Shown piece by piece: positions 1 to 52,333 of a stretch of 52,333 bases of DNA. The notes below the pieces were generated by a model. That model made no database searches. It was not told the DNA's origin and saw only the letters and a program-made list of their open reading frames with translations. This DNA comes from a virus. Numbering within the stretch: the stretch's first letter is position 1; the number at the start of each line of letters is the position of its first letter. The translations under genes were made by a program, and so were the position numbers. The stretch spans positions 1-52,333 of the IMG/VR virus record IMGVR_UViG_3300043446_000626, one strand, 5' to 3'.

Positions 1-57
1 GAGCCTGGAAGCCGCGCAAGGGCTTCAATGAAGCGTTGGAAGTGCTCAGGCTTCTGA
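1..57 (+). CDS. 3' end of DUF6321-like small basic protein
   Basis: This is the last 18 codons plus the TGA of the gene that is complete at 51859-52263; the window begins inside it because the circle was opened here. The reading ends in the Lys/Arg/Cys-rich tail (RASMKRWKCSGF). It lies 10 bp upstream of the adaptor gene. Confidence 0.85.
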   Translation, partial: EPGSRARASMKRWKCSGF

Positions 58-127
58 AGGAGATCAAATGTCCTACTCAGACACCTACGGACAGGTCTTC
101 AATGTCCAGACGCTGATCGACCATGCC
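1..127. repeat. Contig-end overlap (copy 1 of 127-bp terminal repeat)
   Basis: These 127 bases are identical to 52207-52333. The repeat covers the last 57 bases of the DUF6321-like gene and the first 60 bases of the adaptor gene, an unusual place for a packaging repeat. A length of exactly 127 equals a commonly used assembler k-mer. I infer that the sequence is circular (or circularly permuted) with a unit of 52,206 bp. Confidence 0.9.
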
Positions 128-1150
128 GCCAGAAGGTGCGGAAAACTGGCCGAAGAACTGACTTCTGAGCAAGTTTTGAGTGCTCGGGAGTCGCTTGGCT
201 TCGTTCTGACGAACCTGATCAACATCGGCATCCAGTATTGGGCGATCAAGAAGGAAGTCATTGGCCTGAACGCCAACAAGTACATCTATTCGCTGCCCAT
301 CGGGGCCAATGATGTGCTCAATGCCCTATACCGGCAGATGAATCGGCCCACTCCGAACGCTTTCGGTGGGTATACAACCTCTGCAGGGGGTGTGATCGCC
401 AACGCTTTCGACAACAACATCGACACCTACACCCAACAGACGAGCCCGAACGGCAACATCGGCATCAATTACGGCACGGACAACCCGATCTATGCCGGAT
501 CGATCGGTATCCTGCCCTATGTGGCCGGTGGGGGCAGTGCTTCTTGGACTCTGACGCTCGAATACTCGACCAATGGGTCCACTTGGAGCACTCTGGACAG
601 CCTGGGGACGGTCATCGTGACCGACAACCAGTGGATCTGGACTGATATTGACCCTGGACAGAGCGTTCAATACTACCGGGTGCGTGCTTCGGGCGGTACG
701 ACCCTGGCTTTGCGTGAGTTCTATGTCGGGAACAACTCCCGAGAGATCACAATGAGCCGTTTGAACCGCGACGACTACACAAACCTGCCAAACAAGAACT
801 TTACGGCCAATCAACCGTACCAGTTCTGGTTCAACCGCACGGTTCCGCAGCCGGAAATCTACTTGTGGCCGGTCCCGAGTGATCCTTTCATCCAAATGAC
901 GATCTGGTACTCCAAACAGATCATGGATGTGGGTGATCTGACCGATGAACTGCAGATTCCGCAGCGTTGGTACCTTGCTGTGGTCAATATGCTTGCCCAT
1001 CAGATGTCTCTGGAACTGCCTGCAGTGGACATCGGTCGCGTCCAATACCTGGAGCAGCAGGCAGAAAAATATTTGGCTCTTGCAGAAGCCGAAGAAAGAG
1101 ATAAATCTCCTATATATTTTTCGCCGAATATTTCAGTATATACACGATAA
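68..1150 (+). CDS. SU10-type head-tail adaptor with inserted beta-rich (discoidin-like) domain
   Basis: This 360-aa protein starts at an ATG behind GAAGGAGATCAA. Residues 1-90 are helical and residues 225-345 carry the pattern of SU10-type phage adaptors, which join the portal to the tail: EIYLWPVPSD, a tyrosine-rich strand, then IPQRWYLAVVNMLAHQM. The shorter homologue at 9912 lacks the middle. Between the halves (about residues 95-225) sits a beta-rich, Asn/Ser/Thr/Gly-rich stretch (NAFDNNIDTYTQ, LTLEYSTNGSTWS, YYRVRASGG) like the galactose-binding/discoidin fold of surface-binding domains. I infer an adaptor whose insert is displayed on the connector. The last 60 bases of the gene are unusually AT-rich. 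The adaptor assignment is fairly firm; the insert's fold is a pattern-based guess. Confidence 0.72.
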   Translation: MSYSDTYGQVFNVQTLIDHAARRCGKLAEELTSEQVLSARESLGFVLTNLINIGIQYWAIKKEVIGLNANKYIYSLPIGANDVLNALYRQMNRPTPNAFGGYTTSAGGVIANAFDNNIDTYTQQTSPNGNIGINYGTDNPIYAGSIGILPYVAGGGSASWTLTLEYSTNGSTWSTLDSLGTVIVTDNQWIWTDIDPGQSVQYYRVRASGGTTLALREFYVGNNSREITMSRLNRDDYTNLPNKNFTANQPYQFWFNRTVPQPEIYLWPVPSDPFIQMTIWYSKQIMDVGDLTDELQIPQRWYLAVVNMLAHQMSLELPAVDIGRVQYLEQQAEKYLALAEAEERDKSPIYFSPNISVYTR

Positions 1151-1164
1151 TATTTGGAGATTAA

Positions 1165-1506
1165 ATGCCAGTATTTCTCAATACCTTAGGCAACGCATCT
1201 CTTGCAATATTCGTGTGTGATCGCTGCAAGATGAAGCGTCCTATGGACGAGCAGATGTCGGACTTCAACTTCCCTGGGTTAAAGGTCTGTCAGCAGGGCT
1301 GCGCCGACGAGAAAGACCCCTATCGCCTGCCTGCGAGAAAGACTGAGCGGATTAACCTGCGTTTTCCTCGCCCGGATGTGTCTGTGGCTCTAGACCCCAA
1401 CGGACTGGCGGTGGATACTGCGGGATCTGTGATCGTGTCGCTTCAACAGAACAACGATACACCTGAGAATAACGGGAACTTGGACGGCATTGAGGTGCAA
1501 CCGTAA
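1165..1506 (+). CDS. Conserved small virion-module protein with a Cys-rich (zinc-ribbon-like) N-terminus
   Basis: A 113-aa protein starting behind GGAGATTAA. The N-terminal half holds CDRCK near residue 18 and a second cysteine pair near residues 42-46 (CQQGCADE), a CxxC...CxxxC arrangement that could bind zinc. The C-terminal half is beta-rich without a recognisable motif. Its stop overlaps the ATG of the fibre gene (TAATG), so the two are probably translationally coupled, which suggests a connector, fibre-attachment or assembly role. I do not recognise a characterised homologue. The first 50 bases lie in a short AT-rich patch shared with the end of the upstream gene. Confidence 0.6.
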   Translation: MPVFLNTLGNASLAIFVCDRCKMKRPMDEQMSDFNFPGLKVCQQGCADEKDPYRLPARKTERINLRFPRPDVSVALDPNGLAVDTAGSVIVSLQQNNDTPENNGNLDGIEVQP

Positions 1507-4484
1507 TGGCCAATGTATCCATCACCAACCTTCCTGCCGCGCAGCCCCTGACTGGCACCGAATTGGTGCCGGTTGTCCAAGATGGGCTCACTGTCCGGAC
1601 GACTACTTCTGCCATTGCGAACGCACCGGTTCAGACGCAGACCTTCCTGACGGTCAACAACGAGCCGACGCTTCCGAACAGCCGCTACTTCTCAACGGAT
1701 GCGAACTTCATCCTTTCTGATGGTGGGGCGCAGTCCTTCTTTCGCCTGAACCTGACCGGCGCCGCGGCAAGCCTTGCTGCTTCTGGCAATGGCATTCAGG
1801 TCAAGACGAGCAGCACCACCGTTACTGGCAGGACGCTGACTTCTGGAACTACAGGGCTTTCAATCGCCAACGGGGATGGAGTCTCTGGGAATCCGACCTT
1901 CTCTTTGACTGGGAATGTCCTGTCGCTTGCAAATGCCTCAGGAGCGGGTCTATTGGCCCTCTCAGGCCCTTCCGCGGTCACGTTCAGGGCAATCCAAGGT
2001 ACAGCCTCAGAAATCGACGTAGCGAACGGTACGGGCGCTTCTGCTGATCCGACCATTGGGTTGGCGGACAACCCGATCCTCCCTGGAACTGGTTCTACCA
2101 CCCTGCCGAAGGGGACTACGGCGCAGAGGTCTGCAGGCGTGACCGGCATGGTCCGCTATAACACCGATCTGGCGACGTTTGAAGGGTACACGCTGAGTGG
2201 GTGGAATCAGTTCGCCCTGACAGGTGGTGTGACTCTCATCAACACCGGCACTGGTTTGACGGGCGGCCCGATCACCACGACGGGGACGATTTCGATCGCC
2301 AACACGGGTGTGACGGCAGCGACCTATGGTTCGGCCACTGAAGTCGCGCAGATCGCTGTCAATGCACAGGGCCAGATCACCAGTGCGAGTAACGTCGCCA
2401 TCACCGCAAGTGGTATCGGGGCTGTGGCGTCTGTCTCTGGTACGGCCAACGAGATCACCGCGACGGGAACTACGAACGTCACGCTATCTTTGCCGTCGTC
2501 CTTGACCTTCACCGGCAAGACGGTCACCAACGGCACGTTCAACTCCCCGACCCTGGTCACCCCTGCGTTGGGTACCCCCACTTCGGGAACCTTGACCAAC
2601 GCCACGGGCCTTCCGATCTCCTCCGGCGTATCCGGCCTGGGGACGGGAGTTGCATCCGCCCTAGCAGTCAATGTAGGTGCTTCGGGTGCCTTTGTCGTCA
2701 ATGGCGGGGCGCTTGGGACTCCTTCGTCTGGAACTCTGACCAACACGACCGGCCTGCCCATTTCGACGGGTGTCTCTGGTCTGGGAACTGGCGTTGCCTC
2801 TGCTCTGGCTGTCAACGTCGGCACTGGCGGTTCGGTGGTGGTTAACGGAGGAGCCCTTGGAACTCCTTCCTCGGGTACTTTGACAAATGCCACGGGGCTT
2901 CCCATCTCCACAGGTGTGAGTGGTCTGGGAACCGGTATTGCGACCTTCCTGGCAACTCCGTCGAGCGCGAACCTTGCCGCCGCGGTCACGGACGAAACCG
3001 GCTCTGGCGCTCTGGTCTTCGGCACGAGTCCTACGATTGCTACGCCCGCGATCACGGGCGGGACCATCAACAACACGATCATCGGCGGGACGACACCGGC
3101 CGCGGGTACGTTCACTTCGGTGACGATGACCTCGGGCACGATCACCACGGCTCCGGTCAATGGAAACGACATCGTCAACAAGACCTACGCGGATTCGATC
3201 GCCACTGGCATCAACTTCCATCAGGCTTGCCGACTTGCCACCACGACGGCTCTTCCGTCCTGCACCTACAGCAACGGGGCTTCCGGTGTAGGCGCAACCC
3301 TGACAGCAACGGCGAATGGCGCCTTGTCGGTGGACAGCACGCTTGTTGCGGCTACCAACCGAATCCTGGTCAAGAACCAAGCCAGTCAGGCGCAGAACGG
3401 GGTCTACACGGTCACCCAAGCGGGTAACGGAAGCACTCCTTTCATCCTGACCCGCGCAACCGACTTTGATACTCCGGGAACCGGGGTCAATCAAATCGAT
3501 GCCGGTGACTTCTTCCTGATCACCGCAGGATCGACTCTAGCGAATACCTCCTGGGTGCAGCAAACACCGCTGCCGATCACGGTCGGAACCACGGCGATTG
3601 TCTTCTCGCAGTTCGGTGCTCCGCTGACTTATTCAGCCGGAACTGGACTAACTGAGTCTCCGGCCTACACCTTCAACATCGCCAACACTGGGGTGTCTTC
3701 CGGGTCTTACGGAAGTGCTTCTAGCGTTCCGGTGTTCTCGGTCAACGCCCAGGGTCAGATCACTACAGCGGTCAGCACTTCGATTGCGATTGCTGCATCT
3801 CAGGTGACTTCTGGGACGCTTGCAGTAGCCCAAGGTGGTACGAACATTGCCTCCTACGCCGTTGGAGACCTGCTCTACGCCACTGGGACTACGACGCTTT
3901 CCAAGTTGGCGATTGGCACGAACGGGCAGGTTCTGACCTCTTCCGGGACGGCCCCGCAGTATGTGAACCAGTCTAGCCTGTCGGTTGGATCGGCCACGAC
4001 TGCGACGAACCTCGCAGGAGGAACGACGGGCGCGTTGCCGTACCAGACTGGTGCAGGGGCAACGACCTTCCTGAGCCTGGGGACAGCAAACTTCGTCCTG
4101 ACGGCAGGAGCATCCGCGCCCCAATATGTGGCTCAAAGCACCCTTTCAGTGGGCGCTGCAACGAACATTTCAGGTGGCGCAGCAGGCTCATTGCCGTACA
4201 ACACGGGCTCTGGAGCGACAACCTTCCTAAGTCTTGGGACTTCCGGACAAGTATTGACTGCCGGGGCGAGTTCTCCTCAGTATGTCAATCAATCCACTCT
4301 TTCAGTTGGTTCTGCAACTAATGCAACGAACACGGCGATCACTGCGAACTCAACGAACGCCACAAACTATCTGACCTTCGTTTCTGCTACTACTGGAAAT
4401 CTTCCCCAGTTAGTAAACTCATCCATCACCTGTAACCCCAGTACAGGCCAGATTACTGGCGGCATCGCAGGTGGATCGTTCTGA
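1506..4484 (+). CDS. Large repeat-containing tail fibre
   Basis: A 992-aa, Gly/Thr/Ser/Ala-rich protein typical of trimeric beta-helical phage fibres. Three near-identical units of about 48 residues lie around residues 355-495, each built on GTPSSGTLTNATGLPIS followed by GVSGLGTGVASALAVNVG. A second repeat set (LPYQTGAGATTFLSLGT, LTAGASAPQYV, STLSVGSAT) occupies about residues 800-960. A common phage module with ILVKNQASQAQNGVYTVT lies near residues 615-700. The chain ends GGIAGGSF, resembling the GGAF end of the 413-aa protein at 11282. It probably binds the host receptor; the repeats invite recombination and host-range change. It is followed after 3 bp by a GIY-YIG endonuclease gene. Confidence 0.85.
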   Translation: MANVSITNLPAAQPLTGTELVPVVQDGLTVRTTTSAIANAPVQTQTFLTVNNEPTLPNSRYFSTDANFILSDGGAQSFFRLNLTGAAASLAASGNGIQVKTSSTTVTGRTLTSGTTGLSIANGDGVSGNPTFSLTGNVLSLANASGAGLLALSGPSAVTFRAIQGTASEIDVANGTGASADPTIGLADNPILPGTGSTTLPKGTTAQRSAGVTGMVRYNTDLATFEGYTLSGWNQFALTGGVTLINTGTGLTGGPITTTGTISIANTGVTAATYGSATEVAQIAVNAQGQITSASNVAITASGIGAVASVSGTANEITATGTTNVTLSLPSSLTFTGKTVTNGTFNSPTLVTPALGTPTSGTLTNATGLPISSGVSGLGTGVASALAVNVGASGAFVVNGGALGTPSSGTLTNTTGLPISTGVSGLGTGVASALAVNVGTGGSVVVNGGALGTPSSGTLTNATGLPISTGVSGLGTGIATFLATPSSANLAAAVTDETGSGALVFGTSPTIATPAITGGTINNTIIGGTTPAAGTFTSVTMTSGTITTAPVNGNDIVNKTYADSIATGINFHQACRLATTTALPSCTYSNGASGVGATLTATANGALSVDSTLVAATNRILVKNQASQAQNGVYTVTQAGNGSTPFILTRATDFDTPGTGVNQIDAGDFFLITAGSTLANTSWVQQTPLPITVGTTAIVFSQFGAPLTYSAGTGLTESPAYTFNIANTGVSSGSYGSASSVPVFSVNAQGQITTAVSTSIAIAASQVTSGTLAVAQGGTNIASYAVGDLLYATGTTTLSKLAIGTNGQVLTSSGTAPQYVNQSSLSVGSATTATNLAGGTTGALPYQTGAGATTFLSLGTANFVLTAGASAPQYVAQSTLSVGAATNISGGAAGSLPYNTGSGATTFLSLGTSGQVLTAGASSPQYVNQSTLSVGSATNATNTAITANSTNATNYLTFVSATTGNLPQLVNSSITCNPSTGQITGGIAGGSF
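2569..3000 (+). repeat. Three tandem ~144-bp repeats inside the tail-fibre gene
   Basis: Copies begin near 2569, 2711 and 2858 and encode the 47-49-residue GTPxSGTLTN...NVG unit. Both protein and DNA are highly similar but not identical. Repeats of this kind are common in phage fibres and can change number by recombination. Confidence 0.8.
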
Positions 4485-4487
4485 GCC

Positions 4488-5144
4488 ATGTTCTACACCT
4501 ACGCGCACTTCAAGCCTGACAACTCGGTGTTCTACATCGGGAAGGGTCATGGGCGCCGTGCGTGGTCGACGAAGGGCAGGAACATCCACTGGCGCAGGAT
4601 CGTGGCAAAGTACGGAGACCACCGAGTACAAATTTTGGCTCAGTGGAAGACGGAGCAAGAGGCGTTTGAGCATGAGAAGTTTTTGATTGCTTGCTTTCGG
4701 GATATGGGCTTTGTGTTGGCAAACATCACTCTTGGCGGAGAAGGCGCAACAGGGCTTGTCCATACAGAAGAAGTGAAAAGAAAGATCAGCCTTATAAATA
4801 AGGGCCGCAAGCCAACGCCAGAACAAGTGGAAAAAATTAGGCTAAAGAGCCTAAATAGAAAACACTCTGAGCAAACTAAACAATATCTTTCAAAGATAAA
4901 CAAAGAAAGAGTCTTGACTGCCGATCAAAAACAACGCATTCGGAACGCTCATTTAGGAAAATCTCTTAGCGAAGAGACAAAAAGAAAAATCTCTCTAGCG
5001 CACTTGGGCAAAACCATGTCTGATGAGCACAGAGCGATAATATCTGCCACCCATAAGGGCAAAAAACAGTCTTCCGAGCAAGTCAAGAAAAGAATTGCAG
5101 CAAGACTGGCAACATTAGCCGCAAGAAAATCTGAAAGGAATTGA
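4488..5144 (+). CDS. GIY-YIG homing endonuclease with NUMOD3 repeats (free-standing)
   Basis: This 218-aa protein opens with the GIY-YIG nuclease core: FYTYAHF, then FYIGKG and GRRAW (catalytic-type Arg), with a Glu in AFEHEKFLI. From about residue 90 it carries several NUMOD3-type DNA-binding repeats (HTEEVKRKIS, HSEQTKQYLSK, LSEETKRKISLAHLGK, MSDEHRAIISATHKGKK). The 3' half is clearly richer in A+T than the flanking fibre genes, a sign of separate origin. It sits between two fibre genes with 1-3 bp junctions and breaks no reading frame. Free-standing enzymes of this type cut phage genomes lacking the gene and drive their own spread. It is not a tail component. Confidence 0.88.
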   Translation: MFYTYAHFKPDNSVFYIGKGHGRRAWSTKGRNIHWRRIVAKYGDHRVQILAQWKTEQEAFEHEKFLIACFRDMGFVLANITLGGEGATGLVHTEEVKRKISLINKGRKPTPEQVEKIRLKSLNRKHSEQTKQYLSKINKERVLTADQKQRIRNAHLGKSLSEETKRKISLAHLGKTMSDEHRAIISATHKGKKQSSEQVKKRIAARLATLAARKSERN

Positions 5145-5145
5145 G

Positions 5146-6870
5146 ATGGCCCAAAGTAACTATACTCCCATCCTCATTTATGGTTCTACTACGCCAGGGA
5201 ATGTTCCTTCTGCGGGTAATTTAACAACCAGTTCTTCTGGGGTAGAACTTGCTCTGAATGCGGCCGATGGCAAGTTGTTCTACAAGGACAACGGCGGTGT
5301 GGTGCGCGTCATCGCGCAGACCTCCTCTGTCACCAACGTCGCCTCCATCAGTTTCGGAACTACCGGACTGACCCCAAGCACCGCGACAACTGGAGCAGTA
5401 ACGGTAGCCGGAACGCTCGCCACGACGAACGGCGGTACGGGCCTGACCTCCTTCACGGCCAACCGGGTCTTCTACGCCTCGTCCACGAGCGCCATCGCTC
5501 AGAGCGCGAACCTGACCTTCGACGGCACGACCCTCACGGCCAACAACTTCACGGATTCCTCCCTGACTTCGGGCCGGGTGACTTACGCCACCACGGGTGG
5601 AAACCTGACGGACAGCGCGAACCTGACGTTTGATGGGACTTCGCTGACGCTCGGTGGGAATCCCACCCTCTCCGCAGGCACCGCCAACGGAGTTGCGTAC
5701 CTCAATGGCAGCAAGGTGCTGACCACGGGGAGTGCGCTGACATATGTAGGCGGCGCTCTGCTGAATACCGGAAGTTTCGCGTCAACAGACGGCACGAACA
5801 TTGGCGAAATCAAAATCAACGCGGCAACGCTTGATTTCAATACTTCATCTAGCGTTATCCCGCAGGTGTTCAGACTCGGTTCGTCCGAACAAATGCGCCT
5901 GACCTCTACCGGCCTGGGCATTGGGACGAGTTCGCCTGCAAACAAACTGGTTGTGTCCAACGCAGGGGCGCAGGGGTTTGAATTTGACCCCGCAAACGGG
6001 ATTATTCAAACTTACAACCGCAGCGGCGGTGCTTATACGGATATGCGCCCGTATGCATTAAATATGCGGTTCTTTACTGGGTCAAGCCCTGTAGAAACCA
6101 TGCGCCTCGACGCTGCAGGCAACCTCGGCCTGGGGGTGACGCCGAGTGCTTGGGGTAGTGGCATCCGGTCGGTGCAGGTCGGCAACTACTCCGCGCTGAC
6201 GAACAATCAGGGCGGATTCACTTGGCTGAGTAATAACGCTTTCTACGACACTGCTTGGAAATACCTCACTACGAACCGCGCCCTGTACTACGCACAGGAT
6301 ACTGGAGATGGTGGTCACAAGTGGTTCACCGCCCCCACCGGCACCGCAGGAAACCCGATCTCGTTCACGCAGGCGATGACGCTGACGCAGGGTGGGAATC
6401 TGTTGGTGGGGACTACGAGTGATTCCGGCGCACGCATCAGGTGCGACTATTCGGGTCAGTCCCAAGGTATTCGTGTGGGCACTACGGCAACTACAGGAAC
6501 CGCAATTCAGTTTGTGTATGAGCCGGCAACTCAGGTCGGCACCATCACTACGACAACGACCTCAACGGCTTACAACACATCATCTGACTACCGCCTGAAG
6601 AACATCACTGGCCCGGTTGCCAACAGCGGCGCGTACATCGACGCACTCAAGCCCGTGGAAGGTACTTGGAAGGCTGACGGTTCAACCTTCGTCGGTTTGA
6701 TCGCGCACGAGGCGCAAGAAGTCTCGCGCACCACAGTCGCCACCGGCACCAAGGATGGCGAACAGATGCAGGCAATGGATTACGGCAACTCGGAGTTCAT
6801 CGCAAACATCATCGCCGAACTGCAATCCCTCCGCGCACGCGTGGCGCAACTCGAAACCAAAGGAGCCTAA
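5146..6870 (+). CDS. Tail fibre/spike with C-terminal S74 intramolecular chaperone
   Basis: A 574-aa protein with a low-complexity beta-rich fibre body and a C-terminal peptidase S74 (endosialidase-type) domain from about residue 475. The catalytic pair reads SSDYRLK, with Ser480 and Lys485, followed by ALKPVEGTW, FVGLIAHEAQEV and a terminal helix (ELQSLRARVAQLE). Domains of this family assist trimerisation and then cut themselves off. The body has repeats such as SANLTFDGT and SPVETMRLDAAGNLGLG, common in fibres of uncultured phages. It is the second fibre of the genome and lies immediately after the GIY-YIG gene. Confidence 0.88.
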   Translation: MAQSNYTPILIYGSTTPGNVPSAGNLTTSSSGVELALNAADGKLFYKDNGGVVRVIAQTSSVTNVASISFGTTGLTPSTATTGAVTVAGTLATTNGGTGLTSFTANRVFYASSTSAIAQSANLTFDGTTLTANNFTDSSLTSGRVTYATTGGNLTDSANLTFDGTSLTLGGNPTLSAGTANGVAYLNGSKVLTTGSALTYVGGALLNTGSFASTDGTNIGEIKINAATLDFNTSSSVIPQVFRLGSSEQMRLTSTGLGIGTSSPANKLVVSNAGAQGFEFDPANGIIQTYNRSGGAYTDMRPYALNMRFFTGSSPVETMRLDAAGNLGLGVTPSAWGSGIRSVQVGNYSALTNNQGGFTWLSNNAFYDTAWKYLTTNRALYYAQDTGDGGHKWFTAPTGTAGNPISFTQAMTLTQGGNLLVGTTSDSGARIRCDYSGQSQGIRVGTTATTGTAIQFVYEPATQVGTITTTTTSTAYNTSSDYRLKNITGPVANSGAYIDALKPVEGTWKADGSTFVGLIAHEAQEVSRTTVATGTKDGEQMQAMDYGNSEFIANIIAELQSLRARVAQLETKGA

Positions 6871-6872
6871 AC

Positions 6873-7199
6873 ATGGCAATCACCATCACCATTAACCAAC
6901 TTGATCGAAAGATCGACACCGGAACCGTGTATGTCGCCCACTGGAGCGCAAGCAAGACCGTGGACGGCTTTACCGCAGGCTCCTACGGCACGGTGTCGTT
7001 CCCCGAGAAAGCCCCTACGGACCCCGGCTTCATTGCCTACGAAAACCTGACCGCATCCATCGTGGACGGTTGGGTTCGCACCGCATTGGGTGACGAGCAA
7101 CTCGCTGCGATGGAGGCCGCATACGACGCCTCGATTGCCGAGCAGCAAGCCCCCAAGACCGCATCCGGCCTGCCCTGGATGAACACCGCAACCGCCTAA
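6873..7199 (+). CDS. Small conserved protein following the S74 fibre (DUF7936-like)
   Basis: A 108-aa protein starting 2 bp after the S74 fibre. It is beta-rich (ITITINQLDRK, VYVAHWSASKTV, YGTVSF) with a helical C-terminal third (LGDEQLAAMEAAYDASIAEQ). Small proteins of this appearance often follow fibre genes in aquatic phages; the family name is from memory. A role in fibre assembly or attachment is inferred only from position. Confidence 0.55.
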   Translation: MAITITINQLDRKIDTGTVYVAHWSASKTVDGFTAGSYGTVSFPEKAPTDPGFIAYENLTASIVDGWVRTALGDEQLAAMEAAYDASIAEQQAPKTASGLPWMNTATA

Positions 7200-7214
7200 C
7201 CACAGGAACACACC

Positions 7215-7388
7215 ATGCAACCCACCAACGACACCCCCATCAGCCTGACCTTGGGCCTCGTGAACGGCATCCTGCAATACTTGGGCACCCGGCCCTATCA
7301 AGAGGTATTTCAGATCGTCCAAGCCATTCAAGAGCAGGCCACCCCACAGGTGCCGGTGCCCGAAGTGAAGGATGAAACGGTGCAGTGA
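7215..7388 (+). CDS. Small protein at the head of the lysis cassette
   Basis: A 57-aa ORF starting at an ATG behind CAGGAACACACC. The first 40 residues are largely hydrophobic or amphipathic (ISLTLGLVNGILQYLG), followed by a Pro/Val/Glu-rich tail. Its TGA overlaps the next ATG (TGATG), so the two are coupled. I do not recognise a family; membership of the lysis cassette is inferred from the overlap. Confidence 0.55.
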   Translation: MQPTNDTPISLTLGLVNGILQYLGTRPYQEVFQIVQAIQEQATPQVPVPEVKDETVQ

Positions 7389-7585
7389 TGGAAGAAACCG
7401 TTGAAACCAAATTCTTCGTACATGAAGCGGTTTGCGCTCAGCGGTACGAAGCCATTGAAAGACGCCTAGAGGACGGCAGCAAGCGCATGACGCGCATTGA
7501 GCATCTGCTCTATATAACCATTGCTGCTGTCTTTCTCGGTCCCGGCGTGGCGGCACTGTTCCTGAAGAACCTATTGGGAATCTGA
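7388..7585 (+). CDS. XhlA-like small membrane protein, candidate holin/lysis accessory
   Basis: A 65-aa protein with an N-terminal charged, helical segment (VCAQRYEAIERRLEDGSKR) and one C-terminal membrane span of about 22 residues (LLYITIAAVFLGPGVAALF). This architecture matches XhlA-type proteins, which work with holins in host lysis. I chose the ATG at 7388 because it overlaps the upstream TGA; a GTG three bases earlier is possible. The stop overlaps the next ATG. Confidence 0.6.
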   Translation: MEETVETKFFVHEAVCAQRYEAIERRLEDGSKRMTRIEHLLYITIAAVFLGPGVAALFLKNLLGI

Positions 7586-8079
7586 TGGAACCGATCACCG
7601 GCATTCTCGCGGCAGTATCAGCGGCGAATGCTGCGTTCGGGGCCGTTAAGAAACTCGTCGCCACGGGCCGCGAGATTCAAGATGTTGCCGGTCAGATTGG
7701 CAAGTGGTATGGGGCGTTTGGGGACTTCAACCGCCTCGCCACCGAGAAGGCCAACAAGAAGCCCTCGGTCTTCAAGCGTCTGCTGCACGACGACAGCATT
7801 GAGAATGAAGCCTTGCAGATCACGATGCACAAGCAGGCGCTGATCAAGCAGGAGTACGAACTCAAGATTCTGATCATCGCTCACTACGGTGAGAGCGTTT
7901 ACAACGAGATGATCATGGAGCGCATCCGGCTGAAGAAGGAGCGCGAGAAAAAGGAGCGCGAGCACCGGCTACGGCAGCAGAACTTCATGCTCAACGCCAA
8001 GTACGGTGCGGGTATTGCCTTCCTTCTTACTGCCCTAATTGGGCTTGCTTACTACCTCATTGATAAGGTGCAGAGATGA
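7585..8079 (+). CDS. Coiled-coil protein with C-terminal membrane span (lysis cassette)
   Basis: A 164-aa protein. The N-terminal 40 residues are Ala/Gly-rich and helical (ILAAVSAANAAFGAVKKL). The middle carries a strongly charged helix (RIRLKKEREKKEREHRLRQQ), probably a coiled coil. One membrane span lies at residues 140-160 (AGIAFLLTALIGLAYYLI). It overlaps both neighbours by a few bases. A tail-anchored protein beside holin and endolysin could aid lysis or take a spanin-like place, but there is no lipobox or other spanin hallmark, so no function is assigned. Confidence 0.6.
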   Translation: MEPITGILAAVSAANAAFGAVKKLVATGREIQDVAGQIGKWYGAFGDFNRLATEKANKKPSVFKRLLHDDSIENEALQITMHKQALIKQEYELKILIIAHYGESVYNEMIMERIRLKKEREKKEREHRLRQQNFMLNAKYGAGIAFLLTALIGLAYYLIDKVQR

Positions 8080-8579
8080 GTTTCAAGAAACCCCCAGAGG
8101 GCGCAAGCCGGTCGGAAAGGGAGGCCCATGTCAAGGCTCTTGCTGCGGTTTCTATTAGCATCCTTGCTCTTCTCCTTGCTGTTACAAATTACTTTGCCGG
8201 ACGGAACTCATCTGCTGTTCTCAACGGAACCATAGCGGCCAACAACCTGTGGACGTGGTACGGCACCAAGAATGTGCGTGCATCCATGTACTCCATCGCG
8301 GCAGAGCAGGGCGGAAAGTCAGCGGACACCTTCGACAAGCAGGCCACCCGGCTCAAGGACGACATGGTGGAGATTGAAGTCATGGCCCGTGAGGCAGAGG
8401 CTGCGCGTGATGCGGCCAAGGCCAAGTCCCCCTACTACTCCTACTCCGGCATGGCGCTGCAACTTGCCATCGTCCTGTCCTCTGCGGCCATCCTGGCTGT
8501 CACCCTGAGCCTGTTCTACGCCTCCATCGGCGTGGGTGCGGTCGGGGTGCTTCTGTTTTTCGTAGCCTTGGGAGTCTGA
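8076..8579 (+). CDS. DUF4337-family membrane protein
   Basis: A 167-aa protein with one N-terminal span (residues 22-42), a soluble helical middle and two closely packed C-terminal spans (about 122-165). The segment after the first span (NGTIAANNLWTWYGTKNVR) matches the DUF4337 pattern of an Asn/Trp-rich turn after the membrane helix. The family has no known function. It lies between a tail-anchored protein and the holin, so a membrane or lysis role is plausible but unproven. Confidence 0.7.
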   Translation: MSFKKPPEGASRSEREAHVKALAAVSISILALLLAVTNYFAGRNSSAVLNGTIAANNLWTWYGTKNVRASMYSIAAEQGGKSADTFDKQATRLKDDMVEIEVMAREAEAARDAAKAKSPYYSYSGMALQLAIVLSSAAILAVTLSLFYASIGVGAVGVLLFFVALGV

Positions 8580-8580
8580 A

Positions 8581-9075
8581 ATGCTTGAACTACTCAGTGG
8601 CGGTATCTTCGGCTCCCTCCTTGGAGGCGTGTTCCGCCTTGCCCCGGAAGTCCTGAAGTTTTTCGACAAGAAGAATGAACGCAGCCATGAACTACTGATG
8701 TTCAACCGCCAGTGCGAACTGGAGCAGATCCGTGGTCAGCAGAAGTTGGCTGAGATTGGGGCCGAGCGGGACAAGGCCATTGACACAGGCGTCATGGATG
8801 CCTTCAACGCCGCCATCAACCAACAGGCTGAGATGGCGAAAGCCGCAGGGGGTTGGGCAGCATCTCTGTCCGCTTCAGTCCGCCCGGTGGTTACCTACTG
8901 GGTTATCCTGCTGTGGTCGTTCATTCACCTATGGTTTGCTTGGAACTCGTGGATGGCAGGCGCTTCGCCCAAGGAAGTCTTCATGACCATGATGACGGCT
9001 GATTTCATGGCTCTGGTGTCCGGAACCATCAATTATTGGTTCCTTGACCGCACTTTGAAGCAGCGTGGCCTATGA
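8581..9075 (+). CDS. Holin of the GTA/3TM type
   Basis: A 164-aa protein with a glycine-rich hydrophobic N-terminus (GGIFGSLLGGVFRL), a central charged helix, then RPVVTYWVILLWSF and a third hydrophobic stretch (ADFMALVSGTINYWF). The order, and the SVRPVVTYW motif before the second span, fit the three-span holin family of gene-transfer agents and phages. Holins make the inner-membrane lesion that releases endolysin. The next gene, the endolysin, overlaps it by 4 bp. Confidence 0.78.
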   Translation: MLELLSGGIFGSLLGGVFRLAPEVLKFFDKKNERSHELLMFNRQCELEQIRGQQKLAEIGAERDKAIDTGVMDAFNAAINQQAEMAKAAGGWAASLSASVRPVVTYWVILLWSFIHLWFAWNSWMAGASPKEVFMTMMTADFMALVSGTINYWFLDRTLKQRGL

Positions 9076-9515
9076 ATCTCGACCTCGCAGCAGAACTCTG
9101 CCGCAGGTTTGAGGGGTTTAGGAGCAAACCCTACCTCTGCCCTGCCGGTGTTCCTACCATCGGGTATGGCAGCACCTACTACGCTTCTGGAGCCAAGGTT
9201 ACGCTTAACGACGCTCCTGTAACCAAGGAAGAGGCGAATGCTCTATTGATGACAGAGTTGAGCCACACCTATGCTCTTGGAGTTTTGAGGCTCTGCCCCA
9301 TTTTGGCCGCGCATCCGGCTAGGTTCAATGCGATCGTGGACTTTTGCTACAACCTAGGGGTCGGGAGGCTTCAAACCTCCACCCTTAGGCGCAAGATCAA
9401 CGCTCAGGACTGGGATGGCGCAAAGGAGCAGTTGATGCTATGGACCAAAGCAGGGGGGAAAGTCTTGCCTGGACTGGTCCGTCGTCGTGAAGCCGAAGTC
9501 TCTTTGATGGGGTAA
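9072..9515 (+). CDS. Endolysin, T4-type lysozyme (GH24)
   Basis: A 147-aa muramidase that hydrolyses peptidoglycan glycan strands. The catalytic triad pattern E-8aa-C-5aa-T is present: Glu14 in RRFEGF, Cys23 in YLCPAG and Thr29 in PTIGYG. Downstream come RFNAIVDFCYNLG and the C-terminal GLVRRREAE box of the family. Length is normal. There is no clear N-terminal signal-anchor, so release probably depends on the upstream holin. Confidence 0.93.
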   Translation: MNLDLAAELCRRFEGFRSKPYLCPAGVPTIGYGSTYYASGAKVTLNDAPVTKEEANALLMTELSHTYALGVLRLCPILAAHPARFNAIVDFCYNLGVGRLQTSTLRRKINAQDWDGAKEQLMLWTKAGGKVLPGLVRRREAEVSLMG

Positions 9516-9517
9516 AC

Positions 9518-9910
9518 ATGAGTTCTGCCGTCAAAACCAACCCTGAGAAGTGGAAGCGGATCGTCGCTTCGGTCAAAGCCTCCGATAAGGGCGGAAAGCC
9601 CGGTCAGTGGAGTGCTCGGAAGGCCCAATTGGCCACTCAGAGATACAAAGGCTCTGGAGGGGGTTACAAGGGGCCGAAAAGTGCCGATAATTCGCTCTCA
9701 AAGTGGACTAAAGAGGACTGGGGAACTAGGTCCGGGAAGCCCTCCACTCAAGGCCCTGAGGCGACTGGCGAAAGGTATCTGCCCAAAACTGCTCGGGAGA
9801 AACTATCCCCGGCGGAGTACGCGGCGACAACCCGAGCCAAGCGCGAGGGGATGAAGCAGGGAAAACAGTTCGTTCCTCAGCCCGAATCGATCAAGAAAAA
9901 GGTGTGGTGA
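9518..9910 (+). CDS. DUF5872-like small basic protein
   Basis: A 130-aa, Lys/Arg-rich, Cys-free protein. Its core WTKEDWGTRSG followed by TGERYLP matches the DUF5872 pattern seen in phage and giant-virus genes. The N-terminal part (WKRIVASVKASDKGG, WSARKAQLA) is also typical. It precedes an adaptor gene by 1 bp, just as the DUF6321-like protein precedes the other adaptor. It may be a small virion or DNA-associated protein; function is unknown. Confidence 0.7.
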   Translation: MSSAVKTNPEKWKRIVASVKASDKGGKPGQWSARKAQLATQRYKGSGGGYKGPKSADNSLSKWTKEDWGTRSGKPSTQGPEATGERYLPKTAREKLSPAEYAATTRAKREGMKQGKQFVPQPESIKKKVW

Positions 9911-9911
9911 T

Positions 9912-10547
9912 ATGACAGTCGCAGCCGTCATGACCTACGACAGTTTGGTCGAAAACATCCAGTCCTACCTGGAGCGTACCGACCAAGCGACGCTCGACAA
10001 GATTCCTCTGTTCATCATGCTCGCCGAGCAGGTTATTGCTTCCCAGATCAAGTTTCTGGGAAACCTGACGGTCCAAACCAGTGCGATGGTGCAGGGCGCT
10101 AACGTCATCGACAAACCTGCCCGGTGGCACAAAACGGTATCGATGAACATCACCGTTGCAGGCAAGCGCTACCCAGTTCTGCTTCGCAGGTACGAGTACC
10201 TGCGGGAGTATTGGCCTGATCCGGCTCAAGAACTGATCCCGAAGTTCTATTGCGACTACGACTACACCCATTGGATGGTGGCGCCCACGCCGGACTCCGC
10301 CTACAACTTCGAGGTGCTGTACTACGAGCGGATTCAGCCCCTGGACAGCAGCAACCAGACCAACTGGTTCACGATATATGCGCCTCAAGCGTTGCTGTAC
10401 GGTTCTTTGCTGCAGGCGATGCCGTTCCTGAAGAACGACGAGCGGATGCCGATGTGGCAGCAGCAGTACGACGCGATCATGCAGACCTTGATGGCTGAAG
10501 ACAAGTTGCGTGTTGCCGATCGTCAAGCGGTCGCGGTAGACAGTTAA
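9912..10547 (+). CDS. SU10-type head-tail adaptor
   Basis: A 211-aa protein with the adaptor pattern: an N-terminal helical part (YDSLVENIQSYLERT, IPLFIMLAEQVIASQIKF), a central beta part with WHKTVSMNIT and LLRRYEYLREYWPDP, then YYERIQPLDSSNQTNW and an alpha-helical C-terminus (YAPQALLYGSLLQAMPFLK). Adaptors of this family form the dodecameric ring below the portal. Length is usual, unlike the enlarged paralogue at 68-1150. A homing endonuclease follows at once. Confidence 0.82.
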   Translation: MTVAAVMTYDSLVENIQSYLERTDQATLDKIPLFIMLAEQVIASQIKFLGNLTVQTSAMVQGANVIDKPARWHKTVSMNITVAGKRYPVLLRRYEYLREYWPDPAQELIPKFYCDYDYTHWMVAPTPDSAYNFEVLYYERIQPLDSSNQTNWFTIYAPQALLYGSLLQAMPFLKNDERMPMWQQQYDAIMQTLMAEDKLRVADRQAVAVDS

Positions 10548-10556
10548 GGATTGACC

Positions 10557-11285
10557 ATGACTGTTTGGGCCGTCTACATCGTCACGAACAAAGCCAACGG
10601 CAAGCAGTACGTTGGCATTGCCAAGGACTTGAAGCGCCGTTGGCATCAGCACATCTCGGCCAATGGAAGTGCTCCTGCGCTTCATGCTGCGATTAAGAAG
10701 TATGGCAAAGACGGCTTCATCTTCTCTCACATCTGTGATGCGTTTGACTTTGAGGCGGCCTGTGATCTTGAGCGGATGCTCATTCAGCAGCACAACACTA
10801 AGTCTCCGTATGGCTACAACCTGACAGATGGTGGCGATGGAGTTGTAGGACGAGCCCTGACTCAGGAAGAAATTCAGCATCGGCGCGAATTTATGTTGTC
10901 TTACTCTGCCTCCATGACTGCTGAGGAGCGTTCTGCAAAATTTGGTTGGGCAAAGGGACGCAAGTGGACTCCAGAGCAGATTGAGCAGATCAGCGCATCT
11001 AACAAAGGCAAGAACTCGGGCAAAAGGCCATCGGAAGAAGTAAGGGCCAAGATGTCTGTCGCCCACAAGGCTCGTTCTCGTAAGCCTATGAGCGATGAAA
11101 CCAAAGAGAAGATCCGCCAGTCTCTGCTAGGTCGTAAGATGCCAGAAGCCGAGAAACCCAAGCACGCGAGTTTCTTGGGCCGAAAGCATACGGAAGAGAC
11201 TAAGGCCAAGATTCGCGCTTCAAACATTGCAACGAAGGCTCTTCTAAAAGCCAAGAGACTCGCCGAAGAAGAGGTGGATAAATGA
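10557..11285 (+). CDS. GIY-YIG homing endonuclease with NUMOD3 repeats (second copy type)
   Basis: A 242-aa protein counted from the ATG at 10557, 9 bp after the adaptor stop. The nuclease core is VYIVTNK...QYVGIAKDLKRRW, with Glu in CDLERMLIQ and the GYNLTDGG box. The C-terminal half holds four NUMOD3-like repeats (WTPEQIEQISASNKGK, PSEEVRAKMSVAHK, MSDETKEKIRQSLLGRK, HTEETKAKIRASN). It lies between adaptor and fibre-like genes, and its TGA overlaps the next ATG. Sequence and codon use differ from the copy at 4488, so the two are probably separate arrivals rather than a recent duplication. Confidence 0.87.
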   Translation: MTVWAVYIVTNKANGKQYVGIAKDLKRRWHQHISANGSAPALHAAIKKYGKDGFIFSHICDAFDFEAACDLERMLIQQHNTKSPYGYNLTDGGDGVVGRALTQEEIQHRREFMLSYSASMTAEERSAKFGWAKGRKWTPEQIEQISASNKGKNSGKRPSEEVRAKMSVAHKARSRKPMSDETKEKIRQSLLGRKMPEAEKPKHASFLGRKHTEETKAKIRASNIATKALLKAKRLAEEEVDK

Positions 11286-12523
11286 CTAGTTATAACTCGG
11301 TCTTCACGGGCCAAGTCATTCAGCCGACGGATGTTTCCTTCCGGGCCGTTACGCTGTCTGCGAACACTCAACTGCAGTGGCCCATCAACGGCAACGCAAC
11401 GGACGACTTCGCAGCGCGGATCATGAATGTGACGGCCACCACGAGTGGCCTGTCTCTTTATATGCCGCCCGCGAACCAGACTTCGGTCGGCAACGATGCC
11501 TTGATCCGCAACACGGGTTCGAACTCGTTCACGGTCAAAACCTACGGCGGCAACAGCACGATCATCACGATCGCCGCGGGTGAAGCAAAGTACATCTACA
11601 TCACAGCCAACCCGGATGTATACGGAACTTGGGGCAACATCGCATTCGGAACTGGCACTTCTGCCGCTGATGCTGCTTCCCTGGCCGGGTACGGTCTCCT
11701 GGCCACCGGGTCTACTCTGAACCAGAGCCACCCGACTGCCTCATTGATTGCGGCGTACACCTTTGCTGCATCTGATCGGGCTCAGACCTATGTGTGGTCT
11801 GGCGGGACGACTACGGCAACGCTTTCTGCTGCGTCTACTCTTGGCAACAACTGGTTCTTCCTGTTCAAGAACAACGGAACCGGGACGGTCACGATCGGAA
11901 CCACCGGTTCACAACTACTGGATGGGGCCACGAGCAAGGCGTTTGCTCCTGGAGAGTCCGCCTTCATTGTCTGTACTGGTACGGCATTCGTCACGATCGG
12001 CTACGGTGTCAGCACTCAATTCGAGTTCGGCGTACTGACCAAGCCGGTGACCAGTGGGGCTTACTCACTGACGGCTTCAGAAGCCTCAAACGTCATTCAG
12101 TTCTACACCGGCACCCTGTCTGGGAACGTCACGGTCACCTATCCCCCGGTGGTGAACCTCTATGTGGTGTCCAACCAGACTTCCGCAGGCGGATACACCC
12201 TGACCGTCACCACAGGCATCATTGGTGGCGCATCCGCCGTGGTTCCATCTGGTGGACAGGCCACCCTGATCTGCGACGGGACAAACTTCTACAACGCCAA
12301 CACGACTCAAGCGGGCGCAACCTCTCTGAGTTTGATCAACGGCACGGCAGGCTCTCCATCCTTGAACTTTGCTTCTGAGACCAACACGGGCGTGTATCGT
12401 CCTGGAGCGGGCCGATTCGGCGTTTCGATCCTGAGCAACTTGGTTTTGGATGTCAATGCATCAGGCGTCAATGTGACGGGGTCTGGCAACTTCACCACCG
12501 GCATCTCCGGCGGGGCATTCTGA
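11282..12523 (+). CDS. Beta-rich tail/fibre structural protein
   Basis: A 413-aa, Thr/Ser/Gly-rich protein. The segments WFFLFKNNGTGTVTI and FAPGESAFIVCTGTAFVTIG recur in related form (VNLYVVSNQTSAGGYTLTV, VPSGGQATLICDGTNFYN), so there appear to be two or three copies of one beta-sandwich module. Such modules are typical of phage fibres and decoration proteins. The C-terminus (VNVTGSGNFTTGISGGAF) resembles that of the 992-aa fibre. It overlaps both neighbours by a few bases. Confidence 0.68.
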   Translation: MTSYNSVFTGQVIQPTDVSFRAVTLSANTQLQWPINGNATDDFAARIMNVTATTSGLSLYMPPANQTSVGNDALIRNTGSNSFTVKTYGGNSTIITIAAGEAKYIYITANPDVYGTWGNIAFGTGTSAADAASLAGYGLLATGSTLNQSHPTASLIAAYTFAASDRAQTYVWSGGTTTATLSAASTLGNNWFFLFKNNGTGTVTIGTTGSQLLDGATSKAFAPGESAFIVCTGTAFVTIGYGVSTQFEFGVLTKPVTSGAYSLTASEASNVIQFYTGTLSGNVTVTYPPVVNLYVVSNQTSAGGYTLTVTTGIIGGASAVVPSGGQATLICDGTNFYNANTTQAGATSLSLINGTAGSPSLNFASETNTGVYRPGAGRFGVSILSNLVLDVNASGVNVTGSGNFTTGISGGAF

Positions 12524-14789
12524 TGACGAAGAAGGTCTTCTCGCTCGACACCAAGCCCGGTATTCAGCGGGACGGAACTTACTTTGACAAGGAGTTCTAC
12601 ACCGATGGTCGTTGGGTGAGGTTTCAGCGGGGCCGTCCTCGCAAGATCGGCGGGTACCGGCTGATCACCAACCAGATTGCGGGACCGTCTCGGGGCATCT
12701 ATGTGGTGCCCCGAAACCTATTCAATAACATCTACAACGGCTACTCCGATGGCCTGCAGGTCATCCCTGTGGACGCCAACGGGACTGGATCGGGCATCAC
12801 CGACTACACGTTCGGCGGATCCATCCTGACGACCAATGTCTTGGTGGGTGGGTCTGCATACACCAACGGCACCTATACCGGCGTTCCGCTGTCCTATGTC
12901 ACCACAGGCAAAGGATCGGGTGCTTCGGCCACGATCGTCGTCTCTGGCGGGGCTGTTACGTCCGTGACCATCACCGGGCCCGGATTTGGGTATCTGGTGT
13001 ACGACAAGTTGACAGCCGCGGCATCCCTGATTGGCGGAACTGGTTCAGGTTTTTCTTTCCAGGTAGCCACGACTTCAAGTTGCTTCACGCCGTCGGACGC
13101 CAATATGTGGCAGTTCGACACCTTCACCGACTCGTCTGGAAGCGGCGCCAACCTGCTCTTGGCTCATCCTTCGCAAGACCTGAACAACATCGACAGCGAC
13201 ACGAACTCTCCTGTCCTTTGCGGGCCCTTGGATCAGACGAACCTTCGTCCGATTGGGGTGTTCACTGAAGTTGCGGCAACGATCACCTCGGGATCCGCGA
13301 CGGTGACTCTTGCTGCTGCAAACCTCAACATTGGGGCCGGACAACTTATCACTGGACCTGGGATTCCCGCCGGAACTCGTGTCAGCGCTGTCTCTACGAC
13401 GACCCTGACCTTGAGCCAAAACGCCACGGCAAACGGCTCCAACGTCACCCTGGTCTTTGACAACGAGGTCTCTGTCTCTGGTGGAGTGGTTTCTCTTCAC
13501 CCGTATGTATTCGTCTACGGCAACGACGGGTTTTTGAGGAACTGCGCCGCAGGCAACATCGACGACTGGACTTCTGCTGACGCCAACGAAGTGAACGTGG
13601 CCACGGGCAAGATTGTCCAAGGGCTTCCGGTTCGCGGTGGTTCTAACGCCCCATCAGGACTTTTCTGGTCCCTGGACTCCCTGATTCGGGTTTCCTATGC
13701 CCCGACGAACGTCGTGGTGGGCGGAACGACGATCACCCAATACTGGCGGTATGACGTTGTCACTTCCCAGTCTTCGATCCTGTCTTCTCAGTGCGTGATT
13801 GAGTACGACGGCGTGTACTTCTGGTGCGGCACTGACCGATTCCTGCTGTACAACGGTGTGGTCAAGGAGATCCCCAACTCCATGAACCAGAACTGGTTCT
13901 TTGACAACCTGAACTACACGCAGCGTCAGAAGGTTTGGGTCACGAAGGTTCCTCGTTTTGGGGAGATCTGGTGGTTCTATCCTCGCGGCAATTCTGAGGA
14001 GTGCAACGACGCCATCATCTACAACATCCGCGAGAACACTTGGTACGACCTTGGAGAGGCTCTTGGGGCTCGCAGGTCTGCAGGGTACTTCTCTCAGGTC
14101 TTCCGTTTCCCTGTGAATGCAGGATGGGAGACCAACGCCGTAGGCGGGGTGTTGAACACCTCCATCGCAAATGCGGGATCCTCCTACACCAACGGGACGT
14201 ATTCCTACATCGCACTGACCGGCGGGACTGGAACTGGCGCAAAAGCCGACATTGTGGTGTCTGGCGGGAAAGTGATCTCCATTGTGATCGACGACCGCGG
14301 GACTGGGTATACGGTTGGAGACACCTTGTCTGCCTCCATACCTGCGGGGTCTGGATTTCAGTTGACGGTTGGTTCTACTGTGGACTTTGTGTCCCTGTGG
14401 CAACACGAAGTGGGTACCGATGCGGTGGCCTTCACAAGCGCAGAAGCCATTGAATCATTCTTCGAGACATCTGACCTTGGATGGGTTGCGGGCGGTCCTT
14501 CGCAGCCTGATCCCGTTGGGGAGAACAAGTGGCTGCGGATTGAGCGGGTAGAGCCTGACTTCATCCAAGAAGGCGACATGGATCTCTATGTTGTGGGCCG
14601 TCCGTTCGCTCAAAACGAGGACAAGATCACTGGCCCCTATACCTTCTCTCCAACGACCGGCAAAATTGATATGCGCGAGCAGCGCCGAGAACTTCGGTTT
14701 AAGTTTGTGTCGAACGTGGCCGGGGGAACGTACCAGTTGGGCAGAATCATCGTTAACGCAGACCTGGGCGACTCTCGTCCGTACTCAAC

Positions 14790-14793
<4 letters not shown>
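12523..14793 (+). CDS. Tail nozzle / P22 gp10-like tail tube protein with two inserted modules
   Basis: A 756-aa protein. It opens with DTKPGIQRDGTYFDKEFYTDGRWVRF-like matter and has beta-propeller-like segments (WRYDVVTSQSSILSSQCVIEYDG kept apart by loops, RFLLYNGVVKEIP, IWWFYPRG, NTWYDLGEALGAR), as in nozzle or gp10-type proteins at the distal tail of short-tailed phages. Two copies of a module of about 55 residues (SAYTNGTYTGVPL... GASATIVVSGGAVTSVTI... GFGYLVYDKL and SSYTNGTYSYIAL... GAKADIVVSGGKVISIVI... GTGYTVGDTL) are inserted near residues 107-165 and 544-605. It follows the adaptor region directly. Confidence 0.75.
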
Positions 14794-19560
<4,767 letters not shown>

Positions 19561-19570
19561 AGGAGCAACC

Positions 19571-20563
19571 ATGGGACTCTTCGATCCGATCGCCCCGCCA
19601 AATGTAGAAACGTCTCGGACTACTGCGGCGACCGCTCCGTCGTATCTGACCGACTACCTGACGGCTCTTGCCTCTAAGGGGATTGAGCAACTTAACGTCC
19701 CTGGTTCAGAGTTGGTGGCAGGACCATCCTTCCTGCAGCAGACGGCTTTTGATATTGCGCCTGGGGCTCTAACAGCCTTTCAGTCACCTATGGCTTCTGC
19801 ACAGAAGGCAGCAGAAGCAGGTGCTGCGGCCATCACCCCGACTGACATCTCTGCTTTTTACAACCCGTATGAGAAATCGGTTGTGGACGAGATGGCCCGC
19901 CAAAGTGCTCAGAACGTCCAACAGCAGTACCTGCCTCAGTTGCGGGGCGCTTTTGGCGGAACTGGTGCTTTCGGAAGCCGCCGGTATGCCGGGGCTGTAG
20001 GCCAGTCCCTGGCGGATGTTCAGTCCGACCTTCTGGGTCAACAGTCCAAGTACCGTGCAGCAGGCTTCCAAAGCGCTTTGGATGCTGCGCTGAGGCAAAA
20101 GACGGGGCAGACTTCTGCAGCAAATGCACTGTCTGGAATCGGCACGGGTATTCAATCTGCGACCACTACTGGCTTGAAAACTCTGTCAGATTTGGGCGGC
20201 ATTCAGCAGGCGCTTGAGCAGGCAAAGATCGAGGCTCCGACCATTCGGGCTCAGAACATTGCTCAGATCCTTCGTGGATACACCTATCCGACGACGACGG
20301 AAGAAACATATAAGGGGCCCGCGTCTATATACGGTCCTTCTCCGCTTTCGCAGGTTGCCGCTCTTAGTTCATTGATTGGCTCTGGCTTCTCAAGCCCGAG
20401 CGGATGGGGCAACAAGTTGTTGGATTGGTTTGGCAAACAAATTGGAAGCACCGGCCTTAGTTACAACCCTGGAGCAGGATACGGAACGGGCACCACTTCA
20501 ACTGGGTTGAACATCTACGACCCGAACAACTATCCGCCCATTGATCCTGACGTTGGGCCGTAA
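19571..20563 (+). CDS. Probable internal virion protein (NPY...GGxGxGSRR family)
   Basis: A 330-aa protein behind AAAGGAGCAACC. The segment FYNPYEKSVVDEMARQ followed by GAFGGTGAFGSRRYAGAVG matches a motif common in internal proteins of aquatic short-tailed phages (NPYxxxVVD... GxFGGSR). Much of the rest is Ala-rich helix. The C-terminal part is Gly/Tyr/Pro-rich (NPGAGYGTG, NNYPPIDPDVGP). It is placed among other large non-enzymatic virion genes. Ejection with DNA is inferred from family and position. Confidence 0.6.
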   Translation: MGLFDPIAPPNVETSRTTAATAPSYLTDYLTALASKGIEQLNVPGSELVAGPSFLQQTAFDIAPGALTAFQSPMASAQKAAEAGAAAITPTDISAFYNPYEKSVVDEMARQSAQNVQQQYLPQLRGAFGGTGAFGSRRYAGAVGQSLADVQSDLLGQQSKYRAAGFQSALDAALRQKTGQTSAANALSGIGTGIQSATTTGLKTLSDLGGIQQALEQAKIEAPTIRAQNIAQILRGYTYPTTTEETYKGPASIYGPSPLSQVAALSSLIGSGFSSPSGWGNKLLDWFGKQIGSTGLSYNPGAGYGTGTTSTGLNIYDPNNYPPIDPDVGP

Positions 20564-20572
20564 GGAAAAACG

Positions 20573-22009
20573 ATGGCAACTGCTCAACGCCCTCCCCTGT
20601 CGATGATGGCTGAGACCCCTGAGGAGCAAGCCGCTCTTGAGAAGGTCACAGCAAGCCGAAAGGCCCTTGAGGATGCTCTAAGGTCTCGGGAGAACCAACT
20701 CTTCGATCCCGTTCTTTTGGCCATGGCTCAGGGCTTCTTGAGCCCCACCAAGAGCGGATCGTTTGGCGAGACTTTGGGTAACGTGGCCGGACTGGTTGGC
20801 TCTGCCCAGTCAGGACAAGAAAAGCAGGCCATGGAAATCGCCCAGATGCGGGCGGAGTTGGCCGCCCAGGAACTGGGCATGGCTCAGGCTACTCGGGGCG
20901 AGCGTGAATTCCAAAGGCTTCTTGGCCCTCGTGCGCCTGAAGGTGCCGCTCCTGCAGGGGCTCCGTCTGCGCTGCCTGAACAAGGCATGAGGCCGTTGAA
21001 TGAGACGGATATTGCTCGTTTGGCTGCCATGCCTGGGATGGAAGGGCGAGCCAAGATCCTTGGCGATATGCTGAAGTCGCAGCGCGATCGGTTTGCCATC
21101 TCCATGCAGGGCATCGTATTCGACCGAGATACTCAGAAGTATCTGAACCTGCCGATCCCTGGGCAGAAGCAAGAAGAGTTCTCTACTCCCTACGGCACAT
21201 TCAAGATGACGCCGTATGAGTACGACCAGTACAAGAACGCCGAAGAAGCCGGTAAAGGCTCGGAGTGGATTGAGTCCTTCCGTCGTCCTGGTGGCGCAGC
21301 CAAGCCTGCACAGGCGGCTCCTGGTGCTGCCGAAGCAGCGCCCGGACGGTTGACCACTTCAGAGTCCGAAGCAAGAGCGGCGGCTTTGAAGAAAGAGGCC
21401 GAGGCCGGAGCGGCATCTCGCGCAGATCAAACCTCTCAGGTCCGTACCGCAGGCAAGGCTGCTCTGGGTCTTTTGCCAATCTATGACCGGATGGAGGTTC
21501 TCCTGAAGGCTCCCGGCATGGATCAGGTCATGGGCGTCTTGGAGCGTGGTGATGTGATCTCTGCTCTCGGTAACCTTGCCGAGGAGGCCATCCGGGTTGG
21601 GACGTTCTCTGTTGGTGTTCCTGCAGTTCGCAAGATCATCGCTCAGACCGGCGCCCCGCAGGATGTGATCGACCGTGCTGCTGAGTTGGGTCAACTCTTG
21701 GCCATCACGCAGTTCGAGCAGCGCAAGGGCCTGGGATCCGGTACTTCTGTGTCGAACTTTGAGCAGACCATGGTCAACGCCATGGGCCCCAACATGACCG
21801 ACACCATGCGGTCGTTCGGTCAGAAGTTGAACTTCTTGCGTGAGAAGGCGAAGTTTGAGAACGAACTGGCTTCTGCCCTGCGTAAGAGCAAGATGCAGTA
21901 CGAGGACTTTGAAGACACTCCGGAGTTCGCCAAGTTGTTTGGCGAGTATCAGCGCCGAGTGACGAACATCGTGTATCCGGGCAAGAAGCCGTTCCAGGTG
22001 ATGAGGTAA
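20573..22009 (+). CDS. Probable internal virion protein, helical
   Basis: A 478-aa, largely alpha-helical protein with Ala/Gln/Glu-rich segments (ALEKVTASRKALEDALRSRE, EIAQMRAELAAQELGMAQ) and a Pro/Ala linker around residues 120-145. The C-terminal third (TGAPQDVIDRAAELGQLLA, FEQTMVNAMGPNMTD) recalls sequences in internal virion proteins of uncultured phages. No catalytic motif is visible. It stands 9 bp from its upstream neighbour, in the same operon. An ejection-type function is plausible but unproven. Confidence 0.5.
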   Translation: MATAQRPPLSMMAETPEEQAALEKVTASRKALEDALRSRENQLFDPVLLAMAQGFLSPTKSGSFGETLGNVAGLVGSAQSGQEKQAMEIAQMRAELAAQELGMAQATRGEREFQRLLGPRAPEGAAPAGAPSALPEQGMRPLNETDIARLAAMPGMEGRAKILGDMLKSQRDRFAISMQGIVFDRDTQKYLNLPIPGQKQEEFSTPYGTFKMTPYEYDQYKNAEEAGKGSEWIESFRRPGGAAKPAQAAPGAAEAAPGRLTTSESEARAAALKKEAEAGAASRADQTSQVRTAGKAALGLLPIYDRMEVLLKAPGMDQVMGVLERGDVISALGNLAEEAIRVGTFSVGVPAVRKIIAQTGAPQDVIDRAAELGQLLAITQFEQRKGLGSGTSVSNFEQTMVNAMGPNMTDTMRSFGQKLNFLREKAKFENELASALRKSKMQYEDFEDTPEFAKLFGEYQRRVTNIVYPGKKPFQVMR

Positions 22010-22011
22010 CC

Positions 22012-23022
22012 ATGGCCGAGAAACAGTTCAAGGTCCAGACCCCTGACGGGAAGTTCATCACCGTCACGGCTCCTGAGAACGCCACGGATGCCGAAATTGA
22101 GGCCCTGGCTGCGGCTCAGTTCTACAAGACGCCCACTCGGGAGAAAGTTGATCTGACCCCAGATCCAAACACAATCCGTGTTCTTCAGGCCGAGTATCAA
22201 AGAGAAGTTCAGCGTATTTTGGATGCCAGGGCAAAAGGCGATGCTGATGCTTTGCGAAGGGCTGAGGTCGATCGAGCATCTGTTGCCAGAGAACTGCAAC
22301 GCCTGGGCCCGAATTTGATCCCTGGTGCAGACACGACGCCTGAACCTAGGGCTGCTGCGCCTACCCCGGCTCAGTCTTTGGCCAGTCGTGCTCGTGAAGC
22401 CACTCAAAACATCGACCCCACCAGGGCGTTGATTGATCTCGCCGCGGCAACTACTGGGGCGGGCGGCTCTCAAATGATGCAGGGACTGATGGCCAATGTG
22501 CAGGGCGGCCCGACAACTACTCGCACCGGAACTCCCGTGGAGAAGTGGGCCGGAGCCATGGGCTATGGCAATCGGGGAGGAAGAACCTTCTCCGAGGCTC
22601 ATCAAATGGAACAAGGTCTGCGCAAGGGAGCCAAGATCGGCGGGGTTCAGCCTGAGTTCCGATTTGCCAAGCCTCCGACTGTTGAGCCCGCAATGGCCCA
22701 AAGAGTTGGCCAGAGCATGATGGGAGCGCCCAAGACTGTTGGGGCTCTTGGCGGACTGGGGATGGCCGAATCCGGCATGGAAGCCATGCGTCGGATGGAA
22801 CAAGGCGATCCTATCGGTGCTGCTATTGCCGGTGCGGGAGCCCTTGGTGGTGGCGCGGCGATGGTCCCGACGCCCGCTACTCGATTGGGCGGAACTGCCC
22901 TGGGTATGGCTTCACCACTTTCCCTGTACCTACTGGACAAGATGCGTTCCCGCGGGGTCGCCCTCGAAGAGGCTCAAAGGGCCTTGACAGGCGTTGACCT
23001 CATGGGTAATCCTATGCCCTAA
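22012..23022 (+). CDS. Probable internal virion protein with an N-terminal PDGxxxxVxAPxxAT motif
   Basis: A 336-aa protein beginning FKVQTPDGKFITVTAPENAT followed by DAEIEALA. A similar short N-terminal module occurs on many phage internal virion proteins, often in front of lytic transglycosylases; no such enzyme domain is seen here. The C-terminal third is Gly/Ala/Met-rich and hydrophobic (GAAIAGAGALGGGAAMV, GMASPLSLYLLDKM) and could insert in a membrane. It is the last gene of the late transcript, just before the terminator at 23062. Confidence 0.58.
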   Translation: MAEKQFKVQTPDGKFITVTAPENATDAEIEALAAAQFYKTPTREKVDLTPDPNTIRVLQAEYQREVQRILDARAKGDADALRRAEVDRASVARELQRLGPNLIPGADTTPEPRAAAPTPAQSLASRAREATQNIDPTRALIDLAAATTGAGGSQMMQGLMANVQGGPTTTRTGTPVEKWAGAMGYGNRGGRTFSEAHQMEQGLRKGAKIGGVQPEFRFAKPPTVEPAMAQRVGQSMMGAPKTVGALGGLGMAESGMEAMRRMEQGDPIGAAIAGAGALGGGAAMVPTPATRLGGTALGMASPLSLYLLDKMRSRGVALEEAQRALTGVDLMGNPMP

Positions 23023-23061
23023 TCTCTCCTCTCTCTCCTTAGACAGTTGCAAAAGAGAGTT

Positions 23062-23086
23062 AAGGCCCCTTCGGGGGCCTTTTTTT
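23062..23086 (+). terminator. Intrinsic terminator ending the late operon
   Basis: A perfect 8-bp stem AAGGCCCC / GGGGCCTT with a UUCG loop, followed by a run of T. It lies 40 bp after the last late gene and converges with the leftward operon, whose last stop codon sits in the T run. On the minus strand the T run is weaker. Confidence 0.93.
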
Positions 23087-23306
23087 ATGCGTGTCCACCT
23101 GTACAAGTGGCAAGGACAAGGAGCCTTCTGTTGTGCTCTTCCATGTCCACGAGGGCCTGTTCGTAACCCTTATCGAAGATCAGCGAGAAGATCTTGCTCA
23201 TGTAAGCATCTTCGGTGTTGGCTCCTTGGTCGAACTCGTCCGCTAGAGCGACGATCTCATCCCAGTTTGCCTCCAACTTTCCATCGCTGATCTTGATGAG
23301 GATCAT
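23085..23306 (-). CDS. Small uncharacterised protein (last gene of leftward operon)
   Basis: A 73-aa protein. I start it at the ATG at 23306, because this overlaps the upstream stop (ATGA), rather than at an ATG 36 bases earlier. Content: ISDGKLEANWDEIVALADEF and YEQALVDMEEHNRR; mainly helical and acidic. No family recognised. Confidence 0.6.
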   Translation of the reverse strand: MILIKISDGKLEANWDEIVALADEFDQGANTEDAYMSKIFSLIFDKGYEQALVDMEEHNRRLLVLATCTGGHA

Positions 23307-23470
23307 TTCTGGGCCTTCAGCCACTTCTTGAGCACCACGCATTGCTCCATCATTTCTTCCACCAAAGGGATGGCCTCCTGGTGCTGCTTCTCAAGACACA
23401 GGTCATGAATCCTGCGTTCGAGTTGCTCGATCTTGATGAGCATCGGGGCGTAGTCAAACAGGTCCGGCAT
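23303..23470 (-). CDS. Small helical protein with a CxxxK... coiled-coil-like body
   Basis: A 55-aa protein counted from the ATG at 23470, which has a GAGG ribosome binding site 9 bases upstream and overlaps the upstream gene by 17 bp. The body LIKIEQLERRIHDLCLEKQH and EEMMEQCVVLKKWLKAQ is amphipathic helix and may dimerise. Function unknown. Confidence 0.55.
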   Translation of the reverse strand: MPDLFDYAPMLIKIEQLERRIHDLCLEKQHQEAIPLVEEMMEQCVVLKKWLKAQK

Positions 23471-23675
23471 ATCGGGCTGCCTCGTCAACCAAGTCATCAA
23501 TTTCACTGAGTTGCTCCCTAGTTGCAACGAACCCTGTGTTTGCAAGAAGATCCCGGATCTCGTGATACCGTTTGGAGTCCCGGTCGAATCCCTTCAGCAC
23601 TTCAAGGAAGATGGGCAGTTGATCGTTCGTCCACCCCTTCCCGAAAAGCGCATCGATGAACTCTTCAGGCGTCAC
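23454..23675 (-). CDS. Small acidic protein, GTG start
   Basis: A 73-aa protein. I choose the GTG at 23675 because AGGAG lies 8 bases before it; the longer ORF from an ATG at 23789 would run antisense-like through the upstream gene. Sequence: TPEEFIDALFGKGWTNDQLP, FDRDSKRYHEIRDLL, then an acidic helical end. It overlaps the upstream gene by 11 bp. No family recognised. Confidence 0.58.
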   Translation of the reverse strand: MTPEEFIDALFGKGWTNDQLPIFLEVLKGFDRDSKRYHEIRDLLANTGFVATREQLSEIDDLVDEAARYAGPV

Positions 23676-23883
23676 GGCGCTTCTCCTGCAGGGCGTCTGC
23701 GACCACCCCGTTGAGAGACCGCACGAACTCGACGCACTTTTCTCGCTCTGCTCGGGCGATTTTAGGTGCAGCCGCGGCGATAAAACCATTGGCGAGTTTC
23801 ACTAGGTCTTCTTCAAGGAAGGCGTAGTTCTCCTCCAACCAGATGGTCCGGAAGGCTTCTTTGACCTCTTCGGTTGTCATCAT
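23665..23883 (-). CDS. Small helical protein
   Basis: A 72-aa protein. Two adjacent ATGs overlap the upstream stop; either could be used. It has EEVKEAFRTIWLEENY and ARAEREKCVEFVRSLNGVV, the latter resembling the ER-x-x-C helix common in small phage early proteins. Function unknown. Confidence 0.6.
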   Translation of the reverse strand: MMTTEEVKEAFRTIWLEENYAFLEEDLVKLANGFIAAAAPKIARAEREKCVEFVRSLNGVVADALQEKRRDA

Positions 23884-24146
23884 GAGCGGGCCTTTCGCAC
23901 GATCTTGGTGCTCTTGCGGCCGGGACGGGCCTTCGGGGTTCCATCCTTCTTCAGGCCGTATGGGGCTTCCTTCTTCGACTCACTCCACGGATAGTTGGGC
24001 ATCTCCACCGTAGCGGTTGCGCTTCCATTGGTGACGGTCACCGTCTGAACCTTCGGCTCTAGCACTTGCATCATGTCGTGCGTGTAGGCAGACACGGCTG
24101 CCTTGATGATGTCGTACTGCAGGGGGGTTACTTGCAAAGTGATCAT
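23880..24146 (-). CDS. Small basic-tailed early protein
   Basis: An 88-aa protein with a strong ribosome binding site (AAGGAGAG). The N-terminal half is helical (TPLQYDIIKAAVSAYTHDMM). The C-terminus is very basic (KKDGTPKARPGRKSTKIVRK), suggesting nucleic-acid contact. No family recognised. Confidence 0.62.
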   Translation of the reverse strand: MITLQVTPLQYDIIKAAVSAYTHDMMQVLEPKVQTVTVTNGSATATVEMPNYPWSESKKEAPYGLKKDGTPKARPGRKSTKIVRKARS

Positions 24147-24155
24147 GTTCTCTCC

Positions 24156-24326
24156 TTAGAAAAAGCCAAACCAAACACCAGTTCCGTGGACACAGCCCAC
24201 AGGAAAGAAGATCGCCCCGACAAGCAGCAGGAGCCACTTGCTCGTGGAAATCGACACGATGACATGGGTCAACCATGCCAAACCGGTCCAAAGCAGGAGC
24301 GCTACGCTCCAGAATGAGTCGTTCAT
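24156..24326 (-). CDS. Two-span small membrane protein
   Basis: A 56-aa protein. Two hydrophobic stretches (SVALLLWTGLAWLTHVIVSI and WLLLLVGAIFFPVGCVHGTG) end in VWFGFF. Small proteins ending in a G-V-W-F-G-F-F-like motif are common in phage and prophage early regions. The ATG directly abuts the exonuclease stop, with GGAGAG ahead of it. Function unknown; inner-membrane location is likely. Confidence 0.72.
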   Translation of the reverse strand: MNDSFWSVALLLWTGLAWLTHVIVSISTSKWLLLLVGAIFFPVGCVHGTGVWFGFF

Positions 24327-25094
24327 TTATCTCTCCAATCCACTCTTGGCGTACCAGTAGTTCAGGAGAGACTCAAACATGAGCCATCCCCGCTTCAGGT
24401 CTTCTTGTGACCACTCCCTCACTACGACCAGTCCCGGCTCTGTGACCGAGACAAAGACGTTCGCGCATCGAGCATCAGGCAAATCCAACCCAATGCGGTA
24501 GGAAGCCAGTTGCATGAGGTGCTCGTCGAATCCCTGTGCCTTCTCCATTTGGTCACTTGTGAACTCCTTCGTCTTAAAATCGATCACAACGCCATTCCCG
24601 TCGCGGGAATGAAGGTCTACTTTTCCCCCAAATCCGAGGGGGTGACCAAAAGACTTCTCCGTACACCACTCCAGATCGCCAAAAACCTTGACGATCTGAT
24701 CTTCTGTTCCCAGTACGGCTCCAGAAAACTTCGAGGTGACATGACGGGTCTCGAAGAAGGATTCAAGGGCCGCATGGACCTCTGAACCCCTCTCCGCGGC
24801 CATCTTGGCCTGTTCCTTCGAGTCGGACTGAATACGGCTGATGAAGGACTCTTCCGTCTCCTCAGGGGCCCTGGGAAGGGTCAGTGAGGCCAACATCATC
24901 TGCTGCAGTTTCCAAGCCTCCAGGCCCGGAGAAGCCGCACATTTGATGATGGTGGTCACCGAAGGGATCAGGTTCAACTTCCGCGCATCCCGTAGGGTGG
25001 TTGGTCGCTGATACCCGTCCTTGTTCTCGACTGTGTACTTGGGCTCACCCGCCTTGGTGTACCAGTGCTGACTTTCTGATGCTCTGACGATCAT
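24327..25094 (-). CDS. PD-(D/E)XK exonuclease (RecB/Cas4-like)
   Basis: A 255-aa nuclease of the PD-(D/E)XK fold. Motifs in order: AERGSEVHAALE (about residues 100-111), GFGGKVDLHS with Asp160, VVIDFKTKE with Asp172 and Lys174, and a Gln-x-x-x-Tyr-like motif in HLMQLASYRIG. Such phage enzymes process DNA ends for recombination, often with an annealing or SSB protein; here an SSB-like gene lies just upstream. Starts behind TGGAG. It is a likely partner of RusA in the rightward operon. Confidence 0.85.
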   Translation of the reverse strand: MIVRASESQHWYTKAGEPKYTVENKDGYQRPTTLRDARKLNLIPSVTTIIKCAASPGLEAWKLQQMMLASLTLPRAPEETEESFISRIQSDSKEQAKMAAERGSEVHAALESFFETRHVTSKFSGAVLGTEDQIVKVFGDLEWCTEKSFGHPLGFGGKVDLHSRDGNGVVIDFKTKEFTSDQMEKAQGFDEHLMQLASYRIGLDLPDARCANVFVSVTEPGLVVVREWSQEDLKRGWLMFESLLNYWYAKSGLER

Positions 25095-25106
25095 ATTAAC
25101 TCCAGA

Positions 25107-25766
25107 TCAAAATGGAAGATCTTCAAGATCGTTGTCCATGGACTCAATGCCCTTCTTACCGTTGCCAGATACTCCGGTATTGGCAAGTGCCTTGTACTCA
25201 GGCGAGGACTCGATCTTGGCCTTGAGGCCCTTGGAGAAGGTCTCGAACAGTTCCCAGTCAGGATCTCCAAGACGGAACATCTGCAGTTCGTTATGACCTT
25301 CAGGGAGACCTTGCTTCTTCAGGAAGCCAGGAACCGGAGAGATGCCTGCGACGTTGGCGAAGATCTTTCCATCCTTGTTTCCAGGGCGGTGAAGGATGTT
25401 CAACATACACCACTGGCCCAGGACGTTCTTCAGGTCAAACCGTGCGGCTTCCTTGTCGGTCCAAGGCTGTCCACGCCATGCCTGAAGATCCTTGCGGAGG
25501 GTCGCGGCTTCATTCCACGACAGGGTGTAGTTCTTGAAGACGGCCATGGGCTTGCCTTCTTCCGTCAGGAGAGGGGTGCCGTCGTCTTCTTCCCCGTGGA
25601 CCTCCCACCCGAACATCACCTTACGCTGCATCTTCACTTCACCACCCTCGAACTGGGACGTTTGGGTTCCCAGATCAACGATGCGGTACAGGCGGGCCAG
25701 ATGTGTGCCCGCGGGGACGGTCTTGAACTCACGACCACCACCAGATGCTTCAACGATAAAACTCAT
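25107..25766 (-). CDS. Phage SSB-like single-strand DNA-binding protein with acidic C-terminal tip
   Basis: A 219-aa protein. The N-terminal two-thirds are beta-rich (GTHLARLYRIVDLGTQ, KVMFGWEVHGE) as expected for an OB-like fold. It ends NDLEDLPF, the acidic-tip-plus-PF ending that bacterial SSBs use to recruit partner proteins. Its place between small early genes and the PD-(D/E)XK nuclease supports a replication/recombination role. The fold is inferred; the tail is plainly visible. An alternative is a recombination mediator of unrelated fold that copies the tail. Confidence 0.68.
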   Translation of the reverse strand: MSFIVEASGGGREFKTVPAGTHLARLYRIVDLGTQTSQFEGGEVKMQRKVMFGWEVHGEEDDGTPLLTEEGKPMAVFKNYTLSWNEAATLRKDLQAWRGQPWTDKEAARFDLKNVLGQWCMLNILHRPGNKDGKIFANVAGISPVPGFLKKQGLPEGHNELQMFRLGDPDWELFETFSKGLKAKIESSPEYKALANTGVSGNGKKGIESMDNDLEDLPF

Positions 25767-25921
25767 TTCTGTTGCTCCTTAGAGAAAAATTTCTCAGTTA
25801 CTTTCAACACTTCTTCCACACTCAAACCTGCATTACGCAGGGCTTCCTTCAGGCACCACTCTTGGTACTCCTCTTGGGCCTTGGGATCTTTCAACCACTC
25901 TAGGTATTCTTCGTCAGTCAC
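25763..25921 (-). CDS. Tiny acidic protein upstream of SSB-like gene
   Basis: A 52-aa protein with a GTG start that overlaps the upstream stop (GTGA); its own TGA overlaps the ATG of the SSB-like gene (ATGA). It is Glu/Lys-rich and helical (TDEEYLEWLKDPKAQEEYQ). The double overlap strongly suggests it is translated. No family recognised. Confidence 0.65.
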   Translation of the reverse strand: MTDEEYLEWLKDPKAQEEYQEWCLKEALRNAGLSVEEVLKVTEKFFSKEQQK

Positions 25922-26283
25922 GCCGACTCCTTAATCATCTTGGCAATGAAGCCGTAGTAGTTGTGCCGTTCCTCCTTCTTGTGGAGGTCCATCAACATCT
26001 CGCAGATGCGCTCACGCTCGGCAGCAACCGCTTCTGCGATCAGCCGCTTGTTGATGTCCTGCATCCACTCGCGTTCCTTGGCCGCTGCATGGACAGCAAC
26101 AAGGGCGGCGAAGCGTTCCAGTATTTCCACGATTCGCTTGTCGGCATACTCAAGTTCTTGACGGAAGCGTGGCAGCCGGTCAACCACTTCGTGGTCGGTC
26201 AACCCGTCCCAATGCCCCTCGGAGTCATGTGCGTGGTGGATTCCGGCTTCTCGGGCCATGCGGATGATGTCGTCGCGGGTCAT
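25918..26283 (-). CDS. Conserved small phage protein with coiled-coil-like middle
   Basis: A 121-aa protein behind AAGGAGAG. The N-terminus (MTRDDIIRMAREAG followed by a His-rich loop) and the later AAERERICEMLMDLH belong to a loose group of hypothetical proteins widespread in proteobacterial phages. The charged helices suggest oligomerisation. Function unknown. Confidence 0.65.
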   Translation of the reverse strand: MTRDDIIRMAREAGIHHAHDSEGHWDGLTDHEVVDRLPRFRQELEYADKRIVEILERFAALVAVHAAAKEREWMQDINKRLIAEAVAAERERICEMLMDLHKKEERHNYYGFIAKMIKESA

Positions 26284-26325
26284 GTGCTCTCCTTCAGTCG
26301 TTCGCGCAGGGCGTTGGGTTGTGTG

Positions 26326-26529
26326 TCAGTCATTCTGTTCCTCCTCCCGCAGGGCGTTGATGCAAGCCACCTTTGCATAGGTGATCACTTCCATGATCTT
26401 GCGCCACTCATCACCCGTGAGGGGACGGTTGGTGACGAACGATAGACGAGCCGCTTCGATAGCAGCATCGGATTCTTGGGCAATCATCCGAACGGATGAG
26501 CCCGACATGGTGACTTTCATGTTTCTCAT
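26326..26529 (-). CDS. Small early protein
   Basis: A 67-aa protein starting at the ATG that overlaps the preceding stop (ATGA); a GTG 12 bases earlier is possible. Sequence includes RMIAQESDAAIEAARLSF and EWRKIMEVITYAKVACINAL, all helical. A 17-codon ORF (26280-26333) follows, whose NALRER text echoes the NALREEE ending of this protein. Function unknown. Confidence 0.58.
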   Translation of the reverse strand: MRNMKVTMSGSSVRMIAQESDAAIEAARLSFVTNRPLTGDEWRKIMEVITYAKVACINALREEEQND

Positions 26530-26729
26530 TTCGTCACCCACAGAAGAGCCAGAACAAGAGCAGCGCAGACAGCCGCAAGGCTCAGGCAGTAGCCCGGAGT
26601 GACTTCTCGCTTGGGAGACCCGATCAGGGCCGTTTGAAGGCGTTCAGCATCACGGCTGAACTCAACCTTGGGGGAAGGTTCGTGCCGGCATCCGATGAGG
26701 ACTTTGCCGGTGTTGTATGGGTGTTTCAT
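26526..26729 (-). CDS. Small single-span membrane protein, first gene of leftward operon
   Basis: A 67-aa protein with a soluble basic N-terminal two-thirds and one C-terminal membrane span (YCLSLAAVCAALVLALLWV). An AAGG ribosome binding site lies 6 bases before the ATG. As the first gene of the leftward operon it would be made very early. Function unknown. Confidence 0.6.
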   Translation of the reverse strand: MKHPYNTGKVLIGCRHEPSPKVEFSRDAERLQTALIGSPKREVTPGYCLSLAAVCAALVLALLWVTK

Positions 26730-26782
26730 CTCAACCTTTCAGTGACCGCCTCTTTGGCGTGAAGACAGTGGACCACAACTCA

Positions 26783-26804
26783 AACATCGTGTCAACATTG
26801 TGTT
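26783..26804. promoter_or_regulatory. Tandem operator at the divergent early switch
   Basis: Two abutting 11-bp sites, AACATCGTGTC and AACATTGTGTT, one helical turn apart. Each is a near-palindrome AACA-N3-TGTT. They lie in the 103-bp gap between leftward and rightward operons, just upstream of a TATAAA at 26806-26811 that could be the -10 of the rightward transcript. A TTGACA on the minus strand overlaps the pair (26790-26795), without a good -10. The same dyad recurs before five other genes. Confidence 0.6.
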
Positions 26805-26832
26805 GTATAAAAAGTTCAAGTAGACTGGAAGG

Positions 26833-27036
26833 ATGAACCTCAAACAATACTTTGACGAAGAGCCGATCGGAGCGATCAAGGAGATGGCCGAGTACCTGGG
26901 GGTGACTCAGTCTTGGATGTCTCTTTTGATCCACGAGAAGCGCAAGTGCTCTGCAGCCCTGGCCAAGAGGATCGAGGAGGCCACACAAGGGCTTGTGACA
27001 CGCAGGGACTTGCGTCCGGACTTGTTTGGCGATTAA
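26833..27036 (+). CDS. YdaS/Cro-like helix-turn-helix regulator
   Basis: A 67-aa DNA-binding protein. The helix-turn-helix core is IKEMAEYLGVTQSWMSLLIHEKRK, quoted here in parts: AEYLGVTQ and SWMSLLIH. The ending TRRDLRPDLF is the signature of the YdaS/Cro family (usually LRPDLW/F). These proteins act as Cro-like repressors or antitoxins. It is the first rightward gene, behind GGAAGG, next to the tandem dyad. I infer that it regulates the AAC-N5-GTT sites. No second (CI-type) repressor or toxin partner is visible. Confidence 0.85.
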   Translation: MNLKQYFDEEPIGAIKEMAEYLGVTQSWMSLLIHEKRKCSAALAKRIEEATQGLVTRRDLRPDLFGD

Positions 27037-27182
27037 GATGCTCATCAGCGCCGTGGAAAGCGCATAAGGTGGGCTTGCAAGTCAGTGTCCTTGGGCGGAC
27101 GGCTTCAGGCCCGATCAAGACCCGCAATGGGTTGGCCCGCCTCGGAATTTCCACCCTGAGGCTGTCCACCCAAGGACAACTG
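27037..27182 (+). promoter_or_regulatory. Structured 146-bp leader of the replication gene, with paired GTCC-N6-GGAC dyads
   Basis: Two 14-bp dyads, GTCCTTGGGCGGAC (27087-27100) and GTCCACCCAAGGAC (27164-27177), are also reverse complements of each other except for one base. As RNA they could form two hairpins with complementary loops (UUGGG/CCCAA) or one long helix closing a 63-nt loop. The second dyad contains the AAGGA ribosome binding site of the gene at 27183, so folding would hide it. As DNA the pair could be protein-binding sites or part of an origin. Confidence 0.5.
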
Positions 27183-27935
27183 ATGCACTACTTTCAGTTC
27201 AACATCAAGGACTATCAGTCCCACACAGGTCATCTCGATGACCTTGAGGATCTGGCCTATCGCCGTCTCCTCGACTGGTGCTACCTCCACGAGCGTCCAT
27301 TGCCGGAAGATCCGGCTGAAGTGGCACGCCTGATCAGGATGCGTTCGCATAGCGATTGCATAGCGGCCGTTCTACGGGAGTTCTTCGTCCGTACAGATTC
27401 GGGATGGATCTCTGAACGAGTGCATCGTGAGTTAACCCGCATCAGCGCCAAGTCCAAGAAGGCTAGTGAGAGTGCCAAGGCTAGATGGAACAAGGGCTTA
27501 GATGCGAACGCATCCGAGTCGCATACCGAAGGCAATGCTACCCATAACCCATTACCCATAACCCAAGACCCAATACCCAGTACCCAAGACACAAAACCCA
27601 AGGTTAGAAATACACGCACATCGACTGTCGTCGAGTGCTTCGATGGTGTTGAACCCCAGGTCTGGGAAGACTGGTTGGCCATCAGGAAAGCCAAGAAGTT
27701 GCCGTTGACCAAGACCGCCATGGCTCAAGTTGAGGCCGAGGTTCTCAAGGCGGGCATCTCGATGCAGGAGGCTTTGAAGGAGTGCTGCCTTCGGGGGTGG
27801 GGTGGATTCAAGGCTAGTTGGCTGACCAGGGAAGGAGGCGTGACCCTGAACAAGCAGGAGGCCCTGGAGCGTCGGAACAAGGAAGTCGGCCTGCGTTGGC
27901 TGCAGAACCAAGGAGCGATGAATGAAAGCGAGTGA
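27183..27935 (+). CDS. DUF1376 (YdaU-like) replication protein
   Basis: A 250-aa protein. I use the ATG at 27183 (AAGGA 7 bases upstream); the longer ORF reads through the leader. The N-terminal 90 residues are a DUF1376 domain: YFQFNIKDYQSHTGHLDDLE, YRRLLDWCYLHERPLP, then SGWISERVHRELTR. A linker with repeated ITQDPIPSTQD-type wording, encoded by near-repeats at 27541-27600, leads to a C-terminal domain (WEDWLAIRKAKKLPLTKTA) common to phage replication-initiation proteins. Proteins of this kind act as phage initiators or helicase-loader partners. The next gene overlaps by 14 bp. Confidence 0.82.
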   Translation: MHYFQFNIKDYQSHTGHLDDLEDLAYRRLLDWCYLHERPLPEDPAEVARLIRMRSHSDCIAAVLREFFVRTDSGWISERVHRELTRISAKSKKASESAKARWNKGLDANASESHTEGNATHNPLPITQDPIPSTQDTKPKVRNTRTSTVVECFDGVEPQVWEDWLAIRKAKKLPLTKTAMAQVEAEVLKAGISMQEALKECCLRGWGGFKASWLTREGGVTLNKQEALERRNKEVGLRWLQNQGAMNESE

Positions 27936-28458
27936 CAAGCCCCAGTTCATGGAACTGATCACCGATGTCCTGGCCTTCTACAAGCAGGATGTCTCGGATT
28001 TCGCCATCACCGTCTGGTGGCAGGCTTCCCAAAACTTCGAGTTGGAGCAGGTCCGTAAGGCGTTGACGGCTCATGCCATGGACCCGGAGAAGGGCCAGTT
28101 CCCTCCAAAGCCTGCGGATCTGGTTCGGATGCTGCAGGGTACGCATACGGACAGGGCTCTTCTGGCCTGGAATAAGGCTTACAAGGCGATTTCTCAGGTC
28201 GGGGCATACCAGACCCTTGACCTGGGTGATCCGATCGCCCATGCGGCGATTCAAAGCCTCGGAGGATGGCCAAAGTTCTGCCAGTCTCAGGTTGACGAGT
28301 TGCCGTTTCTGCAGAAGCGGTTCTGCGACTTCTATCGCACCTACACGACCCGAGGGGTGGAGGACGCTCCTGCGCGACTGTCTGGGATTTCTGCCACCGA
28401 AAACGGGGCCCGCGGGTTCATTGAATCCAATGTTCAACCTTTGCTGCTGAGGAACTGA
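27922..28458 (+). CDS. DUF6475-like replication-associated protein
   Basis: A 178-aa protein in the usual place after the DUF1376 gene. Motifs match the DUF6475 pattern: VLAFYKQDVSDFAITVWWQA, KALTAHAMDPEKGQFPPKPAD, then ALLAWNKAYKAISQVGAY and SLGGWPKFC. The family is found beside YdaU-like initiators in phages of Betaproteobacteria and may help load host helicase; that role is inferred from context only. Confidence 0.78.
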   Translation: MKASDKPQFMELITDVLAFYKQDVSDFAITVWWQASQNFELEQVRKALTAHAMDPEKGQFPPKPADLVRMLQGTHTDRALLAWNKAYKAISQVGAYQTLDLGDPIAHAAIQSLGGWPKFCQSQVDELPFLQKRFCDFYRTYTTRGVEDAPARLSGISATENGARGFIESNVQPLLLRN

Positions 28459-28459
28459 G

Positions 28460-28810
28460 ATGGAAGACGTAATGCACCTGATGTGTGGCGCCAGGGGTTG
28501 CCCCAACCGTTGGAGCATAGACGCCGGAAACGGCCGCTTGTGCTCTAGGCACGCATGGAAACCCGCCAAGGACTGGCCATCCATCACCGAGGACATCAAG
28601 ACCGCTCCTGCCCAGACGATGTCTGCGGTTGAGTACAGGAAGGTCTCTGACGAGGAGAAGTTGGCCATCCTCCGCAAGGTCGAGGAGATGTTCTCTCACT
28701 CCAACCCCAAGCGATGGGCTCATGCCCTCAAGGAGCGGGAAGCCCGCGGGGAGCGGCTCACTCCGTACCAAAGGTCGGCCTGGAAGGAAGCCTTGGGGGT
28801 GAGGGAATGA
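28460..28810 (+). CDS. Zinc-finger-like small replication-module protein
   Basis: A 116-aa protein. The N-terminus has CGARGCPNRW and CSRHAW (Cys9, Cys14, Cys28, His31), a likely zinc site. The C-terminus is helical and basic (NPKRWAHALKEREARGERL). Its TGA overlaps the next ATG (ATGA). Small CxxxxC...CxxH proteins often follow the DUF1376/DUF6475 pair in phages. Function unknown. Confidence 0.68.
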   Translation: MEDVMHLMCGARGCPNRWSIDAGNGRLCSRHAWKPAKDWPSITEDIKTAPAQTMSAVEYRKVSDEEKLAILRKVEEMFSHSNPKRWAHALKEREARGERLTPYQRSAWKEALGVRE

Positions 28811-29028
28811 CCCGTGAAGAAGCCAAGAAAGTCCTCAACCAAACCCGTGAAGGGGTCGGAGCCTGGACTGGGGATCAGATTCGAGACGCTCTTACCGCCA
28901 CCGGAGATCTGGGAGCACATGAGGGATTGCGAAGCGAGGCACTGGTTGAAACGCTACCGGGAGATCGCCTGTACCTCGGGTGGAGCGCGGGCTCGACAGT
29001 GGTGGCAGCAAGTCTGCGCAGACATTGA
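28807..29028 (+). CDS. Small phage protein, overlaps next gene in another frame
   Basis: A 73-aa ORF whose ATG overlaps the upstream TGA. The first 35 residues (MTREEAKKVLNQTREGVGA, then IRDALTATGDL) match a small phage protein family that usually stops just after TGDL. The remaining 38 residues are low in recognisable content and coincide with the start of the gene in the other frame, so the natural stop may have been lost. A competing reading is a 96-aa ORF from a GTG at 28814; I prefer this one because of the coupling and the family-like N-terminus. Confidence 0.55.
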   Translation: MTREEAKKVLNQTREGVGAWTGDQIRDALTATGDLGAHEGLRSEALVETLPGDRLYLGWSAGSTVVAASLRRH

Positions 29029-29104
29029 GAAGCGCCGCGGGACTGAGTCCCTGGCGGATCTGAGACGAAGGATGAACGAGCAAAGAAAGGTAACTGAGAA
29101 ATGA
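28919..29104 (+). CDS. Small CEAR-motif protein (DUF7696-like)
   Basis: A 61-aa protein starting at an ATG behind GGGAGC, overlapping the previous gene by 110 bp in another frame. The sequence DCEARHWLKRY, WWQQVCADIEKRRG and LADLRRRM resembles a small family in proteobacterial phages with CEARYVL...VEKKRG; the family name is from memory. An upstream GTG at 28814 would add 35 poorly conserved-looking residues. Its stop overlaps the next ATG, and the start-linked AAAGGTAACTGA motif for the next gene lies inside its last codons. Confidence 0.5.
   Translation: MRDCEARHWLKRYREIACTSGGARARQWWQQVCADIEKRRGTESLADLRRRMNEQRKVTEK
29086..29100 (+). promoter_or_regulatory. Start-linked GGTAACTGA site
   Basis: AAAGGTAACTGA ends 3 bp before the ATG at 29101. 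It is the same start-linked sequence found before the genes at 30435, 32201, 33400, 33985, 34546 (partial) and 34914. It serves as the ribosome binding site (AAAGG) and here also encodes the end of the upstream protein. Confidence 0.65.
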
Positions 29105-29628
29105 GTCAATTTGAGATGTTCGACAACGAAGGGGCGTGGCTGAAGAAGTTGCGCGGGAACTGGCAAGAGACGATCAAGCGCGAGTCTGCCGTCTGTCCCT
29201 GCTGTGACAGGGTCGGCAGGATCAACAAGTACCGCCTGACCAAGCCTCTGGTCCTGGCCCTTCGTTGGATGATGGTTCACGGCGCCGGAGACGGATGGGT
29301 CAACGTCCAGTCCAAGGCTCCTCGTTGGATGCTGCGAAGCAAGTCCTACCCAAGCCTGGAGTATTGGGGCTTGGTGGAGAGCAAGTCCAGTAGGTCCGGC
29401 ATCTGGAGAGTCACTCCCAAAGGGGTTTCATTCATCACCGGCGGCATGATGGTTCCGTCCGCCGTGTACATCTATGACGCCAAGGTGATGGCCTGGGACG
29501 CGGAGGAGACATCTTTCCGCGGCTGCTTTGAACATTCATTCGACTTTGACGAGATGATGTCCTACAACTTCGACTGGGCATCCCTGGTCATTGAAACCCG
29601 CCACAAGTCCAAAAGGAGCAAAAAATGA
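29101..29628 (+). CDS. Winged-helix-like protein with CPCC zinc motif
   Basis: A 175-aa protein. AVCPCCDRVGRINKYRLTK (residues 30-48), followed by LVLALRWMM and later YWGLVESKSSRSGIWRVTPK, fits a phage family with a short Cys motif in front of a winged-helix-like DNA-binding domain (the SGIWRVTPKG wing). It lies between replication genes. DNA binding is inferred; no characterised homologue is recalled. Confidence 0.62.
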   Translation: MSQFEMFDNEGAWLKKLRGNWQETIKRESAVCPCCDRVGRINKYRLTKPLVLALRWMMVHGAGDGWVNVQSKAPRWMLRSKSYPSLEYWGLVESKSSRSGIWRVTPKGVSFITGGMMVPSAVYIYDAKVMAWDAEETSFRGCFEHSFDFDEMMSYNFDWASLVIETRHKSKRSKK

Positions 29629-29912
29629 CAGACCTGACCGACTTCCAGAAGAACTTCCTGCTTGCCCGAGGGGCGGGACAGACCCTCTACACCGAGAAGG
29701 AGTTCGAGGAGCGCCTAGCCCAAGCCAAGGCCGAAATCATGGCCGTGGCCATCCAAACCTCCAGGCAAGCCGTTCAGATTGAACGCCGAGCCTGCGCAGA
29801 ACTCGTTATGAGGCTCGCAAGCGAGGAGGATGAGGGTGAGGTATCAACCGCGCTAAAAAACGCCGCCATGGCCGTTTTAAGGCGGATTCCGGGGCAGTTT
29901 GATGAGGATTGA
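29625..29912 (+). CDS. Small helical early protein with ER-x-C-AEL helix
   Basis: A 95-aa protein starting at an overlapping ATGA. Helical and charged: EEFEERLAQAKAEIMAVAIQ and IERRACAELVMRLASEED. Such proteins are widespread in phage early regions without known function. The 3' end overlaps RusA by 11 bp. Confidence 0.62.
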   Translation: MTDLTDFQKNFLLARGAGQTLYTEKEFEERLAQAKAEIMAVAIQTSRQAVQIERRACAELVMRLASEEDEGEVSTALKNAAMAVLRRIPGQFDED

Positions 29913-30252
29913 ACTGGACTTCCCGCCCGCTGACCTGTTTCCGAACCGGGCAAAGGGCAGGCACTGGGCCTTCCTCCATGCTTCAAAGACTCAGTATCGG
30001 GAGAACTCCGCTTGGTTGGCAAAGCACCAGATCCGGGCCTGGAAGGCGCCGGAAGGGGACATCAAGTTGACCTTGACCTTTCAGATGCCGGACAAGCGGA
30101 TGCGGGATGCGGACAACTGTCTTGCTGCGGCCAAGGCTGCCTTGGATGGTCTGGCGGACGCCCTGCAGGTCAATGACCGAAACTTTCAGCCGATCGTGGT
30201 CTACCGGGCACTAGGGACGAAGCCTGGGAAATTGATCGTGGAATTGGAATGA
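29902..30252 (+). CDS. rusA: RusA-like Holliday junction resolvase
   Basis: A 116-aa protein from the ATG at 29902 (a TTG just before it is less likely). The RusA pattern is clear: an N-terminal beta strand, KGRHWAFLHASKTQYRE, then RMRDADNCLAAAKAALDGL with catalytic-type Asp69, Asp71 and Asp82, and VNDRNFQPI with Asp92. RusA resolves Holliday junctions made during recombination and replication. Length is normal. Its TGA overlaps the next small ORF. Confidence 0.9.
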   Translation: MRIELDFPPADLFPNRAKGRHWAFLHASKTQYRENSAWLAKHQIRAWKAPEGDIKLTLTFQMPDKRMRDADNCLAAAKAALDGLADALQVNDRNFQPIVVYRALGTKPGKLIVELE

Positions 30253-30362
30253 GATGGGAGAACGACGGTATGGAAGAAGTTGGGCAGGTACTGCTGATTC
30301 TTCTGCTGATCTTTGTCGTCCTGATCCCGGCATTCGTCATTTGGCTGCTGTTCAACAGATGA
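30249..30362 (+). CDS. 37-aa single-span membrane protein
   Basis: An ORF starting at the ATGA overlap with RusA. Nearly all of residues 12-35 is hydrophobic (VLLILLLIFVVLIPAFVIWL), ending LFNR, with an acidic N-terminus. Tiny single-span proteins like this are frequent in phage early operons. Function unknown. Confidence 0.6.
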   Translation: MRWENDGMEEVGQVLLILLLIFVVLIPAFVIWLLFNR

Positions 30363-30454
30363 AGTCCGTCCTTGATGCACTTTGTGCGTTGGCGTTTTTA
30401 CAGCAGTGGGATAGAGAGGTAACTGGAGAGAACTATGAGCGACAAGATCATTGA
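30359..30454 (+). CDS. Possible 31-aa leader-like ORF
   Basis: The ATG overlaps the upstream TGA (ATGA) and the ORF runs 20 bp into the next gene in a different frame (MKSVLDALCALAFLQQW...). The only support is the overlap geometry; it may be a small peptide or a coupling ORF. Confidence 0.3.
   Translation: MKSVLDALCALAFLQQWDREVTGENYERQDH
30415..30434 (+). promoter_or_regulatory. Start-linked GGTAACTGG site
   Basis: AGAGGTAACTGGAGAG precedes the ATG at 30435. It combines the recurring GGTAACTG element with a normal GGAGAG ribosome binding site. Confidence 0.55.
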
Positions 30455-30779
30455 CCCCAACGACGCGATCGACTTCATGATCGCCAACGCGAAGAAGTAC
30501 GCCCAGGCAAAGGCCAATAGGGTCTATGTCGAGGAGTACCGCAAGACCATGAAGGCCGAACTCTGCAAGGAGGCTCTCGCCGCAAAAATCGAGGCCGTCA
30601 ACGCCCAGGAGCGTGAGGCATACAGCCACCCCGAATACAAGCAGCATCTCCTGGCCATCAAAGCGGCCGTAGAGGAGGAGGAGCGCCTTCGGTGGCTCCT
30701 GGTGGCGGCACAAGCCAGGATCGATGTCTGGCGTTCCATGGAGGCATCCAACCGCATGATCGAGAAGGCCGCGATGTGA
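30435..30779 (+). CDS. Conserved phage early protein (helical, EREAYxHPEY motif)
   Basis: A 114-aa, almost wholly helical protein. VYVEEYRKTMKAELC, NAQEREAYSHPEYKQHLL and EEERLRWLLVAAQARIDVWR mark a family found in many phages near RusA or recombination genes. The role is unknown; charged helices suggest a complex with DNA-processing proteins. Its stop overlaps the GTG of the glycosyltransferase (GTGA). Confidence 0.75.
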   Translation: MSDKIIDPNDAIDFMIANAKKYAQAKANRVYVEEYRKTMKAELCKEALAAKIEAVNAQEREAYSHPEYKQHLLAIKAAVEEEERLRWLLVAAQARIDVWRSMEASNRMIEKAAM

Positions 30780-31840
30780 AGATCTGCGTGTACGCCATTG
30801 CGAAGGACGAGGAGCGTCATGTTGAGAGGTTTTGCAAGTCGGCCGCGGGTGCTGACTTGATCCTGATTGCGGATACGGGAAGTACAGACAGAACGATCGA
30901 ACTGGCCATCGAGGCCGGGGCGGATGTATGTTCCATCTCTGTCATTCCCTGGCGATACGACTTGGCCAGAAACCTTGCACTTGGGCTGATCCCTGGTGAT
31001 GTGGATGTCTGCGTCGCCATGGACATGGACGAGCACCTGTGCGAAGGATGGAGGCAGGAGATCGAAATCCTGTGGGAGCCTGGGACAACTCAGATGACCT
31101 ACCCTTTCACGGTTGGGGGAGGCACTTTCTGGAACAACAAGATCCACTGCCGTTTCGGATTCGTATGGGAGTGGCCCGTTCACGAGTGTCTGGTGCGGGA
31201 CACGAGGATTGAGGCCAAGGAAGTCCGTTGCGATAAGCCCTTGATCCTTCACGACCCAGTACATGAGGCGCCGTTAGACAAGCACTTTTCTATGCTTGAG
31301 TGGGCCTACAACCAATACCCTGAGTCCGGGCGGATGGCGTTTTACTACGCTAGAGACCTCATCAACCTCAACCGATACGACGAGGCCATCCCGGCCCTTC
31401 GCCGATACCTTGACCAGGACCGCCGCAAAAACGCCCCAGAGCGTGCATGGTGTATGCGGATGATGGGTAGGTGCCTGACAGAGCAAAAAAAGCCTACAGA
31501 GGCCCTTTCCTGGTTCCGCATGGCTGTCGATGAGACCCCCAAGGACCGAGACTCCTGGCTTGCCCTGGGCCATGCGTACTTCGGAATGTCTCAATGGGCA
31601 GAGTCCTACGGGGTTTTCAGGGCCGCAACTGCACTTCCAAAACCCGAAGACGGCTTCCATTCCGATCCAACCGTCACTGATGCCTCTGCCTGGGACTGGG
31701 CCGCCCTGGCTGCGTCAAGAGCCGGACTCACTGAAGAGGCGATCAACTGCTGCAGGCGTGCCCTAGAGATCACGCCCGAAGATCAACGTCTGAAGGACAA
31801 CCTGAAAGCATTCACAGATGACCACCATCGCAGAGCGTAA
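30776..31840 (+). CDS. Glycosyltransferase family 2-like protein with TPR tail
   Basis: A 354-aa protein from a GTG that overlaps the upstream stop. Residues 1-95 are a GT-A-type nucleotide-sugar fold: ICVYAIAKDEERHVERF, IADTGSTDRT and the metal-binding AMDMDEHL. Residues about 190-345 form TPR-like helices (YYARDLINLNRYDEAIPALRR begins the series, in parts YYARDLI and NRYDEAIPALRR; then EALSWFRMAV and LTEEAINCCRRAL). It resembles bacterial SunS/TPR glycosyltransferases. The target may be a host surface, a host protein or phage DNA; the early position makes virion decoration less obvious. Confidence 0.8.
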   Translation: MKICVYAIAKDEERHVERFCKSAAGADLILIADTGSTDRTIELAIEAGADVCSISVIPWRYDLARNLALGLIPGDVDVCVAMDMDEHLCEGWRQEIEILWEPGTTQMTYPFTVGGGTFWNNKIHCRFGFVWEWPVHECLVRDTRIEAKEVRCDKPLILHDPVHEAPLDKHFSMLEWAYNQYPESGRMAFYYARDLINLNRYDEAIPALRRYLDQDRRKNAPERAWCMRMMGRCLTEQKKPTEALSWFRMAVDETPKDRDSWLALGHAYFGMSQWAESYGVFRAATALPKPEDGFHSDPTVTDASAWDWAALAASRAGLTEEAINCCRRALEITPEDQRLKDNLKAFTDDHHRRA

Positions 31841-32111
31841 GTACATGGGAAAGGTGGCGGAACTCGGCTGCTCCGTCTGCAGGAGGATCGGCTATCCCGG
31901 CACGCCCGCGGAACTGCACCACCCTAGATCCGGTGTCGGCATGGCCAGGAGGGCAAGCCACTTCGATGTCATCCCCCTGTGCCCCGAGCACCACAGAGGC
32001 AAGAAAGGCGTCCACGGCCTGGGCACGAAGGGCTTCCCCAAGCACTGGGGCTTCACAGAGCAGGATCTCCTCGAAGACACGAAGAAACTTCTAAACCCGA
32101 CTGATCCATAG
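31818..32111 (+). CDS. Ref-like HNH nuclease (RecA-dependent nuclease family)
   Basis: A 97-aa protein that overlaps the glycosyltransferase by 23 bp. Cys18-x2-Cys21 (GCSVCRRIG), His34-His35 (ELHHPRSG), His48, then PLCPEHHRGKKGVHGLG with Cys55, His58, His59 and His66 match the catalytic part of P1 Ref, which cuts DNA in RecA-made displacement loops. It is much shorter than P1 Ref and has only the nuclease core. An HNH-type recombination nuclease fits beside RusA and the exonuclease. Confidence 0.8.
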   Translation: MTTIAERKYMGKVAELGCSVCRRIGYPGTPAELHHPRSGVGMARRASHFDVIPLCPEHHRGKKGVHGLGTKGFPKHWGFTEQDLLEDTKKLLNPTDP

Positions 32112-32135
32112 GGTTTATCAGTAGACCTGTGTTTG
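32112..32135 (+). other. Short gap before promoter module A
   Basis: No gene, terminator or repeat is apparent here; it leads into the operator/promoter module that follows. Confidence 0.4.
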
Positions 32136-32200
32136 AACACCATGTTAAAGTTCACACCACTGCAGCACGGTGTTGCAGGGTAAACGAAAGGTAACTGATC
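32136..32200 (+). promoter_or_regulatory. Early operator/promoter/start module A
   Basis: The order is: dyad AACACCATGTT (32136-32146), extended -10 TGTTAAAGT overlapping it, CACTGCA (32158-32164) 11 bp later, GCAGGGTAAA, then AAAGGTAACTGA (32187-32198) and the ATG at 32201. Modules B, C and D repeat this order with nearly constant spacing, so the similarity is not chance. Confidence 0.72.
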
Positions 32201-32494
32201 ATGGACGCAAACAACATCCCTCTCCTGTACGCTGACGAACTGGGCCTGCTCCTGGCGCAGATCGCCGAACTGACGGCCAAGGCTGAGTCAATCAAGAGCG
32301 CGATGAAGGATGTCGCCACCAACGGCGGCGGGTCGGTGTTCGAGGGCAACTACTTCAAGGCTTCGGTGATCGAGGCCAACCGCAAGGTCACGGACTGGAA
32401 GGCTATCGCCAAGGTCTGCAACATCCCCGAGGATGTGATCGTGGCCAACACCACCGTCACGGCCGTGTTCTCGGTCAAGACCACCACTCGCTGA
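32201..32494 (+). CDS. Conserved small phage protein (DWKAIAK motif)
   Basis: A 97-aa protein. A helical N-terminus (LGLLLAQIAELTAKAESIKS) is followed by GGGSVFEGNYFKASVIEANRK (in parts SVFEGNYFKA) and VTDWKAIAKVCNIP. The same layout is common in small phage proteins near SSB or recombination genes, where the middle reads EGxxFRATV...VDWK. Function unknown. It is the first gene after module A. Confidence 0.65.
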   Translation: MDANNIPLLYADELGLLLAQIAELTAKAESIKSAMKDVATNGGGSVFEGNYFKASVIEANRKVTDWKAIAKVCNIPEDVIVANTTVTAVFSVKTTTR

Positions 32495-32501
32495 TCAACC
32501 A

Positions 32502-32515
32502 GGGGCTTCGGCCCC
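32502..32515 (+). terminator. UUCG hairpin, weak terminator candidate
   Basis: GGGGC-UUCG-GCCCC between two early genes. No T run follows, so it is more likely an RNA-stability or pausing element than a full terminator. Confidence 0.4.
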
Positions 32516-32532
32516 CTCCTCAGGAGACAGCC

Positions 32533-33204
32533 TTGACACCCCTGATCCGAGAGTTCGTCGCCATGAATCCGGCGGGAGCGGTGGAGTACCACTGGTTCGA
32601 CATGACCGGCTCCTACCGCAAGGAGCAGGCCGTCATCAGCGAAATTCTGTCCAGGCCATTGCCATACCCCAAGACGGCATTGGTATGCGCCTATGAGGAC
32701 AAGAAGGCTTTCATGTTCATCTATCAGGCTGACGGGGTTACGGGAGTGGGCGCGTTTCAAATTGAGAACAACAAGTTGCGCGAGGTGACGCCGTTCTTCT
32801 TCACCGTTGATGACAAGGGTATCAAGGTAAAGCACAAGGACGGAACGCCATTCGACTACCGCACCAGTCCTGCGACGGGAGTTTTGGCCTTCATCGCGGC
32901 TTTCATGGAGTCCTTAGAGGTCACGCCTGCCACTGGGTATCAACCTATCAAGCGTGCCAACTGGGAGAAGAAAGTCCGCCAAGGGAAGGCGCCGACCTAT
33001 GACTGGAAGACCGTGGTCATTGAGCCGAGCAAGCCCAGGGGAGCCGATCAAGGTGGAACGCACGCAAGCCCAAGGTGGCATGAGCGCCGCGGGCACTGGC
33101 GCAACACGAAGTCCGGCAAGAAGGTTTGGGTTAAGAACTGCGAGGTGGGCAACAAGGCTCTCGGAGCAGTGTTTAAGGACTACAAAATCAAGGAGATAGT
33201 GTGA
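32533..33204 (+). CDS. Conserved phage protein with GHWRN...VWVK motif, TTG start
   Basis: A 223-aa protein. AGGAG lies 6 bases before a TTG at 32533, which I choose over an ATG at 32563 with no ribosome binding site. The C-terminal part (RRGHWRNTKSGKKVWVKNC, then GAVFKDYKI) is a conserved phage signature, sometimes at the end of unrelated proteins, and may bind DNA or metal. The N-terminal 150 residues are mixed alpha/beta with no known motif. Function unknown. Confidence 0.68.
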   Translation: MTPLIREFVAMNPAGAVEYHWFDMTGSYRKEQAVISEILSRPLPYPKTALVCAYEDKKAFMFIYQADGVTGVGAFQIENNKLREVTPFFFTVDDKGIKVKHKDGTPFDYRTSPATGVLAFIAAFMESLEVTPATGYQPIKRANWEKKVRQGKAPTYDWKTVVIEPSKPRGADQGGTHASPRWHERRGHWRNTKSGKKVWVKNCEVGNKALGAVFKDYKIKEIV

Positions 33205-33318
33205 ATGAAGACCGAAGAACGCATCGCCGCGGGCGTGTACCTGCTGATGTGGGTACTCGTTTACCTTTTCGCCATCTCGGTCCTGCTGATGGATCTCCTG
33301 GTCTGGAGACCAGGGTAA
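33205..33318 (+). CDS. 37-aa single-span membrane protein
   Basis: Starts directly after the preceding TGA. Residues 9-33 are hydrophobic (VYLLMWVLVYLFAISVLLM), with a charged N-terminus (MKTEER) and a short WRPG tail. Too short for family assignment. Confidence 0.55.
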   Translation: MKTEERIAAGVYLLMWVLVYLFAISVLLMDLLVWRPG

Positions 33319-33341
33319 GCACCTAGTTGACCCATCAATCT

Positions 33342-33399
33342 AACTTCGTGTTAAACTGGCAGCACTGCATGAGCAGGGTAACTGATCAAGGTAACTGAC
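33342..33399 (+). promoter_or_regulatory. Early operator/promoter/start module B
   Basis: Dyad AACTTCGTGTT (33342-33352); -10 TGTTAAACT; CACTGCA (33363-33369), 10 bp after the dyad; GCAGGGTAACTGA and a second AAGGTAACTGA before the ATG at 33400. A TTGACC at 33327-33332 could be the -35, with a long spacer. Confidence 0.75.
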
Positions 33400-33885
33400 A
33401 TGAACGCAATCAACCAAATCTTCTCCTCCCTCGAAGCACTCTTCGCAGAGCAGGACAAGCAGATCGCCGACCGTGACGTTGAGTGGGCTCTGGGCCGCGC
33501 CAAGGCCGTCATTGAGTACCGCAGCAGCCCCGAGTACGCCGAGACGCGCAAGTGTGGCGCTTACGCCGTGTACAACACCCTGTTCGCTATTGCCGGTGGC
33601 AAGACTTGGTACAACCTGTTCAACGGCAACAGCAGCGCCGCGATCGAAGAGTTCATGCGGAAGAACGCCAAGGCCGTGGCCGAGAAGCGTAACGCGAAGA
33701 TCGCTTCCAAGTTGGTTGAGGCCGGTGTGGAGCAGGTTAACAGCGCCAAGGTCGGCTACTGCCCGGATGGCTTCCGCGGCCACTTCGAGATCAACGGCGA
33801 CCGCCATGTCACTATCGAAGTGATCCTGGCAGGCGGCTACAACATCCAACGCCTGCATCAGCGGGTTCTGTGCAAGGTGAAGTGA
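33400..33885 (+). CDS. Uncharacterised early protein
   Basis: A 161-aa protein. The N-terminus is helical and acidic (INQIFSSLEALFAEQDKQIA), the middle mixed (YAVYNTLFAIAGGKTWYNLF), and the C-terminus beta-rich (GYCPDGFRGHFEI, HVTIEVILAGGYNIQR). No recognised domain. It has its own promoter module, which suggests strong or separately controlled expression. Confidence 0.6.
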   Translation: MNAINQIFSSLEALFAEQDKQIADRDVEWALGRAKAVIEYRSSPEYAETRKCGAYAVYNTLFAIAGGKTWYNLFNGNSSAAIEEFMRKNAKAVAEKRNAKIASKLVEAGVEQVNSAKVGYCPDGFRGHFEINGDRHVTIEVILAGGYNIQRLHQRVLCKVK

Positions 33886-33892
33886 GGGAGGG

Positions 33893-33909
33893 GTAGGGAA
33901 ACTCCCTAC
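33893..33909 (+). terminator. Hairpin between early genes, terminator candidate
   Basis: GTAGGGA-AAC-TCCCTAC, a perfect 7-bp stem right after the 161-aa gene and before module C. The T-rich part downstream (TTCCCTC) is weak. It probably separates adjoining transcripts. Confidence 0.5.
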
Positions 33910-33924
33910 TTCCCTCTACCCTTT

Positions 33925-33984
33925 AACTTGGTGTTAGAATGCAATCACTGCAACAGAGCAGGTAACTAAGAAAGGTAACTGACT
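33925..33984 (+). promoter_or_regulatory. Early operator/promoter/start module C
   Basis: Dyad AACTTGGTGTT (33925-33935); -10 TGTTAGAAT; CACTGCA (33946-33952), 10 bp later; GCAGGTAACTAAG, then AAAGGTAACTGA and the ATG at 33985. Confidence 0.75.
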
Positions 33985-34200
33985 ATGAACATCGACCAAC
34001 AACTGAATGCCCGCCAGTCCCGCCGCATGGCTTCTAACGACCGCTACCTTGCCCGCCTGGAGCGCCGCGAGGTTGCCGCCGAGCAAATGATCGGCGAACT
34101 GTCTAGCGGCAAGTGCTATGTGTGGCCCCAAGGCGGCAAGTACCGCGAAGGCACCCGCAGCGAGTTGGTGCAGTTCCTGATCCGCAACAACTACGCTTGA
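33985..34200 (+). CDS. Small basic early protein
   Basis: A 71-aa, Arg-rich protein: QSRRMASNDRYLARLERRE, then GELSSGKCYVWPQGGKY and RSELVQFLIRNNYA. A short strand-rich core with a basic helix could bind nucleic acid. No family recognised. Confidence 0.6.
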   Translation: MNIDQQLNARQSRRMASNDRYLARLERREVAAEQMIGELSSGKCYVWPQGGKYREGTRSELVQFLIRNNYA

Positions 34201-34212
34201 GGAGGGGAAGAA

Positions 34213-34467
34213 ATGCCGTTCATTCATGCTGTTGGCCGTGAGCACGGCATCAACGCCAAATCAGATGATGCGCTGTTTGATCTCTTGCAAGAGATGGGGA
34301 TAGGCCCCGCAAACTACTCTGCTACCACGATCGAGAGCGCTTTCCATGTTGCTTTTAGGCGAGGCATCTTGACCGCCGCTGAGGCTGATGCAGGGGCAGG
34401 CGAGTGCCTGAGCAAACGCAGGAAGCAACTGGCTAATCTTCGCAAGCAGGAAGATCAAAAGAAGTGA
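34213..34467 (+). CDS. Small early protein
   Basis: An 84-aa protein behind GAGGGGAAGAA. Helical (DDALFDLLQEMGIG, ESAFHVAFRRGILTAAEAD), with a basic C-terminus (SKRRKQLANLRKQEDQKK). No family recognised. Confidence 0.58.
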   Translation: MPFIHAVGREHGINAKSDDALFDLLQEMGIGPANYSATTIESAFHVAFRRGILTAAEADAGAGECLSKRRKQLANLRKQEDQKK

Positions 34468-34472
34468 TGGAG

Positions 34473-34491
34473 GGGGCTTGCGCCCCTTTCT
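34473..34491 (+). terminator. UUGC-loop terminator candidate
   Basis: GGGGC-TTGC-GCCCC followed by TTTCT, directly before promoter module D. The stem is short but GC-only and has a partial T run. Confidence 0.55.
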
Positions 34492-34545
34492 AACTTCGTA
34501 TTAAAATGCACTCACTGCACGACGCAGGGTAACTGGAGCAAGAAC
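34492..34545 (+). promoter_or_regulatory. Early operator/promoter/start module D
   Basis: Dyad AACTTCGTATT (34492-34502); -10 TATTAAAAT; CACTGCA (34513-34519), 10 bp later; GCAGGGTAACTGGAGCAAG before the ATG at 34546. This copy lacks the second GGTAACTGA. Confidence 0.72.
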
Positions 34546-34764
34546 ATGAAGCACGCAGCAGACTTCGAGACCACGGTGGCAGGCATCCCCTGCGGGATCG
34601 TGATCACTCACTACCTCATCGATCGCGCCGACGATGGAGACTTCGTGGAGCGAGACTGGTTCGTTGTGGACAGCAAGGGTTACCGGGCTGACTGGCTCAA
34701 TACCAAGATCACCGACAAGGAAGAGCGCCGTATCAACCGCGAGATCGATGAGGTGATGGCATGA
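34546..34764 (+). CDS. Small acidic early protein
   Basis: A 72-aa protein with a beta-rich core (FETTVAGIPCGIVITHYL, WFVVDSKGYRADW) and a helical acidic tail (KEERRINREIDEVMA). Its own promoter module lies in front. No family recognised. Stop overlaps the next ATG. Confidence 0.6.
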   Translation: MKHAADFETTVAGIPCGIVITHYLIDRADDGDFVERDWFVVDSKGYRADWLNTKITDKEERRINREIDEVMA

Positions 34765-34898
34765 CCCTCGAAGACCTGATCAGCCTGGAAGAGGCCATCG
34801 CTGAAGCCGAAGGGCTTCTATCTGCAGCAGAGTGGTATTGGATCCAGGAGACCGAGTCCGCACTGTCCCGCGAAGCCTACCCTTGGCTTTGCAGTTAA
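34761..34898 (+). CDS. 45-aa acidic protein
   Basis: An ATGA-coupled ORF, very acidic and Trp-rich: EDLISLEEAIAEAEGLL, EWYWIQETESALSRE, ending WLCS. Strong negative charge could suit a DNA-mimic or an inhibitor of a host protein, but nothing more specific is visible. Confidence 0.55.
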   Translation: MTLEDLISLEEAIAEAEGLLSAAEWYWIQETESALSREAYPWLCS

Positions 34899-34900
34899 AG

Positions 34901-34913
34901 AAAGGTGACTGAA
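34901..34913 (+). promoter_or_regulatory. Start-linked GGTGACTGA site
   Basis: AAAGGTGACTGA immediately precedes the ATG at 34914, a one-base variant of the recurrent element. It fixes the start there rather than at the in-frame GTG inside the element (34905). Confidence 0.6.
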
Positions 34914-35117
34914 ATGGAAATGAACGAGATCAACGACATCCTGATGGGCAAGATCGAAGGATCGCCCCAGGCGATCGACTACGCCCGCGGTGTGGGCAAG
35001 GCCACGGCCGTCATCTGGGGACTGCTGATAGGCATGGCCCCCGAGGACAGGAAGCGGATGGAGAACATCCTCCGCAGGAGCGCGCAGCCCGTTGAAAACA
35101 CAGCGGTTCAGCAGTAA
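34914..35117 (+). CDS. Small early protein
   Basis: A 67-aa protein: INDILMGKIEGSPQAIDYAR, then GKATAVIWGLLIGMAPEDRK and a basic-acidic end. One moderately hydrophobic stretch (AVIWGLLIGM) might contact membrane but is short. No family recognised. Confidence 0.58.
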   Translation: MEMNEINDILMGKIEGSPQAIDYARGVGKATAVIWGLLIGMAPEDRKRMENILRRSAQPVENTAVQQ

Positions 35118-35121
35118 AATC

Positions 35122-35139
35122 AGGGCTCTTCGGGGCCCT
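35122..35139 (+). terminator. UUCG hairpin before the exported peptide gene
   Basis: AGGGCTC-TTCG-GGGCCCT: a 7-bp stem with one U-G pair. No T run. It may slow transcription or protect the short mRNA of the following peptide. Confidence 0.4.
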
Positions 35140-35158
35140 CCACTACTAGGAGAAAACC

Positions 35159-35323
35159 ATGTTCAAGAAGATCGCCGCCGTCCTGGCTATTACCACATTC
35201 GCCACCGCGGCCTATGCCTCGTGCCGGTTTTATACGGTTACCGTCAATGGCAAGACCATCAGTTGCACCGAGTGCTGCTACGGAACGGGCGCCGCCCGCA
35301 CCTGCAACACCACTTGCAACTGA
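35159..35323 (+). CDS. Exported cysteine-rich peptide
   Basis: A 54-aa protein behind AGGAGAAAACC. MFKKIAAVLAITTFATAAYA is a textbook Sec signal peptide, with cleavage expected after the last Ala. The mature part is only about 34 residues and has six Cys (22, 36, 39, 40, 49, 53), fit for three disulfides in the periplasm. It closes the early block just before the terminase region and is flanked by hairpins at 35122 and 35330. A host-envelope target such as superinfection exclusion or an inhibitor is conceivable; no family is recognised. Confidence 0.7.
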   Translation: MFKKIAAVLAITTFATAAYASCRFYTVTVNGKTISCTECCYGTGAARTCNTTCN

Positions 35324-35579
35324 ACCCGCGGCCCCGAGAAGGGGCCAACACGCATGGGCATCAGGCAAATTCGGGCGGAGTGCAGACCGCGCCGATGAGC
35401 CGCCTGCACAAGGTGCCCAGTCGTGTTGGTGAATTCGCAGGCTGATGCGAGGTCATGCAGGCGCAGGCCGTGAGGGGTCGCCGCCCCCAGATGCAAGCCG
35501 GAGATCAGCACCGGCCACCAACTACCCAAATTCACAACCGCGAGTTAAACTCCCAGGCAAATGTCTCTGAAAGTACGAG
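35324..35579. other. 256-bp non-coding region before terS
   Basis: No convincing gene. A GGCCCC-gagaa-GGGGCC hairpin lies at 35330-35346 without a T run, followed by GC-rich sequence with short repeats (GCAGGCGCAGGCCG). A copy of the operator dyad sits at 35536-35546. Directly upstream of the terminase genes, it is a candidate place for the packaging start (pac/cos), which the sequence alone cannot prove. Confidence 0.5.
35536..35579 (+). promoter_or_regulatory. Dyad plus -10 upstream of the terminase genes
   Basis: AACCGCGAGTT (35536-35546) overlaps TTAAACT, as in modules A-D, but CACTGCA and the GGTAACTGA leader are absent. It could be the promoter for the late genes and would share a regulator with the early ones. 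The terS ATG follows at 35580. Confidence 0.5.
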
Positions 35580-36143
35580 ATGCCACGGAAAGCCGCCAAA
35601 ACCGAGCCTTCAAAAGCCCCTGACCAAGGGGTAGATACCACCCAGGCCGCGGAAAAGCCCAGAAAGAAGACTGGGCGCCCTACAGACTACGACGAAGAGA
35701 TCGCTTCCGCTATATGCGTCCGTATCGCCAACGGACAGCCTCTAAGGCAAATATGCATGGAAGAAGGGATGCCAGTCCAATCGACGGTGTATGTTTGGTT
35801 GACTCGCTTCCCTGAGTTCGCGGAGATGTACACACGCGCCCGCGAAGATCAGGCCGATACTCTGGCTGACGAGATTCAGGCCATCGCGGACGAAACCCCG
35901 GAGATGAACCCGATCGTGGACAAGAACGGGGAACTGATCCGGATCGAGATGCACTCGGCCTACATCCAATGGCAGAAGAACCGGATCGACGCCCGCAAGT
36001 GGGTTGCGGCCAAACTGAAGCCCCGCAAGTATGGGGACAAGGTCCAGTTGTCCGGGGACGCCGAGAACCCGCTGAAGGTGGAAGCCGATGTGACCATCTT
36101 CGATACCGTCCTGAAGGGCATAGAGCAGTCCCGCCGTGGATGA
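35580..36143 (+). CDS. terS: Terminase small subunit
   Basis: A 187-aa protein. A basic, low-complexity N-terminus is followed by GRPTDYDEEIASAICVRIA, then GQPLRQICMEEGMP and STVYVWLTRFPEFAEMYTRA, the helix-turn-helix and oligomerisation pattern of Sf6/phage-type small terminases. EIQAIADETPEMNPIVD and RKWVAAKLKPRKYGDKV complete the family signature. It recognises the packaging site and regulates TerL. It overlaps terL by 8 bp. Confidence 0.88.
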   Translation: MPRKAAKTEPSKAPDQGVDTTQAAEKPRKKTGRPTDYDEEIASAICVRIANGQPLRQICMEEGMPVQSTVYVWLTRFPEFAEMYTRAREDQADTLADEIQAIADETPEMNPIVDKNGELIRIEMHSAYIQWQKNRIDARKWVAAKLKPRKYGDKVQLSGDAENPLKVEADVTIFDTVLKGIEQSRRG

Positions 36144-38469
36144 ACTTGTCGCCGTCCTGAAGGACGAGGAGATCCGGGAGAAGTTCAAGCGCCTCCCGGC
36201 TGACAGACAAGCCGCCTTTGCCTGGAGGGCGGGATGGCTCACCAAGGCTCACAAGCACCAGATCCTGCCCGACGGGGACTGGTGGAGCATCTGGCTCCTC
36301 CTGGCCGGTCGTGGAGCCGGGAAGACCAGGACGGCTGCGGAGCAGATAGGTTGGTGGGCCTGGGAGCAGCCTGGAACCCGGTGGCTCGTTGCTGCTCCGA
36401 CCTCCGCGGACGTTCGGGCTACCTGTTTTGAGGGGGATTCTGGGCTGATTGCCGTGATCCCTCCTATTCTCATCGCCGACTACAACCGGGCGTACCACGA
36501 GATCAAACTCACCAACGGCTCACTTATTAAGGGCATCCCTGCGTCTGAGCCTGAGCGCTTTCGTGGTCCTCAATTCCACGGCGGGTGGCTAGATGAACTT
36601 GCGGCTTGGGACTATCTGCAAGAGGCTTGGGATCAGATCATGTTCGGCGTGCGCCTGGGCAAGCACACCCGCATTCTGGCCACGACGACTCCTAAGCCCA
36701 AGGACTTGATCATCGACCTCATCGGCCGGGATGGTGACGATGTACAGGTCACGACAGCGAGCACTTACTCCAACCTGGACAACCTTGCTCCGTCCTTTCA
36801 GAAGCAGATCCTGCAGTACGAGGGAACGAAACTCGGCCGCCAGGAGATCTACGCTGAGATCATTGATCCTGAGGAGGGGGGTATCGTCTCCCGTGACTGG
36901 TTCCGCCTCTGGCCTGCAGACAAGCCCATCCCTAAACTGGACTTCGTCGTCCAGTCCTACGACTGCGCCTTCACTGAGAAGGCCCAGAACGATCCGACGG
37001 CAGCCATCACCTTCGGGGTCTTCCGCCAGGAGGATGGCCCTGGAAGCGTCCTGATCATCGACTGTTGGCAGGACCGCCTGCAGTATCCCGACCTCCGGCC
37101 GAAGGTCATCGATGAGTACGAGACCGTCTTCGGAGAGGGCAAGGACAAGAAGCGGGTGGATCTGGTCCTGGTCGAGGACAAGGCCGCGGGCATTTCTCTG
37201 ATACAAGACCTGCAGAGAGCACACATCCCTGTCAGGGCCTACAACCCAGGCAGGGCGGACAAGGTCCAACGCCTGTCCATCGTGGCCAACATCATCCGAG
37301 CCGGAAGAGTCTGGGTGCCCGAGAGCAGCGTCAGGAAGGGCTACGTCCGTGACTGGGCGGAAGGGATGGTCTCTCAGGTCTGCTCCTTCCCCAACACCGA
37401 CCACGACGACTTCTGCGTGGCCGAGGGCTCGATGGTGCTGATGGCCAATGGCGATTTGAAACCGATTGAGTCTGTGCGGGTAGGCGACTTTGTCCAGACC
37501 CCTAACGGCGCTCGTCGCGTCACCGCCTTCCACGACAACGGCGTCAAGGAGGTTTGGCAAGTTCAGGCTGACGGTCGCCTGCTACTGGCAACCGGCAACC
37601 ACGAGGTCTTCACGGACAGTGGGTGGATGCGTGTTGATAGTTTGAGACAAGCAGTCCATAATCTTCTGATCATTGATCAGGAGGAAATATGCCGTTCCAA
37701 AAGAAGCCGGGGGTGGTCGTTGAGGTCATTGAGTTCAATGGCCGTAAGTACCGGCGCTATCCTGAAAGCCCAAATCCGGCGCATCGTCGGTACTTTGGTC
37801 GGGCAGGGCATCGGCTGCACCGGGATGTCTGGGAGTTCCATCACGGGCCGATTCCCGATGGGATGCACGTTCACCACATTGATGGCAACACCGCGAACAA
37901 CGACATCAGCAATCTTGAGTGCGTCACTCGTGATGCCCATTGGGACGAACATCGCGCAGAACATTCAAGGCGCGGGAAGGGCAAGGAACAGTTGGAGCAC
38001 TTGGAACATATCCGATCCAAGGCCTCTGAGTGGCACAAGTCAGAAGAAGGCCGAGCGTGGCATCGAGAGCACGCAAAGCGCAGTCTCTCCAAAGTATGGG
38101 GCAAGCCTCGGGAGTTTCCTGAACTCCGCCTTAAATGCGTTTGGTGCGGCGCGGACATGGTTGGCAAGATCGCTAGGAAGAAGTTCTGCGGACCAACCTG
38201 TCAAAACGCTGAGTCCAAGTTTCGCCTCGGCAAGTCTTGTACAGAACACCCATACCACGCGGCGCGTGTTCGACCTGACAGTGGAGGGTGAGCACTGCTA
38301 CTTTGCCAACGGCATCCTGGTCCACAACTGCGATGCCTTGTCTCAAGCGCTCCGATACTTGCGGGACGCAGGTTTCTTGAACATTGATCCAGAACCTGAC
38401 GATGGCCCTGACGAGGATGATTACGCCGACGCGGGGATGAGAAAGCGGGAGAATCCATATGCGTCTTGA
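36136..38469 (+). CDS. terL: Terminase large subunit interrupted by an intein
   Basis: The 777-aa reading frame is a 472-aa packaging ATPase/nuclease plus a 305-aa intein. Walker A is GRGAGKT (58-64), Walker B is GGWLDELAAW with Asp153-Glu154, and the nuclease part includes QSYDCAFTEK and LVLVEDKAAG. The intein (427-731) splits the conserved motif TDHDDF/CDALSQAL, which carries nuclease Asp residues, so unspliced protein should lack nuclease activity. Splicing residues are intact: Cys427 at the start, TGNH in block B, VHN at the end and Cys732 as the +1 residue. Residues 518-708 hold no recognisable domain because the same DNA encodes an HNH enzyme in another frame. Confidence 0.92.
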   Translation: MDELVAVLKDEEIREKFKRLPADRQAAFAWRAGWLTKAHKHQILPDGDWWSIWLLLAGRGAGKTRTAAEQIGWWAWEQPGTRWLVAAPTSADVRATCFEGDSGLIAVIPPILIADYNRAYHEIKLTNGSLIKGIPASEPERFRGPQFHGGWLDELAAWDYLQEAWDQIMFGVRLGKHTRILATTTPKPKDLIIDLIGRDGDDVQVTTASTYSNLDNLAPSFQKQILQYEGTKLGRQEIYAEIIDPEEGGIVSRDWFRLWPADKPIPKLDFVVQSYDCAFTEKAQNDPTAAITFGVFRQEDGPGSVLIIDCWQDRLQYPDLRPKVIDEYETVFGEGKDKKRVDLVLVEDKAAGISLIQDLQRAHIPVRAYNPGRADKVQRLSIVANIIRAGRVWVPESSVRKGYVRDWAEGMVSQVCSFPNTDHDDFCVAEGSMVLMANGDLKPIESVRVGDFVQTPNGARRVTAFHDNGVKEVWQVQADGRLLLATGNHEVFTDSGWMRVDSLRQAVHNLLIIDQEEICRSKRSRGWSLRSLSSMAVSTGAILKAQIRRIVGTLVGQGIGCTGMSGSSITGRFPMGCTFTTLMATPRTTTSAILSASLVMPIGTNIAQNIQGAGRARNSWSTWNISDPRPLSGTSQKKAERGIESTQSAVSPKYGASLGSFLNSALNAFGAARTWLARSLGRSSADQPVKTLSPSFASASLVQNTHTTRRVFDLTVEGEHCYFANGILVHNCDALSQALRYLRDAGFLNIDPEPDDGPDEDDYADAGMRKRENPYAS
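37414..38328 (+). mobile_element. TerL intein, mini-intein type in frame, with out-of-frame nested HNH gene
   Basis: The N-terminal splicing domain covers residues 427 to about 515 of the TerL frame (CVAEGSMVLMANGDLKPIE, RVGDFVQTPNG, LLLATGNHEVFTDSGW). The C-terminal block is RVFDLTVEGEHCYFANG-ILVHN (709-731). Between them the TerL frame shows only Ser/Thr/Arg/Ala/Gly-rich text without domain features, yet no stop codon in about 190 codons. The HNH gene at 37689-38291 fills exactly this interval. Remove it and a splicing domain of some 115-130 residues remains, about mini-intein size. Confidence 0.9.
37689..38291 (+). CDS. HNH homing endonuclease nested out of frame inside the TerL intein
   Basis: A 200-aa protein in the +2 frame relative to terL. 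CAGGAGGAAAT immediately before its ATG is the best ribosome binding site in this region. HNH_3-type core: YRRYPESPNPAHRRYFG, LHRDVWEFHHGPIPDG, then HVHHIDGNTANNDISNLEC (His62, His63, Asn71, Asn75). A zinc ribbon follows (KCVWCGAD, KKFCGPTCQNA: Cys150, Cys153, Cys167, Cys171). The last 20 residues overlap the intein C-terminal splicing block and look less conserved. It would cut intein-less terL and promote spread of the intein. Being separate from the intein chain in translation is highly unusual. Confidence 0.9.
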   Translation: MPFQKKPGVVVEVIEFNGRKYRRYPESPNPAHRRYFGRAGHRLHRDVWEFHHGPIPDGMHVHHIDGNTANNDISNLECVTRDAHWDEHRAEHSRRGKGKEQLEHLEHIRSKASEWHKSEEGRAWHREHAKRSLSKVWGKPREFPELRLKCVWCGADMVGKIARKKFCGPTCQNAESKFRLGKSCTEHPYHAARVRPDSGG

Positions 38470-38683
38470 AGTTATGGTCGAGCCTTTGGACTCTAAGGAA
38501 CTCCCGGCTTACGAAGTCACAGTCAAGGTGACCCAGTGCCAGAACAGGTTTGAGATCATCGCCAAGCCTGGGGCAGAGATTGATTCCTGGCAGGTGCAGG
38601 CTTTACTGGCAAACTGGCTGAGATCCCGCGTAGACTCAGAAAAGACTGGTGGGCATAATCCATCATCTTCCGAGCGAGGGTAA
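38459..38683 (+). CDS. Small protein between terL and the polyvalent gene
   Basis: A 74-aa protein whose ATG lies inside the last codons of terL. Beta-rich (MRLEVMVEPL, AYEVTVKVTQCQNRFEIIA) with a helical segment (WQVQALLANWLRSRV). No recognised family. Position suggests a minor head or packaging role. Confidence 0.55.
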   Translation: MRLEVMVEPLDSKELPAYEVTVKVTQCQNRFEIIAKPGAEIDSWQVQALLANWLRSRVDSEKTGGHNPSSSERG

Positions 38684-38686
38684 GCC

Positions 38687-41600
38687 ATGGCCGACTTTGG
38701 GCGACAACTGGCAGATTTGTTGTATGGGAACCAACAGCCTCAAGAGCGTCAAAAGATCGCCCGACTCCTAGAGTCTGACCGTTTGCGCCGTTTGGCCGGG
38801 ATTGGCGAGGCTGCTACGACCTTCGGCACCGGACTGGCCGCATCTGTCCCTGCGGGGCTTGCGGGGCTTTCCCAACTGATTCCCACCCGCGGTCGTGCGC
38901 CTGATGTCAACAAGGCCGCCCAGAGGGTTGAGGACGTTCAGGGTGCTCTGACCTACCTTCCCCGCACCGAGACGGGTCAGCGGGTTCTTGAAAAGGTTGC
39001 AGGGCCTCTGGAAATGCTCGGGGCTCCTGCTGAGTTCTTGGGCGAGAAGACGCTGCAGTACACCGGCTCCCCGGCTGCTGCCACTGCCGCAAACGTCCTT
39101 CTGGACCCGGTGAACTTCATCGGGATGCCTGGGAGTGGAAAGGCCGTGAAGGCCGCAGGAAGGGCCGCCATGGCCACTCCTCGTGTCGCTGCTGAGATGG
39201 TCGGTGACATCCTGGCCCCGAAGTCACGCTTTGAAAGCCAACGGGGCGCCATCAAAATGAAGGGCGGCAACTGGTTGGCCGGTGAGGTGGAGAAGTCGAT
39301 TGAGCCTCTTCGTGCCGGTAGCCGAGCAAGACCTCCTGAGCAGCAGTTGGCGGAGATGAGGGCGCAGTACACGCCTGAGGCTCTTGAAACCTTGCCTGAA
39401 GCACTGCGTGGCGGTGTTGATACTGCTTTTGAGGTTCTTGGTGAGCAATCCGCGCTCAATAACTGGATCGACAAGAAACTCACCCGCTACATCAAGAACG
39501 AGATGGCCACGCCGGAAGACCCGGTGCGGAAGTTGGCCGAGCAGGGCATCACGCATATGCAGGGCCTTGACCAGAACGTTGATTACGTCGGCTTCGGTTT
39601 GAAGAGAAGGCGCAGTGAGGCGGGGCTTCCTGAGGGTGGTTTGGGTGAATCTCAACTTGCCAAGAACTGGGAAGTAAAGGCTGACCAAGCAATCAATATC
39701 GAAAAGGCGGGCACCCTTAGCGATCCCAACCAATGGTTTGCTGAATCCGCGCCCGATCTTTCAAGACAACTTGAGACCAACCCTTGGCTTTCAAAACTCC
39801 CGCCAGAGACGCCGGTCTATGAGACTGCGGCGACTGCAGAGTATTTCCCTCGGATGCTTGGCTTCGACCACCTGATCGACGAACTGAGGAACTCCATTGA
39901 TGCCGCGTCCGACCTTCCTGCCCGTCTGCGGTGGAAGCCCGAGGATCTGGAGAAGGTCACGATCGAACAGGCCGTCAAGCGCGTCCACGACATCAACGAG
40001 TACCGCGCAGCGAAGAAGGCGGAGGCAAACGAGGCTCTGGCCCGCAACCCTGCGACGGTGGACTACAAGACCTACGAGACTGTTCCCGGTGGCACTGAGC
40101 CCAACAAGATGGGCTTGGCGTGGAAGGAGATCAAGGCTCCTGGGGAACTTCCAGAAGGTTTGACGGAAACGGTAAGCAAGAAGCACGCACGGAACCGTGC
40201 CGGTGAGTTGGTTGATGATCCTCGCTACAAGTCACTTGAGGACGCTCTCAAGTACGAAGGCGAAGTGATGGGTCACTGCGTCGGCGGCTACTGCAACGAT
40301 GTCCTGTCGGGCGAGACAAAAATCTACTCCCTGCGGGACAAGAAGGGCGAGCCTCATGTCACGATTGAGGTTGCTCCTCCCAAAAAATACTCCTACGAAG
40401 ATGTTTTGGATATGGACAAGGAGTACATATCTTCTCTTCGGCGCAACGGAGGCGAGGACAGCGTTTCTGATTATGTGAATGCGCGTCTAGATGAACTAGA
40501 CAGCGAGCCTTCGCAAATCATCCAGATCAAAGGCAAAGGTAACCGCGCCCCCAAGGAAGAGTATCTGCCGTTCGTGCAGGACTTTGTCCGCAGCGGCAAC
40601 TGGTCACGAGTTGGAGATATTCAGAACACGGGTATGAGGGCTGCTTCATCGGTGTTCAACGAGAACGAACTGAAGAGATTGCGCGATCTTGGAGAGACAA
40701 ACATTCCGGCCATCCTGTCGGGTGCAGATATTCAGCGCCTGCACAACCTCATCACGCCTGAAGGTAAGCGCCTGATATATGACGCTCGTGGCAACATCAT
40801 TGGCGATGAAGCCCGGAGAGGCTACGCAGACGGTGGAGAAGTCACCATCCCTGACATGACGGATGGCGGCAAGGTCATTGATGGCGGGGAGTTCAAGAAG
40901 GGCGGGAAGGTCCGCATCTCCGACAATCCTGACACGATGCGCCTGGAGTTGCAGGCAGGCGGGGCCGTGAAGGCTGCAGCGAAAGCGGCCGCAAAGGTTG
41001 CCAAGGAAGAGAAACTCTCCGTCCCCTACGACATCCCTCGTGCGCCTGCCAAGACGAAGGAAGAGATCCGGCCCATCGCTCAACGCATGGCCGAGCAGAT
41101 GACGGGTGAGTTCGTCCGCCCTGACCCGAAGGTCTCGAAGAACCCTGCAGGCAAGACCTATCAGCAGTTCCTCATGGAGCGTGAACTGGAAGGGCGTCAC
41201 CAGTACCGCCCAACCAAGGAAGTGCAGGAGCCTTCGGTCGCTGACATTGAGAAGCAAAAGGGCATGGTGAAGATGGGCGTCTCTGGCGACACCACCATGG
41301 CCGATGTAGAGTTGCTCCGCGCAGGCCCGTACCAATTGGGAGATCCGGCTCCCCTGCACGGAGGCCCGCGGTTCCCGTTGGGTGGTGAAGGCTCCTGGGC
41401 ATCCAACAACCCGATTGCAGCGAATGTGCAGCGCCGGGTGGGTGAGATATCTCAGTTCTTCGACGCGCCGGTCTTAGGTCAATACATGAGCATGGGTCCG
41501 TCTGGCTCTATGTTCGCGCAGCATCTGGCCGATGCCAACCTGCAGGCCATCGACCTGTCGAAGATGAGCAAGCGGCAGATCGAGCAGTTCAACAAGTTGA

Positions 41601-42415
41601 TCCGCGCCGGAGATGAGAAGTCTGGCCCCCGGCCTACGTTCCCTGGCATTCAGGACAAGGAAGAAGCCTACCTGTGGATGGCGTTCGATCCGAAGTTGCG
41701 GATTCACTTCAACAGCCTGATGCAGAAGCCTACGGTGACCGAGGCGCTGAACCTGCCTGATGGCCGAATCATCCTCGACGCCGTCACCGAGCCGGAGTTG
41801 CGGAACAAGGAGATCATGACCTCTGGTCTGTCTCAGTTCCAGTTCGATCCGAGCATCCGGCCGGAAGATCTCTCGCTTTCGATGCACCCGACCTACACGC
41901 ACCTGATCCCGATGAAGCAGGGCGCTCCGGTCACCCGTACTCGTTACCCGACCCCGGCAGAACTTGAGTTCTCCGATGTGGCCAACTTCATCCGCCAGAA
42001 CTACCCCGCCAAGGAGTTCACCCGCGTAATGCAGACCGGCAGCCCTCGCCAGTTGATCGATCAGCAAGCGATTGATGAGATCAAGATGTTCGAGGAGTTC
42101 ATGAAGCAGTACACCGGCAAGAAGAAGGGCGGGGCGGTGAAGATGCAGGCGGGTGGCGCCATCAAGGCTGCCGCAAAGGCCGTCAAGCCTACTGCCGAGC
42201 AAGCCGCACGTTTGGCTGCTTTGCGCGAGAAGATAGTTCCCCGCGGTGAACTGTCCAAGAAGATCATGGAAGAGAACCTCGACAAGCCTCTGAGCGAGAT
42301 CGAAGAGGGCGGCCTGACCAAGGCCCTGGAGGCTCTGCCCAAGAAAAAGGGCGGCAAGGTGAAGTTCACCGACAACCTCGACGCCATGCGACTGGCTGTC
42401 CAGAAGAGAAAGTAA
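38687..42415 (+). CDS. Giant polyvalent protein with a PcfJ-like domain
   Basis: A 1242-aa multidomain protein. The N-terminus is membrane-like in parts (TTFGTGLAASVPAGLAGL). Around residues 526-565, GHCVGGYCNDVLSGETKIYSL (in parts MGHCVGGY, SGETKIYSLRD) and HVTIEVAPP match the PcfJ-like core found in conjugative elements and phage polyvalent proteins; IIQIKGKGNRAPKEEYLPF follows. Two segments end in similar text, KVRISDNPDTMRL near 745 and KVKFTDNLDAMRL at the C-terminus, suggesting duplication or fusion. Several KKGG motifs recur (FKKGGKV, KKKGGAV, KKKGGKV). Polyvalent proteins are often injected with DNA to counter host defence; that role is an inference here. Confidence 0.72.
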   Translation: MADFGRQLADLLYGNQQPQERQKIARLLESDRLRRLAGIGEAATTFGTGLAASVPAGLAGLSQLIPTRGRAPDVNKAAQRVEDVQGALTYLPRTETGQRVLEKVAGPLEMLGAPAEFLGEKTLQYTGSPAAATAANVLLDPVNFIGMPGSGKAVKAAGRAAMATPRVAAEMVGDILAPKSRFESQRGAIKMKGGNWLAGEVEKSIEPLRAGSRARPPEQQLAEMRAQYTPEALETLPEALRGGVDTAFEVLGEQSALNNWIDKKLTRYIKNEMATPEDPVRKLAEQGITHMQGLDQNVDYVGFGLKRRRSEAGLPEGGLGESQLAKNWEVKADQAINIEKAGTLSDPNQWFAESAPDLSRQLETNPWLSKLPPETPVYETAATAEYFPRMLGFDHLIDELRNSIDAASDLPARLRWKPEDLEKVTIEQAVKRVHDINEYRAAKKAEANEALARNPATVDYKTYETVPGGTEPNKMGLAWKEIKAPGELPEGLTETVSKKHARNRAGELVDDPRYKSLEDALKYEGEVMGHCVGGYCNDVLSGETKIYSLRDKKGEPHVTIEVAPPKKYSYEDVLDMDKEYISSLRRNGGEDSVSDYVNARLDELDSEPSQIIQIKGKGNRAPKEEYLPFVQDFVRSGNWSRVGDIQNTGMRAASSVFNENELKRLRDLGETNIPAILSGADIQRLHNLITPEGKRLIYDARGNIIGDEARRGYADGGEVTIPDMTDGGKVIDGGEFKKGGKVRISDNPDTMRLELQAGGAVKAAAKAAAKVAKEEKLSVPYDIPRAPAKTKEEIRPIAQRMAEQMTGEFVRPDPKVSKNPAGKTYQQFLMERELEGRHQYRPTKEVQEPSVADIEKQKGMVKMGVSGDTTMADVELLRAGPYQLGDPAPLHGGPRFPLGGEGSWASNNPIAANVQRRVGEISQFFDAPVLGQYMSMGPSGSMFAQHLADANLQAIDLSKMSKRQIEQFNKLIRAGDEKSGPRPTFPGIQDKEEAYLWMAFDPKLRIHFNSLMQKPTVTEALNLPDGRIILDAVTEPELRNKEIMTSGLSQFQFDPSIRPEDLSLSMHPTYTHLIPMKQGAPVTRTRYPTPAELEFSDVANFIRQNYPAKEFTRVMQTGSPRQLIDQQAIDEIKMFEEFMKQYTGKKKGGAVKMQAGGAIKAAAKAVKPTAEQAARLAALREKIVPRGELSKKIMEENLDKPLSEIEEGGLTKALEALPKKKGGKVKFTDNLDAMRLAVQKRK

Positions 42416-42418
42416 ACC

Positions 42419-44932
42419 ATGGCCACTGAATTCCCTATCGAACCCGAGTACGGCCGTTTCATCGAAGGCATGGCCGACGAAGAGCAAGAAGGCATTGAAG
42501 TCGAACTGCCCGAAGACGAGGCGGAGATTGAAGAACTCCCGGACGGGTCTGCCATCGTCAAGATGGACACCAAGGGCCCGGAGGAAGATCAGGACTTCTA
42601 CGCCAACCTTGCTGAGGAACTGGACGAACTCGAACTGTCCACCATCGCTCTGCGGTACATCAAACTTGTCGACATGGACAAGCGTGCCCGTGAGGAGCGC
42701 GACAAGCAGTACGAAGAGGGCCTGAAGCGCACCGGCATGGGCAAGGACGCTCCTGGCGGGGCTACCTTTATGGGCGCTTCCAAGGTGGTTCATCCGGTGA
42801 TGGCCGAGGCTTGCGTGGACTTTGCCTCCCGAGCCATCAAGGAACTGTTCCCGCCTGATGGTCCTGTCCGCACCAAGATCATGGGTGAGGTGGACGAGGA
42901 GAAAGTTCAGAAGGCCGAGCGCAAGCGCGACTACATGAACTGGCAGTTGACGGAGCAAATCGAAGAGTTCCGCGACGAGCAGGAGCAACTCCTGACTCAG
43001 TTGCCTCTCGGCGGGTCTCAGTACCTCAAACTCTGGTACGACGACGACAAGAAGCGCCCCTGCGCTGAGTTTGTCCCGATCGACCGGATGATCGTGCCGT
43101 TTGCCGCGACGAACTTCTATACCGCTCAACGCGCCACCGAGATTCACGAGATCACCGAGTGGGAATTTAAGCGCCGCATCCGTTCGGGGATGTACAAAGA
43201 CATCTCCCTGGTCCGCGCCACGATGGAGCCTGAGGAATCCAAGGCTCAGAAGGCCAACAACAAGATTGAGGGCCGCAAGTGGGATGAGAACGAAGACGGT
43301 CTTCGGAACGTCTATCACATCTACACATGGCTCGAATTGGAAGGCGACAGCCGCTCTAAGGGTGCGATGGCTCCCTACATCCTGATGATCGATGACCTTG
43401 AGAATGAGGTCGTGGGTCTGTACCGTAACTGGGAGGATGGGGACGAGACGATGACAAAACTCGACTGGGTGGTCGAGTTCAAGTTCATCCCCTGGCGCGG
43501 GGCTTACGCGATCGGCCTTCCGCACTTGATCGGTGGTCTGTCCGCAGCACTGACGGGCGCTCTGCGGGCCCTGCTCGATACGGCTCACATCAACAACTCG
43601 GCCACGATGCTGAAGTTGAAGGGCGCGAAGGTCTCTGGCCAGAGTGTTCAGCCCGATGTGACACAGGTGATCGAGATCGAGGCGGCTCCTGGCATTGACG
43701 ACATCAAGAAGATCGCCATGCCCATGCCGTTCAATCCGCCCTCTCCGGTGCTGATGGAACTCCTGGGATGGTTGGATAAAGCCGCCAAGGGCGTGGTGAC
43801 GACCGCGGAAGAGAAGATTGCCGACATCAACAGTAATTCCCCGGTGGGGACGACACAGGCCCTGATCGAGCAGGGTGCTGCGGTCTTCTCGGCCATCCAT
43901 GCACGCCTGCACGACTCTCAGAGCCGGGTGCTGAAGATCCTTGGTCGTCTGAACCGGTGGTATCTGGACGATCAGCGCAAGGGTGAGGTGATCGAAGACC
44001 TGGAGATCGAGCGCACGGACTTCAACCGCAATACTGATGTGGTTCCTGTCTCTGATCCGCACATCTTCTCCGAGACGCAGCGGATGGCCCAGATCCAGGC
44101 TGTCCTGGCTCGGGCCGAGAAGAACCCGGACCTGTACGACCGTCGGGCGGTGGAAGAGCGGTTCCTGAAGCAGTTGAAGATCCCCGGCATCAACGAGATC
44201 CTCAAAGACACCCCGATGCCTGAGGAACTCAACGCCGCGGACGAGAACGTGGCCATGGCCCTGGGTCGGAATGCCTTTGCCTACATTCAGCAGGACCATC
44301 TGGCCCACATTCAGACCCACCTGGACTTCGCCCTGAACCCGGCTTTCGGCAGCAATCCGATCATGGCCTCGTTCTACCTGCCGCGGGCTCTGGAGCACAT
44401 CAAGCAGCACATGGTGCTGTGGTATCTCAACCGCACCAACGCCTATGTGAGCAAGGTTCGGGATGGTGAGCCGGTGACGGAAGCCGAATACGAGAACGTC
44501 CGCCTGACCGCGGAACTGGACAAGGTGTTCTCTGTGGCCACGCAGCACGTTCAGAAGGACTCTGAGAAGGCTTTTGCCAAGATCGTGCCGCTGATTCAGC
44601 AACTCCTGCAGGCCATGCAGCAACTCTCGCCGCAGCCGCCGATGCCTCCAGAGGCTCAGGTGCTCATGCAGACCTCCATGGCCGAGACGCAGCGTCGGGC
44701 GCAGCGTGACCAGGGCGATTTGGCTCTGAATCAGCAGCGCCTGCAGATCGAAGCAGAAGAAAAGGCCGCTCGTCGGCAACTGGATGTTGCACTCAATGCG
44801 TCAGACAACCTGACCAGAGAGCGCATCGAAACGGCGCGTCTGACCCAACGGGATGATGCGCTGCAAGCAGAGCAGTTCGAAACTGCAATCCGCCTCCAAC
44901 AGGAGGCTCAACGTAATCTCGGAGGCATTTGA
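42419..44932 (+). CDS. Portal protein
   Basis: An 837-aa protein resembling the large portals of SU10-like and other short-tailed phages. An acidic N-terminal extension is followed by GASKVVHPVMAEACVDFASR, then ELFPPDGPVRTK, and a stem/crown region with KYLK-type helices (SQYLKLWYDD, FVPIDRMIVPF). The C-terminal half (DFNRNTDVVPVSDPHIFSE, ERFLKQLKIPGINEIL) and a long charged helical tail of about 90 residues complete it. It forms the 12-fold DNA gate through which TerL packages. Position after terL and before the scaffold is classical. The stop overlaps the next ATG. Confidence 0.9.
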   Translation: MATEFPIEPEYGRFIEGMADEEQEGIEVELPEDEAEIEELPDGSAIVKMDTKGPEEDQDFYANLAEELDELELSTIALRYIKLVDMDKRAREERDKQYEEGLKRTGMGKDAPGGATFMGASKVVHPVMAEACVDFASRAIKELFPPDGPVRTKIMGEVDEEKVQKAERKRDYMNWQLTEQIEEFRDEQEQLLTQLPLGGSQYLKLWYDDDKKRPCAEFVPIDRMIVPFAATNFYTAQRATEIHEITEWEFKRRIRSGMYKDISLVRATMEPEESKAQKANNKIEGRKWDENEDGLRNVYHIYTWLELEGDSRSKGAMAPYILMIDDLENEVVGLYRNWEDGDETMTKLDWVVEFKFIPWRGAYAIGLPHLIGGLSAALTGALRALLDTAHINNSATMLKLKGAKVSGQSVQPDVTQVIEIEAAPGIDDIKKIAMPMPFNPPSPVLMELLGWLDKAAKGVVTTAEEKIADINSNSPVGTTQALIEQGAAVFSAIHARLHDSQSRVLKILGRLNRWYLDDQRKGEVIEDLEIERTDFNRNTDVVPVSDPHIFSETQRMAQIQAVLARAEKNPDLYDRRAVEERFLKQLKIPGINEILKDTPMPEELNAADENVAMALGRNAFAYIQQDHLAHIQTHLDFALNPAFGSNPIMASFYLPRALEHIKQHMVLWYLNRTNAYVSKVRDGEPVTEAEYENVRLTAELDKVFSVATQHVQKDSEKAFAKIVPLIQQLLQAMQQLSPQPPMPPEAQVLMQTSMAETQRRAQRDQGDLALNQQRLQIEAEEKAARRQLDVALNASDNLTRERIETARLTQRDDALQAEQFETAIRLQQEAQRNLGGI

Positions 44933-45087
44933 TGGCCACTTCTGACAAAGACCAGATGAGCGAGTTCGTTCCGCAGCACAAGCGCATCGCTATGGGTGTG
45001 CCGCTGACGGGCTCTTCCATGCAACCCAAGGGTCAACAGCCCGCCAAACCCCAAGGAGGTGCCCTATCGCAGGCTAAGAAGAAATGA
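44932..45087 (+). CDS. 51-aa protein after the portal
   Basis: A coupled ORF (TGATG) with a Pro/Gln/Lys-rich, probably disordered sequence (EFVPQHKRIAMGVPL, QQPAKPQGGALSQAKKK). Its stop overlaps the next ATG (ATGA), so it is probably translated. Function unknown. Confidence 0.55.
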   Translation: MATSDKDQMSEFVPQHKRIAMGVPLTGSSMQPKGQQPAKPQGGALSQAKKK

Positions 45088-45269
45088 GATACGTCGCCGA
45101 CTACATCCATGCTGTGGAGGCTCGCAAGGCTGAAATACGCCTGTCCCTTGCGGAAGGAAATGCCGCGAACTGGGAGAGTTACCAGAGGATGGTCGGTACT
45201 TATGCAGGACTGTCAGAGTCTCTGCAAATCCTCAACAACCTTCTGAAGGAAGAAGATGAAGATGAATGA
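45084..45269 (+). CDS. Small helical head-module protein
   Basis: A 61-aa protein, helical (YVADYIHAVEARKAEIRLSL, NWESYQRMVGTYAGL) with an acidic end. ATGA overlap with the upstream ORF. It overlaps the GroES-like gene by 14 bp. Short proteins of similar length and helical build often occur between portal and scaffold. Function unknown. Confidence 0.6.
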   Translation: MRYVADYIHAVEARKAEIRLSLAEGNAANWESYQRMVGTYAGLSESLQILNNLLKEEDEDE

Positions 45270-45693
45270 GCCGGAAGCGTTTACCGACGCTGACATTGCT
45301 TGGGCTTTCCCGAGTGTAGACCCCGGTGCGAAACCTCTTGGTGGGCGAATTTTGGTTCAACTGCGCCGCGCCAAGAAGAAGACCTCCAACGCAGGAATCA
45401 TCCTGGTCGAAGAGACCAAGGAGACCGAGAAGTGGCAAAACATGGTGGCAAAAGTCATTGCCATCGGGCCACTGGCGTTCCGCAACCGGGATACCAACGA
45501 ACCATGGCCTGAGGGCTCGTGGTGCGAAGTGGGCGATTACATCCGCGTACCCAAGTGGGGTGGCGACCGATGGGAAGTGCCCGTGCCCGGAGAAGACGAA
45601 TCGGAAGAGAAGGCGCTCTTCATGATCCTCAACGACCATGAAGTGATTGCGACCGTCACCTGCAACCCGCTGCTGATGCGGGCATTTATCTAG
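45256..45693 (+). CDS. GroES-like co-chaperonin
   Basis: A 145-aa protein with a Cpn10-type fold: PLGGRILVQLRRAKKKTS, the mobile loop NAGIILVEE (residues 45-53), VAKVIAIGPLAF and EVGDYIRVPKWGG, and ILNDHEVIATV at the end. GroES has GGI(V/M)L at the loop position that docks on GroEL. Phages such as T4 use their own co-chaperonin (gp31) to let host GroEL fold the capsid protein; the capsid gene lies four genes downstream. I start at the ATG nearest GGAAGAAG; a second ATG two codons on is possible. Confidence 0.85.
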   Translation: MKMNEPEAFTDADIAWAFPSVDPGAKPLGGRILVQLRRAKKKTSNAGIILVEETKETEKWQNMVAKVIAIGPLAFRNRDTNEPWPEGSWCEVGDYIRVPKWGGDRWEVPVPGEDESEEKALFMILNDHEVIATVTCNPLLMRAFI

Positions 45694-45701
45694 GAGGCAA
45701 C

Positions 45702-46652
45702 ATGGATCCCAATAAGGATCAAGAACCCCAAATTGAAGTCAAGGAGGCTATGGATGGCTCTGCCGTTGTAGAACTCCCTGATGATCTGGCGGCGCAGGAA
45801 GGCGCCCCAGAGCCCCAGGAAGCCGCTCCTGACTCAAACGACGAAGATGCGGATTCCCCTGGCGATTCAGACGCTCTAAGGGATGCAAAACGCGCCCGCC
45901 GTCGCGCCAAGCGTGAACTGGTCAAAAAGACCAACTCCGAGAAGGACGCCCGCCTGCAGGTTTTGCAGCGCAAGGTGGACGAACTGACTCAGCGCTTGTC
46001 CGTAACCGAGAGCAAGACTCACTCGGCCGATCTGGCCCGCCTGGACAAGACCATCGAGGATTCGGAACTGCGTCTGCAGTACGCCCGGATGAAGATGTCT
46101 GAGGCCACCAGTTCTCAGGACGGGGAAGCCTTCGCCAAGGCCCAGGAGATGTGGTACGACGCCCGCAAGCAGGTTGAAGACCTCAAGCGGTTCCGCGAGA
46201 CGGCCGCCACTCCCCGGCAGCAGGCCAGTATTCCCGACCCCAACCTGCAGCGACTGGCCGCGGACTGGATGGAGCGGAATCGTTGGTACAAACCCGATAA
46301 CAAGGATACCGACAGCAAGATCGCCAAGCAAATTGACGAATCCCTGACGGCCGAAGGTTGGGATCCAACCTCGGAAGAGTATTGGGACGAACTCGATAAT
46401 CGCTTGCAGCGGTATCTCCCCCATCGCTACAATCAACAGGAAGACGAGACTTCATCTCGACGGAGTAGGCCGAGGAATATTGTGACTGGGTCTGGACGCG
46501 AATCATCTCCTGCCGCAGGCGGTAGGAACACCTTCACTCTCACGCCCGAACAGGTGCGTGCGATGAAGGACGCGGGTTTTTGGGATGACCCCCAGAAGCG
46601 CGCCAAGATGATCAAGCGTTATGCCCAAGAAGCCCGGAACTACAGGAGTTAA
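45702..46652 (+). CDS. Scaffolding protein
   Basis: A 316-aa protein with an acidic, disordered N-terminus (EAAPDSNDEDADSPGDSD), a long coiled-coil middle (LQVLQRKVDELTQRLS, then RLDKTIEDSELRLQYAR), and a basic C-terminal end (AGFWDDPQKRAKMIKRYAQE) that would bind capsid subunits. Composition, length and place before the capsid gene are those of internal scaffolds. No protease domain is visible in the genome, so removal probably occurs by exit rather than cleavage. Confidence 0.82.
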   Translation: MDPNKDQEPQIEVKEAMDGSAVVELPDDLAAQEGAPEPQEAAPDSNDEDADSPGDSDALRDAKRARRRAKRELVKKTNSEKDARLQVLQRKVDELTQRLSVTESKTHSADLARLDKTIEDSELRLQYARMKMSEATSSQDGEAFAKAQEMWYDARKQVEDLKRFRETAATPRQQASIPDPNLQRLAADWMERNRWYKPDNKDTDSKIAKQIDESLTAEGWDPTSEEYWDELDNRLQRYLPHRYNQQEDETSSRRSRPRNIVTGSGRESSPAAGGRNTFTLTPEQVRAMKDAGFWDDPQKRAKMIKRYAQEARNYRS

Positions 46653-46656
46653 GAAA

Positions 46657-47205
46657 ATGGAGTCACGCCTCAAAAAATCCCTCAAGTCAGGTGGCCGCCA
46701 AGATCGCGCAAGCGAGGACACGAGCCGTCTGCCTCCGCAGGAAAAGTTCATTTCAGCGCAGGAACGTCGCAAGATGTGGAGCGATGAGTGGACGCAGTCA
46801 GCGTTGCCTAAGACCCCGGAGATTCCGGGATGGCATTTATGTTGGCTTTCAACCACCAACGCATACGACAGCATTGATAAGCGTATACGGCTTGGGTACG
46901 TTCCGGTGATGGCCGAAGAGTTACCTGGGTTTCAGCAATACAAAGTCAAAGCAGGCGAACACGTTGGACAAATCTCGTGCAACGAGATGCTGCTGTTCAA
47001 ACTCCCCATGGATGTCTACCAAGAGATCATGACGGAGTTGCACTACTCCAAGCCCCGCGAGGAAGAGGACAAGATCCGAGTCCAAGTGGAGAACTTGCAG
47101 GGTGCACGCGACAGCAACGGGAAATCCCTTGTGCGGTTGGAGGGCGACGGCCTAGGCTCGTTTGATTCACAGCCAACCAACACTGCCCCCGTATTCGAGG
47201 GCTAA
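46657..47205 (+). CDS. Conserved head-module protein
   Basis: A 182-aa protein. I start at the ATG at 46657 (AGGAG 9 bases upstream) rather than at 46621 inside the scaffold gene. Characteristic text: IPGWHLCWLSTTNAYDSIDKRI (in parts WHLCWLSTTNAYDSIDKR), LGYVPVMAEELPGF and ISCNEMLLFKLPMDVYQEIM. Similar proteins lie between scaffold and capsid in related uncultured phages. A minor capsid or connector role is inferred. Confidence 0.68.
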   Translation: MESRLKKSLKSGGRQDRASEDTSRLPPQEKFISAQERRKMWSDEWTQSALPKTPEIPGWHLCWLSTTNAYDSIDKRIRLGYVPVMAEELPGFQQYKVKAGEHVGQISCNEMLLFKLPMDVYQEIMTELHYSKPREEEDKIRVQVENLQGARDSNGKSLVRLEGDGLGSFDSQPTNTAPVFEG

Positions 47206-47216
47206 AAGGAGTCATC

Positions 47217-47813
47217 ATGAGTGCAACTTCTGCACCTTTTGGCTTGCGGCCGGCGTTCCACCCCTCTGGTCTGGATCGCGCCCAAGCGCTTGCCAACGGT
47301 ATTGTGTCGGCGTATTCGTCCGACATCCTCAAGGGCCAACCGGTCAAGTATGTGACCTCTGGCACCATTGAACAGGTGACCGGTACGGAAGCCTTTGTTG
47401 GCGCCTTTGATGGCGTCGAGTGGACCGACACGACCGGTCGTCGTCGCGTCTCGAACTACTGGCCTGCCGCTACGGCATACCAGACCGGTTCGTGCGTGGC
47501 CTATTTCTACAACGATCCCAACATCGTTTACGAAATTCAGGCTGACGGTTCGGTTGCTCAGTCGTCCATTGGCGACGAAGCCAACTTCACCAACCTGACT
47601 GCAGGCTCGACCACCACTGGTCTGTCGCAGTGCACGATGAACTCGACTCTTGTCGGCGCCAACAACGCCGGTCAAGTGCGGATCGTCGACCTTGCCCCTT
47701 ATCCGGGCAATGACTGGGGTGATGCTTTCACGATCGTCCGCGTGACGGTTGCCGAGCATCAATTCGCTCAAATCCGCGTCTCGGGTGCTAACTACACCCC
47801 GATCGCTATCTAA
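47217..47813 (+). CDS. Capsid-associated structural protein (decoration-like)
   Basis: A 198-aa, beta-rich protein beginning SATSAPFGLRPAFHPSGLD, a start widely seen in head structural proteins of environmental phages. It has YWPAATAYQTGSCVAYFYN and AEHQFAQIRVSGANY. Position immediately before the capsid protein suggests a cement or decoration role. AAAAGGAG lies ahead of its ATG. Confidence 0.7.
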   Translation: MSATSAPFGLRPAFHPSGLDRAQALANGIVSAYSSDILKGQPVKYVTSGTIEQVTGTEAFVGAFDGVEWTDTTGRRRVSNYWPAATAYQTGSCVAYFYNDPNIVYEIQADGSVAQSSIGDEANFTNLTAGSTTTGLSQCTMNSTLVGANNAGQVRIVDLAPYPGNDWGDAFTIVRVTVAEHQFAQIRVSGANYTPIAI

Positions 47814-47828
47814 TAAGGAGGGCGAATC

Positions 47829-48746
47829 ATGGCAGCCCCGATGCGCAGTACAGACTTTCGGTCAATCGTTGAGCCGATCCTCAACGAATGCTTCGATGGT
47901 GTGTACGACCAACGCGCCGACGAATGGTCGCGTGTTTTCCGCGAGCAAGAAGGCATTCCTCGCAACTATCACGAAGAGCCGGTCCTTTATGGATTTGGCG
48001 CAGCGCCCCAACTGCCTGATGGCACTCCGGTGACCTATCAGCAGGGTGGCGTGCTCTTCCTCAAGCGTTATGTGTACCGGGTGTATGGCTTGGCCTTCGC
48101 TCTGACCAAGGTGCTCGTGGAAGACGGCGACCATATCCGTATCGGTCAGGTCTATGCCCGTCACCTCGCACAGTCCCTGGTTGAGACCAAGGAAACCCTG
48201 TGCGCCAACGTGCTGAACAACGCCTTCACGGGCGGCCAGTACGCAGGCGGCGACGGCGTGGCTCTGAACAGCGCTTCGCACCCGATCGTGAACGGCACGT
48301 TCTCCAACCTGCTGACGACTGCAGCCAACCTGTCCCAGACCTCTCTGGAGCAGATGCTGATTCAGATCCGTCAGGCTGTGGACAACAACGGCAAGAAGAT
48401 CCGTCTGGTTCCCCGCCAACTGGTGGTGGCTCCTGGCAACATCTTCCAGGCCGAAGTGCTGCTGAAGTCCGTGCTGCGTGCCGGTAACGCGAACAACGAC
48501 ATCAACCCGGTCAAGTCGATTGGCTTGCTCGACGAGGGTGCCGCTGTTCTGTCGCGTCTGACCTCTCCCACCGCATGGTGGGTGCAGACCGACGCACCGG
48601 AAGGCATGAAGTTGCTGATGCGCCGTCGTTTGGAGAAGACGATGGAAGGGGACTTTGAGACCGACACCATGCGGTACAAGGCCACCGAGCGTTACGACGT
48701 TGGCTTCACCGATCCTCGCGCCCTTTATGGCACTCCTGGGGTTTGA
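47829..48746 (+). CDS. Major capsid protein (HK97 fold)
   Basis: A 305-aa protein. Features of the HK97-type capsid family: DFRSIVEPILNECFDGVY at the N-terminus, the long helix (SQTSLEQMLIQIRQAVDNNG), RLVPRQLVVAPGNIFQAE, and a C-terminal RYKATERYDVGFTDPRALYG, the usual ending. There is no long N-terminal delta domain, consistent with use of a separate scaffold. It probably needs GroEL plus the phage GroES-like protein for folding. Confidence 0.88.
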   Translation: MAAPMRSTDFRSIVEPILNECFDGVYDQRADEWSRVFREQEGIPRNYHEEPVLYGFGAAPQLPDGTPVTYQQGGVLFLKRYVYRVYGLAFALTKVLVEDGDHIRIGQVYARHLAQSLVETKETLCANVLNNAFTGGQYAGGDGVALNSASHPIVNGTFSNLLTTAANLSQTSLEQMLIQIRQAVDNNGKKIRLVPRQLVVAPGNIFQAEVLLKSVLRAGNANNDINPVKSIGLLDEGAAVLSRLTSPTAWWVQTDAPEGMKLLMRRRLEKTMEGDFETDTMRYKATERYDVGFTDPRALYGTPGV

Positions 48747-48813
48747 CACAGGTATTGTGAAATGACTCAAGCATCAGTAAAATTCAAAGGCCACAAGCCG
48801 ATGGAGATTACTG

Positions 48814-49482
48814 ATGCCGGAGAAATGTCATGTTCATAACTGCACTCAGCCTGCAATTGCCAAAGGCTTATGCCGCAAGCATTACATGCGGGTGCAGCGT
48901 CACGGAGATGTTGGTGAAAGTCGTCCAGATGATTGGGGGAAGCGCGAAAAGCATCCGGCTTACAAGTCGTGGTGTGGATTGCGTCGATACCATCGCCTGG
49001 ACATGCAAGAGTCTTGGCGGGAAGATTTTTGGGCATTTGTCAAAGATGTTCCAAAGAGGCCCGAAAAAGCAATTGCATGGAGACCTGAGCCAACAAAGCC
49101 TTGGGGCAAAGACAACTTTTATTGGAAAGAAAACAGGGCTTGCTCTGAAGACTACAAAGAGTACATGCGTGAGTGGCATCGTAAATCGCGTGCCGCAAAC
49201 CCGGACTACTATTTGGCGCAAGACCTTCGCAGAAATTACGGCGTCACTCTTGAGTGGTACCGTGAGCAACTTTCCAAGCAAAACAATGTCTGCGCTATCT
49301 GCAAGCAGCCCGAAACGGCTGTCATTCGCGGCAAGGTGATTGCAATGCCAGTCGATCACGATCACACTACAGGCAAGGCAAGAGGATTGCTTTGCACCAA
49401 GTGCAACCGTGGTCTTGGCTTGTTCCGAGACAACACTGACTTTCTCAAAGCGGCCATTTCATACCTGAACTCCACTTTTTAA
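48814..49482 (+). CDS. Endonuclease VII-like HNH enzyme (homing type)
   Basis: A 222-aa protein inserted between the capsid and a small structural gene. Near the C-terminus NVCAICKQPE (Cys160, Cys163), VDHDHTTGKARGLLCTKCNRG (Asp181, His182, His184; Cys194, Cys197) and LFRDNTDFLKAAISYL follow the T4 endonuclease VII pattern. The N-terminus is a separate zinc-type motif (CHVHNCTQPAIAKGLC, then HYMRVQRHGD). AT content is raised, as in the GIY-YIG genes. Such free-standing enzymes are often mobile; a resolvase role is less likely since RusA is present. Confidence 0.85.
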   Translation: MPEKCHVHNCTQPAIAKGLCRKHYMRVQRHGDVGESRPDDWGKREKHPAYKSWCGLRRYHRLDMQESWREDFWAFVKDVPKRPEKAIAWRPEPTKPWGKDNFYWKENRACSEDYKEYMREWHRKSRAANPDYYLAQDLRRNYGVTLEWYREQLSKQNNVCAICKQPETAVIRGKVIAMPVDHDHTTGKARGLLCTKCNRGLGLFRDNTDFLKAAISYLNSTF

Positions 49483-49493
49483 GGAGAAAGACA

Positions 49494-49943
49494 ATGGCAC
49501 AAACGTATATTGGCTCGACGCTTCGCACCGGCTCCGGCACTCTGACGGATACCGTCGATGGCGGTTTTGTCCTTACGGCGCAGACCACCACGGTGACCAC
49601 GGTCTCCGCGGGAACTGCCGTCACGAGCAGCGTTACCCTTCCGTCCGGCTCGCAGATCATCAACATCTTCATCGATCAAATGGTGGATGAGGTTGTTGGT
49701 GGTGGTTCCGCTACGGCGATCAACGCAACGGTTGGCACCGCGGCGGCAGGCACTCAATATGTGTCTGCTACCAACGTCATTTCCGGTGGCCGCGCTTCTA
49801 TCACCTTCACGACTGCCCAACTTCTGGCCATGAGTGACATTGGCGCCAATACTGGCGTTTATTTCACGATTGCCCCGAACGGCACTATCAGCACCACTCA
49901 GGGTGTGTACCGCTTCACGGTGGTGTACGCCCAGAAGGTCTAA
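49494..49943 (+). CDS. Small beta-rich structural protein
   Basis: A 149-aa, Thr/Ser/Val-rich protein behind AAGGAGAAAGAC. Mostly beta strands (GFVLTAQTTTVTTVSAGTAV, SQIINIFIDQMVDEV, GVYRFTVVYAQKV). It probably lies on the capsid or connector. No family recalled with certainty. Confidence 0.6.
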   Translation: MAQTYIGSTLRTGSGTLTDTVDGGFVLTAQTTTVTTVSAGTAVTSSVTLPSGSQIINIFIDQMVDEVVGGGSATAINATVGTAAAGTQYVSATNVISGGRASITFTTAQLLAMSDIGANTGVYFTIAPNGTISTTQGVYRFTVVYAQKV

Positions 49944-49952
49944 GGAGGCATC

Positions 49953-51059
49953 ATGGGCCAATTCAAACCGATGGTCAAAATGATGACCACCGAGCCCTCT
50001 ATTGAGTTGAAACTCAAGAAGGGTGGCGCTGTTTCTCATCCTAAAAAGATGATGAACGGCGGCGTCATGAGTGGTCTGGCTGCGGCTCCGTCTGCAGCAC
50101 CTGCTCGTGGCGGTATGGCGCCCGCTCGTCGTCCTGCCGCTCCGTCTATGGCTGCTCGTCGGGCCGCCATGATGGGTCGTCCGATGATGAAGGAGGGTGG
50201 CGAAACTCCGAAGGAGCACAAGGCTGAGATGAAGGCCCTCAAGGGTCTGAAGTCTGAGTTGAAGTCTCACGAGGGCAAGCCTGCCTCCAAGGCCCACAAG
50301 GGTCTTGCAACGGGCGGCGTGGTCATGGGCCAAGGCGGCTTCAAAAAGGGTGGCAAGGTCAAGATGGCCGAGGGTGGCGTTCCCAAGAGCGGCATCCTGC
50401 CTGTGGCTGAGTCTGAGCGCGGTGGTGGCAAGTATGTCTCCACCAAGATGAACACGGCTGAAGGCGAGCACCACACTCCCAAGAAGACCGGCGAGGTCAA
50501 GATGGGCAATGCCGGTGGCTACAAGAAGGGCGGCAAGGCTTGCTATGCCAAGGGCGGCGGCGTGGAGGGTAATGTCTCCACGACTCCTCCCGGCGTGACC
50601 AACACCACCACTGGTGAGGTTCGCAAAGGCAATGCGGGTGGCTTCAAGAAAGGCGGCTCCGCAAAAAAAGCCTTCGCGGCGGGGGGCAGTGTTAACGACT
50701 CTGGTCGTCCCGTCGCGTACCCGGCCAAGCCCGTCTCTAAGTCGGTGAAGAACAATCTCCAGTCGGGGACGTTCAAGAAGGGCGGCTCGATCAAGATGAA
50801 CAAAGGCGGCATCCCCGCCGAGGCTCAATCTGCGATCAAGCAAGCCGATGCTGAACGCGCCTACCGCGACTACGAGAAGGCCGAGGAAGCCGAGAACAAG
50901 GCAATGCGTGACTCCATCCTTGGAGCCCCAAAGCGGATGTTTGAGGCTGCCAAGGGTCTGTTCTCCGGCAAGGAGGCTCCTTCGGGAAGTGTGACCAAGA
51001 CTGAAAAGTCTGTAACTGTCACCCCTTCCAAGAAGCGGGGCGGATCGGTAAAGTGCTGA
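49953..51059 (+). CDS. Lys/Gly-rich repeat protein with KKGG motifs
   Basis: A 368-aa, very basic protein. Repeats combine GNAGGYKKGGKACYAKGGG and GNAGGFKKGGSAKKAFAAGG (each led by TGEVKM or TGEVRK), with further KKGG-V/I/A hits at LKKGGAV, FKKGGKV and FKKGGSI. There is no catalytic motif. The charge suggests contact with packaged DNA or a membrane. The same KKGG pattern is in the polyvalent protein, and EGG forms occur in the 1507-aa protein. It may be packaged inside the head. A terminator hairpin follows. Confidence 0.65.
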   Translation: MGQFKPMVKMMTTEPSIELKLKKGGAVSHPKKMMNGGVMSGLAAAPSAAPARGGMAPARRPAAPSMAARRAAMMGRPMMKEGGETPKEHKAEMKALKGLKSELKSHEGKPASKAHKGLATGGVVMGQGGFKKGGKVKMAEGGVPKSGILPVAESERGGGKYVSTKMNTAEGEHHTPKKTGEVKMGNAGGYKKGGKACYAKGGGVEGNVSTTPPGVTNTTTGEVRKGNAGGFKKGGSAKKAFAAGGSVNDSGRPVAYPAKPVSKSVKNNLQSGTFKKGGSIKMNKGGIPAEAQSAIKQADAERAYRDYEKAEEAENKAMRDSILGAPKRMFEAAKGLFSGKEAPSGSVTKTEKSVTVTPSKKRGGSVKC

Positions 51060-51064
51060 AAACG

Positions 51065-51092
51065 AGCGGGGGCTTCGGCCCTCGCTTTCTTT
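51065..51092 (+). terminator. UUCG terminator after the KKGG protein
   Basis: AGCGGGGGC-TTCG-GCCCTCGCT, a 9-bp stem with one G-U pair, followed by TTCTTT. It lies within the long late block, so it probably lowers rather than stops transcription into the next genes. Confidence 0.7.
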
Positions 51093-51103
51093 GGAGATTT
51101 TGA

Positions 51104-51856
51104 ATGGGAACCTACTCCTCCGCCACTCGGCAGGGCGCTTATGAGCCGTTTGACCTTCAGGTCTCTCGCAATCAAGTTGACGGCCATACCGGCATAGAAA
51201 TTTTTGGTTACACGCCCAACATCGCAAACACTGCTTTTGGTCCTATGTGGGAAGGCCAAACGCAATCGGGCGGTTTGTACACCCCCCCTTCTTCGGCTGC
51301 GCCTTTGGTGTTGGTCAGTAGTTCCGCATCCGACACCACTGCATTGAGTGTGCGGATTGAAGGTTGTGGCGCCGGATTTGCGCCACTGTCTGAGACCATC
51401 GCCCTCAATGGCACGACCAACGTCACCACCACAAATTCGTTTCTTCGCATCAACACAATGTATGTGACCAACGGAACGAATGTTGGCACGATTACGGCGA
51501 AGATCAGTTCGACGACTTATGCACAGATTAACCCCGGTGTTGGTCAGACGCAGATGTCGATTTACACCGTTCCGGCGGGGTACACATTTTACTTGTCGTA
51601 CACCCAATACGATGCCGCCATTGGGTTTACATCTAGCGCATATATGACGGCCCAAGAGTACAACAAGGACAATGTGTCAGGCGCGATCACAGTGACGCAT
51701 CAGACCGTGTTTGTGCAAAAGCAAGAGACTCCGTTCACTGCGCCAATTGCTCACACCGAAAAAACTGACATTCAGTTTTGCGTGAAGTCCAGTTCTGGTG
51801 GCCCATTGACTTGCAGTATGTATGCCGGTGGAATTCTGATCAAAAACCCGGATTGA
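51104..51856 (+). CDS. Beta-rich virion protein
   Basis: A 250-aa protein with mainly beta-strand, Thr/Ser-rich sequence (GTYSSATRQGAYEPFDLQV, VRIEGCGAGFAPLSETIAL, AGYTFYLSYTQYDAAIG). The opening resembles phage head or tail decoration proteins with an N-terminal particle-binding segment. No enzyme motif. It precedes the DUF6321-like gene and adaptor 1. Confidence 0.6.
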   Translation: MGTYSSATRQGAYEPFDLQVSRNQVDGHTGIEIFGYTPNIANTAFGPMWEGQTQSGGLYTPPSSAAPLVLVSSSASDTTALSVRIEGCGAGFAPLSETIALNGTTNVTTTNSFLRINTMYVTNGTNVGTITAKISSTTYAQINPGVGQTQMSIYTVPAGYTFYLSYTQYDAAIGFTSSAYMTAQEYNKDNVSGAITVTHQTVFVQKQETPFTAPIAHTEKTDIQFCVKSSSGGPLTCSMYAGGILIKNPD

Positions 51857-51858
51857 TC

Positions 51859-52263
51859 ATGCCTGCCAAGTCAAAAGCCCAGTTCAGGCTAATGAAGGCG
51901 GCGGAGCACAACCCCGAGTTCGCCAAAAAGGTCGGCATTAGCCCGAAAGTTGCTGCTGAGTACACGCAGTCCAACGTGAAAGGACGTTCTTATGGTCACC
52001 TCCCTGTTACAAAGGCTGAAGGCGGCCCTTCTCTCTCTGTGGGAAAAGGTGAAAAACTTCCGGTCTCGCAAGGCGCAGGACTGACTCAGAAGGGTCGGGA
52101 CAAAATAAACCGCGAGACAGGCAGCAATTTGAAGGCTCCGCAGCCCCAAGGAGGACCTCGGAAGGACTCTTTCTGCGCCCGGATGCGTCCGATTGCCGAG
52201 AAAAGTGAGCCTGGAAGCCGCGCAAGGGCTTCAATGAAGCGTTGGAAGTGCTCAGGCTTCTGA
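51859..52263 (+). CDS. DUF6321-like small basic protein
   Basis: A 134-aa protein. The N-terminus KSKAQFRLMKAAEHNPEFAK followed by KVGISPKVAAEY is a frequent start of small basic phage proteins. The C-terminus RKDSFCARMRPIAEKS and SRARASMKRWKC fits the DUF6321 pattern. It stands directly before adaptor 1, as the DUF5872-like protein stands before adaptor 2. Basic charge hints at DNA contact. Its 3' end is duplicated at the window start. Confidence 0.7.
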   Translation: MPAKSKAQFRLMKAAEHNPEFAKKVGISPKVAAEYTQSNVKGRSYGHLPVTKAEGGPSLSVGKGEKLPVSQGAGLTQKGRDKINRETGSNLKAPQPQGGPRKDSFCARMRPIAEKSEPGSRARASMKRWKCSGF

Positions 52264-52333
52264 AGGAGATCAAATGTCCTACTCAGACACCTACGGACAG
52301 GTCTTCAATGTCCAGACGCTGATCGACCATGCC
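52207..52333. repeat. Contig-end overlap (copy 2 of 127-bp terminal repeat)
   Basis: Identical to bases 1-127. It joins the DUF6321-like gene to the adaptor gene when the ends are merged. Confidence 0.9.
52274..52333 (+). CDS. 5' end of adaptor 1 (duplicate of 68-127)
   Basis: The first 20 codons of the adaptor gene that is complete at 68-1150. It is cut by the window end and is not a separate gene. Confidence 0.85.
   Translation, partial: MSYSDTYGQVFNVQTLIDHA

Follow-up and report, generated by a model that had tools for sequence, protein, structure and literature searches.

The window analysed in this work, the whole 52,333-nucleotide stretch of viral DNA held in IMG/VR record IMGVR_UViG_3300043446_000626, carried three strong copies and one divergent copy of a 17-bp dyad on the plus strand, each overlapping a predicted promoter and followed by a potential RNA hairpin. 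The first strong copy (33339..33357; TCTAAC-TTCGT-GTTAAA) contained the extended -10 TGTTAAACT, with the -10 itself at 33352-33357 and a -35, TTGACC, at 33327-33332 across a 19-bp spacer. The predicted +1 was the A at 33364, directly before the hairpin CTGC-ATGA-GCAG (33365..33376, plus strand, -5.1 kcal/mol), and the leader ran to the ATG at 33400; this module was conserved in relatives, where the hairpin was supported by its position and by covariation. The second copy (33922..33940; TTTAAC-TTGGT-GTTAGA, extended -10 TGTTAGAAT) preceded the hairpin CTGC-AACAGA-GCAG (33948..33961, plus strand, -5.3 kcal/mol) and a leader to the ATG at 33985. In the third (34489..34507; TCTAAC-TTCGT-ATTAAA, -10 TAAAAT), TA replaced the TG of the extended -10, and the hairpin CTGC-ACGAC-GCAG (34515..34527, plus strand, -5.0 kcal/mol) opened a leader to the ATG at 34546. 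A G+C-rich inverted repeat with a T run was also seen by eye directly upstream of this third dyad (approximately 34471-34489). The divergent copy, TTGAACACCATGTTAAAGT (32133..32151, extended -10 TGTTAAAGT), was followed by a longer hairpin, CTGCAGCA-CGG-TGTTGCAG (32160..32178, plus strand, -10.6 kcal/mol), with an 8-bp stem including one G-U pair, which was G-C in L081 and L124 and A-U in L119; similar dyad sites stood before a hairpin in L034, L081, L124 and L244, and a further diverged one in L119.

As read in relatives, the unit had the dyad TYTAAY-N5-RTTARA, within which lay an extended -10 (TG-T-TARAMT). A TTGAC -35 was often present at the unusual spacing of 19 bp, and the -10 was followed after 7-8 nt by a stem that would begin near +2 of the RNA. 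A position matrix built from 87 rows of relatives, at least one of which was the window's own, scored the strong copies at 27.2 (33339), 27.0 (33922) and 24.2 bits (34489, a site outside the training pattern), with the best scores of 20 shuffled genomes reaching 15.6 bits. The hairpin-bearing site at 32133 (13.6 bits) and a weak match at 26780 (12.7 bits) were within the shuffle range, and position 35533 was not among the 12 best matches of its own strand in the window.

Part of this pattern had been noticed before. A preliminary description had read seven AAC-N5-GTT strings (two in tandem at 26783-26804, and one each at 32136, 33342, 33925, 34492 and 35536) as a genome-wide family of operators. 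All seven were present at those positions and five fitted the pattern, the exceptions being 26783, which ends in GTC, and 34492, which ends in ATT; the overlap with a -10-like TAnnnT was correct for 32136, 33342, 33925, 34492 and 35536. The literal motif occurred 25 times in the window (9.7, sd 3.25, in shuffles). It was locally enriched in intergenic DNA (5 of 25 matches in 3.5% of the window, p = 0.0016, using a gene map drawn up manually from the listed ORFs, with some intervals guessed), but the other 20 matches lay within genes, for which reason it was rejected as the defining motif. AAC-N5-GTT as written is a poor descriptor of the sites and was replaced by the consensus read in relatives; “genome-wide” was also too wide, the well-supported copies being found only between 32133 and 34507. 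The hairpin at the RNA start had been missed.

The candidate repressor gene, ydaS (26833..27036, plus strand), encodes a 67-aa member of the YdaS/Cro helix-turn-helix family: the protein matched PF15943 (46.8 bits, cut-off 30, E 2.6e-12) and PHROG 35 (transcriptional repressor), shared 34.9% identity with the annotated Cro of SfV, and had structure matches named Cro (PDB 8c7k, 8co2 and 3bd1). Two divergent promoters were predicted in its control region, from the sequence and from relatives L117-L125 in the case of the ydaS promoter (26798..26826, plus strand; -35 TTGTGT at 26798-26803, -10 TAGACT at 26821-26826), which would start near the ATG at 26833 and thus leave little or no leader. The leftward early promoter (26767..26795, minus strand) combined a -35, TTGACA, at 26790-26795 with a -10, TCCACT, at 26767-26772 over a 17-bp spacer; TTGAC and TCYACT were kept in L117-L121, L124 and L125. 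A hairpin, CGCC-AAAGA-GGCG (26747..26759, minus strand, -6.5 kcal/mol), lay where the leftward early transcript is predicted to begin, and relatives had other stems in the same place. No clear copy of the dyad was found in this region, the match at 26780 being at shuffle level.

The two outermost sites of the earlier set are likely not to belong to the family. The tandem strings (26783..26804, plus strand) mostly coincide with two back-to-back -35 boxes; the first was lost in L121 and L124, and relatives keep GTCAACATTGT, which is the two -35 boxes, so that a shared operator was rejected here. Before terS, a lone -10-like TAAACT (35546..35551, plus strand) was found without a conserved left half; L081, L132 and L135 retain GTTAAACT or GTAAACTT but not the AAC, and the terS site (35536) was likewise rejected as a dyad. 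Both places scored at shuffle level or went unlisted, and lost the motif in relatives. Against their exclusion, AACATTGTGTT was kept in L117-L120 and L124, and a weak site is less likely by chance in so short a region than genome-wide.

Across relatives, in loci selected solely for their YdaS protein (approximately 2.1 Mb in all), the dyad overlapping a -10 occurred 133 times and the reversed pattern once. All 133 sites were followed by a ribosome binding site and start, a result which says little because 73% of random places also pass. A single scan placed the unit in about 100 sequences from uncultured phages, and it was also present in one complete public genome (MW202545.1). In a count over 138 loci, only 54 held a dyad promoter. 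These counts include near-identical contigs and ignore descent. Six of 15 records in one set and 3 of 15 in another lacked the strict dyad pattern, and a nucleotide search of phages gave no match. The promoter-dyad-hairpin unit itself is almost certainly real.

The dyad might be promoter consensus only, an extended -10 liked by the host polymerase with no operator involved, and its right half does coincide with TG-T-TARAMT; the terS site, moreover, keeps a -10 without the dyad. The left half is what makes this reading quite improbable. It precedes the -10 by 8-13 nt, a region in which sigma-70 is not known to make sequence-specific contacts. T-Y-T-A-A was present there in most of 95 rows found by a hairpin-containing pattern that did not select it, and its T-TAA was better conserved (1.4-1.6 bits) than the TTG of the -35 (0.6-1.0 bits). 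It also mirrors the right half, positions -9 and +5 covarying as C-G or T-A (odds ratio 14.6, p = 1.7e-6, descent ignored, 38 of 150 sites with other bases excluded), and between clades it changes at many promoters together. The dyad is very probably a protein site. MerR-type activation, suggested by the 19-bp spacer, was rejected because the dyad covers the -10 and its centre is 5 bp off that of the spacer.

The dyad was also present in the control region of the Cro-like ydaS gene of a large sister clade; phages of clades A, C and F have dyads at their ydaS switch. Its left half differed between clades (TCTAA or TTTAA), at the switch and at distal promoters alike. In all 38 loci that had both kinds of site, of 59 examined, these agreed in the base found most often at -9. 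In an operator-blind search, the distal sites with an accepted left half read TCTAA in 59 of 62 cases for clade A (101 candidates in all) and TTTAA in 38 of 38 for clade C (45 in all), the corresponding left sites of the switch having TC in 18 of 20 (40 in all) and TT in 10 of 10; the reversed control gave 0 of 214 leaders. There were exceptions. Twenty of the 40 clade A switch-left candidates had no left half in register (14 begin ATTAG or TTAGA), left halves were mixed among the 54 distal candidates of unclassified YdaS types (21 accepted) and in the window's own clade, record G015 combined a TTTAA switch with a TCTAA site at its single distal position, and two of the three distal sites of G022 were TGTAA. 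L007/L126 had TTCAA in distal units and TTGAA-N6-TTCAA in the ydaS region. For clade D (L128-L136, L395 and L396), whose ydaS region has TTGAA-N7-TTCAA, the single distal hairpin unit found in eight scanned loci had TTGAATTTTGTGTTC (L132, 16652), which is only a hint; a later count gave six distal candidates, and in none of these was an in-register left half accepted.

The dyad at the sister-clade ydaS and the clade-matched half-sites, with these exceptions, suggest that one trans-acting factor, most likely YdaS, probably represses the set, so that one small repressor could turn all of it off together. The earlier idea of an operator family for one repressor was therefore retained as far as the recurrence of the dyad and the matched half-sites go, and was wrong in its consensus, in the tandem at 26783-26804 and in the terS site. 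YdaS is a reasonably probable binder, and for the 67-aa protein of this phage the link is made by analogy to relatives because the window's ydaS promoter lacks a clear dyad. That gap in the window's clade, together with the further HTH_3 protein of G005 and G007, would suit another factor, a host repressor or other phage protein; this is unlikely given the dyads at the ydaS switch of clades A, C and F and the binding of E. coli YdaS to both promoters of its own switch (PMC8630535). Records were searched for the HTH_3, S24, integrase and YdaS families, so that regulators of other kinds may have escaped notice. YdaS was present in 13 of 15 cassette-bearing records and in 4 of 6 among those with previously unseen YdaS, in a test that was mostly not independent; no HTH_3 protein other than YdaS was found in 13 of the 15, and integrase and S24 repressor were found in none of the 15, which may be incomplete.

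The hairpin was examined at sites picked blind to it. Of 174 non-redundant sites, 95 had a stem beginning 7 or 8 nt after the -10, where shuffled leaders predict 4.1. The same was true of 67 of 142 when the window and the loci of the hairpin-containing pattern were excluded (3.8 expected), and of 55 of 102 non-redundant dyad promoters in the YdaS-chosen loci (3.0 expected); no other offset from 0 to 24 nt had a stem at more than 7 of the 174. About half of the dyad promoters (47 of 102), including a listed set of ydaS promoters, had no hairpin. Stems were typically short (4 bp, approximately -5 kcal/mol) and free in sequence, with their position fixed at about +2, and were usually followed by G or GG. 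In an alignment of 32 rows chosen for having a stem (27 of 34 leaders plus five from the window), 96% of cells were paired and 36 two-sided changes were counted (13.8 in shuffles), although two of the five measures were not above shuffles: pairs with two-sided change (3 vs. 3.0) and further pair types (6 vs. 6.9). Seven leaders were omitted: in L260 and L350 the stem seemed due to chance, and the others resembled kept rows. MAFFT misaligned three of the 32 rows (window 32160, window 26741 and L388). The window had no Rfam match at gathering score. The hairpin as a DNA operator was rejected because loop length varies.

Stem-loops at the 5' terminus are reported to stabilise mRNA and hinder RppH and RNase E (PMC3997798), and the stem described here would likewise lie within one or two nt of the predicted 5' end, starting 7 or 8 nt after the -10. 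Unlike those examples, it recurs as a family at the promoters of one phage, with stems that can be exchanged. There is about an even chance that 5'-end protection is its role. It may otherwise, with a lesser probability, serve put-like antitermination, translation or sRNA control, or as a site for a phage RNA-binding protein: the put RNA of HK022 is a phage early leader structure (PMC9378689), and the G or GG after most stems would agree with such a role. A free stem sequence at a fixed position fits the shielding of the 5' end better than sequence-specific recognition.

The explanation somewhat favoured as a whole is that sites 32133-34507 are copies of an early-promoter unit dispersed in a large phage group. 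Each would provide a promoter of the extended -10 type, in many cases with TTGAC at the 19-bp spacing; a dyad spanning the -10 and the spacer upstream of it, which is most likely bound as an operator by the phage's own Cro-like YdaS, a protein that on accumulating would block polymerase and shut off early transcription; and a stem at about +2, most likely shielding the 5' end from the pyrophosphohydrolase RppH and from RNase E, so that short early mRNAs would live longer. More tentatively, the dispersed early genes of this group, apparently without integrase or CI-like repressor, may form one regulon under a single Cro-like protein, many of whose RNAs, the leftward operon included, would bear an exchangeable +2 hairpin as a structural cap. 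If right, one Cro-like protein would serve many scattered promoters with a standard 5' hairpin on early mRNAs, the unit would serve as a marker by which the early genes of uncultured phages (whose hosts are probably Betaproteobacteria) could be found, and a loose motif read by eye would have become a testable regulon.

CP-933P of E. coli O157:H7 has a lambdoid Cro/YdaS switch at which YdaS binding overlaps both promoters, and a more distant promoter comes under regulation as well (PMC8630535). The phages studied here similarly have a YdaS-type protein at a divergent switch, but the candidate sites are scattered among numerous small transcription units, and their half-site is not that of the GTTTAGTAA repeat described for CP-933P. 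Unlike in a temperate lambdoid phage, integrase and S24 repressor were found in none of the 15 records. Many dispersed candidate sites for one phage repressor recall the stoperators of mycobacteriophages (PMC9283540 and PMC6550527). Stoperators are asymmetric and also stop elongation, whereas here dyads lie over the promoter -10; the restriction of strong sites in the window to three promoters would be a further point against the stoperator type. SAS/ESAS of cluster K mycobacteriophages are likewise repeated before many gene starts, about half with 17-bp inverted repeats (PMC3203893). In the present unit, however, a -10 can be recognised within the inverted repeat, and the other component is an RNA hairpin located where the transcript is predicted to begin; the SAS consensus (GGGATAGGAGCCC-type) had one match with up to 2 mismatches in the window (1.45 expected). 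No description of the promoter-dyad-hairpin unit was recognised in the literature consulted.

The unit stands before different reading frames, as would be expected of a mobile promoter cassette spread by recombination between small-gene slots in the manner of T4-type PeSLs, with regulation secondary. The stem-loop of a PeSL is a terminator, unlike the conserved stem here, which lies at the start of the new transcript. An early promoter plus stem-loop repeated across the genome is a feature common to both (Arbiol 2010 and Comeau 2014, as cited in PMC4503421). Mobility as the main explanation is rather unlikely, and it is compatible with the other readings. The 60 nt upstream of the unit were more foldable than shuffled sequence (mean -10.7 vs. 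-8.2; 36% of the 136 reached -12 kcal/mol or lower), which would suit a cassette, but this structure was raised as much at hairpin-less promoters (-9.9 vs. -7.7).

The unit under study was recovered from IMG/VR with a pattern in which CACTGCA and GCAGG came after the extended -10, and which matched 101 stretches (80 of the 101 listed). In the alignment of the listed stretches, a dyad, TYTAAY-N5-RTTARA, surrounded TG-T-TARAMT; only its right half was in the scan pattern, and the left half emerged without selection. Of 136 non-redundant hairpin units, 55 had TTG with a spacer of 19 bp; every other spacer length from 14 to 21 accounted for 11 or fewer. Among the matches listed for scans without the hairpin in the pattern, the same promoter often had other stems at the same place (CCGC/GCGG, CGGTC/GACCG, CCAC/GTGG, CTGAC/GTCAG). 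Many other matches of these scans had, by eye, neither hairpin nor start codon, and were probably due to chance.

Hairpins were counted as 4-bp stems at sites chosen blind to the hairpin, with the expectation taken from shuffled leaders. Of 174 non-redundant sites, 95 had a stem starting 7 or 8 nt past the -10, where 4.1 would be expected; each of the other offsets between 0 and 24 accounted for 7 or fewer. Since the pattern used to fetch 101 of the loci had contained a hairpin, two counts are fair: 67 of 142 (3.8 expected) once these loci were excluded, and 55 of 102 (3.0 expected) in loci picked by YdaS, a Cro-like protein, alone. In the latter, the stem differed from CTGC at 40 of the 55 stem-bearing sites. 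Within a selection of 34 leaders, pair 2 was T-A, G-C, C-G or A-T, and pair 3 was of six kinds. In a 32-row alignment, 96% of cells were paired (28-46% for slid structures) and two-sided changes were more numerous than in shuffled rows (36 vs. 13.8), with no excess in pairs with a two-sided change (3 vs. 3.0) or in further pair types (6 vs. 6.9). The -10 usually ends at -7, and if so here, the stem would begin at about +2, preceded by an A. At 32160 in the window the stem has 8 bp, including one G-U that is G-C or A-U in relatives. The predicted start of the window's leftward early transcript carries CGCC-AAAGA-GGCG at the same position as the other hairpins, and the leftward transcripts of clade A, a group of relatives, are predicted to start with CGGTC/GACCG, CGTTC/GAACG or CGATC/GATCG stems.

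The outer positions of the dyad covaried (78 C-G, 5 C-A, 15 T-G, 14 T-A; p = 1.7e-6, with 38 of 150 sites having other bases excluded). The dyad promoter occurred 133 times in YdaS-picked loci, vs. once for the reversed pattern, and was present in 54 of 138 such loci. The pattern TNWAAYNNNRTGTTANANT gave 23 matches in 15 records (0 for the reversed control; at least one match in nine records) and 47 in 15 cassette-bearing records (0 reversed; 12 records matched), G003, G004, G005, G010 and G012 being common to both sets. YdaS was encoded in 15 of 15 records of one set, most of them picked by YdaS, and in 13 of 15 long cassette-bearing records picked from the hairpin-pattern stretches (80 of 101 listed); YdaS was already known in nine of these 13, so the independent part of the test is 4 of 6. 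The two cassette records lacking YdaS (45 and 37 kb) are perhaps partial. In the 15 records searched, 13 had no HTH_3 protein besides YdaS, and neither an integrase nor an S24 repressor was detected in any.

A site in the switch (the ydaS control region) and a distal site (at promoters elsewhere) were both found in 38 of 59 YdaS-picked loci, some near-identical, and the commonest base at -9 was the same in both for all 38 (36 C, 2 T). An operator-blind search covered 214 loci with YdaS (reversed background 0 of 214 leaders). Where the left half was accepted, distal sites had TCTAA in clade A (59 of 62, of 101) and TTTAA in clade C (38 of 38, of 45); the switch-left sites began with TC in clade A (18 of 20, of 40) and with TT in clade C (10 of 10). 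Records G015 and G022 were discordant with a shared half-site, the L007/L126 loci did not fit it either, and distal left halves were mixed in the window's own clade (TCTAA 4, TTTGA 4, TTTAA 3 and TTGAA 2 among 19).

In the window, a single virus record of 52333 bases, the preliminary description had quoted seven strings as intergenic AAC-N5-GTT sites resembling an operator family of one repressor. All seven are present; five fit that motif and two do not, and the literal motif occurs at 25 places, 20 of them within genes on a hand-made gene map. A position matrix built on 87 rows of relatives, to which the window itself contributed one or more, gave strong matches at 33339 (27.2 bits), 33922 (27.0) and 34489 (24.2), the best score in shuffled genomes being 15.6. 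The site at 32133 (13.6 bits) was inside the shuffle range by score and has a hairpin and counterparts in relatives. The tandem sites (26783 and 26794) and the terS site (35536) were unsupported as members: 26780 scored at shuffle level (12.7 bits), the first tandem copy is lost in relatives L121 and L124, and the terS site was outside the 12 best matches of its strand. The tandem overlaps two back-to-back -35 boxes in the ydaS region. The proposed operator family was the right kind of element, and part of a real, conserved system had been seen: its half made of promoter and putative operator, without the RNA hairpin.

A repressor dimer on the dyad would cover the -10 and block the polymerase. 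YdaS of E. coli is described as binding both promoters of its switch, with PRM repressed more strongly (PMC8630535). A stem at +2 would leave one unpaired 5' nucleotide and might hinder access of RppH and RNase E, described as dependent on single-stranded 5' ends; stabilization of mRNA by 5' structures is also reported (PMC3997798). The predicted ydaS -10 is very near the ATG (26821-26833), so this mRNA may be leaderless.

Clade A-type YdaS was found in a single INPHARED record, MW202545.1, complete, circular and from Manatee Spring, with five dyad sites, four of them with hairpins. The window's YdaS matched Cro of enterobacterial phages at 35%. Nine stretches were found in GTDB genomes; seven were without the dyad and look like chance, and two had it, in a Betaproteobacteria MAG (L198, also encoding a small terminase relative) and a Rubrivivax MAG (L199), so the hosts of this phage group are probably Betaproteobacteria. 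Relatives also carried the Betaproteobacteria-1 RNA (RF02932; L357 13635-13752, L342 13893-14010), which fits such a host, and an int-alpA RNA (RF02996; L346 16343-16410).

A candidate structured RNA (P1 - GAAAGCGGAUGCU - variable stem - AG-ACGCAGCGAGUA or AG-UGCAGCGAGUA - P1') was observed in ydaS leaders of relatives (L341 9893-10000; L346, L357, L369, L372, L381 and L259), with further copies from an IMG/VR pattern scan (L450-L529; at least 120 stretches), and was not found in the window. Of 77 distinct copies, 74 had a P1 of 3 bp or more, with many different stems (the best of six registers, which somewhat flatters the count). Rfam gave nothing at gathering score in 10 loci and, for L341, nothing even with E values as high as 1; the variable part was tRNA-like in places by eye (L458, L485).

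Five exact copies of GGTAACTGA were present in the window (29089, 32190, 33377, 33390 and 33974), four of them about 12 nt or less from a start codon; one-mismatch forms included 30418, 33961, 34528 and 34904, and 15 copies with at most one mismatch were counted vs. 7.6 expected. In the window's clade, GGTAACTGA may be a consensus for leaders or for ribosome binding. An intein-like insert spans approximately residues 427-731 of the large terminase (36136-38469), with a Pfam Intein_splicing score of 33.3 bits, slightly short of the 35.8 cut-off. The window also encodes a RecA-dependent nuclease domain (PF16786, 31818-32111) and a 1242-aa protein with a PcfJ-like domain (PF14284, 38687-42415).

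Follow-up and report, generated by a model that had tools for sequence, protein, structure and literature searches.

The window considered here, meaning the whole stretch of DNA that was analysed, comprises 52,333 nucleotides of the viral record IMGVR_UViG_3300043446_000626 from IMG/VR. It carries terL, the gene for the terminase large subunit, which is read as a single continuous open reading frame (ORF) and matches the Pfam families Terminase_6N (E=4e-24) and Terminase_6C (E=1e-6). Within terL lies an intein and, within the intein but in another reading frame, a gene for an HNH protein. The features of the region are the following:

35580-36143: terminase small subunit gene, just 5' of terL (phrog_1482, E=4e-45)
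36136-38469, + strand: terL, 777 aa with the intein included
37414-38328, + strand: intein, 305 aa, from Cys1 to Asn305 (Asn codon 38326-38328), followed by Cys+1
37414-37698, + strand: N-terminal splicing half with blocks A and B (TGNH), predicted Hint fold, pLDDT 90-98 over residues 1-90 (AlphaFold)
37679-37684, + strand: AGGAGG, Shine-Dalgarno-like, with a 4-nt spacer to the HNH start codon
37689-38291, + strand: nested HNH_3 endonuclease gene, 200 aa with a C-terminal Cys4 zinc ribbon, in the +2 (equal to -1) frame relative to terL
37711-38184, + strand: middle of the intein in the terL frame, a predicted disordered linker (pLDDT <50)
38206-38328, + strand: C-terminal splicing half with blocks F and G (...VEGEHCYFANGILVHN), pLDDT 96-98, TIGR01443
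38329-38469, + strand: C-extein, beginning with the +1 Cys required for splicing (Val in the aligned intein-less relative)

Two further genes were noted in the window. On the strand opposite to terL, positions 24327-25094 (-) encode an exonuclease or CRISPR-associated-like protein (phrog_298, phrog_1706). Shortly 3' of terL, a long ORF (38687-42415, 1242 aa) weakly matches unknown phrogs and contains, in its C-terminal half, repeats resembling KKGGxVK / MQAGGAIKAAAK.

In the terL frame, the sequence across the insert reads TDHDDF/CVAEGSMV...LATGNHEVF...FDLTVEGEHCYFANGILVHN/CDALSQ (slashes mark the boundaries), and the insertion point falls within the TerL nuclease motif HDDF/CDALSQALRYL. A first-pass annotation, made from the sequence alone, had described intact splicing motifs here, and both its coordinates and its description (C1, TGNH, VHN and the +1 Cys) proved exact. 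Moreover, this frame matches Intein_splicing in Pfam (36.4 bits against a cut-off of 35.8) and the intein C-term model TIGR01443 in NCBIfam (E=3e-7). Two rows from annotated records were left out of the input to the structure predictions. In the AlphaFold model of the intein, residues 1-90 and about 265-305 reach a pLDDT of at least 90, residues 100-257 (about 158) are disordered, and the Hint fold is predicted for both halves. Foldseek matched this model to the Mtu RecA and Ssp DnaB (mini-)inteins (E about 1e-6), with a TM-score of up to 0.84 for Mtu RecA. Judged by its motifs and predicted fold, the insert is a complete intein of the class 1 type, and its presumed removal would leave a TerL of 472 aa.

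The endonuclease lies elsewhere than in the intein's own frame. No nuclease family of Pfam or NCBIfam was matched in the terL frame, in agreement with the earlier description, and HNH_3 (PF13392, E=6e-18) was confined to ORF 37689-38291 in the +2 frame, which the same annotation had recognized as a complete HNH protein with a zinc ribbon. The HNH profile also matches I-HmuI (1u3e) at the level of sequence profiles (E=2e-4). The HNH model is predicted with a mean pLDDT of 90, and while its Foldseek match to 1u3e is weak (E=0.11), the HMM evidence is clear. PF13392 is present in 47/47 aligned HNH members, in which H62, H63, N71, N75, H84 and four Cys are invariant. A chance open frame is ruled out as an explanation of this ORF by its domain, its fold and the selection acting on it (omega, given below).

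Homologous loci were sought with two alignments, one of the HNH (against IMG/VR and GTDB genomes) and one of the intein itself (against IMG/VR). The first four homologues from phage records, namely Tetrasphaera phage TJE1, Acinetobacter phage Highwayman, Rhodobacteraceae phage LS06-2018-MD07 and a faecal phage, all carry a TerL intein with the HNH offset by +2 and an open terL frame, and their TerLs are very dissimilar. At the nested locus, the annotations of TJE1, Highwayman and LS06-2018-MD07 show terL alone. Searching viral metagenomes for the same layout had been proposed in the first-pass annotation; at 170 of the 174 loci where an N-half is paired with a C-half, the HNH lies at +2 beneath an unbroken terL frame. 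In the remaining four, the frame is +2 and interrupted (L097, L103), +1 and open (L086) or +1 and interrupted (L100). In-frame HNH homologues, which would have spoken against the nested reading, occur at 0 of these 174 loci, a sample in which inteins with other middles may be under-represented, as the intein-anchored scan was ranked by similarity to the whole intein of the window.

The 170 loci represent 135 distinct inteins and 76 TerL clusters (50% identity). C1 is Cys in 134/135 of the distinct inteins, whereas the terminal Asn and a Cys or Ser at +1 are found in 135/135. Among 56 representative hosts, Terminase_6N was matched in 34 and Terminase_3 in 23 (counts that may overlap), and HNH_3 in the host frame of none. 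The median distance from the start of the intein to the nested HNH is 266 nt, and that from the end of the HNH to the end of the intein is 55 nt, which places the gene exactly between blocks B and F. Insertion is mostly in the TerL nuclease motif (DH../C..DA.RY), offset by 0-7 residues. A few inteins occupy other TerL sites, among them those of L163 and L182, which adjoin the Asp-Glu motif in the ATPase domain. Since the layout recurs in more than 100 diverse phages, it represents a real, conserved mobile-element design and no accident.

Several loci of the survey have peculiarities of their own. L086 (2968-3513) combines a nested HNH in the +1 frame with an open host frame and a different-looking TerL intein, apparently an independent choice of frame. 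In L175 (1467-2055), and also in L206-L208, one TerL contains two inteins; the intein at the N-terminal ATPase (GKT) motif harbours, in the +1 frame, a nested gene for a NUMOD4+HNH_3 protein, apparently a second, independent case of out-of-frame nesting. Another TerL with two inteins is that of L057, whose additional intein lies in the N-terminal part, at the GKS motif of the ATPase, and is probably the source of the sole LAGLIDADG_3 match among the 56 hosts. NUMOD4-HNH relatives were considered as a second nested family and rejected, as in 76/80 intein halves and an open second frame are both absent; nesting is thus no general by-product of HNH codons.

The openness of the terL frame is maintained against expectation. 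Across the 135 distinct loci, no terL-frame stop was observed, compared with 333 expected under synonymous shuffling. Per locus, 2.5 stops are expected when codons are shuffled among synonymous positions and 4.0 when the gene is recoded with its TerL's own codon usage. The stop-free terL frame beneath the HNH, pointed out in the first-pass annotation, persists in 6% of trials when the window's HNH is recoded in the latter way. In most free-standing HNH relatives, the corresponding frame is interrupted by 2-15 stops. L107, the sole exception with 0 stops, possesses the C half of an intein and is truncated by a contig edge, so that it is probably nested too. The third frame contains about 19-20 stops per locus, against about 2.5 in +2. 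The +2 frame is probably favoured in this way, with some 20 stops per gene imposed by HNH codons in the third frame and the few in +2 being removable by synonymous change. Additionally, the nucleotide A directly after the HNH start codon occurs at 0/134 loci, because ATGA would create TGA in the terL frame.

Constraint at synonymous sites in both frames, an analysis also suggested at the outset, was estimated from 16 independent sequence pairs. In the HNH frame, a dNN/dNS (omega) of 0.195 (CI 0.15-0.23) indicates purifying selection. For the terL frame beneath it, dNS/dSS is 0.84 with a CI of 0.69-1.12, which includes 1, and no amino-acid selection on the linker was detected. The ratio dNN/dSN (0.60) was set aside because these classes sit at different HNH codon positions. 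Apparently, the terL-frame linker is essentially unconstrained except for staying free of stops.

How the HNH protein is made can be approached through the sequences around its start. An in-frame ATG is present just 5' of the HNH domain at 85% of loci, compared with 11% of control windows, and Shine-Dalgarno-like matches of at least 5 nt precede 39% of nested HNH starts, compared with 4% of control windows; a recognisable match is absent at about 37% of the starts. These enrichments make internal initiation at the HNH start codon the best reading and support the original proposal of a separately translated nested gene. It could instead be supposed that ribosomes shift by -1 inside the intein, giving an IntN-HNH fusion and no free HNH protein. 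Nearly all loci do have the HNH in the -1 frame, and slippery heptamers just before it are found in 14% of the relevant windows versus 4.5% of controls, so frameshifting may take place in some members. However, such a heptamer is absent from the window and from 86% of loci, the ATG and Shine-Dalgarno enrichments speak for initiation, and the frame is +1 in L086 and in the second intein of L175. Frameshifting is, on balance, a very unlikely route to the HNH protein.

Evidence of mobility comes from comparisons among loci. For instance, in L136 and L155 the TerL exteins are 20% identical, while the HNH proteins share 72% and the splicing blocks 87%; L147/L184 and L059/L074 are similar cases. By the measure of these identities, intein and HNH have moved together horizontally in some close pairs. 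Divergence of the HNH and of the splicing halves shows a weak rank correlation (0.12), so general co-divergence is unsupported and the claim is limited to such pairs, without extension to long-term pairing. Empty sites are also found. The TerL of MW202545, 70% identical, reads HDEFVDCISQ where the predicted spliced product of the window reads HDDFCDALSQ, and the TerLs of L026, L080, L101 and L106 are further intein-less alleles at the same site.

The same comparisons bear on the idea that the HNH protein assists the terminase in packaging, as a cofactor of the HK97 gp74 type, and is no homing enzyme. In most loci that could be placed the HNH is in or beside terL, and HNH proteins associated with packaging have been described (Kala 2014, as cited in PMC10448857 and PMC12613952). 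Nevertheless, the protein matches HNH_3 and I-HmuI, sits in an intein, travels with it between distant TerLs, and is missing with the rest of the insert from the TerL of MW202545. A role as cofactor is very improbable, somewhat more so than frameshifting, and the homing endonuclease remains the preferred assignment.

Relatives of the HNH gene also exist outside inteins. Free-standing copies lie directly 3' of an intein-less terL in L026/L027, L080, L101 and L106 and adjoin terL in L096 and L110, where the insertion site is only partly aligned; in Acinetobacter phage BP10, a copy lies just 5' of terS. L097, L100 and L103 have an interrupted terL frame, in which TerL-N:IntN, HNH and IntC:TerL-C form three overlapping ORFs, with IntC having its own start codon, preceded by a clear Shine-Dalgarno sequence in L097 and L103 and a weaker one in L100. 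These three, the only ones of the 174 loci with the terL-frame stops that had been named as a possible objection, look like split inteins of the same family and are treated as candidates. L234, with a NUMOD4-HNH at +1 between intein halves and an interrupted host frame, is a possible further split intein. The HNH lineage is thus found in three states, namely beside terL, flanked by the halves of a split intein, and nested.

A split intein has to be considered for the window as well, with IntN and IntC made separately and spliced in trans around the intervening HNH gene. L097, L100 and L103, with their stops and start codons before IntC, give this arrangement a precedent. In the window and in 169 other loci, however, the terL frame has been preserved without stops, although a split intein could tolerate them, and trans-splicing there is even less probable than a cofactor role. 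The remaining explanation, a sequencing or assembly error that displaced an ordinary in-frame HNH domain, would need one indel pair in a single genome, and it is refuted to the point of a negligible probability by the recurrence of the same frame in 135 distinct inteins, on many contigs and in isolates including Tetrasphaera phage TJE1 and Acinetobacter phage Highwayman, with host-frame stops absent where hundreds are expected.

The overprinted TerL intein is real, conserved and open to a mechanistic interpretation. Very probably, it is an intein that sits in the terL nuclease motif, splices in cis and is mobile, with a homing endonuclease encoded by a separate, overprinted gene. The HNH would be encoded in the -1/+2 frame at the place where inteins normally have an endonuclease domain. 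Ribosomes translating terL would cross this region and produce a roughly 160-200-residue unstructured linker joining the Hint halves, after which the intein would excise itself and TerL would be ligated. Other ribosomes would begin at the internal start codon, behind AGGAGG in this case, and make the HNH protein, which would then cut terL alleles lacking the intein and thereby let repair insert a copy of the entire cassette. As had been proposed initially, such a layout would decouple nuclease dosage from terminase dosage.

With less assurance, though more probably than not, these loci make up a widespread class of overprinted inteins that always have their homing endonuclease as a gene of its own in another frame, its lineage being free-standing, placed between split halves or nested. 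If so, the merging of endonuclease genes with splicing elements would be directly observable in a natural series of adjacent, split and nested genes, and inteins could become mobile without domain fusion. About 600 bases do double duty in this design: in one frame they encode an expendable protein linker, in the other a nuclease that is under selection. The family supplies many testable pairs for TerL splicing and homing. Additionally, it illustrates how annotation of only the longest ORF hides nested genes, as in TJE1, Highwayman and LS06-2018-MD07.

Textbook mobile inteins have their endonuclease fused in frame. The present element resembles large class 1 inteins of the PI-SceI type in that Hint halves flank the endonuclease at the equivalent position, in an active-site motif of an essential gene, and in being mobile. 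In mycobacteriophage TerL inteins tested for cleavage, the endonuclease is an in-frame LAGLIDADG domain and the sites lie in the TerL ATPase domain (PMC5050341). Unlike both, the element described here encodes its endonuclease as a separate gene in another frame, its intein polypeptide having just a predicted disordered linker at that position, and it is inserted mostly in the nuclease domain of TerL. Group I introns with an endonuclease ORF, such as that of I-HmuI, share independent translation inside a self-removing element and a similar HNH type. They differ in that removal is predicted here at the protein level from a continuous terL frame; a group I intron was rejected, as no Rfam match to a catalytic intron RNA was found over 36000-38700 at E up to 0.5.

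Fractured genes, reportedly described by Dassa in 2009, are said to combine split inteins with a free endonuclease between the halves. The likeness is an endonuclease that forms an independent ORF between intein halves; the difference is that the host gene of the window is unsplit, while L097, L100 and L103 do resemble the fractured type. A 2025 preprint by Gosselin, Arsenault and Gogarten ('Actinobacteriophage Inteins ... Non-Canonical Architecture', doi 10.1101/2025.01.02.630785), from the group that also published PMC11855218, is said to deal with actinobacteriophages only. It may overlap with the present findings, as its title and its citation in PMC11855218 for overlapping reading frames suggest related architectures. 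The closest case is ShiLan (2025), an out-of-frame HNH insertion without splicing domains and without a detectable ribosome-binding site, which its authors conclude stays in the protein (PMC11855218). The initial view that no well-described group has this layout may stand for complete inteins, as searches among openly available papers yielded nothing beyond ShiLan on out-of-frame endonucleases in inteins, but it has to be qualified for out-of-frame HNH insertions lacking splicing domains; with the actinophage preprint, priority is uncertain. In both ShiLan and the window, the HNH gene is out of frame within an insertion through which the host frame continues without stops. Mobile inteins as such are already known, and the part that appears new is that a complete intein, with both Hint halves, encloses the out-of-frame HNH gene.

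Follow-up and report, generated by a model that had tools for sequence, protein, structure and literature searches.

A short GG-x-V motif on diverse head-module proteins of an environmental tailed-phage lineage: a candidate virion address

Introduction

Why should one predicted phage protein carry the same short motif five times, and why should that motif recur in otherwise unrelated proteins of the same virus? The question arises from the window, by which we mean the whole stretch of 52,333 nucleotides analysed here (IMG/VR virus record IMGVR_UViG_3300043446_000626, positions 1 to 52,333). An initial annotation had described KKGG-hydrophobic units in a 368-aa protein, here called p368, and in other proteins of the virion module. 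It proposed that they form a common tag, serving packaging into the head, DNA contact or processing after GG. In the open-access literature searched, we found neither a paper on the motif nor virion proteomics for any member of the lineage.

Results

The p368 gene and its repeated units are located as follows.

49953-51059, plus strand: p368, multi-KKGG protein of 368 aa with an ATG start; basic (pI 10.2, +39), mostly predicted disordered
50016-50027, plus strand: KKGG unit 1 (KLKKGGAV), closing the near-invariant p368 N-terminus MGQFKPMVKMMTTEPSIELKLKKGG
50343-50354, plus strand: KKGG unit 2 (FKKGGKVKMAEGG)
50523-50534, plus strand: KKGG unit 3 (YKKGGKACYAKGG)
50646-50657, plus strand: KKGG unit 4 (FKKGGSAKKAFAAGG)
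50775-50786, plus strand: KKGG unit 5 (FKKGGSIKMNKGG)
51033-51044, plus strand: KRGG at the C-terminal end (KKRGGSVKC-stop)

At least five units had been claimed for p368, and the count bears this out. There are exactly five KKGG, each followed by x-[VIA] (GG at residues 24, 133, 193, 234 and 277), and a sixth unit, KRGG at residues 361-364, near the C-terminus. When the protein was shuffled 5000 times, KKGG-x-[VIA] occurred 0.05 times on average and never more than twice, against five in the real protein. The 88 distinct homologues share a near-fixed N-terminus, MGQFKPMVKMxTTEPSxELKLKKGG, and they keep the KKGG blocks while the linkers differ in length and sequence. We define the p368 family by this N-terminus, written MGQFKPMxKMxTTEPSxELKLKKGG, together with multiple KKGG beside a major capsid protein (MCP) gene; the protein of the window has both.

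Codon use in the family indicates what is being conserved. At 341 KKGG sites from 94 homologues the two Lys codons are used about equally (near 1:1), a Shine-Dalgarno-like string was found at 0/341, and GGC or GGT invariably encodes the first Gly, never GGA or GGG (which make up 10% at the second). Because of the even Lys codons, the GGC/GGT rule and the lack of such strings, we conclude that selection acts on the protein; with the 88 homologues, they mark the reading frame as genuine. AAGGAGG can be read as KKGG, and the same 0/341 led us to reject internal ribosome-binding sites as the origin of the p368 units. A 582-aa antisense open reading frame overlying p368 was also rejected as purely mechanical, with both conservation and the codon pattern against it. 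The bias at the first Gly codon perhaps reflects avoidance of internal Shine-Dalgarno sequences or of the slippery A-AAA-AAG-G.

An AlphaFold2 model of p368, built with 14 homologues, has a mean pLDDT of 45.6 and three helices between motifs. Every KKGG site falls in low-confidence coil, and the model is consistent with disorder. Profile searches against Pfam and PHROGs gave no significant family match for p368, and sequence searches of the PDB with p368 and with the capsid protein found nothing.

The gene lies within a head module whose order is terminase, a large motif-bearing protein, portal, a GroES-like protein, a scaffold-like protein, two small proteins, the capsid protein, a cement-like protein, p368, small proteins and the adaptor. 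Four of its members matter below.

42419-44932, plus strand: portal protein, a lineage marker (phrog_1216, 2.3e-20)
45702-46652, plus strand: 316-aa scaffold-like protein with an acidic N-terminus (-11 over 70 residues); role inferred from position
47829-48746, plus strand: major capsid protein (HK97/Mu gpT-like), a lineage marker (PF25209, 3.1e-13)
49494-49943, plus strand: 149-aa protein, placed like the protein annotated as cement in phage DSL-LC04

A scan of IMG/VR for capsid-protein relatives, a recruitment unbiased as to p368, gave 80 loci; of these, 64 reach 3 kb or more past the capsid gene, and all 64 have a p368 homologue beginning 0.5-1.8 kb downstream of that gene. In most of these MCP-recruited relatives a motif bearer lies between terminase and portal as well. 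These large proteins are very different in sequence from one relative to the next, with the motif retained at junctions and ends. The capsid protein of Caulobacter phage GB2A is 77% identical to that of the window; in the 32.5 kb examined this phage has no KKGG protein and no motif bearer between terminase and portal. The capsid lattice alone thus does not require the motif, and GB2A makes the capsid protein alone a less likely receptor for it.

An HNH-like open reading frame (48814-49482) sits between the capsid and cement-like genes of the window; it is absent in the relative ctpbd312, and in GB2A this site is occupied by an annotated homing endonuclease. The large terminase reading frame (36136-38469) contains an apparent intein at about residues 427-731 (Pfam Intein_splicing, Vint, Hom_end_hint). 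Terminase is of ordinary length in ctpbd312 and split by another gene in GB2A.

Two further large proteins of the window had been said to carry the motif or related forms of it.

38687-42415, plus strand: 1242-aa polyvalent-type protein with a PcfJ domain, between terminase and portal (Pfam PF14284, 2.5e-8)
40826-40837, plus strand: ADGG (YADGGEV), residues 714-717 of the polyvalent protein
40895-40906, plus strand: KKGG (FKKGGKVRI) in the polyvalent protein
42122-42133, plus strand: KKGG (KKKGGAVKM) in the polyvalent protein
42344-42355, plus strand: KKGG (KKKGGKVKF), about 20 residues ahead of the C-terminus of the polyvalent protein
19198-19275, plus strand: YAQGGYV, AKEGGMA and AKEGGLP in the 1507-aa protein, upstream of a segment of 23 residues (letters not shown); weak statistics

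The polyvalent protein has exactly three KKGG-x-[VIA], as annotated (GG at 739, 1148 and 1222; shuffle mean 0.011, maximum 1). PcfJ is the only named domain that Pfam found in it, and its overall charge is near neutral. The 1507-aa protein (15037-19560) is a different case. Of the two forms ascribed to it, KEGG is there twice, with one AQGG, at residues 1388-1413, but ADGG is absent and belongs to the 1242-aa protein. Its GG forms hardly exceed what its very high Gly content would give (K[KE]GG, P = 0.004; GG-x-[VIAM], P = 0.85), and it is a weak member of the motif family. It also has a long Gly-Thr tract at about residues 1130-1275, and the segment of 23 residues is C-terminal. Elsewhere in the window, a small Lys-rich protein (9518-9910; pI 10.3) matches phrog_14910 and phrog_17747; domains like it (GQWSARKAQLxAKRYKxxGGGYK) are fused to an FKKGG motif in two scanned loci, L101 and L143.

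Comparison of 73 sites in p368 homologues with 41 sites elsewhere gives a common core, [YFML]-[KA]-x-G-G-x-[VI], with a second GG in many cases 8-10 residues later. The pattern used to choose the 41 sites permits K, R, D, E, A or N at the position preceding GG, which makes the residue mix there informative: it is K in 36%, D in 24% and E in 21%, and acidic in 45%. Lysine is typical of the motif but is not part of its core, and charge is not conserved.

The motif is directional. Counted over 14 related genomes, its strict form appears in p368 54 times forward and 0 times reversed, and in other proteins 17 times against 2; a looser form gives 39 against 5 in those other proteins. These counts, the shuffles, with means of at most 0.05 for p368 and the polyvalent protein, and the reversed scans given below reject the motif as a chance product of composition. 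The motif is also concentrated. Outside p368 there are 37 motifs in 69,657 aa of terminase-to-adaptor genes and 9 in 158,864 aa elsewhere, a 9-fold difference in density (P = 4e-12, a value that treats partly homologous large proteins as independent).

A search across viral genomes, as had been suggested, extends the pattern. We scanned 2.9 million viral contigs, in which gene calls are mechanical, with degenerate DNA for FKKGGxVKM alone; this gave 99 loci, and the reversed peptide gave 1. In 91 of these 99 loci, profiles made from annotated phages detected head-module homologues (capsid, portal, terminase, adaptor or genes next to them). Among the eight without a head module, two are shorter than 2.1 kb, and four (L112, L130, L144, L169) look like a Shine-Dalgarno sequence plus ATG or other chance matches; in these the motif either precedes a start codon or is out of keeping with the family. 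Clustering of the bearers after masking of the motif gave 22 groups, of 36 to 1576 residues; some few groups are artefacts or fragments. The scan and the masked clusters together indicate one motif on many bodies within one virion lineage, and with the 9-fold density and the direction they uphold the idea of a tag common to otherwise unrelated proteins. No locus matched a degenerate pattern for the NPDTMR continuation.

The wider motif is less confined. An acidic variant occurs without lineage markers in 42 of 119 loci, so this form is not exclusive to the lineage. In other phages it is often found in large structural proteins resembling the 1507-aa one, and the core motif may therefore predate the lineage. 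Pelagibacter phage HTVC023P gp43 carries FKRGGDV. The Lys-rich and C-terminal forms, by comparison, are found almost only in one virion lineage of tailed phages.

Many bearers recovered with FKKGGxVKM end in GG-x-V-SASxRADG[CI]AxRGKT[RK]G(KR)(MI)(VI), a C-terminal tag (SASxRADG[CI]AxRGKT[RK]G) that is apparently undescribed. A scan for ADGCAxRGKT gave at least 120 loci, and 0 for the reversed pattern. Among the matches listed, 116 of 120 loci have a head module (58/58 of those of at least 8 kb). Over all loci listed, the tag lies within 35 aa of the C-terminus in 243 of 253 distinct tagged reading frames, and 74 loci have at least two tagged reading frames. The tagged bodies form 104 clusters by BLAST, which may split distant relatives. 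Up to five different small tagged proteins occur in one IMG/VR locus (for example L391, L424 and L463). Many of the tagged proteins, like the tag itself, are rich in Lys and Arg. Planktothrix phage Pag-Yong1 UMO75986.1 ends GYAKGGAVKRERYASGGMIGRDGCAKRGRTKGRFI. The first 45 residues of one tagged protein (L404:2885-4084; MPSKSKAQHNLM...) have matches among the small proteins of phiKZ-like jumbo phages (KTN4_204) and at the beginning of two PHROGs annotated as virion structural protein.

The ADGCA tag is absent from the window. In bacterial and archaeal genomes a slightly narrower tag pattern had one match, which is out of frame and hence chance; tblastn of the 33-aa tag against named phages gave no match with a query that is too short and of low complexity.

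The tag and p368 exclude one another. In 146 capsid-adaptor intervals we found p368 in 82, tagged proteins in 47, other GG-motif proteins only in 8 and none in 9; these fractions are not prevalence figures because part of the set was motif-selected. None of the 129 intervals with p368 or a tagged protein has both, an exclusion that may reflect sub-lineages. Gain and loss are modular: a DUF6321-like body occurs without the tag in 36 cases, with a C-terminal tag in 11 and with an N-terminal GG in 4 (two perhaps ahead of the start codon).

Discussion

We hold with moderate confidence that the KKGG units are a modular short linear motif for virion targeting or anchoring, of which p368 is a multivalent member; its presence in the virion, a binding partner and delivery to the host are what we infer from this reading. 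Of the three functions offered by the initial annotation, packaging or anchoring in the particle would fit the sequences best. The motif, lying in disordered segments, would bring proteins into the phage head or neck during assembly, or hold them there. A large polyvalent protein with a single copy or a few would thereby be recruited as cargo delivered with the DNA. The five to six copies in p368 would make it a multivalent protein, internal or for head completion, contacting many sites simultaneously. In sister phages, several small proteins ending in the linked C-terminal tag take the place of p368. Candidate receptors are the capsid protein, the portal and the 316-aa scaffold-like protein, whose acidic N-terminus makes it a possible partner for basic tags. 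A portable address or anchor is the simplest account of a common motif on unrelated bodies in one lineage, sited in the head module, with disordered flanks and modular gain and loss.

Other explanations deserve weighing. The motifs could make p368 and its relatives basic, flexible proteins that bind nucleic acid or condense DNA, with KKGG acting like a histone tail or other basic repeat. The charge and predicted disorder of p368 would suit such a role, as would the Lys/Arg-rich C-terminal tag and many of the tagged proteins. We nonetheless consider it unlikely. The invariant positions are GG, V/I and an aromatic or hydrophobic residue at -3; the lysines are not among them. Outside p368 an acidic residue often precedes GG, which weakens the proposed DNA contact. 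A charge effect would not be expected to give direction, and the polyvalent protein, taken in its entirety, has little net charge.

Alternatively, GG-x-V units might pair with one another, making p368 the hub of a protein mesh in the head that retains polyvalent cargo. Here p368 is multivalent and its partners have 1-3 copies, p368 accompanies every MCP-recruited relative that is long enough (most with a terminase-portal bearer too), and GB2A lacks both. Against this, sister phages have tagged proteins without p368, and the p368 monomer model has no structure at the motifs, and we find such pairing distinctly improbable. We are more sceptical again of a low-complexity linker without specific function, spread by recombination inside one phage lineage. 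It would account for motifs in disordered segments and junctions and for the strong turnover of tagged bodies, but not for protein-level conservation with synonymous codon drift, concentration in head-module genes or the fixed position of the C-terminal tag. We rate as very improbable that GG marks a site of maturation cleavage, in the manner of viruses with proteases that cleave behind GG: GG is invariant in the core and motifs lie at junctions inside large polyvalent proteins, but both flanks are conserved, some sites lie 3-5 residues from a C-terminus (FKKGGKVNW, KKRGGSVKC), p368, with as many as 18 GG sites, would be cut to pieces, and a Pfam search of a set of head-module proteins detected no peptidase domain.

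Returning to targeting or anchoring, we suggest, more tentatively, a broader version. An environmental tailed-phage lineage may use a portable address, [YF]KxGGxV internally or GG-x-V-SASxRADGCAxRGKTRG at the C-terminus, to load a large, fast-changing set of unrelated proteins into its particle, which new cargo would join by acquiring the tag. If the suggestion is true, the tag marks cargo in an abundant aquatic lineage and is a sequence-only predictor of virion cargo, and injected counter-defence proteins could be predicted in the same way. In any case, the motif ties together many hypothetical proteins outside all family databases.

How does this compare with known systems? The KGG repeat (stress-induced acidophilic repeat) and other catalogued repeats have the letters KGG in common with the motif, but no Pfam or PHROGs family reaches p368. 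In a study of phage and plasmid polyvalent proteins, those of phages were predicted to be packaged and injected (Iyer et al. 2017, PMC5512222). The 1242-aa bearer resembles them in its PcfJ domain and its place adjoining portal and terminase; our search of that paper found no shared KKGG-type tag. Neither p368 nor the small tagged proteins belong to the polyvalent class. Encapsulin cargo-loading peptides are short, rich in Gly and hydrophobic residues, often C-terminal or in disordered regions, and dock cargo inside an HK97-fold shell (PMC8346489). The MCP family of the window is HK97/gpT-like, with shell binding putative; the peptides do not match the motif in sequence, and ours is a phage with portal and DNA.

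The internal proteins of T4 are diverse, many act in counter-defence, and they are joined only by a capsid targeting sequence (CTS) that takes them into the prohead core (PMC3012670). Here, too, proteins of a single phage that are otherwise unrelated have a short sequence in common. The T4 CTS is N-terminal and single-copy, whereas the present motif is internal, repeated or C-terminal and differs in sequence. The CTS is cleaved off by the prohead protease; in the head-module proteins tested here, Pfam detects no peptidase domain. By analogy, the T4 internal proteins would be the closest parallel to the motif bearers.
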